The position numbers and the translations under genes are program-made. The notes beneath the pieces were generated by a model that saw nothing but the letters and a program-made list of their open reading frames with translations, was not told the DNA's origin and searched no databases. A DNA stretch of 64,000 bases from Anthracocystis setariae (Eukaryota; Basidiomycota; Ustilaginomycetes; Ustilaginales; Ustilaginaceae): contig CAKMXJ010000011.1 of the NCBI GenBank assembly GCA_928724745.1, forward strand, positions 586,233 through 650,232. The letters are read 5' to 3'. Shown one piece after another: positions 1 through 64,000 of the stretch. Numbering within the stretch: the first letter of the stretch is position 1; each line of letters begins with the position of its first letter.

Positions 1-1067
1 TTGATGTTGATTTGCTCGGTGGTGTCGTTTAATCGAGGTCGACCGTCTGTCAGGAGGAACCACGTTTTGCGCAGCATGGTGTTGCAGTTGGGTGGAAGCG
101 GCTTGTGATGGCGCGAGCATGCGAAATCGACGAGACTCTTGATGTTTGGCACGCCGTACATGATACACGGTACAAACGTCACCGCGGCAGCTAGGACAAA
201 CACGACAAGGTTGATGCACACGTAGCGATGCGAATCGAGAAACGCAGCTGTCACGCGTCGAGAAGCCCAAATGAGCTCGTCGGACGCCAAAGTATCCTGA
301 CCTGCAAAGCTGACCGACTGGGAGGCAGACAGCGTAACGAAGGTGTCGATTTGCTCTGGAATCAGAAGCGTGCGGAGATGCTTGGCTCGGTGGTAGGTTG
401 TGCCGGACAAGGCGACGAGCAAAGACGTGCTGAAGGTGAAGAGGACGCAGGGAAGGATGAGGATGGCATTGACGAGGAGCGTGCTTGTTGAGATGGGAAA
501 GTAATACCATCGATCGGACTCGCCGGGCGACAGGTGCGAGTTGTACCTCGTTAGGGGCGACTTGGGACTGCAACCCACGGCAAAGCCATGGATGCTGATA
601 TAGGCACCGAGCACCAACGGCAACCAAGGTAGGGGAATGATCCACCACCACGCCAGCGTGCTGAGATGGGCAAACGAAAAGGCCGAAGAAATCACGCTAA
701 CCGTGTTCCAGGCGACGAGATGGGAAGTGACACCGATCACGAGAACAAACACGGCGTTGGTGACGTAAAAAGTGCCATATTCGGTTCTTCTCTTGGTGAC
801 GAGCCACAGCTTGCCCATGGGTTTTTTCTTGAAGAGCATGTAACAGCAGAAGAAGAAGGTAGCAAGCACCCAGATTAGGCTGATCATGAACAATATTTGG
901 ATGGGTTTAGTTATCGGGGTATAGATGACAGTATAGAGCGCGGCAACCACTTGAGCCTGCGTCTGACCGCGATAGAGAAAGGTCATGCTGGATGGATCCA
1001 CGGTGGATGAAAGGTGGACAGGCTGTGCGGGGAGGTCGAGCTCTGCCATGTGGCGGCTCGAAGCCAT
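1..1067 (-). CDS. Multi-pass membrane protein, 3' end beyond the left edge
   Basis: The reverse strand is open from an ATG at 1067 to the window edge, giving 355 codons without a stop, so the C-terminus is missing. An in-frame TGA lies nine codons upstream of this ATG; later in-frame ATGs at 1049 and 986 are alternative starts. I see five hydrophobic segments at roughly residues 57-78, 98-120, 135-158, 190-220 and 283-306, with a basic stretch (KKKPMGK) after the first. No catalytic motif or family signature is recognised. The spacing of membrane spans suggests an integral membrane protein or receptor of plasma or internal membranes, but this is inference. No intron is needed in the visible part. 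The gene is transcribed away from the transposon at 2481-4130. Confidence 0.7.
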   Translation of the reverse strand, partial: MASSRHMAELDLPAQPVHLSSTVDPSSMTFLYRGQTQAQVVAALYTVIYTPITKPIQILFMISLIWVLATFFFCCYMLFKKKPMGKLWLVTKRRTEYGTFYVTNAVFVLVIGVTSHLVAWNTVSVISSAFSFAHLSTLAWWWIIPLPWLPLVLGAYISIHGFAVGCSPKSPLTRYNSHLSPGESDRWYYFPISTSTLLVNAILILPCVLFTFSTSLLVALSGTTYHRAKHLRTLLIPEQIDTFVTLSASQSVSFAGQDTLASDELIWASRRVTAAFLDSHRYVCINLVVFVLAAAVTFVPCIMYGVPNIKSLVDFACSRHHKPLPPNCNTMLRKTWFLLTDGRPRLNDTTEQINI

Positions 1068-2480
1068 TTCGACAGCACCAAAGGCTGTAGTTCAGCCAGA
1101 AACCGTCGGGAGAGACAGGAATGGGATGGTAGAATTCGTCAGGATGGAAGAGAAGGAGTGACTTTGTTGAGGAGGAGCTGCGAGGTACCTCGAACGTAGT
1201 TGCAACGGCGGGGCAAAGCGGGCAGGGGCGGTCTATGGACGGGGTTTGAGGGGAAGCTTGCTGTGTATGGGTGCCATGGAAGAGGGAAGGGAAATTGGAA
1301 CGGAAGAGATTTGAGCTAGTTTGGTGCGCTTTAAGTAGATTGTAAGAGTGGTGTGATGGTCGACTTGGGCTCAAGTAGACTGCGAGGTGATTTCGGCTTG
1401 GACGACTGTCGCTCATGGCTGTCTGTCTCTGAATTAGCAGCTCTGTGACGATGTGAAAAGGTGACATAGCTGATGGAGATATGCCAGCCGGAAGTGGAAA
1501 TCAAGAAGTGTTGCTGTGAGAGAAAGCTGGTTCGGTCGGCTTTTGAGCAGGAGAGGGGTCCAAGCTGCATTGTCACGGTTCTCACGCTTGCAATTCTAAG
1601 GATTTCGAATCCGAGGCTGAGAAAGCAGTTGAACGGTCTGAGGCAGCCGAGGGACACCGTGCACGCTGCCAAAAGTTGAGCACATTCTTCTTAGGGTGCT
1701 AGTTGTTAGCAACGTTGAGCCGACGCTTGATAGGCGAGTCAAGATTTGGGTGGTTTGTTCTTTGCAGGAGCAGCTGGTTCGGCACTTGAAGCCATGCGGA
1801 TATTAGTGGACGACTGTTTGTGCAAGCCTGGTTGCTTCGCTTCGGCGTGCATTGCAGAAGGGGCTGCATGGAGGATGGCGTGCAGAAAAGCCAAAGAACA
1901 GGGACTCGACACGGAGAGAATCAAGCTAGATACGGTGTATGCAGCTGTGAGCATGGCTCTAGACTGATGTCGGATGCAACGAATTCGAAGCCCAGTGTGC
2001 CCAGTGCGCGCGTCGAGCGAGGCTAGCGAGGCTAGCGACGCACAGCGTTGGTAACAATGGGACTTGCTTAAGCCAAATTACGGTCCGACAAAAAGATGTG
2101 AGGAGGAAAACTCGGCCGGGCGAGTGCATGAAAGGTGTCATCAACATTGACGAGGAGCTGGAATCCCCTCATCTGCCAGATGGATGGACAGCCAAGCGGG
2201 GCACATGGAGCCCTTGTCGGTGTTGTAGAGGAAGAGCGCTTGGCGATGCGGTACCGAGTGAGCCATCCTGGACAGCTGACGTTTTTTTAGGTTAGATCGG
2301 ATCGGATCGTTTGGCTTGGTCGATCCAAGACATTTCCTTGATTCGATTGATTGAGGTGGTAGACGAGATCTAACACCATATAATATAATCGACGAAGCGT
2401 GACGCGTAGATGAAACCAACGGTCCCGTGGTACGCGCGGCTTTGCGGAAGAAAACTTGCGCAGACTCACACTGCTTTTTA
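1068..2480. other. Intergenic region, no supported gene
   Basis: This 1.4-kb stretch holds the presumed promoter of the membrane protein at its left end. Only short overlapping frames without recognisable motifs are present (for example both strands at 1740-1967). I find no RNA gene or repeat I can support. It ends at the TA target site of the first Tc1-like element. Confidence 0.5.
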
Positions 2481-2623
2481 TACCTTTTTTCGCTTCAGAT
2501 CGTGGTTTGCAGCAATGTCATCGTGATTACTCCTAATGTCTTCGTGATACATGTTCGAGATCCTAGCAATCTGAGCGTGATTCTACATGATGTCACCGTG
2601 AGTGTTAATTGCTTGTCTTCGGG
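2481..2623 (+). repeat. Left terminal inverted repeat of the first Tc1-like element
   Basis: This repeat starts TACCTTTTTTCGC and reads without a mismatch as the reverse complement of 3988-4130. Homology stops at a GGG triplet at its inner end. Confidence 0.93.
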
Positions 2624-2764
2624 AGAGGTCTGTGTCGATCGTGATTATTCAGCAACATGCGTGATCCATCCGTTCGGCTTGTCCGAAGTGCTGAGCTTCT
2701 CCTCGTCGATTCAAAAGAGCTGAGTTCTGTATGCTTGACACTATCCATTGCAATCCACAACACC

Positions 2765-3862
2765 ATGCCGTCGACACCAAGGAAGAAGCGCAACTCGGTT
2801 CCTGACTCGATCAGAGAGAAGATCGTCGATATGGTGGAACATCGGCTGATGTCAAAGGCAGAAGTAGCAAAGAGATTCGAGTATCCATGGTCAACAGTCG
2901 ACAGCATCGTTCGAAAGTACGAGCTCACGAACGAGACCAAGGCACAGCGCAAGAAAGGAGGAGCTTTTCGTGGACATCGTGCAAAACAACACCATATCGA
3001 TGTCATGCTAGCTTACATTGCGCGGAATCCTAGTGCTACACTAACAGAGATTGGTCGTCACCTGCAGGATGAGACGGGTTTGGAACTGTCAGCAACGGCA
3101 ATCTCCAAAGTCCTTGTCGGTCGATGCCATGTTACGCTCAAGCGAACCGGTGTTGAGCACACTCGTCACAACTCCTCACAAACGATCGCAGAACGTCAAG
3201 CATGGGTTACAGCATTGCGATTAAACGGGATCTCGCTAGATGAAGCAGTCTTCCTCGATGAGGCTGGCTTCCATCTCCAGCAAACCAGGAGAGTCGGCCG
3301 CGCTCCTGCTGGACAACGAGCTCTGCAGCAAGATCGACCAGCCGATCGTGGATCCAATCTTTCGCTCCTCGTCGCCATCGATCACAACGGTATGCAGGCA
3401 CGTCATGTCAGGACTGGAGCTTGGAACGCTGAAGCCTTGACCGAGTTCTTCTTGGCATACATCCTGCCAAACTTCGAAGGTGAGTCAAAGACCTTTGTTC
3501 TCGACAATGCTCGGTTCCATCACAGTCCACGCTTGGTAGCAACGATCGAGGCCGCCGGCCATAGTATCCAGTATCTGCCTCCTTATACACCATGGTTCAA
3601 CATCGCAGAACGAGTCTTTGCAAAGGTCAAACCTTATGTCGGACGTCAAGATCTTCGAGACGGCGAGGATATCCGATCCTTCATCGACGCTTCGCTTGCT
3701 ACGATCACTCCCGAGATCGCAAGAGGATGGCTACACGAAGCAAACCGCTGGATGATGGTGGCTGAACACGGTCATCCTCTCTCTACTGATCACGATGCCA
3801 CCACCGCTCTTCGTCGCCTTGGTATTGCTCACGCTATTCCTCAGATCGATCCCAATCTGTAA
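2765..3862 (+). CDS. DD34E transposase (Tc1/mariner superfamily, DDE_3 type)
   Basis: The protein of 365 aa cuts and pastes the surrounding transposon. The N-terminus has a helix-turn-helix region (residues about 15-52, with PWSTVDSIVRKY) followed by a second DNA-binding region. The catalytic triad is visible as D165 (LDEAGF), D247 (LDNARFHH) and E282 (PPYTPWFNIAE), with 34 residues between the second D and the E. The usual PDLNPIE block is changed to PWFNIAE, which marks a distinct lineage within the superfamily. I chose the ATG at 2765; the frame is open further upstream to an ATG at 2657, but that would add a low-quality extension. No stop or frameshift breaks the frame, so the enzyme is probably functional. 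Confidence 0.92.
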   Translation: MPSTPRKKRNSVPDSIREKIVDMVEHRLMSKAEVAKRFEYPWSTVDSIVRKYELTNETKAQRKKGGAFRGHRAKQHHIDVMLAYIARNPSATLTEIGRHLQDETGLELSATAISKVLVGRCHVTLKRTGVEHTRHNSSQTIAERQAWVTALRLNGISLDEAVFLDEAGFHLQQTRRVGRAPAGQRALQQDRPADRGSNLSLLVAIDHNGMQARHVRTGAWNAEALTEFFLAYILPNFEGESKTFVLDNARFHHSPRLVATIEAAGHSIQYLPPYTPWFNIAERVFAKVKPYVGRQDLRDGEDIRSFIDASLATITPEIARGWLHEANRWMMVAEHGHPLSTDHDATTALRRLGIAHAIPQIDPNL

Positions 3863-3987
3863 TGCTCTTCTCGCTCATGGCCTTGTTCACAACTGTGATA
3901 TGAATGCGATTCGGTTCTCCATGGTGATGTATGTCTACACGCTGTGATCCCTATACATTTGACCGATCTTGATGATCTTGAACAACA

Positions 3988-4130
3988 CCCGAAGACAAGC
4001 AATTAACACTCACGGTGACATCATGTAGAATCACGCTCAGATTGCTAGGATCTCGAACATGTATCACGAAGACATTAGGAGTAATCACGATGACATTGCT
4101 GCAAACCACGATCTGAAGCGAAAAAAGGTA
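3988..4130 (-). repeat. Right terminal inverted repeat of the first Tc1-like element
   Basis: This is the perfect reverse complement of 2481-2623 and is followed by the TA target duplicate at 4131-4132. Confidence 0.93.
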
Positions 4131-4510
4131 TATTATTATTAATAATAAGCCGAGTCCAAGCCGCCAAAAGTGGAACTTACACAATCATGAATCTATTAAA
4201 TAAATAAATCGTTTGTACAATGTGTGTTACTCAGCCAACGGCACCTCCTCTTTCACCAAAAATTCAACTTTTTCGTCAACATTCACACACATATATATAT
4301 ATTATTGAAACCCACACTTACTTGTCCTCACTGCCTACTGTCTGCCACTTTCTTTGCTTTCATTCCACCACACACGTCCATCGATGCGCCTCTTGCAAAG
4401 CGTCCAACGTCGAGCGTAATCTGTCCGCGATCCGTTTCCACCGACTCCGCTTTCCCGCTTCCGCTTCCGCTTCCGCACTCCGTCTCCGTCCTACAAAGGA
4501 TTCGTACATC
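4131..4510 (+). promoter_or_regulatory. Upstream region and presumed 5' leader of the remodeller gene
   Basis: These 380 bases lie between the transposon and the chosen start codon. They include an alternating TA run at about 4290-4302 that could act as a TATA element, then a pyrimidine-rich stretch typical of fungal leaders. The reading frame of the remodeller is open back to an ATG at 4220, but that extension is low-complexity and looks untranslated. Confidence 0.4.
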
Positions 4511-7500
4511 ATGGCAGTCGAGGCCACTCGCAAGACCAATGGTCAAACCAATGCAGCCCACTCGCATCATGACGATGACGATATCCACGACGAGGAGCTC
4601 CTCCGTGCAGCTGCTCAAGCCGATAACCCAGATCGCTCGGATTTGCTCTCCACCACCACCACCACCACCACCACCGACTCGGCTCCCATGGCTCGCTCTG
4701 GCAGCTCCAAACGCAAGGCTAACGAGCAAGACATAGATCCCGCCTTGCACGAGCAAAGGTTCAACAAACTCAAAACCTTGCTTCAGCGCTCCAGCGTCTA
4801 CTCGCGCATCATGGGTGAGAAGATGGAAAAGGAACGCAAAGCACGAGCCCACGCCGCCGCAAAGCAACAAGCTCAGCGCAAAGCAGCCCAGTCAACCGAC
4901 ACGGCTACTCCCTCCGATCCTCAACCCGCTCCTTCGGCTCGTAAGACTCGCTCCGCTGCTACAATCAACGAGCAACCCTCCACCTCTCGTACCTCGGACA
5001 AGGACAAGGACAAGGAAAAGGAAAAGGACACCCGCCGCAAAGATACGCGCAAACGCAAGCCCGACGAAGCCTACAGCATCACCTCCTACCTCGACGAGCA
5101 CGACCTCGAAGCCGCCAAGCAGCAAGCAGAGCAGGCCAACAAACGTGCCAAGACCGACACCGCCGACAACAACGACAACAACAACAACATCGACGCCGAC
5201 AACAAGCCGAACGGAGCTAGCCAGAGCGGACGTCGCAATCAGCCCAAGCTCGTCACCGGTGCCAAGATGCGAGAGTATCAACTTGATGGGCTCGAGTGGC
5301 TCATCAGTCTGTACGAGAATGGGTTGAACGGCATCCTTGCCGACGAGATGGGTCTGGGCAAGACGCTCCAGACCATCTCGTTCCTCGCCCATCTTCGCGA
5401 CAAGGGCGTCTGGGGTCCGTTCCTCGTCGTGGCGCCTCTCTCCACCATCAACAACTGGGTGTTGGAATTCGAACGTTTCACGCCCGATATCCCCGCTGTC
5501 ATGTACCACGGCGATCCCGAAGAGCGTCGCACCATCCGAGAACGCCGTCTTCGCATGTCCAAAGACAAAGAAGCGCAGAAGCACTTCCCCATCGTCGTCA
5601 CCAGCTACGAGCTCATCATCCGCGATCGCAAATGGCTCGCCCACTATCCTTGGAAGTTCATCGTCGTCGACGAGGGGCATCGACTCAAGAACCTCAACTG
5701 TCGCCTCATCCGAGAACTCAAGACGTACCACAGTGCCAACCGACTCATCCTGTCCGGTACGCCGCTGCACAACAACCTGTCCGAACTCTGGTCGCTGCTC
5801 AATTTCATCCTGCCGGACATCTTTGACGACCTGGCGACGTTTGAGACGTGGTTCGACTTTTCCGACATCCACGACGACCAAGGCTCGTCGCGCATCCTGT
5901 CCAAGGAGAACAGCACGCAGGTCATCACGCAGCTGCACGAGATCCTCAAGCCGTTTTTGCTGCGAAGGCTCAAGGTGGACGTCGAGACCGATCTGCCGCC
6001 CAAGAAGGAGTATCTGCTGTATGCGCCGCTCACCGAGCTGCAGAAGGAGCTGTACAATTCGGTGGTCAAGGGCGAGATTCGAAGATGGCTGCTCGAGCGC
6101 AAGACGGGGTTGGCGTGGAACGAGATTCAGGACATCCTCGACGATCCGGATGGCATCAACACCGCCTCGTCGTCGTCGTCGGCGCCTGCCACGCGGGTGG
6201 GGTCGGCGCAGCACAGTCGGAACCAATCGCCTCATCCGTGGGCTGCGCCGACCAAGCGTCTCACCGACTCGGCCAAAGTCGAGCGACAAGACCAACAACC
6301 ACCTAAGCGAGGTCGTGGAAGGCCTCGGAAGAGTGCACCGACGCCCACGACTCGCGCGTCGTCGGCGGCCGACTACCACGACGACGATGACGACGACGAC
6401 AACGACGACGAGCAGCAGCAGCAGCAGCAGCAGCCGAGCGATTCGGGAGCGTCGACGCCACGCACGCTGACGCGGCGACGAGCAGCGACGCGCGGCGTCA
6501 ACTACAAGATCGACGAGATGGGCGATCATCAGTACTTTGACAAGCTGGAGCAGGATCTGCATCGCGAGCCGGCGGTGGTGACGGCGGTGCAGGCGGAGCG
6601 CCAGGGCAAGCTGTACTCGATCCGCGAGGCGCAGAAGCAGATCAAGAACATGCATCTCGAGAACGTGGTGATGCAGGCGAGGAAGATTTGCAACCATCCG
6701 TTCCTGTTTGACTGGCCGGTGGATAAGGAGGCGGGCATGTTGGTGGTGAACAAGGATCTGATCAATGCGTCGGGTAAGATGCTGATGCTGAATCGGTTGT
6801 TGGATGCGTTGTTTTCGAGGGGGCATAAGGTGTTGATTTTCAGTCAGTTTACCACCATGTTGGATATCATCGAGGAGTGGGCGAATGAGTTTAAGCGCTT
6901 GCGCACGTGTAGGATCGATGGGAGTACGTCGCAGGAGGAGCGGAGGGCGCAGATGAAGTCGTTTAACGAGGAGAAGGGGGAGGGGGCGTGCAATCTGTTT
7001 CTGCTGAGTACGCGTGCCGGTGGGTTGGGCATCAATCTGGTTTCGGCGGATACCGTGATCTTCTACGATTCGGATTGGAATCCGCAGATGGATTTGCAGG
7101 CGCAGGATCGGGTGCATCGCATTGGGCAGACGCGACCCGTGCTGATCTTTCGGTTGGTGTCAGCGAATACGGTGGAGCAAAAGATTCTGAAGCGCGCGGG
7201 CAACAAGCGCAAACTCGAGGCGCTCGTGATTCAGCAGGGCAAGTTCAGGCTTCCTGCCGGGTACCAGTCTTCGTTGACGGGAGGCAAGAAGAAGCGCGAG
7301 GAGGAACTTGACGATATTGCGACGCAGTTGTTGGCGTTGGAGTCCGAGCAGGTGTTTTTGGTCAAGGATGAGAACGATCAGATCATCTCGGATGATAATC
7401 TCGAGATGCTGTTGGATAGGTCGGATGCGGCGTATCAGAGGAAGATGGGATGGGTGTCGAATGCGGATGCCGGCGATGCAAAGAGGCCGGGAAGGAAGAC

Positions 7501-7588
7501 GCAGTCCGTGAGAGCCGCGTTCGAAGTGACAGAGACCAAGACCGACGAGGCCAACGAGGAGATCGCCAAGCTCTTGGCTGCAAGTTAG
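4511..7588 (+). CDS. IRC5: SNF2-family chromatin remodeller, LSH/HELLS/DDM1/Irc5 type
   Basis: This 1,025-aa ATPase should slide or remodel nucleosomes in the nucleus; the LSH/DDM1 group supports DNA methylation and the yeast member Irc5 supports cohesin loading and repair. The helicase core shows motif I DEMGLGKT (278-285), motif II DEGH (387-390), SGTPLHNN, and in the C-terminal lobe LLSTRAGGLGINL and QAQDRVHRIGQ. The stretch NGLNGILADEMGLGKT and the LPDIFDD region match the Irc5/HELLS branch rather than ISWI or CHD. An insertion between the lobes carries an AT-hook-like RGRGRPRK (600-607), an Asp run and a seven-Gln run near 620-640. The N-terminus is charged and repeat-rich. The start at 4511 (ACATCATGG) is preferred over the in-frame ATG at 4220. 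No introns are needed. The orthology call is from motifs only. Confidence 0.88.
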   Translation: MAVEATRKTNGQTNAAHSHHDDDDIHDEELLRAAAQADNPDRSDLLSTTTTTTTTDSAPMARSGSSKRKANEQDIDPALHEQRFNKLKTLLQRSSVYSRIMGEKMEKERKARAHAAAKQQAQRKAAQSTDTATPSDPQPAPSARKTRSAATINEQPSTSRTSDKDKDKEKEKDTRRKDTRKRKPDEAYSITSYLDEHDLEAAKQQAEQANKRAKTDTADNNDNNNNIDADNKPNGASQSGRRNQPKLVTGAKMREYQLDGLEWLISLYENGLNGILADEMGLGKTLQTISFLAHLRDKGVWGPFLVVAPLSTINNWVLEFERFTPDIPAVMYHGDPEERRTIRERRLRMSKDKEAQKHFPIVVTSYELIIRDRKWLAHYPWKFIVVDEGHRLKNLNCRLIRELKTYHSANRLILSGTPLHNNLSELWSLLNFILPDIFDDLATFETWFDFSDIHDDQGSSRILSKENSTQVITQLHEILKPFLLRRLKVDVETDLPPKKEYLLYAPLTELQKELYNSVVKGEIRRWLLERKTGLAWNEIQDILDDPDGINTASSSSSAPATRVGSAQHSRNQSPHPWAAPTKRLTDSAKVERQDQQPPKRGRGRPRKSAPTPTTRASSAADYHDDDDDDDNDDEQQQQQQQPSDSGASTPRTLTRRRAATRGVNYKIDEMGDHQYFDKLEQDLHREPAVVTAVQAERQGKLYSIREAQKQIKNMHLENVVMQARKICNHPFLFDWPVDKEAGMLVVNKDLINASGKMLMLNRLLDALFSRGHKVLIFSQFTTMLDIIEEWANEFKRLRTCRIDGSTSQEERRAQMKSFNEEKGEGACNLFLLSTRAGGLGINLVSADTVIFYDSDWNPQMDLQAQDRVHRIGQTRPVLIFRLVSANTVEQKILKRAGNKRKLEALVIQQGKFRLPAGYQSSLTGGKKKREEELDDIATQLLALESEQVFLVKDENDQIISDDNLEMLLDRSDAAYQRKMGWVSNADAGDAKRPGRKTQSVRAAFEVTETKTDEANEEIAKLLAAS

Positions 7589-7784
7589 TCTCCTCCCTCT
7601 GCAAAGTGGGGACACGTCGTTGAGGCGTAAACTTTCTCACTGTTTACGCAAACAAGAAGCGAGCGATTCACACACTCGTGCGCGTTTTCGTAGAAATGCC
7701 AAAGCAATTTAACCAGGTCGCTTTGGGTCAGGATGGGGTTTCAGGCTGAGCTGTGCATGTGGAGAGAGGCAGATCTGGGCTGTT

Positions 7785-9170
7785 CTATTCGATGCGAGTG
7801 TTGAGCATGTCTTCCTCTAGGATGAGCTGTTTGATCTTCTCTGCAGCCCATTGGTAATCTTTGTCCTCGTTCCAAACCTGGGCAGATAGACGAACCCAGA
7901 TCTTGTCAGCATGGACGTAGAAGGGGATGAAGGTGGGATGTTGGTTCATCAAGCGGTTTTGCAATTTGGCGGCGAGGTAGGCGAGTTCGTGGCCTTGTTC
8001 TTGTGGGTTTTTCGAGGGGATGGCGGTGATGGGGATGGAGACGTTGACCATGGCGGCGGTGAGTCTTTCACCGTCTTTGGAAGGGTTGGGAACTTCCATG
8101 ATGTTGGAGCCGTTGCCGAGGACGGTGGTGAAGATCTTGCCAGCTTTTTGGGCGAGCGCACAATTGTGCTGCATGATCGCTTGTTCGCCACCCATCCAAC
8201 GACGAAATTCGAGCGCGGCAGGGATGCTAAGGAAGTTGGAAAAATCTTGGGTGCCCGTCCATTCCCAGGTGGCAACGTAGTTGCTAATGCCAGTGTGCGG
8301 GAGGATCGAAGGTGCACCGCTGTTGGCCACGTTGGGCGATTCGTAGTCCCATGAAGTCGGAATGGCTTGTGCAAAGTGCTGATTGCGTCTCGGCGTGTAC
8401 AGGAACGCAACGCCACGATGAGCGCTGAGCCATTTGTGACAGTTGGAGATGAAAAAGTCAGGATCGGCTTTAGCAATGTCGAGCGGGATCTGTCCAACCG
8501 CATGCGCAGCATCGACGAGCGAGAGAATGTTGTGCTCGCGCAACACGACACAGATGCGCTCCCAAGGCACCATCACCCCTGGCAACGACGAGATGGCATC
8601 GAGAATACAGATACGAATCTTGATCCCGGTAGCTTCAGCATCGACAATCGCCGCTTTGGTCTTGGCGACAACCTGATCGTGTGTGACAGGATAAGTGAGA
8701 GGCACCTTGATCATTTCAAGATCAAACGAAGCGTTTGAGTCGATGATGTACTGCGCGCTTTTCCCACAAGCGCCGTAGATGGTTTCGTACACGAGAATGC
8801 CCTCGCCCTGCTTCCATGTTCCGTTGAGGCCTCTGAGGACGCAATTGACACCGAAAGTGGCGTTGGGCACCAACACCAGATCGTCGACAGAACACCCAAC
8901 GATGTCGGCTACCTCGTTGCGAGCCTGGCGGAATAGCGGCCGATACTGGACACGCATAAACGTATCCGGATACCGTTCGGCTTCGATGACGAGCTCGTTC
9001 AAGACACGCAGCACGTGGTTCGGGCACGCACCGAACGAGCCGTTGTTGAGCGCGACATAGTCGTCGTCAAAGCCGTAAAACGGTTTCAGAGCATGTCCGA
9101 AGCCCGGGAAACGCTGCGACTTGAGCGCCTGACTATGCGCCTGAATGCGAGCTTCGAGCGTCGCTACCAT
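7785..9170 (-). CDS. Class V PLP-dependent aminotransferase-fold enzyme (isopenicillin N epimerase / hercynylcysteine lyase-like)
   Basis: The 461-aa protein is a fold-type I PLP enzyme. The PLP lysine is K246 in the motif NCHKWLSAHRG, and D220 with H223 in LVDAAHAVGQ form the cofactor pocket. NNGSFGACP (42-50) resembles the start of isopenicillin N epimerase-like proteins. In fungi, members of this subgroup include Egt2-type C-S lyases of ergothioneine synthesis and cysteine desulfurase-like enzymes, so the substrate cannot be fixed from sequence alone. The protein lacks a targeting signal and is probably cytosolic. It converges on the remodeller with about 196 bp between stop codons and has no introns. 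Confidence 0.85.
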   Translation of the reverse strand: MVATLEARIQAHSQALKSQRFPGFGHALKPFYGFDDDYVALNNGSFGACPNHVLRVLNELVIEAERYPDTFMRVQYRPLFRQARNEVADIVGCSVDDLVLVPNATFGVNCVLRGLNGTWKQGEGILVYETIYGACGKSAQYIIDSNASFDLEMIKVPLTYPVTHDQVVAKTKAAIVDAEATGIKIRICILDAISSLPGVMVPWERICVVLREHNILSLVDAAHAVGQIPLDIAKADPDFFISNCHKWLSAHRGVAFLYTPRRNQHFAQAIPTSWDYESPNVANSGAPSILPHTGISNYVATWEWTGTQDFSNFLSIPAALEFRRWMGGEQAIMQHNCALAQKAGKIFTTVLGNGSNIMEVPNPSKDGERLTAAMVNVSIPITAIPSKNPQEQGHELAYLAAKLQNRLMNQHPTFIPFYVHADKIWVRLSAQVWNEDKDYQWAAEKIKQLILEEDMLNTRIE

Positions 9171-9771
9171 GATGCCAATCTGGAGCTAGAGAAAAGGAGG
9201 AGGATGGCAAGAGGCAGGGTCGAAGAAGTCAAAGGCCAAAAACAGCGGCTATATAAAAGCCAACAAGCAAGTGGACCGAGTCACAATTTGCCAGAAAAAA
9301 AGCAGCTTCAAGACGGCACAAATCTCGGTGGACCCTTGCAGCGCGCACCACCAATCCCACTCGACGGGTGTCTTAGAGGAGCGTCCAGCCGAAACAAGTG
9401 AACCGATCCAACCGAAGTCAGATCCTGTAACATGCGTAGGCGCGCCACCGCTACAATTCAGCACTACGGTCGGTCTTGTCTCACTGGAGATTTCCATACC
9501 ACAAACCCGGACCTGAGTAGCCCACAATCGCTTCGATTCGATGTCAGTGAAAGCGAGGTAGCTGCATTACTGTAGTAAGCTGCGGGATGTGGTCAGTGAC
9601 TCGAATGCAGGCAACAGGAACGAGTCATAATTGCATCTTGCAACCAAGGTGCAGCCTAGGCGTGCTACGTTACTGATGAATAAAGAGAGAGAGAGAGAGG
9701 GGGGACAATGACTCGGATGGCAATCTACCTTGGTTGCTTTTGCCGCGAATAAGCGACGAGCGTTCAGAAGT
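9171..9771. other. Intergenic region with a short GA run
   Basis: This 600-bp stretch separates the aminotransferase start from the ERG26 stop. It includes a short GA microsatellite at about 9684-9700 and the probable promoter of the aminotransferase. I see no gene. Confidence 0.5.
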
Positions 9772-11241
9772 TCAGGATTTGGCCGAAACGATGTCTTCGG
9801 GATGCTCGCTCTTCCACCACTGCATCGACAGGCCATAAAGAAACAGAACTCAAGTTAGTAGACACTCCAGATGCAGGCGATAGGCGCTTCCACTTACCTG
9901 TACACTTCGACGAATCCCCTCTTCGAGACTGATGATTGGCTGGTATCCAAGCGCCCTGCGTGCCTTTTCAATATTGTAGTAACGAGCGCTTGCCGAGTAA
10001 GTCACCTTGTACTTGGTGAACTGCGACTCTCGACCGGTAAGCCAGGAGAAGGTCTCTGCCCACCCTGCCAACGTGAGTCCCATATCTTTCGAAATCTTCC
10101 AAGCATCCTTTTCGGACACGACGTGTCCCATACCGGCCCACAGCGCTCTGGGGAAGTCCCAGAAAGGAATGGGCTGACCGTTGGTGATGAAAAAGGCTTC
10201 GCCAGCCACGGGAATGGATGGCTCGACCAGAGGGAATTGGTCGGGGAGGGGGTTACCGGCACTGGCGACTTCCGGGTTCATCATGTGGAAGAACTGGTCG
10301 TACTTGTTGCGGATGACGGGGCGAACGTTGAGCTCATGCTGGAGCGTGTCGGGGCTGAGCGTGGTGGGCAGTTTGCGGGCAAAGTCGGTGGAGCCAGCTG
10401 GGGTATCTGGGCGGTCTTCGCTGGTTGGCACACCGCGATCCTTCTCGTTGGCGGCAAGCACGCGGGAGGAGAGCATGATCTCGCCGAGCTTGTCGGCCGG
10501 GTAGGCAGCGCCGTCGAGCTTGTCAGCTGCGAGAAGATGGGCATGCACAACGTTGTCCACATAGGTCCAGTCGAAGAGGTTGGTGTTGTCGCCGATCTGG
10601 AACTTGGTCTTGCCGGTACGAAGTACGTTGAAGAAACCGGGCAGCGCCTGTCGATCGCCGATACCAAAGATACCTGCAGGTCGGATAGCGACGGTCTTGA
10701 GCTTGCCCTTTTCGTTGTTGTTGGCTTGCAACACGAGCGTCTCGGCTTTGGCCTTGGTGTCGTTGTAGGCATCGAGCGGCTTGGTCGGATAAGGGACACG
10801 CTCGTCGACGTTGACGAGACTACGGCCGTCGTAGACGACACCTGCACTAGAGGTAAAGACGAGCTTTGTGACGGCAAGTTCAGGCTTTTGAGCTACATCG
10901 ATGACGGTCTGAGTGCCAACGACGTTGACTTTGTGGTAGATGTCTTTGCCTAGACCAGCGACGGGGCTGGCCGTGTGATAGATGACAACGCCCTTGGTGG
11001 ATCCAGCGTCGATGCCGGCCTTATCGCGCACCTGGATGAGCGCCTGTCGAAGCGACGATTCAGAGGTGATGTCGCCAGTGTAGTAGTCGACCTTCTCGAT
11101 GGGCTGGCGCGCGGTAGCGAGATCAAAGACCGAGACGTGCTTCTCACCACGTTGACGGAGGGCAAGAGCGATACGAGAGCCGAGGAAGCCCGAGCCACCA
11201 ATGACCAAGTGAGCCTCACCGGAGGCAGGCGATGTCGACAT
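9772..11241 (-). CDS. ERG26: Sterol-4-alpha-carboxylate 3-dehydrogenase (decarboxylating), two exons
   Basis: This NAD(P)-dependent short-chain dehydrogenase removes the C-4 carboxyl group during ergosterol synthesis at the endoplasmic reticulum. The Rossmann motif GGSGFLG is at residues 15-21 and the catalytic Y159-x3-K163 (YNDTK) is present. The main exon is 11241-9898. A 78-nt intron (9897-9820) starts GTAAGT, contains a TACTAAC branch site and ends GCAG. It joins a 48-nt last exon, 9819-9772, that ends at TGA and encodes WWKSEHPEDIVSAKS. The spliced product is 463 aa, longer than yeast Erg26 (about 349 aa). Without splicing the frame would read a short unrelated tail, so the splice is well supported. 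The start ATG at 11241 is close to the Rossmann motif, as usual. Confidence 0.9.
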
Positions 11242-12099
11242 GATAGGTGACGATGTGGTTGAGGCGATATGAGTCGACGTCGATGTCGGTTGTCAAACGA
11301 GGATGCGACTCCAAGGCCTTTTTGGTTGATTCGGGACTTCTCCGCATGGCCTGATTTCGGGGTTTTGTGATTTTGCAACAGAGCTCACTAAAGTCGTGTC
11401 GGTTGTCGGCAAATCCACTCTGCAGACCCCTTTATTCTGTGATTTCGACTCTTCTTCTTCTTAACAAAACGTAGGGCGCACTGATTTAGATGAATGTGTC
11501 AGATCCTATCTACTGACAAAACAAAACGCAATTTCGAGTGTGCGCAGGATGCAATGCACGCATCGAACGAGTGCATGGACCACGACCACAGCACGGCCCA
11601 ACAACATACTGTATACTGTTGTAAATGCACTTGCAACCGAGACAAGTGCCAACCTCGTTGAGCTGTCAATTCGCCTTTTCGCAATGTCACATGGCCATCA
11701 TCGTTGCTCGACATTTCAGCCCAACGAGACTTGCATTTATCCATCCATACATTCGACGTCTGCGCTTGTCATCCTTGCCCGCCCATCGCTGTTTGCCATT
11801 CTGCTTCCGACTGGCCACGTTAGCTTTCCCTCCCTCCCTCCTTCCGACCACAACCAATATCGCCATCCGAGGCTGACTACATGCATCGGAACAAGCCGAC
11901 CTAACTCGTCCTGCGTCACAAATCGGACACCGCCGATCATCGGAGCTTCCCCGGGGACCTTTTTGGCTTTCTTCTGCTGCCACAGTCTTTGGACACTGGA
12001 CAAGCGCACACTTGCTCGGTCCTGGGTGCCATCGCCATTCGCCATCACCATCACCATCGCCATCTTGGTTGGCGTAGCGCATCCTCGCTACTATCCATC
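11242..12099. promoter_or_regulatory. Divergent promoter region between ERG26 and HEM4
   Basis: This region of about 860 bp lies between two start codons pointing away from each other, so it should hold both promoters. It is pyrimidine-rich near HEM4 (CCCTCCCTCC at 11828-11840 and CATCACCATC runs at 12040-12060). No sterol or haem response element could be identified with confidence. Confidence 0.4.
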
Positions 12100-13935
12100 A
12101 TGTCGGCCGCAGAAGACATTGAGGCACCACCGCCTCCAATCACCGTGTTGCTGCTCCGGTCGCCTGTTTCCATGTCAAAGGGCACTGATCCTTACCATGA
12201 CGCCTTTGGTTCCTTTTGCCTGCCATCCTTCGCTTCATCCGCGCTCGAGTCTGGCACATCCACACCGTTACCCAGTCTAACTGCCGGTCCCAAAGCTTCC
12301 CTAGCTTCCACCTCCGACAACGGCGCACTCGATCTCATCAAGACGGCTCTCAGCCAGCAAGCAGCAATCAACAGTGCATCCCATCCGGAATCCACGCACA
12401 CCACCTCGACCTCGTCGACGTTGCCACTCTCAGCAACAGGCAGACGCAAGGGCAAATTCATTCACGACCAGCCTCGTCTCATGACCCATCACGTCTCCTA
12501 TCCCACCGATTCCAGCGGTAACGAGGTCGAGATCGAATACTGCGTCACCTCGTTCCCCATCCTTTCTCACAAGTTGATCCAGCAGCACGACTTTGTCGAC
12601 CGCCTTCTGCACGGTTCGCACACCCACCAAGGCTATCCATCACCCACCCCTTACCGAGGCATGATCGTCACCAGTCAGCGAGCCGTGGAAGCCTACATCT
12701 CAGCAGGTGTCAAGGCACAAGATGTTCTACGCTCCCAGAATAAGACCTCCTCCAGCTCTCCGACCCAATGGAACCGTGTGCCCTTCTTTGCCGTCGGACA
12801 GGCTACATCGTCGGCTCTACGTTCGGTGCCCCTCGCACCCTGGCTACGACCCCGCCTAGTGCTGGGCGGAGATGCTACAGGAACTGGAGAAGCGCTGGCG
12901 CGCTACGTCATGCGTCACTTTTCCACTCCCTCCATCCTGCATCAACCCTCAGCCTCCGGTCAACAACCTTCACAGGCCTTGCCCCTGCTTTACTTGGTAG
13001 GCGACAAGAATGGTTCCACCATCCCCGATCTACTTTCGGAAGCAACGCCTCCCAATGGCCCGATTCCTTTGGAAGAACTCCAGGTGTACGAAACGTCGCC
13101 CGATCCCAACTTTGCTGAGGGGTGCGAGGTTCTGGCAAAGACGCTCCCCACCGTCGTGTCCCGGCCGCCGAGTCGACGACCTAGCCAAGGAAGCTCCCAC
13201 TCTCGTCCAGGAAGCCGGCGACCTAGCCGTGGAAGCGTCGCTTCAGCATCTTCACAAAGTCGCAATCCCAGTAGGAAGTCGAGCGCAGACGATCTTCACG
13301 CCAAAGGCGCATCTCATCAGAGTCTGAGCCATGTCCCTTCGGTCGGCACCCCTCTGGGAGTCAGCACCATGACTTCCACCGAAACCACAAATCCCCGGGT
13401 GGACAACCTCAGCCTTCCGGTCGCCGTTGGCGCGTCGCCGCAACTGAAGGCCTCGCCTGCCCCCATTGAGCCGGAGTCCATCAATCCCATCGAAGAAGAG
13501 GTGGTGCTCGAGCTCTTGCGTTCCAAGGTCCAAAATGGCGGCGTCGACATGTCCAACAGCAGCAGCAGCAGCACCGATACAAAGCAGACGATTGCCCGGC
13601 CAGATTGGATCGTCTTCTTCTCGCCGAGTGGAGTCAACTATGCTCTGGAAGAGTTTCGTCGTCGCAAATGGTTGCCTCCAGTCAAAGATTCGAAATCTTC
13701 CGAGACCGAAGCCGTCAACGCCAAAACCACAGTCACCTCGCACATCAACACAGACGGGCGGCGTTCCAGCACCTCACGCAAATACCCGCGCATCGCCGTT
13801 CTGGGCCCGACAACACGGACGTGGATGGTGGAACATCTCGACATGGAGCCCGATGCGGTGGCTGCCAAGCCAGGACCCAAGGAGCTCAAGGACGCCATCG
13901 AAGCTGTCGAGCTGCGTCTTCGCTCCCGAGCCTAG
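12100..13935 (+). CDS. HEM4: Uroporphyrinogen-III synthase with a long low-complexity insertion
   Basis: This enzyme cyclises hydroxymethylbilane to uroporphyrinogen III with inversion of ring D, the fourth step of haem and sirohaem synthesis in the cytosol. Recognisable blocks are VLLLRSP (near residue 15), TSQRAVEAY, PFFAVGQATSSALRS, LLYLVGDKNG, and in the last third DWIVFFSPSGVNYAL and RIAVLGPTTRTWM. The protein is 611 aa, more than twice the usual 250-300 aa. The excess is mainly a Ser/Arg/Pro-rich segment at about residues 348-495 that splits the C-terminal half of the fold. The frame is open throughout; a non-canonical intron inside this segment cannot be excluded. The ATG at 12100 is preferred because the frame upstream (from 11989) is leader-like. 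Confidence 0.85.
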   Translation: MSAAEDIEAPPPPITVLLLRSPVSMSKGTDPYHDAFGSFCLPSFASSALESGTSTPLPSLTAGPKASLASTSDNGALDLIKTALSQQAAINSASHPESTHTTSTSSTLPLSATGRRKGKFIHDQPRLMTHHVSYPTDSSGNEVEIEYCVTSFPILSHKLIQQHDFVDRLLHGSHTHQGYPSPTPYRGMIVTSQRAVEAYISAGVKAQDVLRSQNKTSSSSPTQWNRVPFFAVGQATSSALRSVPLAPWLRPRLVLGGDATGTGEALARYVMRHFSTPSILHQPSASGQQPSQALPLLYLVGDKNGSTIPDLLSEATPPNGPIPLEELQVYETSPDPNFAEGCEVLAKTLPTVVSRPPSRRPSQGSSHSRPGSRRPSRGSVASASSQSRNPSRKSSADDLHAKGASHQSLSHVPSVGTPLGVSTMTSTETTNPRVDNLSLPVAVGASPQLKASPAPIEPESINPIEEEVVLELLRSKVQNGGVDMSNSSSSSTDTKQTIARPDWIVFFSPSGVNYALEEFRRRKWLPPVKDSKSSETEAVNAKTTVTSHINTDGRRSSTSRKYPRIAVLGPTTRTWMVEHLDMEPDAVAAKPGPKELKDAIEAVELRLRSRA

Positions 13936-14703
13936 AGCTTGTTTTGGACTAGGTTCGGATTTCAGGGTCGAGCCTCCTGTCGTCATGGCTGATCTGGGCT
14001 GCGGAATGGCACGCATCCCCTCACTGGCGGCTCCTTTGTTCCAATGCAAGCCTGGCCACGATGGAAGCAAACGATGAAAAACTTCATCATCCGAACCAGT
14101 CCCTTGCCTTGCATTTTTCCTAACCTTCTTGGGCTTTTTGTCGTTGTCGTTGTCGTTGTTTTATTTTATTTTTTTTGTCGCTACTAGTCACCGTGCATTC
14201 GCAATTCGCAACTGACTCTTCTGGACTGTTCTTCGTCTTGCCATCGTCCGCTTGTGCTGTTGAGCCATTCACCACACGACAGCTTTCCAATCTGTGGGCG
14301 CAAAATCCGTCGGCGGTCCCGCTTCGCATCAGCTGCGTCTGTTGATTGACTCAGCGTCCAATTTTTTTTTATTTTTTTTTCATTTTCTCTTCTTCGACGG
14401 CGGGCTGGTCGGGTGACGAGCTGCTCGGAAGCTTGGACAAAGAGTCGCGATGTAACCCGATAAGCATGTTCGAGTCAGGCTCGTTGCGGCCTGAGTAATC
14501 TTCGGATGGGCCGTTGTGAGCTCGACGGAGCTGGACCGAACTGCGGTTTTGCTTCCATTTTCTTTTTGGCTGGCTGATCTCAGACGGGTCAGTCAGCGTT
14601 GCGACGACATGAAGGAGGTTGGCATTTGGACGGTTGGAATGCAAGACAAAGCTTCGTGTCGCCTCCCTCGCCAGCTCAGTAAGCACGCCTCGAACGTGTC
14701 CAG

Positions 14704-14758
<55 letters not shown>

Positions 14759-15108
14759 CGGCATTGCGTCGAGGCGGAGAGGGCACTTGTGTGGTGTACT
14801 GACTTGCCTCTCGCTGTGCACAGCGATCTTCAACGTCGCCAATCTTCGCACGGAAAGAAAGGATATATATCTGGACATCGGACAAGCTCTCGAACGCCCC
14901 ATCAGCCCCAACATATCCTGTTGGCCCCCCCTCCCCGCCCCCATTCCTTGCTCTCAGTTCGGAATCATTCTCCTCAGCCTTTCGTATTGATCACATCCGC
15001 TCAAGCGACCGTTCAACGCTCCTGAAGCACCTTTGCCACACAGCCGGACACGACCATCTGAAACTTTCCAACCTGGACTCTGCCGACTGCGGCGCTCTCT
15101 TTGCGAAA
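13936..15108. other. Intergenic region with GA microsatellite and presumed opsin promoter
   Basis: This 1.17-kb stretch contains the HEM4 3' region with T-rich runs near 14160 and 14360, a GA/AG microsatellite at 14708-14758, and a TATA-like ATATATAT at about 14862-14870 some 240 bp before the opsin start. A minus-strand frame across the microsatellite is a repeat artefact. Confidence 0.5.
14708..14758 (+). repeat. GA dinucleotide microsatellite
   Basis: About 25 GA units with one AA interruption near 14734. It lies in the opsin upstream region and may affect promoter accessibility. Confidence 0.9.
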
Positions 15109-16381
15109 ATGGGAGATTATCTGATTCGTCGCATGGGCAACCGTGCGCTCCAAGTGAATCCGCCCAACGCCGATATCAATCTTGGCCGTTGGGGAAGCAA
15201 CTGGGGCTGGACCGTGTTCTGCGTCATGGCGGCTTCCACTCTGGGTCTGCTGGTGTGGTCCACCTTCTTTGCAAGGAACAGGAGGACGTTTCACTATGTG
15301 CTCACCGCCGCCCTGGCGATTTCCACCATCTCGTGGTTCTCAATGGCAAGCGATCTGGGCTCGACTCCGATCACGGTTCAGTTCTTGCGCAACAGTCCGT
15401 TCCCTGGCGGTGGATTTGGAGGTTACCCGACTCGACAGGTCTGGTACAGTCGTTACATCGATTGGTTCTTAACCACGCCTCTGCTGCTTCTGAGCTTGCT
15501 TCTTATCACGGGCGTGCCGCTGTCGCTCATCTTCATCACGCTCTTCTTCAACCAGTTGATGATCGTGTGCGGTCTTCTGGGTGCACTGACGCGCAGTCGA
15601 TACAAGTGGGGTTACTATGTGAGTCTCTGACGACGATGCTGCGTGGTTGCCTTTGCCTTTGGTCGTCATGGCGATGCCGTTGCTCATCATTCGTCTTTGC
15701 AATTCGTCTTTGCTTTCGAGGTGGATCAGTGCTTTGCGATCGCCGCTCTGGGTTATGTTCTGTATCAGATCTTTGCTTCAGGTCTGCGATCGGCTCGTCG
15801 ACTCGGCGGGGGCTTTGGTCGTGCTTTCCTCGCCGGCGCCACGCTGCTTGCCATCATCTGGCCCATGTACGCTCTGTGCTGGGCATTGTCCGAGGGAGGC
15901 AATGTGATCGGGGTCAGTGAAGAGGTAAGTCTCGACGCTCCTACCTCACATGTACGAAGGCATTGGATGCACCCTCTACGCGGTTTACTGACTGACTTTG
16001 GGCTTGTGAACCTTTCGCCTGGAATCGGCAAATCACAAACTACATACTCTTTCTTTTGGCGCTCAGATGCTCTGGTACGGTCTTCTGGATCTGTGCTCGA
16101 AGCCACTCTTTGCATTTCTGCTTCTTTCGCTGCTTCGAAACTGCGACTATCGCGCCTTGCATCTTCGATCCGGCAAGTTGGCGGACAAGGACGGCGGCGC
16201 AGAGCATGTGTCGGGACGAGGACCGAGTCATGCAGAGAAGGCGAATGAAAGGATCGGAGAGTCGCCTGTGCATGGTTCTGGTGCGCCAGAAGTAGCATCG
16301 GCTCGGCCTCCTGCTCCTCAGTTCACGACTCCACCAGGAGTGCCTCCGACGCAGATGACCCCGGTCCACTCTACCGCCTGA
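15109..16381 (+). CDS. Fungal microbial-type rhodopsin (seven-helix retinal protein), three exons
   Basis: Exons are 15109-15618, 15730-15924 and 16067-16381 (339 aa), joined across introns with GTGAGT/CAG and GTAAGT/CAG borders, all in phase 0. Seven hydrophobic helices are visible. In helix C the motif RYIDW supplies R115 and D118, equivalents of bacteriorhodopsin R82 and the proton acceptor D85. The donor position eleven residues later is S129 (TTPLLLLS) where pumps usually have Asp or Glu. Helix G has LDLCSK, giving D243 and the Schiff-base lysine K247. The protein should bind retinal in a membrane and respond to light. The changed donor suggests slow reprotonation, so a slow pump or sensor is possible. 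The C-terminal 80 residues are a hydrophilic tail. The exon 2 acceptor could instead be 9 nt upstream (GAG at 15720). Confidence 0.9.
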
Positions 16382-16940
16382 TCGTCGTAGGATTTCCTCA
16401 TGTGTGGCCGTGTTTGCACTAATTCTCTCGATGTCGCCCCCTTTGCCAGACGTTGGAAACTGCATTCGACCAAATTGCCTGCTTCATACACACACAGTAC
16501 TACTGAGAAGTTGTTGTCTGGCTTGGACGCGTTGCTTGCTATCAGGCATGAGAGAGTCGGTAGAGGAAGCCGGCTTCCAATCTAAGAATCAGAAGTGAGT
16601 AAGGTTTCGTCCGTAAACTCAGCCCAGCACCCACCCGCGCTGGGCTCAAAGGTGGTTTTCGCCGGGCCATTTGTGTGTGGGGAATTCACAAATTTATATT
16701 TTTTGTAATTGCAGGGAGCGCGGGGAGGTTTGAGTGTTGGTGTGGAGGTTTTGGGCGCAGAGCTCTCGAAAAGCCGCGGCAAGAAAAGAACGGCAGAGAA
16801 GAGAAAGATGAAGAAAAAGAAAAAAAGAAAAAAAAGAAAAAAGAAAAAGAAAAATCGGTGAAACAAATGCAGCAGCTCACCGCAGTGCACATTGGCGGCC
16901 GTTGCCGAAACTGGAAGAAATTTCGCGAGATTTCATTGTA
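16382..16940. other. Opsin 3' region with purine-rich run
   Basis: No gene is seen. A purine-rich A/G run covers about 16780-16858. The region ends at the TA target duplicate (16939-16940) of the second Tc1 element. Confidence 0.5.
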
Positions 16941-18283
16941 CAGTACCTGTCCAAAAGTTTCCGCACGGTTCAATAATTTAATTAAATTTTCGCTCCTCCT
17001 CGTCGTCATGTGTGATAGCGTCTAGCTCAATAATGTAATGACATTGCAATGATGCTGTATAGCAAACATGGTCCGTAGCAAAGAACTATCGATCACTGAA
17101 CGAGCCCAGGTGGTAGTACTTCGCGAGGAAGGCTACTCGCTTGGAAAAATCAGTGAGACCATGAGCATCCCGAAGAGCACAGTCTCTGACACCGTCCGGA
17201 AATACCATGTACGGGGAAACCTCAACACAGCTATGAGGTCAGGCCGGCCTCTTAAGTACAATGATCGCGACGAGCGTACTGTTATTCGTGAGGTACTCAG
17301 AACACCGTTCTCGTCCTGGAAGCAGCTATCCTCGGCGATTGGACGTGTATCTGTTACACAGCTTCGCAGAATAGCATACAAGCATGGAATCAACCGTCGC
17401 ATTGCTCTCAGGAAGCCATGGTTATCCAGTAAGCACATGCAGGATCGTGTACACTGGGCTCGCTGTAATCGTAATACGAACTGGAGAAAGATACTGTTTA
17501 CGGACGAGAGCAACATCGAAGTTGGAGAGAGACCAGGCCGATCTTGGGTATCCCGGCGGCTCGGCGAACGAACTGAGCTACGGCATTTGGTCCCGACGTT
17601 CCACAGTGGCCGGCAATCGATCATGGTTTGGGCAGGCATTGCCCGTAACTTTAAAACACCTCTTGTCGTCATTCCGCTGGAGCCGAGACATCATATTAAT
17701 GGAGCATGGACCAAAGCAGAAACTCTAACCGGCCGGAAGTACGCTGAGCTCATTGTGGACGGACCGCTCAAGGATGCTGTTGCAGGAAAAGACATGTCAG
17801 TTGTCGAGGATGGCGCTCCAGTACACAAGTCCAGGATCGCGCAGAACAGTCGTCGTCGACATCACATTGTAACACAACACCATCCCAGCATGTCACCGGA
17901 TCTTAATCCTATTGAAAACATATGGTGGATACTAAAAAACAAGCTCAGCAAGCGGAGACCGATGCCACGGACCCGACAGCAATTAGCAATCGCCGCTCAA
18001 GAAGTTTGGAGAGACGACGTCACCATGGATCACGTCAACGCTGTTATCTCCTCAATGCCGGAACGGGTCAGGATGATCTTGCGCAAGAACGGAGCTCCAC
18101 TCAAGTACTAGTTCTTAGCTCCTCACGATCAAATGTACTTAGCATAGCCACTAACATCATCTCAATGCAAGTTCTAATCAGCATTGTCATACCATTGCGA
18201 AGTATACACGATCACAAGAACATGTTACCGTACGTGTGTTATGTAATTAAAAAAATCGTGCGGAAACTTTTGGACACGTACTG
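16941..18283 (+). mobile_element. Tc1 transposon with 27-bp inverted repeats
   Basis: The 1,343-bp element starts CAGTACCTGTCC and ends with its inverse, flanked by TA at 16939-16940 and 18284-18285. The inverted repeats at 16941-16967 and 18257-18283 match in 26 of 27 bases. It carries one intact transposase gene. It is inserted only about 150 bp upstream of the start codon of the EamA transporter, so it probably separates that gene from its original promoter or has become part of it. It is unrelated in its ends to the element at 2481-4130. Confidence 0.93.
17068..18111 (+). CDS. DD34E transposase of the Tc1 family
   Basis: The 347-aa protein has a paired-like N-terminal helix-turn-helix (TERAQVVVLREEGYSLG, then SIPKSTVSDTVRKY), a GRP-like link (SGRPLKY at 58-64) and the catalytic core. 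The triad is D146 (FTDESNI), D248 (VEDGAPVHKS) and E283 (MSPDLNPIENIWW), with 34 residues between the last two. Length and order match canonical Tc1 transposases. The frame is intact. It acts on the 27-bp ends flanking it. Compared with the transposase at 2765-3862, it keeps the classical PDLNPIE block, so the two come from different Tc1/mariner lineages. Confidence 0.93.
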   Translation: MVRSKELSITERAQVVVLREEGYSLGKISETMSIPKSTVSDTVRKYHVRGNLNTAMRSGRPLKYNDRDERTVIREVLRTPFSSWKQLSSAIGRVSVTQLRRIAYKHGINRRIALRKPWLSSKHMQDRVHWARCNRNTNWRKILFTDESNIEVGERPGRSWVSRRLGERTELRHLVPTFHSGRQSIMVWAGIARNFKTPLVVIPLEPRHHINGAWTKAETLTGRKYAELIVDGPLKDAVAGKDMSVVEDGAPVHKSRIAQNSRRRHHIVTQHHPSMSPDLNPIENIWWILKNKLSKRRPMPRTRQQLAIAAQEVWRDDVTMDHVNAVISSMPERVRMILRKNGAPLKY

Positions 18284-18432
18284 TACTGTACTGCACTACA
18301 GTTACAATATACAATCGACACCTTATCGGTCAAGAAGCGTCGCCGTGGTCGAGCTTTGGCGCACGCTCGGTGCTTGATTGCTCCTTGATCACACCACGAT
18401 CTCCGCCACAAGATCCACAAGAGACATACAGC

Positions 18433-20004
18433 ATGTCGGCAGCACCACCGGGACGTGTGCAGCCTGCGCACGACTTCAATCCAGCCTCGTATGGTTCGGT
18501 GCTTCCGGGAACTTCGCTTCTGGAATCAAGCACCGCTCGCAGCGAAACACACGATAGCATCGACGAGCGCGTCCACGACAATGACGATGGCGCCACAGGC
18601 CACAGCCAGAGCGAGTTCACGGACGACGACGACGACGATGCATATGCTGCGAGTCGCGACGATGGCGAGGCCAGCGTATTCAGCGATTTTGCTTCCATCT
18701 TTCATCCCAATGAATACCTTGCAGCACAACAGAGGCTCGAAGAATACGAACAGCGCAGCGACTTTGGCTCGTTTGACGAGGAGCGTCAGCCCATCTTAGG
18801 CTCCTCTTACAGCAGAAGAAGGCAGTCAGCGACCGCATGGTCGCATCGTCGACCTTCTGCCTTGTCGAGTCGTCGACCCGACTTAGCTAACCTCATCCCC
18901 GAAGAGGAAACCATTCGAGAAGGTTCGGCTTGGTCTAAAACCGCAACCGAGCTTGGTGATGTAAGCGGCATCTCGCTGCGCCAAGCTCTGGTAGACCCGT
19001 CCACCACGCCGGGCTCCAATCTCGGTTTGTTGCTCATCGCCATCAGCCAAGTGTCGTACTCGACCATGAACCTGTTCGTCAAGCTTCTCGACGAGCGCCA
19101 GGGTCAAGTCGGAACCGATATCGAACCGATCGGTGCGCTCGAGATCGTGGGGGTGGAATGTCTGATCATCTGGATCGGATGCATGCTTGCCATGTGGCTT
19201 GCCAGCACCGAGCACATCCTTTTCGGGCCTCCAGGCGCAAGGATGCTTTTGTTGGGGAGGGGCATGTTTGGCTTCGCATCCACACTGGCGCTCTACATTT
19301 CTCTGCACGCTTTGACTTTGTCGGATGCCACTGTCATTACCTTTCTCTCGCCGCTTGCAACAGGGTTCCTCGCTCATATGCTGCTGCATGAGCCATTCAC
19401 CTTCCGTGAGAGGATCGCAGGTGTCGTTTCGCTCGGTGGTGTTACGTTGATCGCCCGACCTTCGTTCCTGTTTGGAGGCCACACCGGTCAAGGCGCACCG
19501 GAGGACGGCGATATTGAAATTCCCGCCCCCAGCGAGCCCGGTTCGGCCACGGAAGCTGCGCGCGTCATTGGCATCCTGGTGGCTCTGAGCGGAGTGCTCT
19601 TCATGGCGGGTGCATGGGTTTGCCTACGCAAGATCGGAAAGCGAGCTTCGACGTATCACTCGATTGCATACTTTGCGCTCTGCAGTTGGGTCTCGAGTTT
19701 CGTCGCCATGTGGTTGCTCGGCCAGCCTTTCGTCATGCCGTCCTCCACGCTTTCGCTCTTGCTTCTGCTGGGCGTCGGTCTGTTTAGTCTGTTTGCCCAG
19801 GTGTTTCAAACACTGGGACTGCAGAGAGAGTCGGCTGGACGCGCGGCTACCATGTCGTATCTACAGATCATCTTCGCGCTCGGCTGGCAACTGCTGCTCT
19901 TTGGAGAGATGCCAGATTGGGTCTCAATGTCAGGCAGCTTGATCATCCTCGCCAGCGGCGCTTGGATCGCATTTGGCAGGCAGAGCGCAGCTCCCATGCA
20001 CTGA
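18433..20004 (+). CDS. EamA/DMT-superfamily membrane transporter (SLC35G-like)
   Basis: The 523-aa protein has a long acidic, Ser-rich N-terminal region (about 190 residues) and then about ten hydrophobic helices arranged as two EamA repeats. The first repeat contains LALYISLHALTLSDATVITFLSP-like features (short form: ALTLSDATVI followed by LSPLATGFLAHMLLHEPF), which are typical of the drug/metabolite transporter superfamily. The second repeat follows a loop near residues 350-380. Substrates of this branch are mostly unknown in fungi; it may move metabolites across the plasma or vacuolar membrane. The ATG at 18433 is the first in frame. A Tc1 element ends 150 bp upstream. No intron is needed. 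Confidence 0.82.
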   Translation: MSAAPPGRVQPAHDFNPASYGSVLPGTSLLESSTARSETHDSIDERVHDNDDGATGHSQSEFTDDDDDDAYAASRDDGEASVFSDFASIFHPNEYLAAQQRLEEYEQRSDFGSFDEERQPILGSSYSRRRQSATAWSHRRPSALSSRRPDLANLIPEEETIREGSAWSKTATELGDVSGISLRQALVDPSTTPGSNLGLLLIAISQVSYSTMNLFVKLLDERQGQVGTDIEPIGALEIVGVECLIIWIGCMLAMWLASTEHILFGPPGARMLLLGRGMFGFASTLALYISLHALTLSDATVITFLSPLATGFLAHMLLHEPFTFRERIAGVVSLGGVTLIARPSFLFGGHTGQGAPEDGDIEIPAPSEPGSATEAARVIGILVALSGVLFMAGAWVCLRKIGKRASTYHSIAYFALCSWVSSFVAMWLLGQPFVMPSSTLSLLLLLGVGLFSLFAQVFQTLGLQRESAGRAATMSYLQIIFALGWQLLLFGEMPDWVSMSGSLIILASGAWIAFGRQSAAPMH

Positions 20005-20224
20005 AAAATCGCCGCTGCACGCCGATCACTTCCCGTCATGCTCCTCTTTTTCCCCATCCCGCTTCCGCTGCTCAGAGTCTCATTCCTTCCCCCATCGTCT
20101 CATGGATTTTTCTCCAAGGTTCAAGGGTTTCACGTCTTTGTCCATTCACCGGGTTTGGTTTCTTATAATCATGCAAGTTTCGATTCGTGGATGCAATGTA
20201 CAACACCATCATGCTTTTATTTCT

Positions 20225-21888
20225 TCACTTGTTCTCAGGATGACCCTTCCTCGCGATGCGCAGGCAATCCTTCTCGAGTTGACCGTCGCTGTGATCTGGA
20301 TCTCGCACCGTGTACACTTGGATGTGGTGGTCCCTGAGAATGTTCTGACCTTGGCACTTGACAAAGTCGTCGGGTTCGGTGACGCCTTGGAAGACGCGTC
20401 GGATCCTGAGTCGAACTGGACCGATACTGCCATCTTTGAAGACAGAGGAGACCAGCTCGCGAGGAAGAGAAAAAGGGATGCATTGCTCGTTGAATTTCAG
20501 GATGCGCTGCACGCATGGAAGATTGCCCGACAGACGCTCCGAGCACGGCTCCATGGTGGTGTATAGGTCGAGATCGATGATGCGCAGCTTGCGGCTGCTC
20601 TTGCTCGGCTCTTCAGACGCCTGGTACTCCGAGGCAAGCTTGTCGAGCGCACATTGCTCGGCATGAGTGTTGCCCGGAAGCTCTCGAGAGAATCCGGTTG
20701 CGAGCATCTGGGCTTGGGCGCAAGAGCTGGAATCGCTAGAAATGCAAATGACGCAGCCCACGCAAAAAGCAGAGTCGGTAGGAGGCGATTTATCAGCTTC
20801 ATCTAGCGCAGTGAGCATCATCGAGTAGTGCCTCTTCAATGTGCCAGCGTCTTGGCTGCCTGTCAAGTCGACTGCAGAGGTTGAGTTGGCAGTGAAAGCA
20901 GCTCTCCTCGCTTCCCATTCGCGCCTCCAAGCACCGTATTCACCTTCGATGCCCCCATCTTTCCAAACAGCCCAGCTGTCGCGGATGCGCAACGCTATGG
21001 CGATGGGATGGTCGAGCAAGATTTGTCGAATCGGTGGCGCGGGATGCAACTCGGGCAGGATCATGTCGCTCAACGCCGATGACCGTCGGCGCGGTTTTCG
21101 ATGTCGAACAACGACATCGGTGTTGGACGATGACTTGACCGCGGAAGTTTGAATGGGCCGCAGTAGCCGATTGGCTCGCACGGCGAGAGGAGAGGAGGCT
21201 TCCGAGACAGCCAAAGGAGCCGGAAGTCGCAATGGCTTTCTAGATAGGTATTCAGTGAAGTAGTAATAGGTGGCACCAAAGATCAATCCCGTGGAAGCGC
21301 CAATCAGGATTTGAAGCGGCGTGTGATAGTGGAGGTGATGCCTCGAGTAGCAGGTCAAGATGGATATAGAGGCGATCAGAAACATGGCGAGGGCATGCTC
21401 AAAACGTCTCATAGAGTTGATGAGCGTGCGAGGCTTGACGAAAGGTGGGAAGTTGAGGTAGAAGTGAGCGAGGAAGAAAGCAGCAAAGAAGCCCAAAAAT
21501 TGCGAATGGGAAGAAGGCATTCCGTAACCATCTCCGAGATGGCCATAGGGCCGAGGTTGTTTGATGAGTCGCTTGAGTGCCCAATTGAAGCCTTCGCAGC
21601 CAAGCTGGCCTACGAGTGCATTGATAAAAGTTAGCTCGCGACGAAGAAGGATGATCGTGACATAGGAGCACAAGAGGAAGATCGGAGACAAAGTGACGAG
21701 GGCGAGAAGCTTTGCTAGCGGATCTTGCGGATCATCTGGATAAGAGCACGGTTGAACGACAAACCACAAGAGCGTGAGCTTTGAATCGTGTTTGTTGGGT
21801 CGTGCATACGATGCGACTTACATTGCACGTGAGTTAGACCCAGCGAGGCATAGCTGCCAGGGTCGATTGCACTCGTACCCTTTGGCAT
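20225..21888 (-). CDS. CAX4: Dolichyldiphosphatase fused to a RIB2-like pyrimidine deaminase, two exons
   Basis: Exon 1 is 21888-21822 and exon 2 is 21735-20225. The 86-nt intron has GTAAGT and CCAG borders. Splicing creates LTHVQYDPQDP, which fits the LTHVEY start of known dolichyldiphosphatases. The 525-aa product has the PAP2 phosphatase motifs KRLIKQPRP (77-85), PSSHS (96-100) and SRHHLHYHT, on a membrane-spanning N-terminal half that recycles dolichyl pyrophosphate in the ER. The C-terminal 190 residues form a zinc deaminase domain with H380-A-E382 and PC420-x9-C430 (EPCSERLSGNLPC), like the fungal riboflavin-pathway deaminase RIB2. The frame is uninterrupted between the halves. Two separate genes would require an unseen boundary, so a true fusion is likely but needs transcript evidence. 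Confidence 0.8.
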
Positions 21889-22201
21889 GTTCGGAACAGT
21901 GAGATGTCTGGCTGATGGCCAGACTATGTTCAGCTGTCGCAGCTGCCTGGTTCGGTAGCTTTGATGACGACGGTACTGATGGTTGTGGTGGTGGGCTGAG
22001 TGAGTGAAGTGGGTCAGAACTTGCTGAACATGGCCTGAGCGGCGACCTCCACTACCCGAATACAAAATTGGCTGCTCGAAAACAACAGATTATTCCTGAG
22101 AGATTCATCACTCAAAAAGCAACCAAAAAAGAGGGTTGAATATAGCAAAGTCAGACAGACGAGCTGATCTTGACGAGACTCCATCATCCAGACGCGCAAT
22201 C
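21889..22201. promoter_or_regulatory. Divergent promoter region between the CAX4 fusion and the OTU gene
   Basis: These 313 bases separate two start codons pointing apart and must hold both promoters. No TATA-like element or known operator stands out. Confidence 0.45.
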
Positions 22202-23593
22202 ATGCCCAAGAAGGGAAAGAAGGGATCTCGTCCCGCTATCCAACAGAACGACTCTTTGCGTAGAGACATAGAGGCGCAACAAGAGATTGGAGTCATCGAT
22301 CCTTTCGTAGATGACGACGGATTCGACATTGCGGATGAGTTGCTTGCTGCGCTAGATGCGCGTGAGGCTCAGGAAGGTCAAGCGACGGACAAGATCGATC
22401 CCACCACCACCACCACCGCCGCCAACCACAACGACAGCAAGGAGACAGCATCGGTTGTGTCGGAATCGAGCAGCAAGAGCCATTCTGGCTTGAGAGGAGC
22501 CGGCGAGCGTTTGATCAACGGATTACTGCACCATAACAATGACAATCTCGCCGGCAGCCCAGAATCGGATGGTTTGACGGCAGCAAGTTTAAGCCATGGA
22601 CGCAGGTCGAGCATTCGTAAGATATTCGGAAGTAGCCCCAAGAGTCCCGAGACAATGGCAGCCGACGCGGCACCAAAGAAGAAAGTCAGCCGTCAGCAGC
22701 AGAGAAAGGATCGCAAAGCAGCACACGATGCCGAGATTCGTCGTCAAGCAGAGGAAGAAGTCAAGGCGGGTGCAGGTAAACCGGATGAAGCTGAGTTGGA
22801 GCGACAAGGTATCACGACCATGTGCAGCGCTTTGGGTGTCACTATGCACGAGATCAACCCGGACGGACATTGGTAAGTCTAGACTCGTCAGCGCTTTGCA
22901 ATCATCGACCGGATGGTGAGACTGCTAACACGAGCTGAGTTGGTTGGATCTCGACAGTTTATATGCGGCGGTGGCCGACCAGCTCAATCTACGCAACAAA
23001 GTGTCGCAGCCAGTCGACTACAAAGCTGCACGAAAAGCGACTGCCGAGCAGATGCGGAACCATCCCGACGAGTACAAACCTTTCATTTCCGATTCGGACG
23101 AGCACATGGCCGGCATCATCAACAAGGAAGCTGGAACGCTCAACAGCGAGCAAGCCCAACAAAGTAAGTCGGAACGTGCCGAAACTGACACGACACATTG
23201 TTGGCTCGGTTACTGACTCGGTTCGTGCCTATGTCTTGTCGCTCAGAATACTTTCTCGACTACTGTTCGGCGGTTGAGAATACGGGGGTTTGGGGCGGTC
23301 AACCCGAGATCTTGGCTCTTTCGCGGGCATTCCGAACCCAAATCAATGTTGTCCAGGCGGGGGTTCCGGTGCTCAAAGTCGGCGAGGGAGAGTATCAAGG
23401 CGAACCGGTGCTGATCTCGTTAGTGTCATGTGGACGAAACACTATCCAACGATTGCTACTCCTGTTTGCTGACATTCTTTCTTGTTTCATTCCATTCATT
23501 TTGGACCGACGTGCGTGCAAACACAGTTATCACCGCAAGATGTACGGTCTTGGAGAGCACTACAATTCGCTTCATCCAGCAGCAGCTATCTAA
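22202..23593 (+). CDS. OTU2: OTU-family deubiquitinase (OTU2/OTUD6-like), four exons
   Basis: Exons are 22202-22872, 22958-23163, 23247-23418 and 23527-23593, giving 371 aa. All introns start GT (GTAAGT, GTAAGT, GTTAGT) and end AG. The first splice completes the catalytic cysteine codon, giving PDGHCLYAAVADQL with D221 and C224. The last exon supplies SYHRKMYGLGEHYNSL, including the likely catalytic H361. The N-terminal half is charged with a coiled-coil-like KKKVSRQQQRKDRK region, as in OTUD6 and yeast Otu2, which associate with ribosomes and cleave ubiquitin chains. The third intron is 108 nt, in frame and free of stops, so a retained-intron form of 407 aa is possible. The first in-frame ATG is at 22202. 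Confidence 0.88.
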
Positions 23594-23959
23594 CCACCTT
23601 GTACTGTACAATGTCTACAATCGGATCACTTGCTCACAAAGAGCCTTACCCGCACGTAGTCTTCACTGTGTCTTAGACGCTACCGCTGTACCAGATCGAG
23701 ACCCAGACGTGTGAGTGCAATGCATCTCGTCATCGCCGCACTCAGGTGAAGGCGACTGATCCTATCACACCAAAGTAAGTTTAGAAAGCAATGCGGGAAA
23801 CAGATGAGTTATTCAAGAACGAATTGCAGATACGACGGGAGAAAATGGGAACAGATTAGACGCTTTCTACTGTAGCGGAACGTCGAACCAATGGACTTTT
23901 TGAGGACATCTCCAAACAAAGATGACCGAAGAGAAGGGAGCTCGATGCCAACGCGGCAA
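23594..23959. other. Convergent intergenic region
   Basis: These 366 bases lie between the stops of the OTU gene and homocitrate synthase and hold their 3' regions. Nothing else is seen. Confidence 0.5.
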
Positions 23960-25276
23960 CTAGGCAGTGCCGTTCTCGATGGATCGCGCATAGTTCCTGA
24001 GGATCGAGTCGACATCCTCCATGGTCTGCTCCCTGACGTCGGCAAGCTGCTTGATCTTGGCCGTCACCTCCTTGACCTGCTCTTCGGTCAAGTTGAGCTC
24101 GAGCTGCTCACATCTCGACTTGACCGCGTTCCATCCGGTCAATCGGTGGCCGATCGAAACGTATCGGCTCATACCAAAGTCCTCGGGACGGATGATCTCG
24201 TATGTGGAAGGGTTGGCCAGAATCGCCTTGGCGTGGATACCCGCCTTGTGCGTAAAGGCACAGTAACCGGTGACGTAGTTGTTGAAGGGGACCTGGATTT
24301 GAACCGCCTCAGCAACCAGGTTTTCGACCTCACGCAGAGCCTTGAGGTTGTACTTGCTCATCACGTATTCGCGGTCGGCGGTGTACATGCGCGCAATGAA
24401 ACCGCCGAGCGAGGGGATACCGTTTCGCTCACCGATACCAAGCACCGAGGTGTCGACGTGAGTGGCACCAGCCTCGAGAGCAGTGTAGGCGTTGGCGATG
24501 GCACATCCAGTGTCGTTGTGGAAGTGGCACTCAATGTCACAGCCGACAACACCACGCAGCGTGCGCACAAGGTCGTACACCTGTCGAGGGTTGGCGACAC
24601 CAACGGTGTCAGCAATGCCGACACGGTTGACGCCCACCTTGTCGACGGCCTGGTAGATGCTGAGCAGGTCGACCAAATCGGAACGGAACGAGTCCTCGGT
24701 GGAGAAACGGATCTCGATGCCCTTGCTCTTGACAAACTGGATGACCTCGATGGCGGTCTTGGTGATGTAGGTCATGTCCTTGCCGTGAGAGAATTCCCGG
24801 AGGAACTTGGAAGTGCCCATGACGACATCGACACCGTCGACACCAGTCTCGACGGCGATTCTTGCATCGTCCATGTGGCATCGAATGTGGGTGATGACCT
24901 TGGCCTTGAGACCAAGCTTGCAGATGGCTTCGCAGTCTTTGCGCGACTGCTCGGAGGCAGCGGGCGAGGTGAGCTCGATGCAGTCAACACCGAACTTGTC
25001 GAGAGCCTTGGCGATCTTGATCTTGGTCTCGGTGTCGAAGAAGGCGTTGGCGAACTGCTCACCCTCACGAAGCGTGGACTCGATGATCTTGAAGTTGGAG
25101 ACATTGCTCAAAAAGTCCGAGTAACGCGACTGGAAGGGCTGAACCGAGCCAACATTGCCGTTGTCCTTGACGACGGTGCCATTGGTGTTAGGCGTCGAGG
25201 TGTCGATGCCGACATGAGTGTCGGGGGCGGTGCCGTTGACGTGCTGAACGGAAGAGGGTTCGGAGTGATCGCACAT
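23960..25276 (-). CDS. LYS20: Homocitrate synthase
   Basis: The 438-aa enzyme condenses acetyl-CoA with 2-oxoglutarate, the first committed step of fungal lysine synthesis by the alpha-aminoadipate route. The TIM-barrel active site is visible: [12 protein letters not shown] carries the catalytic Arg-Glu pair, and the metal ligands appear in ECHFHNDTG (HxH). [33 protein letters not shown] and [14 protein letters not shown] are further conserved blocks. The length fits Lys20/Lys21 (about 430-440 aa), and the first 35 residues are a variable leader. Lysine feedback is known for the family but cannot be read here. A long antisense frame over the gene is a codon-bias shadow. Confidence 0.94.
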
Positions 25277-26331
25277 GGTGACGAGTAAAGTGGATGACGA
25301 TGTATAGATGGGGTCAAGAGGTAAGAAGAAGAATGCAAGGAAAAAAGAGACATCACATTTACCGCTCTGTAAACGCTTTCGGGGAATCGCCGAAAGATTA
25401 TTATTGACTGCGACTGTGGGACCTCGACAGGTGCTTGACTACAGTACAGCGCTGTACTGCTGCTGTTCCTGCTGTCGTACTGCATTGAGTCACACAGCAG
25501 CAGAGTCCCCTTGGCAGAATGTCAAGAAGAATTGACTTGGAAATTCACGCACAAAATCACACTCGAATTTTGAGATTCTGGTCAGGGCAGACGAGTCACT
25601 CGTTTCGGCGCTGAACCCGACGCGGCAATAGCGCTCCCCTGAGATCCCGTCACCCACTCTATCGCATTTCACAAAGGTTCGCACGGCTCCTACACTGGAT
25701 ACATTTGGAAGCGATGTCGTGTGGACTTGAACGGACAATGCGATCGGTTAGGCTCCGGTGTCATTCAACAATAATAATAATAATGAAAGAATCCAAAATG
25801 GCTCTGCTTTCAGTGTCAAAAAGGGTCATGAATGGCTGCCAAGCTGCGACGAGCGAGTCATTTCAACTTTTCACGCTTTCTGCCAAGACGGCGGAAGGGC
25901 GGTGTGTCTGACTTGCTTGATTTGCCACCGCCTCTCTGCCGCAGAAATTTTCGTATTTTTCTTTTTCATTTTACCGTGCGAGAACCACACCCCCGCGGTA
26001 CTGTGACCTATACGACGGCGACTTGGCTGCTCGACTGCGTCATTCAGCGGCGGTCTAGTGGCAGTCAGTTGGCGGTTGGACTTGCGGTGGTAAAGCAAAT
26101 TGTCATCGGGCGAATCTTGTGCAGATCGGAACAAAGATCCACCTTTGAACTCTTATTGACCTTGCGTCTGCACTCTGAACGCAGCGTTCGAGTAGCGCGG
26201 ACAGTCCAAGCTAATGCAAATGGCAAGCAGAACAACGCCAAGTAGTAGCAACCACAGTGGTCCCGGATCATCCATTGTATCTCGAAGCAGCATAAAGGGG
26301 CAGTGGTGACAGCAAATTTGTGTGTAGGTGG
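25277..26331. other. Intergenic region with an AAT microsatellite
   Basis: This stretch of about 1.05 kb holds the homocitrate synthase promoter and the phosphatase 3' region. A short ATA/AAT repeat lies at 25768-25784. Small open frames show no motif. Confidence 0.5.
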
Positions 26332-28095
26332 TTAGAGCTCGTAGCGCTGCGAGTGCGACCTCTCCTCGACAGTGGCACCTACACGAGCGCCATGGATTCT
26401 CCTTAACAACGGCTCGTTCTCGGCGTGCGAATCAATGTGCAAGTCACGCTTCTCCCAAGCAGATCTGGCCGGAACAACTCGCTGGAGGCCGCCATGGTAG
26501 TGCTCGAGGTTGTCGGTGAAAGCGTTGAGCTTGCTGCCCCAGTTGGTAAACCAGCTGTAATCCGACCCGTTGTTGAGCTTCTTGGTGATGGCTTGCAGAT
26601 CCAGGGCCAGGTACGAGGCGATCCACTCGCCGATCCACGTATTCTCGTGAGACCCGATCACAGAGGAACGACGCTGCTGGTATTGTTTGTACTTTTCGCT
26701 CCACACATCCTGGGGCTTGGCCTCGTGGTAGTACAAGCCCACCGATACGCCAGAGTGGCCAGTCGTCGACCAGCCCAAGTGAGCACGCCAGTTGACAATC
26801 GACGACAGCCAGACAGTATAAGGGATCTGGTTCTTGAGCTTGGCCAGGTCAACAGCACGTTGAATCTCGTCGTCCTGCACATCCAGGATGCCAAGACCCT
26901 TGGCCACGATCTCGGTTCTGATGTACGTGCTCAGCTCAGCGTCGGTGTGATTGACAGCTGTCATCCACTTGGCGGTCTGCGCAGCCAAAAATTCGGTCGA
27001 GTGCGTGGCGTTGAGCAACACATCCGGGTACCATCCATACCAGGCCTCCTCATCCTCGCTCCTCTGCAAGCCAAGTGTAAGCCCACCGCACTCGTGATCA
27101 GCCACCGAAAACACCACTGTCTCGAGCTCGTCCGCGTTGTTGGCGGCGTTTTGGTCAACCCAGTCGACGACAGCCTGGACCATCTCGTTGTAGGCGAGGA
27201 TATCGTGAAGGTGGCCGATGGGGTCGTTGTTGTGTGCGGCATGGTCGATACGAGCTCCTTCGATCATGATAAAGTATGGCTCGTCCTGGTTGCGCAGGCC
27301 GTTGAGTGCAGTCAGTGCCATCTCCTTCAGGCTGGGCTCCTGGCTAGCGTTCCTGTCCACCTCGTACGCCATGTGCGACGGCGTGAACAGAGCCAGCGAA
27401 GGTAGCTTCAGAGCCTTACCGCCTTGAAGAGCATCGAAATCGGCGCGGTTGTTGACCAGGTTGAAGCCAGACTTCTTGGCCTCTTCGAGCAAGTTGCGTC
27501 CATCCGTACGGATGCCAGGTTTGGTCGTATTGGGAAGGAAGTGGCGCAGTCCACCACCCCACAGGATGTCAACCTGGCGACCAAGCATGTAGTTTCCGAT
27601 CTGCTGGCTCGCGATCTCGTCCTCAGCATCGCGGTCATCGATGTGAGCAGAGTAAGACGCAGGTGTAGCGTGCGTGATACGCGACGTGGTCACCAGCGCA
27701 GTGTTGTAACCCTTAGCCTTGGCTCCCTCGAGCACGGTGCCGCAAGGCTTTTTGTCCGAGTCGACACCAATGTACGCATTGACACTCTTGAGACCACAAG
27801 AGTAGGCAGTGGCAGAGGCAGCAGAGTCGGTGACCAGCGAGTTGGTAGAGCGCGTACGCACCTCACCAACAAGAAGCTTGTCCAGCGGCATGGTGACGTT
27901 CCAAGCAAGGTGCTGTTGGGTCTGAAGGAACTCGCGCGCAAAGGTCTCCGAAGCTGGGCCAAAGCCGTCCGAAATGAGCTGAATCACGTTGGGCTGCTTC
28001 GTATGCTTCCATTTGCCTCGGTTAGGTGCGGCAGTGGCGGTAAGAGCCACGAGCAGGATGGCTCCTAGCTGCAAGAAGAGTCCTTGAAGCTGCAT
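26332..28095 (-). CDS. Alkaline phosphatase (PHO8-like) with signal peptide
   Basis: This 587-aa metalloenzyme hydrolyses phosphomonoesters in the vacuole or outside the cell. A hydrophobic leader covers residues 1-23 and ends near ATAAP. All hallmark active-site groups are present: D43 (LISDGFG), nucleophile S91 in VTDSAASATAYSCG, ITHATPASYSAH, IEGARIDHAAHNND, SVADHECGGLTLG and a late metal ligand in WSTTGHSGVSVG. The ATG at 28095 is chosen; the frame upstream is only open through a TTG codon. The C-terminus lacks an obvious GPI or transmembrane segment, so secretion or vacuolar delivery by the leader is likely. Phosphate regulation is typical of the family but not demonstrated here. Confidence 0.92.
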   Translation of the reverse strand: MQLQGLFLQLGAILLVALTATAAPNRGKWKHTKQPNVIQLISDGFGPASETFAREFLQTQQHLAWNVTMPLDKLLVGEVRTRSTNSLVTDSAASATAYSCGLKSVNAYIGVDSDKKPCGTVLEGAKAKGYNTALVTTSRITHATPASYSAHIDDRDAEDEIASQQIGNYMLGRQVDILWGGGLRHFLPNTTKPGIRTDGRNLLEEAKKSGFNLVNNRADFDALQGGKALKLPSLALFTPSHMAYEVDRNASQEPSLKEMALTALNGLRNQDEPYFIMIEGARIDHAAHNNDPIGHLHDILAYNEMVQAVVDWVDQNAANNADELETVVFSVADHECGGLTLGLQRSEDEEAWYGWYPDVLLNATHSTEFLAAQTAKWMTAVNHTDAELSTYIRTEIVAKGLGILDVQDDEIQRAVDLAKLKNQIPYTVWLSSIVNWRAHLGWSTTGHSGVSVGLYYHEAKPQDVWSEKYKQYQQRRSSVIGSHENTWIGEWIASYLALDLQAITKKLNNGSDYSWFTNWGSKLNAFTDNLEHYHGGLQRVVPARSAWEKRDLHIDSHAENEPLLRRIHGARVGATVEERSHSQRYEL

Positions 28096-29696
28096 AGTAG
28101 ACCGAATTTCAGTCAACAAGGTAAAGTAGAGTCACTGTGTAGAGGGATGTTGGTTCAGAGCGACATGGTGGCAATCCGGAACGGTCTCCTTCTATATATG
28201 CTGCTGCTGAAGGATAGCTCTCAGAGGACCGCCTTGCTAAACTGCTTTACCTATACAAGTATGATTTGACGAGAGCATTGGTATCCCGGCGGAGGAAGAA
28301 GCTAGCACGTTCTGCTACGCAGTTCCTGTCGGGCTTGGTGAGCTCGCCTGTGGATTGGCGAGCCAAAATCTGGTATCCAAACCCAACATGGACCTCCTCT
28401 GTTGAAAACTCGCTCACTTTGACACCATCTATCCACCAAGGGTACCGAGGAGCTGAGAGTATGTCGTGTGCTGCTCAGGGGCAAGCGGCGCTTACACGGC
28501 TTGCGATGGATTTGTGAGCACGCTTTGGCGCCACTCTGCAGTGACAGGCACCATCGGAAGGCGCAAATCCGTACTTTCCCACCGATGCCGCCGTTTGAGA
28601 TTTGGCGCAGGCTTGCCTGTTGCTCTCCTCCTTGTTTCCTTCTTGCCATTCCCGATCGTGGAGAAGAGAGGCGATTCTACCCTCGTCGCCGATTTGTGAA
28701 CAAGGTACCTGGGAAAGAGCAAGTACATAGTCGGTTCTGTATTCAGTTTGTGCCAAAGTCTTGGCATGCAAGTCACACTCGATCGCGACCGAGCAAAATA
28801 GCCGCCAAAATTGGAATGCCAAGAACTAGCCATCTGTCGAACAAGGCCACGTTCCCCGTTCCTCTGCATCAGACAGGATGAAGATGTCCTCTCCAGATTC
28901 GCACGTTCGACGACCGTTGCCACAATACTGAGCACAGAGGATCCATAAACCTACCGTCAGGACAAGCGTTTCGAGACAAGCAAGCAGCAAACACATCGAG
29001 GAAGGCGGGCACATCTAGATTGGAAGGGCTTTCCATGCATCTTCTACTAGGACGACAGAGATAACGCCATCCCACATACCGGTTCAAGCAAGTTCACCAT
29101 CCATGCTACTGTGGCTGGACCCGTTCTACTTCTTCGACGGCTATACACCGCCTCTTGGGAAGCCCGCTTTCATCCGTCTTGGCTTGTCAAGTCGCTCTGC
29201 CACGTTCCACATCCAGTTTGCCCAAGCCACGTTCTGGTCTTGGACAACCGTTCTCATCATTTCCCTCCTGAGATACCCGCATCGACGTTAGGGACAAACA
29301 AAAGTGAAATCAGTTCGGCTCGAGTTGATTTGTCCCTGACCATCCCAACAACGAAGGCATCGGTAGTCGAGACCTGCGATGCTCAAGAACTCTGATTGTT
29401 CGACAAGTCGACTAGCACAACCACAAACATGATGGTTGCAAGTCGACTGGCGATAGGTCGCTGAAGCCAACCAGGGTCGGTATCTTGCATCGCTACACAA
29501 AAGCAGACGCACTCTTGCCTTCCGGAGCAAACGCTCCGTGCCTGTGGGCTCACAATGACTAAAGCCGCCTCTGCTCAATCCAACACATGTTCGCAAGGCA
29601 TATCATACGATTTGCATAAGGCGGCCGCGACAAAGCCTCTCTGTTTACGGCATACGAGAATGAATCGAGGAATGATTCGCGTTCATTACAGTGCAT
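28096..29696. other. Intergenic region upstream of the phosphatase
   Basis: This 1.6-kb stretch includes a TATATA element at about 28193-28199, roughly 100 bp upstream of the phosphatase start and able to read on its strand. The remaining short frames on both strands show no conserved motif, and I see no RNA gene. Confidence 0.45.
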
Positions 29697-32600
29697 CTAG
29701 CGACGCGGAGGAGGCGGTGGCATCGTGCGTCCGTTTGCAGCTCCGGCGGGCTTAGGCGCCACGGGAGGCTTGGCAGCGACTGGAGGAGGAGTCGAAGCTC
29801 CGTTGCCAGCACCGTTGGCCGCAGCAGCTGCAGCCGCGTTCTCGGCTTTCTTCTTGGCCAATACTGCTGCGAACCCACCTGGAGCGCCGAGTCCCGGCAT
29901 GACAGCGACGGGAGCCGCAGAAGCATCCGGCTGGATCGCTGTTGGTCGTTCGTGTGGCTTGGCTCCAGCTGGGGTGGTCTTGACCACTGGCTTGGGCTGG
30001 ACTGCCGGAACGGCTCCACCAAGCGCAGGTTTGGCAGCGACGACGGGTCGACTAGTAGGAGTGGAGGAACCCGAGTCCGTTGCCGAGGGGGCTGCAGGAG
30101 GTGCACGCTTGACGGGAGGCGCAGGGGCCGGCTTGGCCTTGGGAGGGGCTTGCGGGACGAGTTCCAGGTAGTTGGACGGCGCCCAACCTTCTACACCGTT
30201 CTTCTTCACCAGCCACCATCCGGAACCCGTCTCATCCTTTTGCGTTACTTCGACAATGTCGTCCTTCGCGAGCGCCATCTCGCCGGCGTTTTCGGTCGCG
30301 AAGGCGTAAAGAGCCTTGTAGCGAGGCTCTTGAGGCTCGGGAGCAGCTGCCGGCGGCGGCGGGGGCGGAGGGCCAGAGCGGGCTGCTGCACCTGCACCAG
30401 CAGAGGCTACCGCAGCAGCAGGACGAGCAACAACACTGCTGGCACCGCTGCCGGGAAGCTTGGCCGCAGTTGGCGTCGACCGAGGAATGGCCCGCGGCTT
30501 AGGCTTGTTGTTCGGGTTGGATGGTCCGCCGGCACGAAGCAGCTTTCCTGAGGTGATCGGTCGGACCAGTCCGGGCTTCTTCTTGGGTGCAGGCCTTGAA
30601 ACACTGTTGGCAGGCTCGCCGCTGCACACCGAGACGGTACTGCTCTTGTAAACATCGTCTTTCTTGACCATTTCGTCTTTCTTGAAGGTGATGTGCGCCT
30701 TCTTGTCCTTCTTCTTGGTGTATTCCAGGCTGTTGGAGACGATGACGTTGATGGCACCATTCGTCCTCTGCAGCAGATGGGTCACGAGCTCGGTCTTAAA
30801 GTAGCAGTGGAACACAGGGTCAGCCTCTTGAGCGTTGCTGACATTGAGCACGACCCAGTCGTCTCGTAGGTTGGACAGGCCAACCGCAGAGATTGCGCCA
30901 AGGTTGACACGCCTCTCGCACGTGGTGGATACCTGATTGTTGGCCATTTGGGTAACGAGGATGTAGATCGCCTTGTCGGTCAAAATGAGGAACCGTGGAC
31001 TACGGACACTGGATCGACCGAGACGAGATACGAGTAGCTGAATGCGACCGCTGAACGCGACAGTCTCGCCAGGGCCCATGCCGGAGGCCTGTCGGAGCAT
31101 TTGACCCTCGGCGCTTCCTCCACCCCTACCGCCGGATCCACCAAGATCGAGGTAGTCACCCATGAAGCGGCGCGAACCGAGCAAACTGAACCGCCTGCGT
31201 TCCTTGCGACCCGCAAGCACCTGGTGTCCATAGTCGCGCAGCTGGATGTACTGAAGACCCTCCTTGTTGTTCTTCCACATACGCTGGATACGCCTGGCGC
31301 ACTCCTCCTTGTATCGGAGGTAGTTGCGGTAGGCTCGCTGGATACGCATTGCCATGTTGTGCCAGTAGCGGTCCCGCATCGTCTCGAGCGCGAAAAGGGT
31401 CTCGGGATTCTTGATAAAGGCCTTGGTCACGCCCATCTGCCACTCTTCACGTGCAATGCCCGTGTCAGTGAGAATCCGCTCGCAGCCACTGCGTGCATCG
31501 CCCTGCCAGGTGTACTCGCCGGCATAAGAGGTGTTGGGTGACAAGAGGTAGAATCGCTCGACCATCTTTTCGAAGGTGTTTCGGTAGGCGAAGCCCGCAC
31601 GTCGAACACGAATATTCTCCTGGAGACCGAGATACTTGATCTGATGGAGAATGGCCTGCGTGTCGTATTCGCTGGGACTCTTGCTCTGATTGGGCTTGAT
31701 CGTGCGGATGTAGGAGGGTTGAGCGCGCATGAGGTTCTCGACCAGAGCGTTGGCGCTTGCCTTGATGCGGTCACCAGCGGTGGGAGGACGCTTCTTGCTG
31801 TTGGGATCGGGTCGGTCAGGGAAGAGTTTCTGGAGGTACGTGTTGGCACTTGAATCGACGAGGTCCAGGATATCCTTGAGAAGAGCGTCCTTGTTTTTGT
31901 CCGTCATTCCTTGAACGTTGTACATGACATCGCCGGCGTAGTGCTTGACCAAGAATTTGGTTCCTCGCGAGTCGAAATGGGGGTTGGAAGCCAGCATTCC
32001 GGTTCGCTGAATAAAGGAGTTGTCGGCGGCGGTGGGATCGGCATGGGCCGTAGCACATGCATCATTCAGAGCTGCGAAGATGCCTGGAGGACGCTTCTCT
32101 TCGATCAGGTCGCAAACGATCTTGTTGTTGAAGTACTTGATGGGAGTCCACTGAATCTGTTCGTAAGCGTATTCCTCCTGCTCCTTCTTCAAGGTGAGCT
32201 CGATGAAGATCTGCTGCAGCTTTTCGTTGACATAGTTGATGCAGAGCTGCTCGAACGAGTTGTTGTCAAAGATTTCGAAACCATAGATGTCGAGCACGCC
32301 GATCACATTGGCTGCGCTGGAGCGCGGGTTCATGGATTGGTTGATGCGCTCGACGATCCAGTCAAACATGTTGTTGTAGATAGCCTTGGCGAGGGCGTCT
32401 CGTGCCGCAGCAGCCTGTGTGGGGTTGAGGGGTACTTCGTAGACGGAACCTCTCCTTCCACCACGCTGGGTCTCCATAATACGCTGGGTCAAAGCCTTGG
32501 TGACGTTGCCGGCATCCACCTCGAGCAGATAGGCGACAAAATCCGGGACAGCCGCGTCCGAGATTTCGGCGTTGCCCTCCTGGTTTTCGACGTATTGGAC

Positions 32601-33542
32601 GTTTCCGATCCAGAGAATGGCAGCGATCATCCTGAAGATGTTGTCCTGCTCGTCGGCGGAGAGACCGATCGTGTTCATGGCCTTGATGGTGTCCCTGAAG
32701 TCGGCATGGTCGTCAATACCGTTGACATCGAGACACTGACTGTTGGCAGTGTAGGCATACGCCTCGGGGCCCTGAATGCCGTAGTTTTCACGGTGCGCTG
32801 CTGTTGCGGCCTTGGTGAATTGGTAGAAGATGTGGAAGTTGCGCTCGTCGCGGATCTGCTGAACGACGCGGTTCTTCTCGAGAAGGTAGTTTGTGATGTT
32901 GGCACCGATAGGTTCGCCGTGCTCGTTGAACATGATCTCCAGGTACTTGCCATGGCGCGACGAGTTGTTGTTCCTCAGTGTTTTGGCGCAGCCAAAAGAT
33001 TCGAGAAGCGGATTGGTAGCAAGAACCATATCCTTGACATCTTGAATGCCGCTGTTGGAGCCGCCACTGACAGCCGCGATGTACTGCATGATACGCTTGG
33101 CAGCTTCGGTCTTGCCGGCACCCGATTCGCCCGAGATGATGACACACTGGTTCTCCTTGTAGGCATTCATGTTGTAGTAGGCACCTTCGGCAATGGCAAA
33201 GACGTGAGGTGTCATCTCGAGACGGTTCTTGCCGCGATAAGACTGAAGGATCTCGTCGGTGTAGATGCCCAGGTCGCGGAAGGGGTTGACCGAGATGAGC
33301 ACATTGCCAATGTAGGTGTAGATTTCGGCATTCTGGAAGCGTTTTTGCAGGTTCTCGTTGATGGCTTCGTTGGTGACTTTGGATAGCAATGTCATGTCCG
33401 AGACACCGGCTTGCGCTTTCTTGAATCCCTCCCTCCAATCCGCTTTGGCCACACCTCCTTTGGATGCACCTCCAGATTTGGCGGGAGGCGGTTTGGAGGC
33501 TGCGCCTGCCTTTTTGGCGCCCGCTTTCTTCGAGATGGCCAT
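29697..33542 (-). CDS. MYO1: Class I myosin (Myo3/Myo5 type)
   Basis: This 1,281-aa actin motor drives endocytic patch internalisation and polar growth. The motor domain has the P-loop GESGAGKT (138-145), SSRHGKY-type switch I and LDIYGFE switch II. The TEDS-rule phosphorylation site is S366 in [10 protein letters not shown], a target of PAK-type kinases in fungi. After the neck ([11 protein letters not shown], then basic IQ-like segments) comes a lipid-binding TH1 tail, then a Pro/Ala-rich linker and one SH3 domain at about 1073-1130 ([25 protein letters not shown]). The protein ends in a proline-rich stretch, PPPPPRR. I do not see the C-terminal acidic Arp2/3-activating motif found in yeast Myo5. 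No introns are needed; the start ATG precedes a Lys/Ala-rich leader usual in smut and other fungal myosin I. Confidence 0.94.
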
Positions 33543-34055
33543 GACGATGAGGCGATGGAGCTGGTGCGCCTTTTACGAGAGGTTGGTAACGACCGAGTCG
33601 ATTTGGGCACCTTCCGAACGGAGTGTGGGAACGATGGAGCCGGATCGGATCGGAGTGGGGTCAGATGATCTATTAAGGACAGACAGCTGCCGGCTGGTCC
33701 GACAGAACAGTGGCACGATCCAAACAACCGCAGTGGGAGGCAGAGATCGTGAATGGGATGGAGAGGGAACGAAGCGAAGAGGAATGAAGAGGGAAAAGAA
33801 AGGATGGTTGATGGCATCAAAGATGGAAATTCCGAAAGCTGACAATCGCGGATGGCGAGGGGTGCCGGTATGCAGCCGATGTCGAGCTCTGAATCGAGTT
33901 TGGTTGGATCGCACCGACCACCCTTTTCAGCCTCCTGACCCGCAACAGCAAGAAAAAGGCTGTGTTGTGGACAAGGTGGAGACGCACTCTCCTCTCATCC
34001 GGCAGTCGGAACTTGAAAAATGGCAGGCAAGGCCCAGCGGAATCCATTGAGTTGT

Positions 34056-34097
34056 GACTGGACTGGACTGGAACTGGCCTGAACTGAACTGAACTGG
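34056..34097 (+). repeat. ACTGG/ACTGA pentanucleotide tract
   Basis: Several GACTG and GAACTG units occur in tandem with small variations. It resembles the tract 250 bp further on. Confidence 0.8.
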
Positions 34098-34350
34098 TAA
34101 TCAATCGGCCAAGCCGATGCGTGTGTGTGCGTCACGATAAGAGTTAAGCCCGCCAGCAAAACAAACGGTTATTCGGAACGTGAAATTGCGACAACAGAAC
34201 TACAGTACTGTACAGCACACAGCAGTTCATTTTTGTCACACGCTCTGCTGCGTAGAGGTGGACTAATCGGCGATTTTAGACCCGATTGAAACTTTGACTG
34301 CTCAATTTGCCCGTACTCAGCCATTTTCCACAAACAGCAAAGGCCCTTCC

Positions 34351-34397
34351 TGGACTGGACTTGACTTGACTTGACTGGACTGGACTGGACTGGACTG
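34351..34397 (+). repeat. ACTGG/ACTTG pentanucleotide microsatellite
   Basis: About nine consecutive 5-bp units (TGGAC with TTGAC variants) are present. Confidence 0.9.
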
Positions 34398-34556
34398 TTG
34401 TCTTTCGAAAAAAAATGGATGCAACGTACGCATCGTCACACATCGGCATGTCCGAACTGAGGCGTCAGGAGTGCAATGCTCAGTCAATACAACCCAAAGC
34501 TGGTTGATAAGCAGTCTCGATTAAGGACATTGTTGAATCTCTCCCTCCAAGTTCGA

Positions 34557-37500
34557 CTAGGCAGCAAGACCATCACGTTGCAACACCAGGCCGATCACTT
34601 CGAGCACATCCTGGCATCCTGGAGCAGCAAACATGTCTTGAGGCTCGTCAATGGCATGATCCAAGACGGCGTCCAGCAATCTCCGCAACTGAGCGCACAG
34701 AACGCCGATCCTGGCGTTGGCCCGCAACCGAACCCAAGTCTCCTCCTTGCTTCCCTTCTCCACTGCTTGATTGGACCCGACGCTAATGCCGCCGACGAAA
34801 TGGTTGATCTTGAGCTTACCGCCGAACAGAAGCAGACCAAACACGGGTACTTCGGTGGCATCACGGAGGTAGACCTTGGAGTCTGCTGCGTTGGCACCTG
34901 TGGAACTCTTGGCGAAGGTCGTGAGGTACGACGACTCGAAGCCTTTGCAGCTGAACAAGGTGGACGAAGGATGAAGGAACACGCGGCCGCTTCGGTCGTA
35001 GTACTTGACTTGCCTGGCCTCAGCTTCTCGCTGCACTGTGCCGCTAGACGATTGATCAAACTTGGCGGACGGAAGATCGATTCGTACCACTGCCGGCCAC
35101 AATCCTGCCAAGATCACCGATCGAAGGATACCGGTGTGCTGTGCGTTCTTGTCGTACACCTCGTCATCGTAGAGGCCAAACGGACTGTAGCTGTTGGGCA
35201 CGAATCCCATCTCCTGCAAGTGCGAGAGCAGATCCAACCGGTTCGTCTGAATATCCCGCAGCGTCGATTGTGAGATGAAGTTCTTCTCGCACCATTCCCG
35301 AACCACACCGGTCGAGCATCGTTCCGCCCGCATCGTCTGCCACTGCTCAAAAGCCGCCGCATCCGCTAACAGGTCACTGCGGCAGCCAGCAGCCGCAAAG
35401 CTCGATCGAGCTTTACTCACTTCTTCGCGCTTCTCGTACGGTGCCGCAAACAGAGGCTTGCAAGACATGATGCTCGCCACGGTCAGCATTGGACCTAAGC
35501 AGCCAAAGATGGTGCCCATGATCAACAGTTTGGCCAATCGCAGATCCAACGGCAGCTGGGCCAGATGCTTGCCCAGCGACGTCAGCCTGCTCTTGTAGCC
35601 TTTGTCTGCTTGCAGAGCACCGGCTTCGATCAAGTTGCTCAAAGCCGCATCCATGGATGCCAGACTTGGAGGATCCAGCGCCTTGTTGAGATAGTCCTTG
35701 ACGTCCTCATCTTGCCTCATCGACTTTACCTCGAGGAAGAGCGACTCGAGCGGCACACGCCGCATCTCGGGCGTCTGTTGAGCTGCCATCTTGTTCTCGT
35801 CCACAAATCGCGTGTAGAGGCGGAAGCATTCGCCTGCCCGGACACGACCTGCACGACCTCGGCGCTGTTTGCAGGCAGCACGAGAGGCCCAGCATTCCAC
35901 CAATCGGGTCAGGCCACTCTCCGGTTCGAACCGCGTCTCCTTGACTCGTCCGGTATCGACCACATACGAAACATCAGGGATCGTAATCGATGTTTCGGCC
36001 ACATTGGTCGATACAACAATCTTACGGTAGCCTGCTCGCACCGGATGGAACACCCGTCGCTGCTCGTCGGGCGAAAGGTTTGCATGAAGCGCTAGAATCT
36101 CCACCTTGCTCTGGCCCCGGAGCGAAGCCGAGATGGCATCGATCGCCTGTCTGATTTCACCCACACCAGGACAAAATACCAGCACAGCGCCCCCAACGCT
36201 GGCATCGGCAATGCCGCTCAGCTCTTCGTTCTCGGCTCGTTCGACGACATACCGCACGGCCGCGCCAATCAGCTCGTAGCTAAGCCTGCCTCCTGAGCGT
36301 GAGATGCTCTCGATCGTCCTTGTCAATTCCTCATCCAAGCCCTGATCCTGCAGATGTGTCCGAAGCTTTGCCATCTCCTCTTCGATCTGTTTGCCTCCCC
36401 GCGGTGCGCCTCGGAATTCGTTGCCCGATGGACGGAATCCGCTTTCTCGCACTATATCTTCCAGGTAGTAATCTTGCACTGGGAACGTGCGACCAGGAAT
36501 CGAGATACACGGCGCTCTGCCAAAGTAGCTCGCAAACGTCTCCTGATTGATCGTAGCACTCATCAAGATCACCTTGATCTTGCTGTTTCGCTTGAGCAGT
36601 TCACGAAGCTCGAGCAGCAGAAAATCCGAGTCTACGTTTCGCTCGTGCACTTCGTCAACCACCACGTGCGAGATGCCGTTGAGATTTGTGTCGCCTCCTG
36701 CCCCGAGTCGACGCAAGAGCACTCCGGTGGTGGTGAAGAGCAACCTACAATCTCGCGAAGCGCGTCGCTCTCCTCGGATCGCGTAACCCACAAGGCTTCC
36801 AGAGGCAATCGGCTTTTTCTTGCCATCCAGCTCCTCGCCTCGCTCCACGGCGACACGCGAGGCAACACCGATAGCACTGACACGGCGGGGTTGTGTTACT
36901 ACAATATTGCACTCGCTGCCCGTCCCCGCTGCGATGGCTTCGTCCAGGATGAATTGTGGCACCTGCGTAGTCTTTCCACAGCCAGTCTCTCCAGCAATGA
37001 TCACGACCCGATTCGACCGGATCAGCTGCAGGATCTGTGCGGCTGCAGCTGACGCAGGAAGCGATCGTCGGATCAAATCCATTTTCGAATAGCTTGCTGA
37101 ACCATGCAAGGCCTTCTGCCGCCGTTGCAGAAGAGCGTCGACTTCGGGATCGCGCTTGAGTGCCCGGCCTTCCCCACTCCGACGCTTCGTGCTTGACCTC
37201 GAGTTGCCTGTTGGCGTGGCTGCACGCGAAGCATCTGGAGTAGCTTCGACGCTGATGCCGTTCTGTTCGGGTTGAGCCACCAGGTAGCGCATGACACCAT
37301 TCAACAGCGGCGGGTCATCGACGATTTTCGCCCATGTACTCTCGAGCTCTTCCACAAGACCTAGCACCACGCCTCCATCGCCCGCCTCGACCAGGTCGGA
37401 CAAGTCCACCCGCTTGTTGTCACCCTGCAGAAGGTCGAGCAGATGCTGAGTGAGGGCAAGCTTGAGGTAGGATGGCAATGTATTTGAGACGACGAAGAAA

Positions 37501-39254
37501 GCCGGAGGTGCAGCGACGTTCGTCTGCGATGGGGCCAGGGGATAGAACGATTGTAGATGTGAAGAGATGCGGAGTCGAACATCTTCTTTGCCGCCAGCGG
37601 ATGTGCCAGGACCAGCAATGGCGATGTCATACTCCTTCACGCTCAACCGTTCGTGTTCTAAGGGCACCGTTACACGATCTTCGCCGAGGACAGCTTCGAC
37701 TGCCATACGCTCATCGGCCCGCTTGGGTTCCATCTCCTCTTTGTCCGCTTCGTCAATTAGGGTTGGGAACGACAGTGTAGCTTCCAGGAGTGCTTGGGAC
37801 GTCCAATCTTGGGGGCCGCGATCGGTCGAATCCCATCCTACCATCTGTCGCAAAAGCATCTCTAGCGCCAAACCTTCCTTTACGGCCCTTGGCAGCTCGA
37901 CGTCCTGTGCGCGCTCAGCAGCGGCAATGCGTTTAAAGACGCGCTGGATAGCGTGGCGAGGGAACCCTGCCTGTTTGGACAGCTTGTCGATTGCCCATCC
38001 GATGGCGAGAGCATCTCCACCTGCACCAGCTTTGGAGGCTGTCACAAAGCTCTCGGAGGAAGTGGTAGGCTTGAACCTGACGGGGAGGTCTTCCTCGGGT
38101 GTGTAGAGCATGAGGTACTCGAGTGCGGCTTCGCGATCGGCGAGATTGGCGGCGGATGCGAGCATTGGGTCGATCAACAAAGCTGCAGCACCTGTGTTGG
38201 AGGAAGATGGGCTGGAGAGAGAATTACGCGCAGCGACGAGCCAGGAAATGGCGCTGCGAGCATGACCTCGCCGGAAACCGTACGATGTAAGCTCCTTTTC
38301 GAGAGCGTCGGCGTCGACCTTGGGTGCGTCTCGGTCGATTGCTGAACCATCTGGGTCTTGGTCCTCTTCGGTGATGTCGAGAGGAGCAGAACTGGCAGCA
38401 GGGAAGATGCTCATGGCCTTGCGGATGGTGGCTTCGATCTTTTCACGCAAGTTGCTGGCGAGGCGCACCTCTTTGGCTTGTTGCCACGCTTTGCTGAGAG
38501 GTTTGCCTGTGCCGTTGAGCTTGCCATTGATGATGCCAACTTCACCTCTGCTAGCTGCCTCGGCGGCTGCTTGTTTGTCGTGCTCCTTCTTGGCTTTATC
38601 TGCTTCCCTCTTTGCTTGGGCCTCAAAGGGATCCGATTCCCACATCCAATCCTGATGACTTGGTGCGGTCTTTTTATAGGCTTCCATCTGGAGCCAGTAG
38701 TCCCTTGGACCGGGCGGAAGGGCTAGATTGAGCGACAGATGGTTGAAGATGCGAAACAGGGCGTAGGTTGCACCCCAGTGTTTGGCCTCGAGACTGGACT
38801 GGCATTCGAGTCGTAATCCAGGTTCTTTGGGTTCGAAGACAACGGTGAAAGGGTTGGAAGCGTCCTTCTTGTTGACTTTCTTCAGAGTCACAGCACAGCT
38901 GTAGCCGTCCTTGTGCCTTCGTGGCTCAACGATGGGTTTCTCCCATCCAGGGAGCTTGTTGATGCGCTCGTAAAGCATGTTGAGCGGCGTTTTGCTTCCA
39001 GGGGGGAAGAGCATCTCCCTCTGGCCGTGCGCTGGCGCACTCGAAGAGGCGAGGGACGATGACGCACCGCCATTGAAACTTTCGTTGGATGCAGGTGTAT
39101 CCTTGGACGACTGTGCTTGCTTCTGCTTGGCGGCTTTAGTGTAGGAAGGGGGCGGTTTAGGACCTCCACCTTTCACCCAATCTGGCAGGGGCGATGCTTT
39201 CGACGAAGTAGTGCCGCTTGACTTGATGGCGGGGTTCTTCTTTCTGGGCGCCAT
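34557..39254 (-). CDS. DExH-box RNA helicase, DHX29/DHX57/YLR419W-like
   Basis: This 1,565-aa helicase belongs to the DEAH/RHA group. The N-terminal 700 residues contain a basic leader (PRKKN), Ala/Lys-rich coiled segments and an RWD/UBA-like portion, as in DHX57 and fungal Ucp12. The helicase core follows: GETGCGKTTQVPQF near residue 755, DEVHERNVDSD near 866, SATIN, then STNVAETSITIPDV and QRRGRAGRVRAG. The HA2 and OB-fold regions reach the C-terminus. The motif II variant is DEVH. Members act on structured RNA in translation or ribosome biogenesis; which applies here cannot be told. The ATG at 39254 is the first in frame. The frame upstream lacks an ATG. No introns are seen. Confidence 0.88.
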   Translation of the reverse strand: MAPRKKNPAIKSSGTTSSKASPLPDWVKGGGPKPPPSYTKAAKQKQAQSSKDTPASNESFNGGASSSLASSSAPAHGQREMLFPPGSKTPLNMLYERINKLPGWEKPIVEPRRHKDGYSCAVTLKKVNKKDASNPFTVVFEPKEPGLRLECQSSLEAKHWGATYALFRIFNHLSLNLALPPGPRDYWLQMEAYKKTAPSHQDWMWESDPFEAQAKREADKAKKEHDKQAAAEAASRGEVGIINGKLNGTGKPLSKAWQQAKEVRLASNLREKIEATIRKAMSIFPAASSAPLDITEEDQDPDGSAIDRDAPKVDADALEKELTSYGFRRGHARSAISWLVAARNSLSSPSSSNTGAAALLIDPMLASAANLADREAALEYLMLYTPEEDLPVRFKPTTSSESFVTASKAGAGGDALAIGWAIDKLSKQAGFPRHAIQRVFKRIAAAERAQDVELPRAVKEGLALEMLLRQMVGWDSTDRGPQDWTSQALLEATLSFPTLIDEADKEEMEPKRADERMAVEAVLGEDRVTVPLEHERLSVKEYDIAIAGPGTSAGGKEDVRLRISSHLQSFYPLAPSQTNVAAPPAFFVVSNTLPSYLKLALTQHLLDLLQGDNKRVDLSDLVEAGDGGVVLGLVEELESTWAKIVDDPPLLNGVMRYLVAQPEQNGISVEATPDASRAATPTGNSRSSTKRRSGEGRALKRDPEVDALLQRRQKALHGSASYSKMDLIRRSLPASAAAAQILQLIRSNRVVIIAGETGCGKTTQVPQFILDEAIAAGTGSECNIVVTQPRRVSAIGVASRVAVERGEELDGKKKPIASGSLVGYAIRGERRASRDCRLLFTTTGVLLRRLGAGGDTNLNGISHVVVDEVHERNVDSDFLLLELRELLKRNSKIKVILMSATINQETFASYFGRAPCISIPGRTFPVQDYYLEDIVRESGFRPSGNEFRGAPRGGKQIEEEMAKLRTHLQDQGLDEELTRTIESISRSGGRLSYELIGAAVRYVVERAENEELSGIADASVGGAVLVFCPGVGEIRQAIDAISASLRGQSKVEILALHANLSPDEQRRVFHPVRAGYRKIVVSTNVAETSITIPDVSYVVDTGRVKETRFEPESGLTRLVECWASRAACKQRRGRAGRVRAGECFRLYTRFVDENKMAAQQTPEMRRVPLESLFLEVKSMRQDEDVKDYLNKALDPPSLASMDAALSNLIEAGALQADKGYKSRLTSLGKHLAQLPLDLRLAKLLIMGTIFGCLGPMLTVASIMSCKPLFAAPYEKREEVSKARSSFAAAGCRSDLLADAAAFEQWQTMRAERCSTGVVREWCEKNFISQSTLRDIQTNRLDLLSHLQEMGFVPNSYSPFGLYDDEVYDKNAQHTGILRSVILAGLWPAVVRIDLPSAKFDQSSSGTVQREAEARQVKYYDRSGRVFLHPSSTLFSCKGFESSYLTTFAKSSTGANAADSKVYLRDATEVPVFGLLLFGGKLKINHFVGGISVGSNQAVEKGSKEETWVRLRANARIGVLCAQLRRLLDAVLDHAIDEPQDMFAAPGCQDVLEVIGLVLQRDGLAA

Positions 39255-39878
39255 CTTGCTCAGCTCTCCATCTGCAGCTCCATCCGGTTGAGCGTAGCAA
39301 TCGATGGGGTCCGTTGAGATGGCAATGGCGCTGCTGAAGCTAGGTGAGTGGGTCGGTGGGTGGGACAAGCGTTTGGCTCATCGGTGATTTTCGACGTCTT
39401 CTTCCCAAAAATTTAATCCGGGCTCTCGGAACTCGGTTCGCTCTGCTAAACCCTTTGCCGGTATTTTAGGGGGATTTGGATTTCTTCCAGTTGGTTGATT
39501 GCTTAGATGTAACAACGATTGAGAGACTCAATCTGGGACTGCCTTACTGTAGTGACTGCCAACTCGCCTTCTGCACGCCGACGCGGCGTTGGCTGCATGC
39601 AAACAACGTGGCAGCCACGGCGATTCCAAGGGTTCTAGATTTCGGCCAATCCTGAATGCGCGAGACGCGCCCGCTGCATCGGTATCCGCTCAAGGACAAT
39701 CAATTGTTTCACTATGGGGCCATTCTATCCCGCTGCGTCAAATTTCCTCGTCGTGGCTTTTCTTCACCTATCCTATCAAAGCTGACAAGTCCAATCGATT
39801 GCTTTCGTCCTTGCCTTTGGTCCACCAGCCTCTACACGAACAGATAACATATGGCTGGACCATTCCGTCGACTTCACC
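39255..39878. promoter_or_regulatory. Divergent promoter region between the helicase and the LtrA-like gene
   Basis: About 620 bp separate two start codons pointing apart, so both promoters lie here. No specific element is recognised. Confidence 0.45.
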
Positions 39879-42284
39879 ATGGCAGACAAGCACAATACGG
39901 CGCCGAAGCTGGCATCTTCCCGGCCGTCCACTTTAACGACACCGGATCGACCAACAGCTAAGCAGCATCCATCCGCATTGACCACCAACATGCCGATCGC
40001 GTCAACCACCATGGAACAGCTTGCCACCCTTGATGCACATTCAGCGCTCGATGCACCGGACGAAGATGCCAAGATGGTGTCCCCCGATCATACTATCGCA
40101 CCTTCAAGTGCATCACAGCAACGGTACGGATTAGAATCACCGCTTGGTGCACACCATCCCTCTTCGCACTCCCACTCCCACTCCCATTCCCACTCCGAGC
40201 CTCAGCATCTCTCCAAGTGCAACTGCAAGTGCCAAAGCGCCGCGCTTCTCGCACGTCCCATCGAGGCCGAGACCTTGCCTCCCTTGACCATTCCCGATAG
40301 GCCGCACCACCAAACCAGTGAACCCAGCCCGCAACAGATGGGGTTTCTCAGCTCTCACCACTCTTCCCACACCCCAAGCTACAGCGATCTCTTCTTCGAT
40401 TTACTCTTCGCCGCTTGTCTCAACACTTACAGCAATGCTGTCAATCTCGCCGAATTCGCGCATATCGCTATCTTTCTTGGCTACTTTTTGGCTCTGTGGT
40501 GGGCTTGGTGGAGTCAGGCCTATTTTGACGTCCGCTATCGCCAACCCTCGCCTTTCTACCCCTTTTACTTCAAGATGTGCCAGCGTTTCATCCGTGTTGC
40601 TGTGCTCGGCATCTGGGTCGGTTTCTCCACCACCCCCTCCGAATTCTCTCGCGGCAGCTTTAGAAACTTTAGCATGATTTACGGCTGTTCTCGCATGGCG
40701 CTGGCACTCGACCATACCGTGGTGCTCGTCTTCGATCTTGGATTCTGGCACAGGCATCCCAATTCGCTACACGCTCAACAACTCGAAGTCGAGGATGACG
40801 CCCATGCCAACGAACCATCGCAACTGCTGCATGGAAAACAGCAAGTTCTCGACAGGTCGCAAAGGAACGCCATTATCGGGATCCATCTCGCATCGATCGC
40901 TGCCCTCGTCGTATCAGGCGTGCTCTGGATCTCTACCCGATTCATGGATCATACTGGTGTCTCTGGCTCGGTTCTCGCCTTGTGGTTCGTCGCCGTGGCC
41001 ATCGAGATGTCGGTTCAAATCCTCAGTGAACTCAGTGGCGTTCTTTCGACTTTGGGCGATAGCGTCTTGCCCGAGCGCCTCGTGCTTTTCGGTCTCATCA
41101 TCCTCGGCGAAGGCTTCACCGGAATCGCAGAGACCCTCAACAGAATGAGCCCGGGCGCCAAACAGGTTCTGGGCGGCGTCCGCATCGACAGCGGTGGCTG
41201 GAGCGGCGACACCATTCTTCAGGCAGTGAGCTGCGTGCTCATCGTTGTCCTCCAATTTAGCGGCTACTTTCACCGCGCTACCAGCCAAGTCCAGATGTCT
41301 TCGGTCTTGGTCGTCATTTGGGCTTACATCCATGTGATACTTCACATGTCCTCCGCTCTGCTCGTCGTTGGTCTCAAAAGAATCCTCGGTGCTGCAAACA
41401 CCGTCAATGCCATGTTTCGTTTTCTCACCAACGCAGATCTGTATTTGCCGGGCAACTCTGGCGACCAAACTTCAGGAGGCGATCAGGCTCATCCGGGATA
41501 TGATGTCGTCGGTAGTCTAACTCCCTTCACCGCCAACGAGACGGTCGCAGCCATTGCCTCGGTCTTTGCGGTGCTGCAAAGCAACGACGGTGCAAGCATC
41601 CCCACGATCACTCAAGCACAAGCGCTCATCGATTCTGTCGTCAGTCTTGTTGGTGGTATGAATCAGACACTCGACCTGGTTGCCCAATCCAACAGCACCG
41701 GAAACAGCGAGGCGGTGTCTTCGCGCTTCCCGCCCAGCTTGGTACTCCCCTTCAGGGCTTACTTTGAGCTTGCCGACAACGTGATCAACCCCAACTCGTT
41801 CGGCGGATACGTCGTCAAGTCCTTATTCCACTTTAAATACATCTACGCCGCAAGCGCCGTGTACCTGGCGGTCGACATCATCATCAAGTCCATGCAAACC
41901 TCTCGCGATCGTAAGCTGCGCTCGTTCCGCTGGTCGATGGCGTTTCGTTTTGCGTTTGCATCGATGCTGGCGGTGCTTCAGGTGGTGTTCACGTCGTTCA
42001 ATGGAGTACCTTCGGCTGCCGCCCTGAACGGAGCTCTCGCCATCTGTGCTGCGGTGCTGTTTGCAGAGCTCATCGCGCAGCAGATTGTCGATTACTACAA
42101 GCCACGTCTCAACCAGAGGCAATCCAGACTGCGCTTGCCCCGCTTCGGCAAGGCGGCGGACAACACGGGCGAATCGGCATCGTCGAGCCAAAAATCCGCA
42201 ACCTTGTCGCACAAGGATAGCGAAAAACATTTCGAGGCGCAGCCAAAGCTTCCGTCTCAAGATCACGAGCCAGAACATGTGTAG
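39879..42284 (+). CDS. LtrA-family (low temperature requirement A) multi-pass membrane protein
   Basis: The 801-aa protein has a hydrophilic N-terminus with a His/Ser repeat (HSHSHSHSHS, about residue 95) and then many hydrophobic helices. The motif SYSDLFFDLLFAACLNTY matches the ELFFDLxFVxxL signature of LtrA-family proteins, and LALWWAWWSQAYFDVRY is the following conserved block. The C-terminal half contains further helices and ends in a charged cytosolic tail. LtrA proteins are known from bacteria and fungi, but their biochemical role is unclear. The start CACCATGG at 39879 is in a strong context. No intron is required. This is the last intact core gene before the subtelomere. Confidence 0.82.
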   Translation: MADKHNTAPKLASSRPSTLTTPDRPTAKQHPSALTTNMPIASTTMEQLATLDAHSALDAPDEDAKMVSPDHTIAPSSASQQRYGLESPLGAHHPSSHSHSHSHSHSEPQHLSKCNCKCQSAALLARPIEAETLPPLTIPDRPHHQTSEPSPQQMGFLSSHHSSHTPSYSDLFFDLLFAACLNTYSNAVNLAEFAHIAIFLGYFLALWWAWWSQAYFDVRYRQPSPFYPFYFKMCQRFIRVAVLGIWVGFSTTPSEFSRGSFRNFSMIYGCSRMALALDHTVVLVFDLGFWHRHPNSLHAQQLEVEDDAHANEPSQLLHGKQQVLDRSQRNAIIGIHLASIAALVVSGVLWISTRFMDHTGVSGSVLALWFVAVAIEMSVQILSELSGVLSTLGDSVLPERLVLFGLIILGEGFTGIAETLNRMSPGAKQVLGGVRIDSGGWSGDTILQAVSCVLIVVLQFSGYFHRATSQVQMSSVLVVIWAYIHVILHMSSALLVVGLKRILGAANTVNAMFRFLTNADLYLPGNSGDQTSGGDQAHPGYDVVGSLTPFTANETVAAIASVFAVLQSNDGASIPTITQAQALIDSVVSLVGGMNQTLDLVAQSNSTGNSEAVSSRFPPSLVLPFRAYFELADNVINPNSFGGYVVKSLFHFKYIYAASAVYLAVDIIIKSMQTSRDRKLRSFRWSMAFRFAFASMLAVLQVVFTSFNGVPSAAALNGALAICAAVLFAELIAQQIVDYYKPRLNQRQSRLRLPRFGKAADNTGESASSSQKSATLSHKDSEKHFEAQPKLPSQDHEPEHV

Positions 42285-42924
42285 AACGGCATCCTGATAC
42301 GGGCAAAAAAGTTGGTATCGAACGACCACATGATCAGACTTTGCTATGCGTGACCAACAAAAGTGTTGAGATCAAGTCCAAGATGGAAAGTAATCTGTGC
42401 CATCTTGAATTCCTCGAAGGAGCCCTCGAAGCGATTGTGGCGTTCAACATGACCCATTTGGTCGGACTCGACCGCATCGCCGTTCGGGGGTGGGCACTGG
42501 TTGCATCCGTCTGGACCCGCAGCGCAGCGCAGTGCTCGTGCGGTAGGTGGTGTCTGACATGAGCCGTGCTATGCAAGAGTGCTGTGCACGGATGCCAGGA
42601 ATTCAAGGACAGCGGGCCCCACAATTTGCAACTGCAAGGGGACCTTCGCGTTATATGTCGACGGCCAGCTTCCCGTTCTCGATTCTGAAATTTTGGATGA
42701 TCATCTTAGCTGATGACCCTGAGTAGCGTAAGGCGAAAGCGTAGGCGTAGGCGTATACAAGGTTCGAGTGAAAAAGATCGGCAAGATGTGGGTCGTCTTC
42801 CTATGCTCCCAGTAGAGGATGTGCATGCGATCCGCTACCCTGCTCGAGCATTGCTGCGCTTCAAAGACTTTCCATCCAGCCAACGTTCCTTTGAGCCCGT
42901 TTGATCCGCTGGAAACCAACCCTA
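42285..42924. other. Intergenic region at the core/subtelomere border
   Basis: No gene is supported. The stretch runs from the LtrA-like stop to a short inverted-repeat element. Confidence 0.5.
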
Positions 42925-43311
42925 GGGGGTATCACTTTGGCGAGTTTATTATTTACACGTGTTTTTTTGTGACGGGTTTTTTAAATTTCCCCAGCCGCTT
43001 ATGTAAGCTCTGCCAAATTGCAAAAACTCGTCCAAAATCAAAAACCCAGGCCCGGACCTGGTATTGCAAAAAACTTGTTTACTTTAATTTCCAAATAATT
43101 AAAAAAACTGTTTAAAAATGCAATAAAATTATGGTCCAAAAATTCCGGATTCAAAATCGGGCTCTTTCATTAAGATATTGGACTTTGAAAGACCCGATAT
43201 GCGATCTGGATTTTCACAAACACGAGTTTCTTTTGGGGTGTTCAGTTTGGTCTGAGAAACTCGCCAAAAAATAACACGCGTAAATAATAAACTCGCCAAA
43301 GTGATACCCCC
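42925..43311. mobile_element. MITE-like element with inverted ends of about 42 bp
   Basis: The ends GGGGGTATCACTTTGGCGAG at 42925 and its reverse complement at 43311 extend for about 42 bp with two mismatches. The 387-bp interior is AT-rich and non-coding. No transposase is present, so it would depend on one elsewhere. I could not settle the target-site duplication. Its composition differs sharply from the GC-rich flanks. Confidence 0.7.
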
Positions 43312-44791
43312 TCCTGAGTTCTCCAGACTCGCATTCCTTGCACATGTACTAGCACAGCATGAGTCCACGCAACAATAGGGAGGTTTTGGTACGCCCTCAT
43401 ATGGGTGGATTTGACCTCGCTTATGCACAATTTCAAATCCTGTGCATGATTGTGAGTTCACCAAGTTACCCTAGACCGTTGTATGGGACGTTAGCCCTTA
43501 CCAAGATGCCCCAGACAATGCCTTGAGGGTGATTAAGGGTCAATGTGTTGGATCCGAGCAATGAAGGCTGTTTTTGTTCAATGAGAGTCCAAAAAGTGTG
43601 TGTTTTGTTGCCATTGGCCTGAGTACTCACCCAAACAATCTGTTACAGGCAGCGAAGCCGAGGCGGCGGAAAACTGGCTTTTCGGCCGCCCTCGGCTCAC
43701 GCGCGGTTAAAAGGGCTACGGTCGACCGTCCTCGCATTCGGGTGAGGGGAGGCGCGTGGCCAACAGTACGCCGAATTTAGCAGTGGCGGTACTCACGGGG
43801 GGCAAAGTTGGAGCGGTGGAAAACACGCTTCTCGGCCGCTCTCGGAGTGAGTGCGGCTCAGAGAGTCTCTTTCAGCCGTTTTTGCCCATAGCGATCGGAT
43901 TGCGGCCGTTCGACAACGCCAAGACGCCGGAATCGCGACAACGCCATCTTGAGGCGATCAGCAGTTGAGGGACACCATCTCAGGCGCTCTCATAGGCTTG
44001 GAGGTGATCTGCTGCTTGTACTACGGTCAGTACATGCACACACGCAGGCCGTGCAGCTAGACAATAGGCTAGCGCTGGATTGGCCTTGTCATAGGGGCTT
44101 GGAGCGGTCCTACTTAATGTCTCCTCATCTGGTTCGAAGTGGATGAGCTCCTCATCCACTCTACTTCTTACAACACAGTCTTTAAGCTCAGTATAGCTTC
44201 TTAACGTCGTCTTCACGATCATTCAGTTTCTAGTTCAGTAAGTTGCAATACAAGTAGCATTGCAGCTTCCTCGCGTGCCTCCGTTCAAGTCGGAGAACAG
44301 CTAGACCTCGTCGGTACCGGTATCGACACCGCAGCGCGTAAACGCTGCCTACAAGCTGACATCGGGACGTCAGGCCCTACGCCGTCGCCGTAACAGCTTG
44401 GTGATCACTCCCAGTGTTCACCTAATCATCTGAACAGCTTCCTGTCTCGTCAAGAGCGCTCGCGGGACACCAAGCTAACACACCGTAATACCGAGTACGC
44501 CGTGCTGCCTCTGAACGGAGCGCCAACAGTGTCAGTCGGTAATAGGACAAATGCGGTCGAGAAACTCACACTCCGCCGCCGCGGAATCGAGTGCGGCTTA
44601 ATAGTCCTCATCGGGCCGCCGGCGTACCTGCGCAACCCACCTCGTACTTCTCAGTTGCACAGGCGTATATCACAAACTCGGCGGCCCAGCCCCGCAAAAC
44701 CGCACCGCGCTCGAACCAAGATCGGCCTATTTACCAGGCGCCCGACCGCTGACATTAGAGTGGATCGTTCAAGCAGCGCCCCATACTCGAC
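43312..44791. other. Degenerate repeat-rich DNA, possible retroelement 5' region
   Basis: No intact gene is seen. The segment contains two diverged copies of a GGCGGAAAAC...CGGCCG(C/T)CCTCGG motif at about 43665 and 43810. It precedes the gag-like frame and may include a decayed LTR and leader, but no matching second LTR exists in the window. Confidence 0.35.
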
Positions 44792-45355
44792 ATGTCCGAC
44801 GCAGCTGCGCCGCGAGGCAGTACTCCTCGCAGTCGGGCTTCGTTGCCTCCTGCAGCGAACCCGGAACCATTGCTGCAAGGCTTAATTGAGGACATACGAC
44901 TTCAGATGAAGGAGGTCCACAATCAACGCATGGTTTACGAAGCTAGTCGACAGGAGGCCATGCTGAAAGAGAGTCAGGACCGACTCCGCTTCCAGGAGAA
45001 GCTCTACACACTCCTGGACCAGGCGACCGGCTTCAAGTCGTCGTCCATGCCCCTGATAGCTACTCCAGCTACTTCGCGACCCCTCACGGCGCAACAGGAG
45101 GAGATCCTCGCGCTCAAGGCCGAGATCGCAGACCTCAGGGAGCTGATCAAGCCAGCTCTACGCCGAGGGGGTGAGTCGGAGGCCGCTGCCATCGCCCCTG
45201 GACTCGAAACGCAAGAGGAGAGGTCGTATACCATGTATGATGACCCTCGGCGCACTGCCCCGCTGGGCAGCTCCACTCCCGCCCGTCGGCCAGCGTCGTC
45301 AGGCCTACGTTGGAACGACGAGTACAGTCAAGAGGACTTGTATTCAACATCCACC
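44792..45355 (+). pseudogene. Truncated gag-like gene fragment
   Basis: About 188 codons are open from an ATG at 44792. The product is Gln/Glu-rich with a predicted coiled coil (residues about 30-75 and 98-120), followed by a Ser/Pro/Arg-rich region with YDDPRR. This layout resembles the N-terminal part of gag proteins of fungal LTR retrotransposons, but no zinc knuckle, protease or reverse transcriptase follows. The frame is cut where S1 repeat DNA begins at 45356; reading on adds a short tail, GGLNYKQGRVA, from the repeat. The retroelement origin is inference; it could be a truncated cellular coiled-coil gene. Confidence 0.4.
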
Positions 45356-45880
45356 TTACAAGGGGGTCTGAATTACAAACAGGGTAGGGTTGCTTAATAA
45401 AAGTTGTTCATCTACCCAAAATAGGTATATTTGATTACTTAACCCTACGCAAGTTGCATAATAAAATGTTGCTGTACGGCTCCGTCAATATCGGCCCGAC
45501 TCGACTCGGGTTGGCAAAAATTTCACTTTTCAGGGACGCACCCATAGTAAACTATGGCTCAAATAGGCCCAAATGAACACCCTGAAACTCCCATGGAAGG
45601 GCGCAAAGTGGTTGTGGAGCTATGGCCGACTTGTTGTTTTTGGAGATTTTGGTCGAAGCTCCAAGGGTCCCCCCTTTGAAAGTGGGAAAATGGACCACCT
45701 CCAATCTCCACGCTAGCTTAATCAAACTTGCTCACACATGCTAGGAGATGCTAGCAGTGAAGTTTCAGAGGGAGTGCACCCCTGGTTGCTGAGATACGGT
45801 GACTCGGGTTTTGACCCCGACCCAACCCTGACCCTACGTGACCATGTCAGGGACGTTGGAGGTGGACCTCCTCCCATCTC
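45356..45880. repeat. Subtelomeric repeat S1, copy a (525 bp common part)
   Basis: It starts TTACAAGGGGGTCTGAATTA, the fixed left boundary of all six S1 copies. It matches copy b (47013-47537) over 525 bp with few differences. Here it continues to the right without a telomeric tract, so this may be the longest version of S1. No coding capacity is apparent. Confidence 0.88.
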
Positions 45881-46265
45881 TACGCTACACTAATAAGACT
45901 TCCTTCTATATGCTAGGAGAGGACAGCATCAGAGTTTCAGAGCAGTTGGTGGAGTGTGTGCGGTGGTATGATCACTTACGTGTCTCACCGATACCGACAC
46001 GAGTCCGATACGTGAAAGTTGAAGTCATTGGATCTCTACGCTACCTTAATGGAAGTTGGTGACGCACTATAGGAGACACTGGAGCCAAAGTCTCAGGCTC
46101 TGGCGGTCTCTGGTGTGGCAGCTACAGTGACTCCGAGTCTCACCGATTCCACACGGTGGCTGCTCAAGCTATGTTGCACACTCTCACACGGTATGTTAAC
46201 TATTTACAAGGTATTTTTTTGGGTTTTTTGTGTTATACTATATACATAGGGTCAGGTCAGGCACA
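45881..46265. repeat. Degenerate tandem repeat extending S1 copy a
   Basis: A block beginning ATCTC(T/C)ACGCTA recurs at about 45705, 45876 and 46029 with spacing of about 150-170 bp, each followed by a diverged AGGAGA...TTTCAGAG stretch. It looks like an old tandem repeat. Nothing coding is seen. Confidence 0.5.
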
Positions 46266-46994
46266 TCACAGGCTCAGGATCTCATAGTGGTTGCCGCCCA
46301 GGTGGATGAGCCCCAGGTACGGCCCACTGTCTCCACCAGGATAGGTGGAGTGCTGACCATGCTGGTCAGAGAAGACCCACAGCGCCTTGCTGTAGGCCTC
46401 TGCCAGCCCAAGGAGGGCCAGCTCGTCCCCCCAGGTGCCCATCTTGGCCATCTCAGTGAGCCAGGCCTTGGCTCCGAGATGTCCGGCACCCTCCACCGCG
46501 TAGGCAGCCACCAAGTGTGGCCTGCCCCGCAGGACCTCCACCGCCATTGCCCTGGCCTCCATGTGCCTGTCCTGGGTGCCATACACATGCTGGCTGACAG
46601 CCCTGAACATGCAGTTGCCATCCTTGGCAATGGAGGTCGACCGCTGGACCCCCGGCAGACCCGGCACAGCCACCATGGCTGGCAGGGGGGAGTGGCACTC
46701 CAGCATTGGAGTCCACTGCAGCTCCACCACCACCTCCAGGGCTGGAGAGCGCTCCACTGTGGCCCTGGGACGCAGCTGCATGGTGGTCGTGGCAGCTGGA
46801 GCGTCCGGAGTGGGCACGCGCTCCATGTCCGGCAGCCCGTTGGCTGGCGTGGGCGACCTCTCCGGCGGAGGCGCCTGGAACTCCTCCGGTAGCTCCAACT
46901 CCTCCAAGGCCACCTGGTGGAGGATGAACTCCCTGGCCTGCTTCTGGTTCAGCTTGGCACCACACTGGGTGCACTTCAGCCTGAACTGCTTCAC
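46266..46994 (-). pseudogene. 5'-truncated OTU cysteine protease gene with half zinc ribbon
   Basis: The reverse strand encodes 242 residues ending at 46266. The OTU core is clear: KDGNCMFRAVSQHVYG with D125 and C128, a WGDELALLGLAEAY block and GGNHYEIL with H236. The first residues, FRLKCTQCGAKLN, are half of a zinc ribbon and align with the second half of the gene X ribbon (WVLRCSECDRRLN). There is no ATG: the frame runs straight into telomeric repeats at 46996 and meets a stop, so the 5' part of the gene has been lost and replaced by telomere sequence. OTU proteases remove ubiquitin. Since the catalytic residues remain, the intact relative elsewhere in the genome is probably active. Confidence 0.75.
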
Positions 46995-46995
46995 A

Positions 46996-47015
46996 TAGGG
47001 TTAGGGTTAGGGTTA
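46996..47015 (+). repeat. Interstitial telomeric tract 1
   Basis: Three TTAGGG units join the truncated OTU gene to S1 copy b. Confidence 0.95.
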
Positions 47016-47537
47016 CAAGGGGGTCTGAATTACAAACAGGGTAGGGTTGCTTAATAAAAGTTGTTCATCTACCCAAAATAGGTATATTTGATTACTTAAC
47101 CCTACGCAAGTTGCATAATAAAATGTTGCTGTACGGCTCCGTCAATATTGGGCCAACTCAACTCGGGTTGGCAAAAATTTCACTTTTCAGGGACGCACCC
47201 ATAGTAAACTATGGCTCAAATAGGCCCAAATGAACACCCTGAAACTCCCATGGAAGGGCGCAAAGTGGTTGTGGAGCTATGGCCGACTTGTTGTTTTTGG
47301 AGATTTTGGTCGAAGCTCCAAGGGTCCCCCCTTTGAAAGTGGGAAAATGGACCACCTCCAATCTCCACGCTAGCTTAATCAAACTTGCTCACACATGCTA
47401 GGAGATGCTAGCAGTGAAGTTTCAGAGGGAGTGCACCCCTGGTTGCTGAGATACGGTGACTCGGGTTTTGACCCCGACCCAACCCTGACCCTACGTGACC
47501 ATGTCAGGGACGTTGGAGGTGGACCTCCTCCCATCTC
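47013..47537. repeat. Subtelomeric repeat S1, copy b
   Basis: This 525-bp copy has the same left boundary as the others and ends at CCCATCTC, followed directly by TTAGGG repeats. Confidence 0.92.
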
Positions 47538-47562
47538 AGGGTTAGGGTTAGGGTTAGGGTTA
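47538..47562 (+). repeat. Interstitial telomeric tract 2
   Basis: About four AGGGTT units separate S1 copy b from module C. Confidence 0.95.
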
Positions 47563-48690
47563 CATAGGGGTATCCTTTGTGAGTTATGGTGATCATTTGG
47601 TACCGTTGGAAAGCTCTCATCCTGTAGATTGTGATCAGAAAATTTTGGCGAAATCGTTTGCATACTTTTTTGCGAAATTACGTAAACGTAGGTCCACGCG
47701 TACACTTTGGCTGGGGGCGTCGATGAGGAAGCAAAACCCTGGGGGTTTTTTTATGTCAGTTTGTGCAGTATATAGACAGACTTGGGAACACAAACACCAG
47801 GCACGGTGGCTGCACCGTAGCGGGCGTAGTTGATGTAAATGTACGTCTGCGCGTACATGTTGGCTGGTGGCGACAGTGAGCAAGCCAAACTTTGGGGGCT
47901 GCTTGGGGTCAGTGTGTGCACTATATGGGTACACTTTGTCATGCAAAGGCTTGGTGCAGTAGCTGCAGCGTAGGGGCCGCAGATGGGGAGTCAAGTTTGA
48001 CTCATGGAGGATCCCGAGCTTCCCGAGCTTCCCGAGCTATTCCGACGCATTCCGAGCTCCCCGAGGTGATTTTCCGAGTTTCCGTGTCGGAAAATTTTTT
48101 TGGTTTTTTGCAATGACAGATTGTGTTAATTGGCACAATCTAACAAATCTGGAAATGTCGGAAAATTTCCGCTTTTTTTTGCAATGCAGAACGTGTTACT
48201 CAACGCAATCTAACATGTTCAAGAACGTCCAAAATTCTCGCTTTTTTGCGGTGTCGGATTGTGTTGATGATGTTGATCGAACACATCCGGTGTCGCCAAA
48301 GAGCACTGAGAACGGCGTGTTTGGAAGATGAGGATGGTAGCTGCGTGCCTTGGCAAGCGAGCTTTTTTGAAGCGGGCAACGAAGCTTCTATGGCGGTCCT
48401 CTTGTGTGATGGCTTGCCTTAGGGTTGCATAGCAACATTTGAACTGCCAGCATACCGATCAAGACTTGGCTCGTGTTGCTGCATGGTCTGGCGAGGAAGG
48501 ATGGGAAAGAGAACAGAGCACAGGAAGATGGCTAGGGGCCACCTGTGACGAGTCGAGTTGACTATATACTTCCCCAAGGTTCCCGACCCTCGGAAATGGT
48601 CGGCAGGATCGGAAGGCACGGGAATGGCCACGGGAAGCACGGAAACGCGTTCCATATCCAGGGTCCAATTTCGGAATTTCGGAAATTCCA

Positions 48691-48984
48691 CGGGCAGGCA
48701 CGGGAGGCACGGGTAGCTTAGCCTGAGCACGGGAATGTGCTCGGAAGCCAGGGCTCAATTTGAAAATTTCAGAAATTCCACGGACAGGCACGGGAGGCAC
48801 GGGTAGCTTGGCCTGAGCACGGGAATGTGCTCGGAAGCCAGGGCTCAATTTGAAAATTTCAGAAATTCCACGGACAGGCACGGGAGGCACGGGTAGCTTG
48901 GCCTGAGCACGGGAATGTGCTCGGAAGCCAGGGCCCAGTTTGAAAATTTCAGACATTCCACGGGCAGGCACGGGAGGCACGGGG
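48691..48984 (+). repeat. 90-bp tandem array, three full units and a partial fourth
   Basis: Units start at 48691, 48781, 48871 and 48961 with C(G)GGCAGGCACGGG. The period of 90 bp is a multiple of three, so the reverse strand shows a 30-residue protein repeat that is probably not a gene. The last unit is interrupted at 48985-48993 by GGTTAGGGT, after which TAGCTTGG of the unit continues. Confidence 0.88.
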
Positions 48985-48993
48985 GGTTAGGGT
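48985..48993 (+). repeat. Telomeric micro-insertion inside a 90-bp unit
   Basis: The bases GGTTAGGGT interrupt the CACGGG-TAGCTTGG junction found intact in the other three units. No repeat sequence appears to be lost. Confidence 0.65.
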
Positions 48994-49091
48994 AGCTTGG
49001 TCTGACCATAGTAGCACCTCGGGAAGCACGGGACAACACGGTGTTGCCTCGGCAATGCGTCCGACTCGGATTTCACACAGAGGCAAAAACA

Positions 49092-49099
49092 TATAAATA
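49092..49099 (+). promoter_or_regulatory. TATA box of the module C gene X relative
   Basis: TATAAATA lies about 110 bp upstream of the ATG at 49210, comparable to the TATA boxes of the A and B copies. Confidence 0.55.
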
Positions 49100-49209
49100 C
49101 AGACCCATTTCATTTCAACCCTAACTCTAACGGAACCATCCATTCCGAGGTTACTGACCCCCTTATTCCGAACATCCCGAGCCTCCCGAGCCTCCCGAGC
49201 CTCCCGATC

Positions 49210-50585
49210 ATGCCAAAGCTACGGAAAAGTCCCCGATTCAAAGCCCGAGTCAAGGTAAGCTCAAACATCCCAAAGCTTGTTGTCACCAAACCCCGAAGGC
49301 CCCCGAAGAAGCGCAAGCCTCCGAAAAAATGTTCCGACCCACGGAATGTCCCCTCCGAATCACCCGAGCCCACCGAGCCCTCGGTTGTTGTGCTGATTCC
49401 CAACACCAAATTTCCGAGGTTACCGACCCCACCCGAGGAGCCTATCCCCGAGCCACCGGACAATCCGTATGACACCGACTATTCCGACCATCCCGAAGAG
49501 AATGAAGAGGAGGCCATGGAGGTTGCCGAGCATCCCGAGCATCTCGAGCATCCCGAGCATCCCGAGCATCCCGAGTGGACGGAAGGTGATGAAGAGGTGG
49601 TGACCGAAGCTCTACCAGCACCCGACCTACCCGATGCATCTAATCCACTTACCGAGCCTGGTGCCGAAATCCCGACCTTGGACAAGCTCGGGAAGGATGG
49701 TCCCGAGGATGTTGATGCTTGGAATATCACGGTATACCCCTCGGACCTGGCTCGGATCCACGGAAGAAGCATCACATTGGTTCGGTTGGTATCCCGAGCC
49801 CCGTACCCAATCATCCGAGACCACGGAATGTACCGAGACTGGGTGTACTTGGCCCAAGGGGTCGGGTACCTGAAGATTGAGCCTCGGTTCAAGTTTCCGA
49901 TGGTTCGGGCTCTGCAGCAGCACCTCAGTATACAACCAAACCAGTTCGGAATCGCATTTTCCGCGGGTTGCCCCACGGTAACCATCGGAATGCTCATTCA
50001 AGCACTCGGGAAGGTCGGATGTGACTCGGTGCGCATCCAGGCGTACGGAATGAAGCTTGCACTCTCGGGAGTGTACACGGAACCAGCCAATCCCGAGCAC
50101 CCGCTCTCGGGAACAAACTGATGGGACCTCGGGGTCAGCTATGACAGTGCAGACATATGGATGGTCGCATTCCGAACCCCGAACAAGCCAAACCGAAGCT
50201 TCCCGATGCTGACCCCCCTCGGGAGGGGCTTCGGAGGAGTAGACATGCAGCTCAGGCATCCCGAGGGGTACGGAATGCAGCTGAAGATCTACCCGAGGCT
50301 AGTTCATGCTCTCAAGGCATTCAACAGCAAGATGGCAAGGTCGGAACCTCGGAGCATGAAAACAGTTCGGAAAAGACTGACCTCGGTGCGTCGGTTGGTG
50401 GAAGATCTGGCTTCCGTGCCTCCCGAGATGCTCGGGGGGCTTCGGATGGAGGTCTCGGTTCGGGGTGCCACCCTTTCCGAGGCTGTGAAGTCAATCCAAG
50501 GCATCCCGTACCTTTCGCTTCCGACTTATATGCATGCCGAGCGACCGTGGTCCCGAGGCCTTCAGCTCCGACTCTATACAGTACG
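49210..50585 (+). pseudogene. Broken gene X relative in module C
   Basis: The protein is collinear with gene X of modules A and B: a basic Pro/Lys-rich N-terminus (PRRPPKKRKPPKK), an acidic segment with a repeated EHPEHPEHPE run, then the conserved core (EDVDAWNITVYP, IQPNQFGIAFSAGCPTVTIG, HPLSGTN). An in-frame TGA at 50119-50121 stands where A and B have ACG in NTWDLG. The frame continues with good similarity (FGGVDMQL, MARSEPRSM, SVPPEMLGGLRMEV) up to 50585, where telomeric repeats replace the last third including the zinc ribbon. It therefore has both a nonsense change and a terminal truncation. Confidence 0.82.
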
Positions 50586-50598
50586 AGGGTTAGGGTTA
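50586..50598 (+). repeat. Interstitial telomeric tract 4
   Basis: Two AGGGTT units cap the truncated gene in module C and lead into S1 copy c. Confidence 0.93.
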
Positions 50599-50728
50599 CA
50601 AGGGGGTCTGAATTACAAACAGGGTAGGGTTGCTTAATAAAAGTTGTTCATCTACCCAAAATAGGTATATTTGATTACTTAACCCTACGCAAGTTGCATA
50701 ATAAAATGTTGCTGTACGGCTCCGTCAA
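50596..50728. repeat. S1 copy c (133 bp)
   Basis: It has the fixed left boundary but is cut after CTCCGTCAA and joins copy d through only GT, without a full telomeric unit. Confidence 0.9.
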
Positions 50729-50730
50729 GT

Positions 50731-51098
50731 TTACAAGGGGGTCTGAATTACAAACAGGGTAGGGTTGCTTAATAAAAGTTGTTCATCTACCCAAAATAGG
50801 TATATTTGATTACTTAACCCTACGCAAGTTGCATAATAAAATGTTGCTGTACGGCTCCGTCAATATCGGCCCGACTCGACTCGGGTTGGCAAAAATTTCA
50901 CTTTTCAGGGACGCACCCATAGTAAACTATGGCTCAAATAGGCCCAAATGAACACCCTGAAACTCCCATGGAAGGGCGCAAAGTGGTTGTGGAGCTATGG
51001 CCAACTTGTCGTTTTTGGAGATTTTGGTCGAAGCTCCAAGGGTCCCCCCTTTGAAAGTGGGAAAATGGACCACCTCCAATCTCCACGCTAGCTTAATC
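50731..51098. repeat. S1 copy d (368 bp)
   Basis: It has the fixed left boundary and is cut after GCTTAATC, then capped by TTAGGG repeats. Confidence 0.92.
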
Positions 51099-51125
51099 TT
51101 AGGGTTAGGGTTAGGGTTAGGGTTA
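51099..51125 (+). repeat. Interstitial telomeric tract 5
   Basis: Four TTAGGG units lie between S1 copies d and e. Confidence 0.95.
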
Positions 51126-51268
51126 CAAGGGGGTCTGAATTACAAACAGGGTAGGGTTGCTTAATAAAAGTTGTTCATCTACCCAAAATAGGTATATTTG
51201 ATTACTTAACCCTACGCAAGTTGCATAATAAAATGTTGCTGTACGGCTCCGTCAATATCGGCCCGACT
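51123..51268. repeat. S1 copy e (146 bp)
   Basis: It has the fixed left boundary and is cut within GGCCCGACT, then capped by telomeric repeats. Confidence 0.92.
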
Positions 51269-51288
51269 TAGGGTTAGGGTTAGGGTTA
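51268..51288 (+). repeat. Interstitial telomeric tract 6
   Basis: Three TTAGGG units form the left border of module A. Confidence 0.95.
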
Positions 51289-52107
51289 CACTTGGTTTCC
51301 CTTGTGAGTTATGATGATCTGATGGTACCGTTGGAAAGGTCTTTCAATATCCCGCATGTAAAAAAAATTTTGGACCGGCACTTGCACGCGTTACGGTGGA
51401 GGTACAGCAAATGTAGGTCTACGCGATGACTTTGGCAGGTGGCGATGATGAGGAACCATAACTCATCCACTTGCACCCTACAGGCAGGTGGAGGGGACCA
51501 TTTGACCAAGGCCATGCAAAATCTGGATGCTGTAGCGTGATTTGTTGATATATGAGAGGCCTCGGGAGTTTTCCATGGGCTCCGAAGCTCGGGAGACATG
51601 TGCGGGCAGTGCAGAGAGAGCCTCGGACGCGTCGGTAATTAAATTGAATATTCAGTTGGAGCTCGGCAACTGCCCGAAGGCTCTTGCAGCCTCGGGTGTT
51701 GTTACAGAAGTATGCCCGAAGCTCGGGAGGCTCGGAAGGATTGATGGTGAGACAAAGTTTTCTCTTGGCACTAGATGGAGTGTGCTCGGGCACAGGCAGA
51801 AAATGCCAGAAACCCTCGGGAGCTGGACATGTCTTCGGGCTCCTAAGCAGATTGGTCCGAAGGCTTCGGGCCATTTGCACGTGCTTCGGGTATACTTGTC
51901 CGGGTTCCGAGATGCCGACCCTGTCCGTGCCAGCCGAGAGATGTGCACATGGGGAATAAATAAATAATGAAGGAAATAAGTGGAAAAGAATAGAGGCACC
52001 AAAATCCATGCGGGAGCCTCGGTGGCTTCGGAGGCTGAAGAGATGAGCTTCGGGTCCTTCAGTATTCCTCGGGCACATTGATCATTTCCGAAGGTGGCTG
52101 CAAAAAG

Positions 52108-52116
52108 TATATATAA
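52108..52116 (+). promoter_or_regulatory. TATA box of gene X, module A
   Basis: TATATATAA lies about 70 bp upstream of the ATG at 52184, a good position for a core promoter. The identical element occurs in module B. Confidence 0.7.
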
Positions 52117-52183
52117 GAGCCGATGGTGCCGAGCCAGGGCCGTTGACCCCTGACTTGAAACCATCCCCACCAAACCAGCAGCA

Positions 52184-53971
52184 ATGATCCCGAAGCGCCG
52201 TCGAAGTACCCGAAGCACTGCAGCCCGCCCAAAGCCACCTCCGAAGAAGGTGCGCAAACCTCCGAAGAAACGTCAGCCTCCCCGAGCCCGCACACAAGGC
52301 CCGAGCAAGCCTGAGCTTGAGCCTGAGCTGGACTTGGTGGTGCTAATCCCGGGTCCCGAGTATCCGACCCCTCCCGAGGAGGAGCTAGCTGCACCCGAAG
52401 AGGATTTTCAAGACACCGACTATGCCGATGATCCCGAGGAAGATCTGGAGGAGCTGATGGAAGTTGCCGAACAAACCGAATGGACCGAGGGGGATGAGGA
52501 GGTGGTAGCTGATGCCAAAGCAGCGCCCGAAGCAGCAGTTGCAGAGCCCGCAGCAGCCGTACCCACGCCCGAGGAGCTCCGAAAAGACAAACCAGAGGAT
52601 GTGGATGCCTGGAATGTCACCGTATATCCCGAGGACTTGCTTCGGATCCACGGGCGTTCACTGACTCTGGTTCGGCTGGTCTCCCGAGCGCCGTTCCCCA
52701 TTGTCCGAGATGCAGAGATGTACCGAAGATGGATTTACCTTGCCGAAGGGTTCGGGTATCTCAAGGTGGAGCCTCGGTACAAGGAGCCGCTCATTCGGGC
52801 CTTTCAGCAGCACATGAACATTCAACCAAATGCCTTCGGGATTGCATTCTCTGCGGGCTGCCCTACGGTCACTCTTCGGATGCTGGTGGATGCTCTTCGG
52901 GAGGTAAGCTGTACCTCGGTGCGCATTCAGGCTTACGGTATGAAGCTTCCGCTGCTCGGGGTGTTTACGGAGCCAGGCAACCCAAAACATCCGCTCTCGG
53001 GAACCAACACGTGGGACCTCGGTGTCAATTATGACAGCTCGGACATCTGGATGGTCAGCTTCGGGAGGAAGCCCGACAAGCCGAACCGCCAATTTCCCAT
53101 GCTGACGCCCCTCGGGCAGGGGTTCGGCGGTGTGGACATGCAGCTCCGCACTCCGAAGGGCCTCGGGATCAAACTGAAGATCTACCCGAGGCTCGTGCAT
53201 GGTATCAAAGCCTTCAACAGCAAGATGGCGCGCTCGGAGCCCCAGAGCATGGCTACGGTCAAGAAGCGGTTCACCTCGGTACGTCGGCTGGTGGATGACT
53301 TGGCTTCAGTACCGCCCGAGATGCTCGGAGGTCTCCGAATGGAGGTGACCATGACTGCTCGGACACTCACCAAGGCTGCCGAAGAGCTTGCAGACCTCCC
53401 GTATCTGTCCCTCAGCACCTTCATTGATGCCGAGCTGCCGTGGGCCAAGCCTCTGCAGCTGCACCTGCTCACAGTGCAGGTCTCGGACATGCTTCGGAAT
53501 GCTCAGCACCTACACACGGTGGCTTCGGGCATCACGGTCATGAAGAAGCGCGGAGTCTCGGCACCAACAGAACTGGCAAAGAGAATTATCGGGGATCTCT
53601 TGAACAGTCTCGGCTGGAATACTGGTCTTCGGCAGCCCACTCGGTGGAACAACACCTTTGCCTGGTGGCTTCAGGATGATTCGGCAGCTCAGGTTATCAC
53701 CTCGGGACCAGCACGGATCACCATCCCCCCTTCAGTGGATGTTCGGCAGATGTGGGATCTTATTCGGCTCCACATTCCTTGCCGAGATTGCACAAACCCC
53801 AACAGTCGGTATCATTCGGTTGGCGGACGGAAAAGATGGGTCCTTCGGTGTTCCGAATGTGACCGAAGGTTAAATCGGAATGAGACAGTAGCTCATCTCA
53901 GCCACCTTCTCAGTTTCGGCACCTTCCCTGTGGATCTGGGACAGTTCGGCATCACTGTCATTCTCCCCTAG
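52184..53971 (+). CDS. Gene X: subtelomeric protein with C-terminal zinc ribbon, module A copy
   Basis: This 595-aa protein is not recognised. Residues 4-45 are very basic and proline-rich (KKVRKPPKKRQPPRAR), which looks like a nuclear localisation or DNA-contact region. Residues about 46-135 are acidic. A globular core follows (DVDAWNVTVYPEDLLRIHG, FGIAFSAGCPTVTLRML, FGGVDMQL, SVPPEMLGGLRMEV). The C-terminus has a zinc ribbon with CRDC (533-536) and CSEC (556-559), followed by LNRNETVAHLSHLL. A TATA box lies 70 bp upstream, and the frame has no stop. The coding DNA is full of TCGG/CCGA words phased at about 10.3 bp. Conservation of the frame between A and B (one amino-acid change, R to W) and similarity to module C suggest a real gene family. 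A DNA-associated role is inference. Confidence 0.78.
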   Translation: MIPKRRRSTRSTAARPKPPPKKVRKPPKKRQPPRARTQGPSKPELEPELDLVVLIPGPEYPTPPEEELAAPEEDFQDTDYADDPEEDLEELMEVAEQTEWTEGDEEVVADAKAAPEAAVAEPAAAVPTPEELRKDKPEDVDAWNVTVYPEDLLRIHGRSLTLVRLVSRAPFPIVRDAEMYRRWIYLAEGFGYLKVEPRYKEPLIRAFQQHMNIQPNAFGIAFSAGCPTVTLRMLVDALREVSCTSVRIQAYGMKLPLLGVFTEPGNPKHPLSGTNTWDLGVNYDSSDIWMVSFGRKPDKPNRQFPMLTPLGQGFGGVDMQLRTPKGLGIKLKIYPRLVHGIKAFNSKMARSEPQSMATVKKRFTSVRRLVDDLASVPPEMLGGLRMEVTMTARTLTKAAEELADLPYLSLSTFIDAELPWAKPLQLHLLTVQVSDMLRNAQHLHTVASGITVMKKRGVSAPTELAKRIIGDLLNSLGWNTGLRQPTRWNNTFAWWLQDDSAAQVITSGPARITIPPSVDVRQMWDLIRLHIPCRDCTNPNSRYHSVGGRKRWVLRCSECDRRLNRNETVAHLSHLLSFGTFPVDLGQFGITVILP

Positions 53972-54277
53972 CACTTTGGGTACCACTTTGGCAATCAGTA
54001 TATATTCTCGGCAGCAACACGGTCTTGATTTTTATCTTTCGGCAATCCCAAACTGGCTCGGGCACGCCCGAAGGCTCCTGTCAGCTTCGGGCATTGTGCA
54101 TGCATGCTCGGTCCACTTCGGGCATTGCGGCACGAACACAAAATTAATTACCCTGCCAATTTACATCTTCCTTCCCTACCACCACCATCCTCCACTCCAT
54201 TCCCGAGCTGTCCGAACCATTTCCAGTCCTGCCCGAAGCAGCCAACTGCTCCCAAACCACTTCAAAAATTTCCAACC

Positions 54278-54941
54278 ATGCCCGTAGTGACTCCGAAGTG
54301 CTACAAGTGCCACACTCAGGGTGCCGAATGCATTTTGCAAGATCCAAACAGTCCGAAGTGTAACCGATGCATTCAGCTCAGGAGCCGATGTAACCGAATG
54401 CAGAAAGGTAAGTTCCCGAATCAATTTAGTGGTTGCCGAAGATGCCGAGACTGACATCACAGTTTCCAAACCTTCAGTGCCAGACTTTGGTGATTCCGAG
54501 CTAGGCCGAATTCTCCGAGAGATTTACTTGGAGAAAAACAGGAAGGCCAATCCCAACCCAGATGCCGAATGGGTTCCTGTCAGCACCGAAGTCAGAATTC
54601 GGCAGGGCTTGGCATCCGAGAATCCCGAACTGGTCCAACAAACCATGGATTTTCTGTCTAAGCAGCCCGAACCTGGTCCGAGCAAAAAAAGGAAGGCAAA
54701 GGAAAACCCACTTTTCACAAACAAAGCCGAAGGGATGAAACTTTGCAAGGAGCTGCAGACTAACATTGCCGAACAGTCAAGCAAGCTTGCCGAACTTGTC
54801 CGTGCCATCAACAAGGATGTCCGAATCCACAATGCTGTAGCCGCACTGCACCAACTTGGTGCCAAGGAATATGGCAAGATTGACGAGCTTCCCGAACCAG
54901 GTGAGGATGATGCCGAAGTGGAGATTCAAGAAGGTGACTGA
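54278..54941 (+). CDS. Gene Y: small Zn2Cys6-type protein, two exons, module A copy
   Basis: Exon 1 is 54278-54407 and exon 2 is 54463-54941. A 55-nt intron (GTAAGT...CACAG) joins them in frame to give 202 aa. Residues 8-38 hold six cysteines spaced C-x2-C-x6-C-x9-C-x2-C-x6-C (C8, C11, C18, C28, C31, C38), the pattern of fungal Zn(II)2Cys6 clusters that usually bind CGG triplets. The first loop (HTQGAE) lacks the usual basic residues, while the second (IQLRSR) is basic. The rest contains a KKRKAKEN nuclear signal, a helical segment (LCKELQTNIAEQSSKLAELVRAI) and an acidic tail. It lies about 300 bp downstream of gene X on the same strand. A role as a DNA-binding partner of the module is inference; splicing is predicted only. 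Confidence 0.68.
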
Positions 54942-55254
54942 ACTCTCGGACTTGTTTCGGCCTTCAATATTATTGCACCTCAGCCGAATTGGCTAACATG
55001 TGTCCGATAATATGTCTCCTGGAAATATAATGTCCGAAATAACTTTTAGCTGGCCGAATGTGGTCTGACACCTGCCAAGCTAACAAATGTATTTTCTGAG
55101 AAAATATTTCCACCCCGAAAAATCATCTTGGTAGCCGAGCCATGAGTGTGACAGCCGAACTTGATGCTCGGGCACAGTGAGACTCATTATCCATGCCAAG
55201 CCATAAACTCGGGTACCCACTCTCAACTTTGGGCTTTTGAATTTACAAGTTGGA

Positions 55255-55540
55255 TGCCAAACAACAATCTTGAATGCCAAACAACAGTCTCGGATGCCGA
55301 ACATCAAGTTGGATTGCCAAATGACCACCTTGGCTGCCGAACATTAATTGTGGATGCCAAACATAGATCACAAATGCCGAACATCAGATTATTTTGCCAA
55401 ATTAGGATACATTTTGCCGAACACAGACCATATGTGCCAAACTTGTGCTGAAGTTGCCGAACCACAGCCACAGGTGCCAAACCTATGCTGAAGCTGCCAA
55501 ACCTCTGACCAAGTGTCCGAGGGGAACCAAGGGTGGCCGA
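55255..55540 (+). repeat. Exact 20-bp periodic array of TGCC(G/A)AA
   Basis: TGCCRAA starts at 55255, 55275, 55295 and every 20 bp up to 55495 (13 units). Two more related words (GTCCGA at 55515, GGCCGA at 55535) keep the phase. The 13 bases between words vary freely, so this is a spaced-motif array, not a plain tandem repeat. In seven or more units the G is A, as expected of CpG decay. Module B keeps only the first four units before its telomeric cap. Confidence 0.93.
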
Positions 55541-55594
55541 GTTTTTTTTACCCTTTTTTCTGACCATTTTTTCTGAACATTTTTTGACCATTTT

Positions 55595-55603
55595 TTAGGG
55601 TTA
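55595..55603 (+). repeat. Interstitial telomeric unit 7
   Basis: A single TTAGGGTTA lies at the right end of module A, within T-rich DNA. Confidence 0.6.
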
Positions 55604-56261
55604 TTTTTTGGGTTCTAATGCTTAGGGTTAGGGTTCTAATGCTTATCCGGAGCTAGGCAGGGTTCTAATGCTTATCCCCAGCTAGGCAGCTCCGGAAGAC
55701 GGTCCATTTGAAAATTGGAAGACGCGTCTGTATTCAAATTTGAAGACGGTCCAATACAAATTAAGACGGTCTAATACAAATTAGAAATCGGTCAGGGTTC
55801 TAATGCTTATCCCCAGCTAGGCAGCTCTGGAAGACGGTCCATTTGAAAATTGGAAGACGCGTCTGTATTCAAATTGGAAGACGGTCCAATACAAATTAAG
55901 ACGGTCCAATACAAATTAAGACGGTCCAATACAAATTAAGACGGTCCAATACAAATTAGACCGGACGCGTCCAAAATTCCTGCTTTTTTCTGCTTGTTCT
56001 GAACGTGTCACAACACGTGTTCTAACACGTCCGGAGACGTCCGAAATTCCTGCTTTTTTCTGCTTGTTCAGAACGTGTCACAACACGTGTTCTAACATAG
56101 CTGGAGGCGTCCGAAATTCCTGCTTTTTTCTGCTTGTTCAGAACGTGTCACAACACGTGTTCTAACACGTCCGGAGACGTCCAAAATTCCTGCTTTTTTC
56201 TGCTTGTTCAGAACGTGTCACAACACGTGTTCTAACATGTCCGGAAGCGTCCGAAATTCCT
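55604..56261. repeat. S3 family modules a-d
   Basis: Four nested copies share the left boundary GGGTTCTAATGCTTATC: at about 55609 (cut after only TTCTAATGC), 55634 (cut after GCTAGGCAG), 55660 and 55793. Between them are short TTAGGG tracts (55622-55635) or direct joins. The longest copy includes 20-bp tandem units (GACGGTCCAATACAAATTAA) at about 55880-55960 and then a 70-bp satellite. Confidence 0.85.
55981..56260 (+). repeat. 70-bp satellite with CACGTG, array 1
   Basis: Four units start TGCTTTTTTCTGCTTGTTC at 55981, 56051, 56121 and 56191. Each contains GTGTCACAACACGTGTTC, with the palindromic E-box CACGTG, and an ACGTCCGGAGACGTCC-like part. Confidence 0.92.
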
Positions 56262-56278
56262 GGTTAGGGTTAAGGGTT
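56262..56278 (+). repeat. Interstitial telomeric tract 9
   Basis: GGTTAGGGTTAAGGGTT separates S3 modules d and e; one unit is imperfect. Confidence 0.85.
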
Positions 56279-56693
56279 CTAATGCTTATCCCCAGCTAGG
56301 CAGCTCTGGAAGACGGTCCATTTGAAAATTGGAAGACGCGTCTGTATTCAAATTGGAAGACGGTCCAATACAAATTAAGACGGTCCAATACAAATTAAGA
56401 CGGTCCAATACAAATTAAGACGGTCCAATACAAATTAGACCGGACGCGTCCAAAATTCCTGCTTTTTTCTGCTTGTTCTGAACGTGTCACAACACGTGTT
56501 CTAACACGTCCGGAGACGTCCGAAATTCCTGCTTTTTTCTGCTTGTTCAGAACGTGTCACAACACGTGTTCTAACATAGCTGGAGGCGTCCGAAATTCCT
56601 GCTTTTTTCTGCTTGTTCAGAACGTGTCACAACACGTGTTCTAACACGTCCGGAGACGTCCAAAATTCCTGCTTTTTTCTGCTTGTTCAGAAC
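56275..56693. repeat. S3 module e with 70-bp satellite array 2
   Basis: This near-identical copy of module d has satellite units starting at 56460, 56530, 56600 and 56670. It is cut after TTGTTCAGAAC and capped by telomeric repeats, whereas module d is cut at a different place. Confidence 0.92.

Positions 56694-56727
<34 letters not shown>
56694..56727 (+). repeat. Interstitial telomeric tract 10
   Basis: About five TTAGGG units, one with an extra T, form the left border of module B. Confidence 0.95.
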
Positions 56728-57546
56728 CACTTGGTTTCCCTTGTGAGTTATGATGATCTGATGGTACCGTTGGAAAGGTCTTTCAATATCCCGCATGTAA
56801 AAAAAATTTTGGACCGGCACTTGCACGCGTTACGGTGGAGGTACAGCAAATGTAGGTCTACGCGATGACTTTGGCAGGTGGCGATGATGAGGAACCATAA
56901 CTCATCCACTTGCACCCTACAGGCAGGTGGAGGGGACCATTTGACCAAGGCCATGCAAAATCTGGATGCTGTAGCGTGATTTGTTGATATATGAGAGGCC
57001 TCGGGAGTTTTCCATGGGCTCCGAAGCTCGGGAGACATGTGCGGGCAGTGCAGAGAGAGCCTTGGACGCGTCGGTAATTAAATTGAATATTCAGTTGGAG
57101 CTCGGCAACTGCCCGAAGGCTCTTGCAGCCTCGGGTGTTGTTACAGAAGTATGCCCGAAGCTCGGAAGGCTCGGAAGGATTGATGGTGAGACAAAGTTTT
57201 CTCTTGGCACTAGATGGAGTGTGCTCGGGCACAGGCGGAAAATGCCAGAAACCCTCGGGAGCTGGACATGTCTTCGGGCTCCTAAGCAGATTGGTCCGAA
57301 GGCTTCGGGCCATTTGCACGTGCTTCGGGTATACTTGTCCGGGTTCCGAGATGCCGACCCTGTCCGTGCCAGCCGAGAGATGTGCACATGGGGAATAAAT
57401 AAATAATGAAGGAAATAAGTGGAAAAGAATAGAGGCACCAAAATCCATGCGGGAGCCTCGGTGGCTTCGGAGGCTGAAGAGATGAGCTTCGGGTCCTTCA
57501 GTATTCCTCGGGCACATTGATCATTTCCGAAGGTGGCTGCAAAAAG

Positions 57547-57555
57547 TATATATAA
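57547..57555 (+). promoter_or_regulatory. TATA box of gene X, module B
   Basis: The same TATATATAA as in module A, about 70 bp upstream of the ATG at 57623. Confidence 0.7.
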
Positions 57556-57622
57556 GAGCCGATGGTGCCGAGCCAGGGCCGTTGACCCCTGACTTGAAAC
57601 CATCCCCACCAAACCAGCAGCA

Positions 57623-59410
57623 ATGATCCCGAAGCGCCGTCGAAGTACCCGAAGCACTGCAGCCCGCCCGAAGCCACCTCCGAAGAAGGTGCGCAAACCT
57701 CCGAAGAAACGTCAGCCTCCCCGAGCCCGCACACAAGGCCCGAGCAAGCCTGAGCTTGAGCCTGAGCTGGACTTGGTGGTGCTAATCCCGGGTCCCGAGT
57801 ATCCGACCCCTCCCGAGGAGGAGCTAGCTGCACCCGAAGAGGATTTTCAAGACACCGACTATGCCGATGATCCCGAGGAAGATCTGGAGGAGCTGATGGA
57901 AGTTGCCGAACAAACCGAATGGACCGAGGGGGATGAGGAGGTGGTAGCTGATGCCAAAGCAGCGCCCGAAGCAGCAGTTGCAGAGCCCGCAGCAGCCGTA
58001 CCCACGCCCGAGGAGCTCCGAAAAGACAAACCAGAGGATGTGGATGCCTGGAATGTCACCGTATATCCCGAGGACTTGCTTCGGATCCACGGGCGTTCAC
58101 TGACTCTGGTTCGGCTGGTCTCCCGAGCGCCGTTCCCCATTGTCCGAGATGCAGAGATGTACCGAAGATGGATTTACCTTGCCGAAGGGTTCGGGTATCT
58201 CAAGGTGGAGCCTCGGTACAAGGAGCCGCTCATTCGGGCCTTTCAGCAGCACATGAACATTCAACCAAATGCCTTCGGGATTGCATTCTCTGCAGGCTGC
58301 CCTACGGTCACTCTTCGGATGCTGGTGGATGCTCTTCGGGAGGTAAGCTGTACCTCGGTGCGCATTCAGGCTTACGGTATGAAGCTTCCGCTGCTCGGGG
58401 TGTTTACGGAGCCAGGCAACCCAAAACATCCGCTCTCGGGAACCAACACGTGGGACCTCGGTGTCAATTATGACAGCTCGGACATCTGGATGGTCAGCTT
58501 CGGGAGGAAGCCCGACAAGCCGAACCGCCAATTTCCCATGCTGACGCCCCTCGGGCAGGGGTTCGGCGGTGTGGACATGCAGCTCCGCACTCCGAAGGGC
58601 CTCGGGATCAAACTGAAGATCTACCCGAGGCTCGTGCATGGTATCAAAGCCTTCAACAGCAAGATGGCGCGCTCGGAGCCCCAGAGCATGGCTACGGTCA
58701 AGAAGCGGTTCACCTCGGTACGTCGGCTGGTGGATGACTTGGCTTCAGTACCGCCCGAGATGCTTGGAGGTCTCCGAATGGAGGTGACCATGACTGCTCG
58801 GACACTCACCAAGGCTGCCGAAGAGCTTGCAGACCTCCCGTATCTGTCCCTCAGCACCTTCATTGATGCCGAGCTGCCGTGGGCCAAGCCTCTGCAGCTG
58901 CACCTGCTCACAGTGCAGGTCTCGGACATGCTTCGGAATGCTCAGCACCTACACACGGTGGCTTCGGGCATCACGGTCATGAAGAAGCGCGGAGTCTCGG
59001 CACCAACAGAACTGGCAAAGAGAATTATTGGGGATCTCTTGAACAGTCTCGGCTGGAATACTGGTCTTCGGCAGCCCACTTGGTGGAACAACACCTTTGC
59101 CTGGTGGCTTCAGGATGATTCGGCAGCTCAGGTTATCACCTCGGGACCAGCACGGATCACCATCCCCCCTTCAGTGGATGTTCGGCAGATGTGGGATCTT
59201 ATTCGGCTCCACATTCCTTGCCGAGATTGCACAAACCCCAACAGTCGGTATCATTCGGTTGGCGGACGGAAAAGATGGGTCCTTCGGTGTTCCGAATGTG
59301 ACCGAAGGTTAAATCGGAATGAGACAGTAGCTCATCTCAGCCACCTTCTCAGTTTCGGCACCTTCCCTGTGGATCTGGGACAGTTCGGCATCACTGTCAT
59401 TCTCCCCTAG
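57623..59410 (+). CDS. Gene X, module B copy
   Basis: This 595-aa copy is identical to the module A protein except for one substitution: the sequence RQPTRWNN of A reads RQPTWWNN here, caused by CGG to TGG at 59081. The zinc ribbon cysteines at 533, 536, 556 and 559, the basic N-terminus and the TATA box are kept. The other nucleotide differences in the gene are silent, and all are CpG transitions. Whether both copies are transcribed is unknown, and product function is not recognised. Confidence 0.78.
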   Translation: MIPKRRRSTRSTAARPKPPPKKVRKPPKKRQPPRARTQGPSKPELEPELDLVVLIPGPEYPTPPEEELAAPEEDFQDTDYADDPEEDLEELMEVAEQTEWTEGDEEVVADAKAAPEAAVAEPAAAVPTPEELRKDKPEDVDAWNVTVYPEDLLRIHGRSLTLVRLVSRAPFPIVRDAEMYRRWIYLAEGFGYLKVEPRYKEPLIRAFQQHMNIQPNAFGIAFSAGCPTVTLRMLVDALREVSCTSVRIQAYGMKLPLLGVFTEPGNPKHPLSGTNTWDLGVNYDSSDIWMVSFGRKPDKPNRQFPMLTPLGQGFGGVDMQLRTPKGLGIKLKIYPRLVHGIKAFNSKMARSEPQSMATVKKRFTSVRRLVDDLASVPPEMLGGLRMEVTMTARTLTKAAEELADLPYLSLSTFIDAELPWAKPLQLHLLTVQVSDMLRNAQHLHTVASGITVMKKRGVSAPTELAKRIIGDLLNSLGWNTGLRQPTWWNNTFAWWLQDDSAAQVITSGPARITIPPSVDVRQMWDLIRLHIPCRDCTNPNSRYHSVGGRKRWVLRCSECDRRLNRNETVAHLSHLLSFGTFPVDLGQFGITVILP

Positions 59411-59716
59411 CACTTTGGGTACCACTTTGGCAATCAGTATATATTCTCGGCAGCAACACGGTCTTGATTTTTATCTTTCGGCAATCCCAAACTGGCTCGG
59501 GCACGCCCGAAGGCTCCTGTCAGCTTCGGGCATTGTGCATGCATGCTCGGTCCACTTCGGGCATTGCGGCACGAACACAAAATTAATTACCCTGCCAATT
59601 TACATCTTCCTTCCCTACCACCACCATCCTCCACTCCATTCCCGAGCTGTCCAAACCATTTCCAGTCCTGCCCGAAGCAGCCAACTGCTCCCAAACCACT
59701 TCAAAAATTTCCAACC

Positions 59717-60380
59717 ATGCCCGTAGTGACTCCGAAGTGCTACAAGTGCCACACTCAGGGTGCCAAATGCATTTTGCAAGATCCAAACAGTCCGAAGTGT
59801 AACCGATGCATTCAGCTCAGGAGCCGATGTAACCGAATGCAGAAAGGTAAGTTCCCGAATCAATTTAGTGGTTGCCGAAGATGCCGAGACTGACATCACA
59901 GTTTCCAAACCTTCAGTGCCAGACTTTGGTGATTCCGAGCTAGGCCGAATTCTCCGAGAGATTTACTTGGAGAAAAACAGGAAGGCCAATCCCAACCCAG
60001 ATGCCGAATGGGTTCCTGTCAGCACCGAAGTCAGAATTCGGCAGGGCTTGGCATCCGAGAATCCCGAACTGGTCCAACAAACCATGGATTTTCTGTCTAA
60101 GCAGCCCGAACCTGGTCCGAGCAAAAAAAGGAAGGCAAAGGAAAACCCACTTTTCACAAACAAAGCCGAAGGGATGAAACTTTGCAAGGAGCTGCAGACT
60201 AACATTGCCAAACAGTCAAGCAAGCTTGCCGAACTTGTCCGTGCCATCAACAAGGATGTCCGAATCCACAATGCTGTAGCCGCACTGCACCAACTTGGTG
60301 CCAAGGAATATGGCAAGATTGACGAGCTTCCCGAACCAGGTGAGGATGATGCCGAAGTGGAGATTCAAGAAGGTGACTGA
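59717..60380 (+). CDS. Gene Y, module B copy
   Basis: Exons 59717-59846 and 59902-60380 give 202 aa with the same six-cysteine cluster. Two changes from module A, both E to K by CpG transitions (59765 and 60210), alter HTQGAEC to HTQGAKC just before the third cysteine and IAEQ to IAKQ in the helix. The first adds a basic residue in the loop that contacts DNA in Gal4-type clusters. The gene is otherwise unchanged and retains the 55-nt intron. Confidence 0.67.
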
Positions 60381-60768
60381 ACTCTCGGACTTGTTTCGGC
60401 CTTCAATATTATTGCACCTCAGCCGAATTGGCTAACATGTGTCCGATAATATGTCTCCTGGAAATATAATGTCCGAAATAACTTTTAGCTGGCCGAATGT
60501 GGTCTGACACCTGCCAAGCTAACAAATGTATTTTCTGAGAAAATATTTCCACCCCGAAAAATCATCTTGGTAGCCGAGCCATGAGTGTGACAGCCGAACT
60601 TGATGCTCGGGCACAGTGAGACTCATTATCCATGCCAAGCCATAAACTCGGGTACCCACTCTCAACTTTGGGCTTTTGAATTTACAAGTTGGATGCCAAA
60701 CAACAATCTTGAATGCCAAACAACAGTCTCGGATGCCGAACATCAAGTTGGATTGCCAAATGACCACC

Positions 60769-60777
60769 TTAGGGTTA
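60769..60777 (+). repeat. Interstitial telomeric unit 11
   Basis: A single TTAGGGTTA caps module B and leads into S1 copy f. Confidence 0.9.
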
Positions 60778-61235
60778 CAAGGGGGTCTGAATTACAAACA
60801 GGGTAGGGTTGCTTAATAAAAGTTGTTCATCTACCCAAAATAGGTATATTTGATTACTTAACCCTACGCAAGTTGCATAATAAAATGTTGCTGTACGGCT
60901 CCGTCAATATCGGCCCGACTCGACTCGGGTTGGCAAAAATTTCACTTTTCAGGGATGCACCCATAGTAAACTATGGCTCAAATAGGCCCAAATGAACACC
61001 CTGAAACTCCCATGGAAGGGCGCAAAGTGGTTGTGGAGCTATGGCCGACTTGTTGTTTTTGGAGATTTTGGTCGAAGCTCCAAGGGTCCCCCCTTTGAAA
61101 GTGGGAAAATGGACCACCTCCAATCTCCATGCTAGCTTAATCAAACTTGCTCACACATGCTAGGAGATGCTAGCAGTGAAGTTTCAGAGGGAGCGCACCC
61201 CTGGTTGCTGAGATACGGTGACTCGGGTTTTGACC
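60775..61235. repeat. S1 copy f (461 bp)
   Basis: It has the fixed left boundary and is cut after GGGTTTTGACC, then capped by telomeric repeats. Confidence 0.92.
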
Positions 61236-61256
61236 TAGGGGGTTAGGGTTAGGGTT
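61236..61256 (+). repeat. Interstitial telomeric tract 12
   Basis: About three TTAGGG units join S1 copy f to S3 module f. Confidence 0.93.
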
Positions 61257-61409
61257 CTAATGCTTATCCCCAGCTAGGCAGCTCCGGAAGACGGTCCATT
61301 TGAAAATTGTAATTTGAAATCTGAGACGCGTTTTGTATTCAAATTGGAAGACGGTCCAATACAAATAAGACGGTCCAATACAAATTAGTCCGGACGCGTC
61401 CAAAATTCC
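61253..61409. repeat. S3 module f
   Basis: It has the left boundary TTCTAATGCTTATCCCCAGC and is cut after CCAAAATTCC, before its satellite, then capped by TTAGGG. Confidence 0.88.
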
Positions 61410-61423
61410 TTAGGGTTAGGGTT
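61410..61423 (+). repeat. Interstitial telomeric tract 13
   Basis: Two TTAGGG units lie between S3 modules f and g. Confidence 0.93.
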
Positions 61424-62341
61424 TGGTTCTAATGCTTATCCCCAGCTAGGCAGCTCTGGAAGACGGTCCATTTGAAAATTGGAAGACGCGTCTGTATTCA
61501 AATTTGAAGACGGTCCAATACAAATAAGATGGTCCAATACAAATTAGAAAACGGTCCAATACAAATAAGACGGTCCAATACAAATTAGAAGACGGTCCAA
61601 TACAAATAATACGCGTCTGTAGTCAAATTGGAAGACGGTCCAATACAAATAAGACGGTCCAATACAAGTGACCGGACGTGTCCAAAATTCCTGCTTTTTC
61701 CGCTTGTTCAACACGTGTCACAACACGTCATCTAACACGTCCGGAGACGTCCGAAATTCCTGCTTTTTTCTGCTTGTTCAGTATGTTCTAATGCTTATCC
61801 CCAGCTAGGCAGCTCTGGAAGACGGTCCATTTGAAAATTGGAAGACGCGTCTGTATTCAAATTGGAAGACGGTCCAATACAAATTAAGACGGTCCAATAC
61901 AAATTAGTCCGGACGCGTCCAAAATTCCTGCTTTTTCCGCTTCTTCAGCACGTGTCACAACACGTCATCTAACACGTCCGGAAATTCCGAAATTCCTGCT
62001 TTTTTGCTTGTTCTGCACGTGTCACAACACGTGTTCTAACACGTCCGGAGACGTCAGGAAATTCCTGCTTCTTTTGCTTGTTCAGAACGTGTCACAACGC
62101 GTGCTCTAACACGTCTGGAAGCGTCCAAAATTCCTGCTTTTTTTGCTTGTTCAGAACGTGTCACAACACGTCATCTAACACAGCCGGAGACGTCGGAAAT
62201 TCCTGCTTTTTCGCTTGTTCTGAACATGTCACAACACGCGATCTAACATGTCAGGAGACGTCGGAAATTCCTGCTTTTTTCTGCTTGTTCAGAACGTGTC
62301 ACAACACGTGTTCTAACATGTCCGGAAGCGTCCGAAATTCC
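61424..62341. repeat. S3 modules g and h with diverged 70-bp satellite
   Basis: Module g starts at about 61425 and module h at about 61786, each with TTCTAATGCTTATCCCC. They are joined directly without a telomeric unit. Both contain GACGGTCCAATACAAAT units and satellite copies. In h the satellite (61900-62341) is more diverged, with several units lacking an intact CACGTG. Confidence 0.8.
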
Positions 62342-62766
62342 TAGCCCTAGGCCGTGGTGCGCCGGCTGCACGCGACGGTCAAATCCGTCGCCCATTTCCC
62401 TGCCAAATGGCGGGGCCTGCCATTTGTACGTCACCCCAATGGACAGCCAAATTTACACTGCTCCAGTGCAGCGATGTCAAACGCCAGATTTTAGCAGGAG
62501 CAACGGGCAACAGGCAACGGACGCGTCAAAATTGCCAGGAAATTGGCTGGGCAATGGTCAAAGTGGAGGACTGGTCCAGTGCCTGATGTACAGATCCAAC
62601 TTTGACACTGGCGCCGTGCCCAAAGTACAGATCTGGTGAGCATGTCCATTGTTCCATCAACTATGGGTCAGCACGCAATCCTTTTTCCTGTCTGTCAGAC
62701 CGCCAGCACGTCAATTGACCAGCACATTTATTTTCTTTGACTGTCAGACCGCTATCAAGTCTATTG

Positions 62767-62835
62767 ATCAGTGTGTCAGCTTTTCAGCACGTCAACTTTT
62801 CAGTGCGTCAGCTTTTCAGTGCGTCAGTTGATCAG
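62767..62835 (+). repeat. 8-bp periodic TCAG array
   Basis: TCAG or TCAA recurs every 8 bp about nine times, partly as a 16-bp tandem unit (TCAGCTTTTCAGTGCG). Confidence 0.85.
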
Positions 62836-63176
62836 ACCCTTAGTTGGTTTGTCTGTCAACCGGGCCGGACTGGATCCCTTTGTTCACCACCACACAATGC
62901 CATTGCCAACACCATCTCCCTTTGTCCTTCTCCAAGGCGTGACATGCCTATCCAACCTATCAGCATGCGTCCAGTCAAGGATCCCCTTTGTTCCCACGCT
63001 CAGCCATTGTTTGGGCTGGGGCAAGTACAGCCGTTGTGTGCAAAAATTTTCACTGCGCTTGCCTGGCAGACTGTCCTGCCATGTGCATGCGCATGCTCTG
63101 GGGTCCGTACTACATTGTCTGTGAGTCACGCACACTGAATGATGTTGCTGAGCTGGCTGCTGGACGGGCCTCAGTG

Positions 63177-63184
63177 GTATATAG
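63177..63184 (+). promoter_or_regulatory. TATA box of the truncated end gene
   Basis: GTATATAG lies about 110 bp upstream of the ATG at 63291. Confidence 0.55.
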
Positions 63185-63290
63185 ACGGGCGCCTGTGCTG
63201 CAGAGGACATCACATCCTCATCCTCTCTGTACCAATCCCACTTGAATCTCTACGCCCATCATCAACGCAGACTGCTCAACGTCTCCAATC

Positions 63291-63731
63291 ATGACTCCAC
63301 AGTCGCCGCCTCCTGCCAACAACAGCCAGGCTGATGGCAACATCATTGCAGCACTTGACAACGAGTCAGTGGAAACTCCCTTGCTTGAAACGTAAGCTAT
63401 TTGTGTCCTGTCCCCACGCATCACCAGCAATTAGCGTGTTTCTGATACATGCGTCTTTCTCCAACACAGTCCTGTCTTACCTGCTGCAAACCAGCTGGCC
63501 GCCAATGCTGCTGCTGTACCTGACATTGCAGCTGCTGACAGCCGTGCAGCTGCTGCCCCCCAAGGCGCTGACCTTGGCCGCTTCTATCTCCGCTTGGTCA
63601 ATCACCCGCAGTTGCTTGTCTGCACGCGCGTTGGCTGTACTCTTGGAGTCCCGCTGACACCCTTGTTCAAAGATGTTACTGCTCACCTGCAGCGTTTCCA
63701 TCACCAGCCTCTTGGTGACGCTTCACGCCGC
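63291..63731 (+). pseudogene. Telomere-truncated gene with C2H2-like zinc motif (DUF3505-like), two exons
   Basis: Exon 1 is 63291-63391. A 78-nt intron (GTAAGC...ACACAG) leads to exon 2 from 63470. The N-terminal 70 residues are Pro/Ala/Gln-rich, then comes FYLRLVNHPQLLVCTRVGCTLGV followed by VTAHLQRFHH, that is C-x4-C and H-x4-H spacing. This resembles the cryptic C2H2 domain found in fungal proteins linked to telomeric RecQ-type helicases; the assignment is tentative. After DASRR the frame runs into TTAGGG repeats at 63732 and stops at 63794 after a meaningless tail. The rest of the gene is lost, so this is a 5' fragment healed by telomere addition. Confidence 0.62.
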
Positions 63732-63746
63732 TTAGGGTTAGGGTTA
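63732..63746 (+). repeat. Interstitial telomeric tract 14
   Basis: Two and a half TTAGGG units cap the truncated gene. Confidence 0.93.
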
Positions 63747-63988
63747 CAAGGCTGTTCTCATGAGGCATCAAATACACCTTCAAATCTGTACTAATCGGAG
63801 TTGTAGAGCTAGCTCAGAGCTGTCAGAAGCCGTTGAGTTAGGGTTAAAGTTTAACCTATCGACCGAGATACAGGCATTTGAAGTTGACGGCAGAATTCTC
63901 TCGGGGAAGAATATTTTTTTTTCAAAGCGGTGGAAGGGTGGAGGCAATGTGTGGAACAGCTAGAAGAACCTATAGAGAGGCTGTACAC
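63747..63988. other. Terminal subtelomeric fragment
   Basis: No gene is seen. A degenerate TTAGGGTTAA lies at 63837-63846, so this piece is itself a junction of two short fragments. Confidence 0.5.
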
Positions 63989-64000
63989 TTAGGGTTAGGG
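63989..64000 (+). repeat. Telomeric repeat at the right edge
   Basis: The window ends in two TTAGGG units. This is either the start of the true telomere or a further interstitial tract; the orientation fits a right chromosome end. Confidence 0.8.

Follow-up and report, generated by a model that had tools for sequence, protein, structure and literature searches.

We found that two gene units in a 64,000-nucleotide stretch of Anthracocystis setariae DNA (the window, meaning the whole stretch analysed) carry the words TCGG and CCGA on a lattice of about 10.25 bp, which runs through 5' non-coding DNA, both genes of the unit and a predicted intron. The unit looks like a mobile element of subtelomeric DNA at fungal chromosome ends, and its two copies hold 156 words (copy 1, here modA) and 144 words (copy 2). 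On balance we lean slightly towards reading the lattice as a one-face array of binding sites for the element's own putative zinc-cluster protein, which probably serves VANC-like self-recognition or anti-silencing. The features are collected in Table 1, in which the companion intron is a prediction and four other acceptors likewise keep the frame. Two pairs among the loci compared below count as one copy each: L004 and L042, which are one and the same DNA, and L008 and L009, which overlap.

Table 1 Element copies, genes and word lattice in the window
Feature	Position	Strand	Remarks
(TTAGGG)3 tract	51268..51285	+	Element begins directly after the tract, with TTACA
Element copy 1 (modA)	51286..55540	+	Right limit set by the last word and the T-rich stretch after it
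Lattice of 156 TCGG/CCGA words, ~10.25 bp	51562..55540	.	Word positions, phasing tests
ORF1 (P0001), 595 aa	52184..53971	+	75 words within; no Pfam match
Companion gene exon 1	54278..54407	+	CX2CX6CX9CX2CX6C cysteines; Pfam Zn_clus below cut-off
Predicted companion intron, GT-AG	54408..54462	+	CCGA words at 54416, 54436, 54445
Companion gene exon 2	54463..54941	+	
Terminal ~20-bp array, TGCCGAAC alternating with TGCCAAAC	55250..55540	+	Word and its CpG-to-CpA form
Element copy 2	56725..60768	+	99.7% identical, same lattice, 144 words
ORF1 of copy 2	57623..59410	+	
Companion gene of copy 2, with intron	59717..60380	+	
Truncated related unit, L042 family, CGG words	47560..50590	+	ORF1 stop-broken, cut off at telomere-repeat junction

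The best Fourier period within 51289-55540 was 10.2, and word-to-word distances clustered at 9-10, 18-22, 29-31, 39-42, 50-52 and 60-63, with the gaps between these classes empty or near-empty. No peak near 10.2 appeared in the host region 4511-42284, and the roughly 10-bp phasing that an earlier note had read from the letters was thus borne out. The twelve TCGG positions which that note gave at 52753-53062 are all present and are the complete TCGG set of that stretch, its six CCGA positions are all there, and four of its five positions in the 5' region are exact, the fifth lying one base away, at 51836 instead of 51837. Words are absent from the initial ~270 bp of the element (51286-51561). 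The strand sense of the word switches in blocks, as the note had also said, with 39 runs against 74 ± 6 expected. In the coding DNA of modA and L042, [AT]CGG phased better than TCGG alone. The decayed words CTGA and CCAA were in phase over the whole element, except for CCAA in CDS1 and CTGA in the 3' part, and mild phasing also appeared in two variants that decay does not produce, CGGA (11 sites) and ACGA (3 sites).

In the two genes most words fall within coding sequence, which would suit a by-product of protein sequence, for example of alpha-helix periodicity, or of codon usage. Shuffles that preserve codons retain the protein and its codon usage but lose the signal. In CDS1 (L001) the observed value was 12.7, against 6.2 for the highest-scoring 4-mer of any kind in 200 shuffles, a second such test gave 13.4 against 6.3 with none of 200 shuffles reaching the observed value, companion exon 2 gave 5.9 against 5.1 (0 of 500), and a further run gave 0 of 300. 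Loci matched on the minus strand (L004, L006, L010, L015 and L026-L028) were left out of the first of these tests. The words also use all three codon frames (19, 29 and 25; n = 73), so the claim that the phase is independent of codons held. When equally many sites were placed at random, the phasing was matched in 0 of 200 trials for the 5' non-coding DNA (27 sites), 1 of 200 for the intergenic DNA (10 sites), 0 of 200 for the companion gene including its intron (25 sites) and 0 of 200 for the 3' array (8 sites). In the tail at 54945-55250 (11 sites) it did so in 12 of 200, which means weak phasing. The continuation outside coding DNA that had been proposed was therefore found in the 5' region, the predicted intron and the 3' array, and weakly in the tail. 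With the codon shuffles refuting an alpha-helix or codon-usage cause and the lattice continuing in non-coding DNA, we give the by-product reading practically no credence.

The peak had been expected to be absent from ordinary genes. All-word autocorrelation was computed for 13 host ORFs no shorter than 300 aa; z stayed at or below 2.4 in 12 of them, as expected, but one, the LtrA-like ORF at 39879-42281, reached z 4.4 at 10.1 bp in this all-word measure. TCGG/CCGA itself was unphased in both host genes tested for that word, and one of the tests returned z 2.9 for a copia-like gene. A genome-wide property was rejected on the 13 host ORFs, and the helix-phased word pattern, which does overlie genes as had been described, belongs to the element and its close relatives.

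The words are kept beyond what the protein sequence requires. Against a paralogous family of 64% identity, third bases of codons for the same amino acid were kept at 55 of 67 sites inside words and 127 of 291 outside, and the reverse comparison gave 60 of 85 and 122 of 273. No 4-mer of this pair was as strongly over-conserved as CCGA (z 6.1); in five further pairs of families z did not exceed 3.7. Because third bases are kept more often inside words, the words themselves look selected.

CpG outside the words is depleted, with an observed/expected ratio of 0.24 against 1.03 in the host core. Of 4043 sites, 11 distinguish copy 1 from copy 2; ten of these differences are CpG transitions and 8 fall within words. 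Thus the lattice persists against decay, given the depletion outside words and the loss of words by CpG transition. Decay rates of word and non-word CpGs were indistinguishable (8/151 vs 2/72, p 0.51), and in the more diverged pair L042/L003 CpG transitions made up only 20 of 104 differences. Sister elements in the same subtelomeres are low in CpG and lack the word: L031 has one CCGA where shuffles predict 15.5.

These counts bear on two further readings. The words might be a functionless periodic leftover whose CCGA/TCGG CpGs were spared by methylation or by its spacing, and the loss of CpG elsewhere in the element speaks for this. But the words were not spared in the copy differences, L031 did not retain CCGA, and third bases are better conserved inside words than outside. 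The survival of a methylation-refractory CpG context was rejected on the L031 word count and the copy differences, and we regard the mutational residue as very improbable. The second reading is that a host factor reads the lattice, either a subtelomeric CGG-binding protein or a DNA methyltransferase of helical period whose preferred CpG substrates would be the words, which would stay stably methylated. DNA_methylase matches lie at three loci of the genome, the words include a CpG at which transitions occur, and the units adjoin telomere repeats, all of which fits such a factor. The lack of the word in the sister elements, their low CpG and the indistinguishable decay rates of word and non-word CpGs count against it, and we hold it to be unlikely, though a serious candidate. 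A search for TET/JBP family proteins gave no match here and none in control genomes, and hence was uninformative.

A period of ~10.2 bp is also that of DNA on nucleosomes, and the raw WW count lay about 4 bp out of phase with the words, a hint of weak counterphase that would suit intrinsic bending of the DNA or rotational positioning of nucleosomes, as in a GC counterpart of the nematode PATCs. After correction for placement at unmasked positions, WW and SS fell within the range of random subsets, and on this corrected test nucleosome or A/T phasing was rejected. GC-rich words, AGCC and CCCC among them, were in antiphase, and the word's sharp identity and blockwise orientation likewise argue against a bending code, which we consider improbable. 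The data suit a lattice bound by a protein that recognises CGG better than they suit a code of intrinsic DNA shape. Of the analogy with nematode A/T clusters drawn in the earlier note only the ~10-bp period remains: WW and SS outside the words show no phasing above background, and the words themselves are built on a CGG triplet with its CpG.

In the L042 family the coding lattice was looser (mean cosine 0.25 vs 0.55) and unshared words were hardly in phase. The unshared words of modA were still in phase with their own lattice (mean cosine 0.44). This value weighs against the idea that the whole unit, together with its genes, grew out of an ancient tandem array. A 20-bp array does end the element and related units also carry arrays, but modA ORF1 has no tandem amino-acid or DNA repeat and a relic would not renew decayed words, so we put very little weight on this origin. 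A coding lattice was sought in nine further element ORFs, eight of which had z below 2. L044 was suggestive (z 4.1-4.5), although the best host gene (4.4) did as well, and L027, its relative at 61%, had no coding lattice (z 0.5). The words of other families differ and lie in non-coding DNA, as in L040. As the phased words of other families are mainly non-coding, the generality of the lattice across families is only partly supported.

The candidate reader is the companion, a small element-encoded protein with the pattern CX2CX6CX9CX2CX6C in modA, L003 and L009. Zn2Cys6 proteins follow the spacing CX2CX6CX5-12CX2CX6-8C, to which the companion conforms. Its Pfam score for PF00172 (Zn_clus) was 12.2 bits spliced and 17.9 in the exon-1 frame, below the cut-off of 21. 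The basic residues usual in such clusters are missing from the first half of the companion's. ORF1 and the companion gene are paired: companion matches adjoin further copies that carry CGG words, and the longest contigs of a companion relative and of the ORF1 relative P0002 are equal in length (5198). ORF1 had no Pfam match at E up to 1, and neither ORF1 nor the companion contained a reverse transcriptase or RecQ helicase domain (other frames of the unit were scanned in part). In a PDB profile search with A1 the matches were OTU tails from other families (best E 4.7e-5) plus a single weak chain outside OTU (E 0.93), and the viral contigs searched contained no relative. The family profile and the single sequence retrieved the same two metagenome proteins, each from the ~8000 scored candidates with the most sequence words in common.

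The favoured reading, a binding lattice for the element's own protein, would work as follows. The words would be [AT]CGG half-sites of a sequence-specific DNA-binding protein, most likely the Zn2Cys6-pattern companion, which would contact a single face of the helix roughly every turn, in oriented blocks, and could thereby coat the element over its full length, from the promoter through the genes to the tail. Self-recognition would be the likeliest advantage, with the element staying accessible or expressed in subtelomeric DNA that is depleted in CpG and probably methylated, much as VANC acts for VANDAL; a role in the element's copying, movement or telomere-side maintenance would come next. Speaking for this reading are the lattice in coding and non-coding DNA, the kept third bases and the over-conserved CCGA, the persistence of words against CpG decay, the oriented blocks, the better phasing of [AT]CGG and the paired companion with its cysteine spacing. 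The Pfam score below cut-off, the missing basic residues, the looser L042 lattice with its barely phased unshared words and the lack of a coding lattice in most other families count against it, and it is weakened by the phasing pattern of the decayed words and of CGGA and ACGA, the weak tail, the low share of CpG transitions between L042 and L003 and the z of the copia-like gene. A bolder version, which we offer tentatively and hold to be possible rather than probable, is that the genes are written around an oriented one-face landing lattice, that the zinc-cluster protein coats the element cooperatively as a helical filament, tells self from host and holds off methylation-based silencing, that selection among copies renews the lattice faster than CpG deamination erodes it, and that each family evolves its own word and reader. 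If true, some 4 kb of protein-coding DNA would bear a second code, one for protein binding in phase with the helix, that prevails over synonymous codon choice and outlasts rapid CpG decay. A single chromosome end contains the word, its putative reader and decaying copies, and would offer a clean system for asking about whole-length self-marking by selfish elements, transcription through an oriented coat and co-divergence of reader and word. Word matching in full-text literature found no described equivalent, which does not prove absence.

PATCs can prevent silencing. The PATCs of C. elegans germline genes, in the excerpted text of PMC7725773, share with the element a ~10-bp period over long stretches of genes. 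They are non-coding A/T runs, whereas the element has CGG words, also in coding DNA and blockwise in orientation, without WW/SS phasing, its WW excess lying within that of random subsets. Zn2Cys6 proteins bind CGG triplets, and in the portions used of PMC5559640 and PMC6080790 the fission yeast sites of Pho7 begin with TCGG and those of Mca1 are TCGGCG. The companion resembles these proteins in cysteine spacing and its word resembles their sites in the CGG triplet and TCGG context; those accounts describe one or two promoter sites in host genes, while here 156 words cover a whole element that encodes the candidate reader. MoTeR elements carry TTCGGG repeats. Like the MoTeR telomeric retrotransposons of Magnaporthe (PMC7367193, in part) and telomere-linked helicases, the units are multi-copy and sit in telomere repeats at chromosome ends, but neither the reverse transcriptase nor the helicase domain of those elements was found in ORF1 or the companion. 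A further parallel is offered by the VANDAL transposons of Arabidopsis, with their anti-silencing VANC proteins, which remove DNA methylation from the element, and the motifs that these target (PMC5735166, PMC10398659). VANC motifs as described there are 9-bp, non-coding tandem repeats, whereas the element has a 4-bp CGG word at helical pitch without tandem repeats, running through coding DNA (75 words in CDS1 and additional ones in the companion gene); ORF1 shows no match to a Mutator-type transposase, and no relation was seen between VANC and the element's proteins, for which anti-silencing would be a putative role. What the two systems share is a multi-copy element with a small protein set, a short family-specific word repeated many times, and related families that use other words.

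The TCGG/CCGA words in copy 1 of the subtelomeric element followed the pitch of the DNA helix. The word positions listed in an earlier note were present in the sequence, and the distances between words over the unit piled up at multiples of about 10.25 bp. The phasing was also independent of codons, as codon-preserving shuffles reached the observed value in 0/200 for CDS1 (the coding sequence of ORF1) and 0/500 for exon 2 of the companion gene, and when each segment was compared with 200 random placements of its sites, the phase was found to continue into 5' non-coding and intergenic DNA (table). Mean phase with neighbours was positive for 96% of the 148 words in 51289-55249, and these words kept their strand sense in blocks, another point of that note (39 orientation runs vs 74 ± 6 expected). 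The lattice was stronger for [AT]CGG than for TCGG alone, both in CDS1 (15.3 vs 13.4) and in the coding sequence of the paralogous L042 family (8.9 vs 8.1).

Coordinates of the element and its genes (window positions unless a locus is named), with word phasing in the segments of copy 1
Feature	Coordinates	Description	Word sites	Phasing statistic	Random placements
Truncated unit	47560-50590	right part of window; TTAGGG repeats at its bounds			
Copy 1	51286-55540	right part of window; TTAGGG repeats at its bounds			
Copy 2	56725-60768	right part of window; TTAGGG repeats at its bounds			
5' non-coding			27	6.9	0/200
ORF1 (CDS1)	52184-53971	595 aa	75	12.7	0/200
Intergenic			10	4.0	1/200
Companion gene	54278-54941	downstream of ORF1; small, one predicted intron	25	8.6	0/200
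Tail			11	2.9	12/200
3' array			8	4.1	0/200
ORF1 relatives ending in an OTU cysteine-protease domain	L043:6358-8718, L040:5534-7891, L045:3823-5925, L044:3701-5698	E 5.5e-8 to 9.9e-13			
Tandem array between units	50596-50863	135-bp unit x2, 100% matches			
Tandem array between units	55794-56693	479-bp unit x1.9, 100% matches			

All-word autocorrelation gave z of 8.8 for copy 1, 8.1 for copy 2 and 7.9 for L042; the 13 host ORFs had a mean of 0.7 and a maximum of 4.4, found at 10.1 bp in an LtrA-like gene (window 39879-42281). The likeness to nematode An/Tn clusters drawn earlier did not extend beyond the period of about 10 bp: WW and SS dinucleotides outside the words showed no more phasing than random subsets, which makes a code of the nucleosome or An/Tn type unlikely.

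Selection on the words was analyzed by comparing copy 1 with the L042 family, at 64% amino-acid identity. CCGA/TCGG was kept at 45/73 aligned sites, other 4-mers at 383/1679 and other CG-containing 4-mers at 85/280. Where aligned codons encoded an identical amino acid, the third base was kept in 55/67 cases inside words and 127/291 outside, and the reverse direction gave 60/85 and 122/273. CCGA stood out as this pair's most over-conserved 4-mer (z 6.1), and no 4-mer exceeded z 3.7 in five other family pairs. The 26-27 unshared words of copy 1 fitted the phase of its own lattice, with a mean cosine of 0.44-0.45 for periods of 10.2-10.3 bp; words unique to the L042 family were hardly in phase (0.06-0.13).

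Among loci of other families, L040 carried 19 TTCYA/TRGAA sites in a 351-bp non-coding stretch upstream, phased with a period of 10.15 bp and a statistic of 6.25 that 0/1000 random placements reached; the word was picked once the stretch had been seen. L046 carried phased arrays of about 20-21 bp upstream, and L044 was rich in AAGGT and GTAC words, with a coding autocorrelation z of 4.1-4.5. Family-specific words are thus plausible, but z was below 2 in 8/9 element ORFs of other families, so the CGG-word families are the only ones with an established coding-DNA lattice. At L040:8440-9130, TTCCA/TTCTA words form a helix-phased array (10.15 bp) of a different sequence in non-coding DNA upstream, and L044, a sister element of a different word family, encodes a small six-cysteine protein, CX2CX7CX12CX2CX6C, at 7212-7552 (+).

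CpG observed/expected stood at 1.03 in host core DNA, and ten stretches from sister-family elements gave 0.15-0.45. There was no depletion in an L046 array (0.86), in the array at 55600-56690 (1.19) or in either of two mixed subtelomeric stretches (0.79 and 0.86). Copy 1 had 0.24 outside its words, which held 155 of its 227 CpGs. Copies 1 and 2 differed at 11/4043 positions, and 10/11 differences were CpG transitions, 8 of them in words; change at CpG positions was about 80 times as frequent as elsewhere (p = 2e-9). Within the L042 family, the L008 copy had lost 6/101 ORF words, 5 via CpG transition, while CpG transitions in words made up 7/11 differences in L005, 8/18 in L006 and 5/104 in the more diverged L003. 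CpGs in words and CpGs elsewhere decayed at indistinguishable rates (8/151 vs 2/72, p = 0.51). We infer that methylation-driven deamination underlies the CpG loss. Since the words decay fast yet are conserved between families, they are most simply explained as renewed through selection.

DNA_methylase matches were found at three genomic loci. One such match lies in a 295-aa frame at the extreme end of its contig (G000:C22:426197-426604, same genome), so the frame is possibly carried by a subtelomeric unit. A 421-aa ORF adjoining a sister element (L046:7174-8436 (-)) had a weak, below-cut-off Tet_JBP oxygenase match (E 0.029) and, if this is real, would be a candidate DNA-demethylating partner.

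ORF1 had no match in the Pfam search and at least 76 matches in the genome, many close to contig ends. Four of its scanned relatives end in an OTU domain (table), and unlike them the window's ORF1 has none. The companion has the cysteine spacing of Zn2Cys6 proteins, retained at loci L003 and L009, with a Pfam score under the cut-off. CGG triplets are DNA targets of Zn2Cys6 proteins. Companion matches lay near ORF1 matches in other CGG-word copies (contigs C36, C5, C19 and C15), and each of the two genes had one relative with the longest contig listed as 5198 bases, consistent with a single metagenome contig. Because of this pairing with ORF1 in CGG-word copies and relatives, the companion is the prime candidate for the lattice's putative reader. 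Passages of PMC5559640 report that a Pho7 footprint starts with TCGG and that changing its CG abolishes binding, and Mca1 sites are given as TCGGCG in part of PMC6080790.

The window covers 586233-650232 on contig C11, its right end, in a 21.47 Mb genome of 36 contigs, and copies 1 and 2 share 99.7% identity across 4064 bp. Tracts of at least two TTAGGG numbered 33 on both strands of the window and of 16 loci. TTACA, with which the TTAGGG-bounded units commonly start, directly followed 19/33 tracts and TTCTA 7/33. These two recurrent junctions suggest that units are joined at telomere repeats. A Copia-type reverse transcriptase ORF lies near a contig end at L042:689-1984 (+) (RVT_2, E 7.5e-40).

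A comparison can be drawn with VANDAL transposons, for which sections of PMC5735166 and PMC10398659 describe VANC proteins that bind short family-specific motifs, tandemly repeated in non-coding parts, and through which DNA methylation is lost. The lattice may work in a similar way, but it is not a member of the VANC system, because its words stand at helical pitch in coding DNA too and no transposase was seen. We rate the pattern as categorically new in form, and its proposed function is likely a relative of VANC-type self-recognition.
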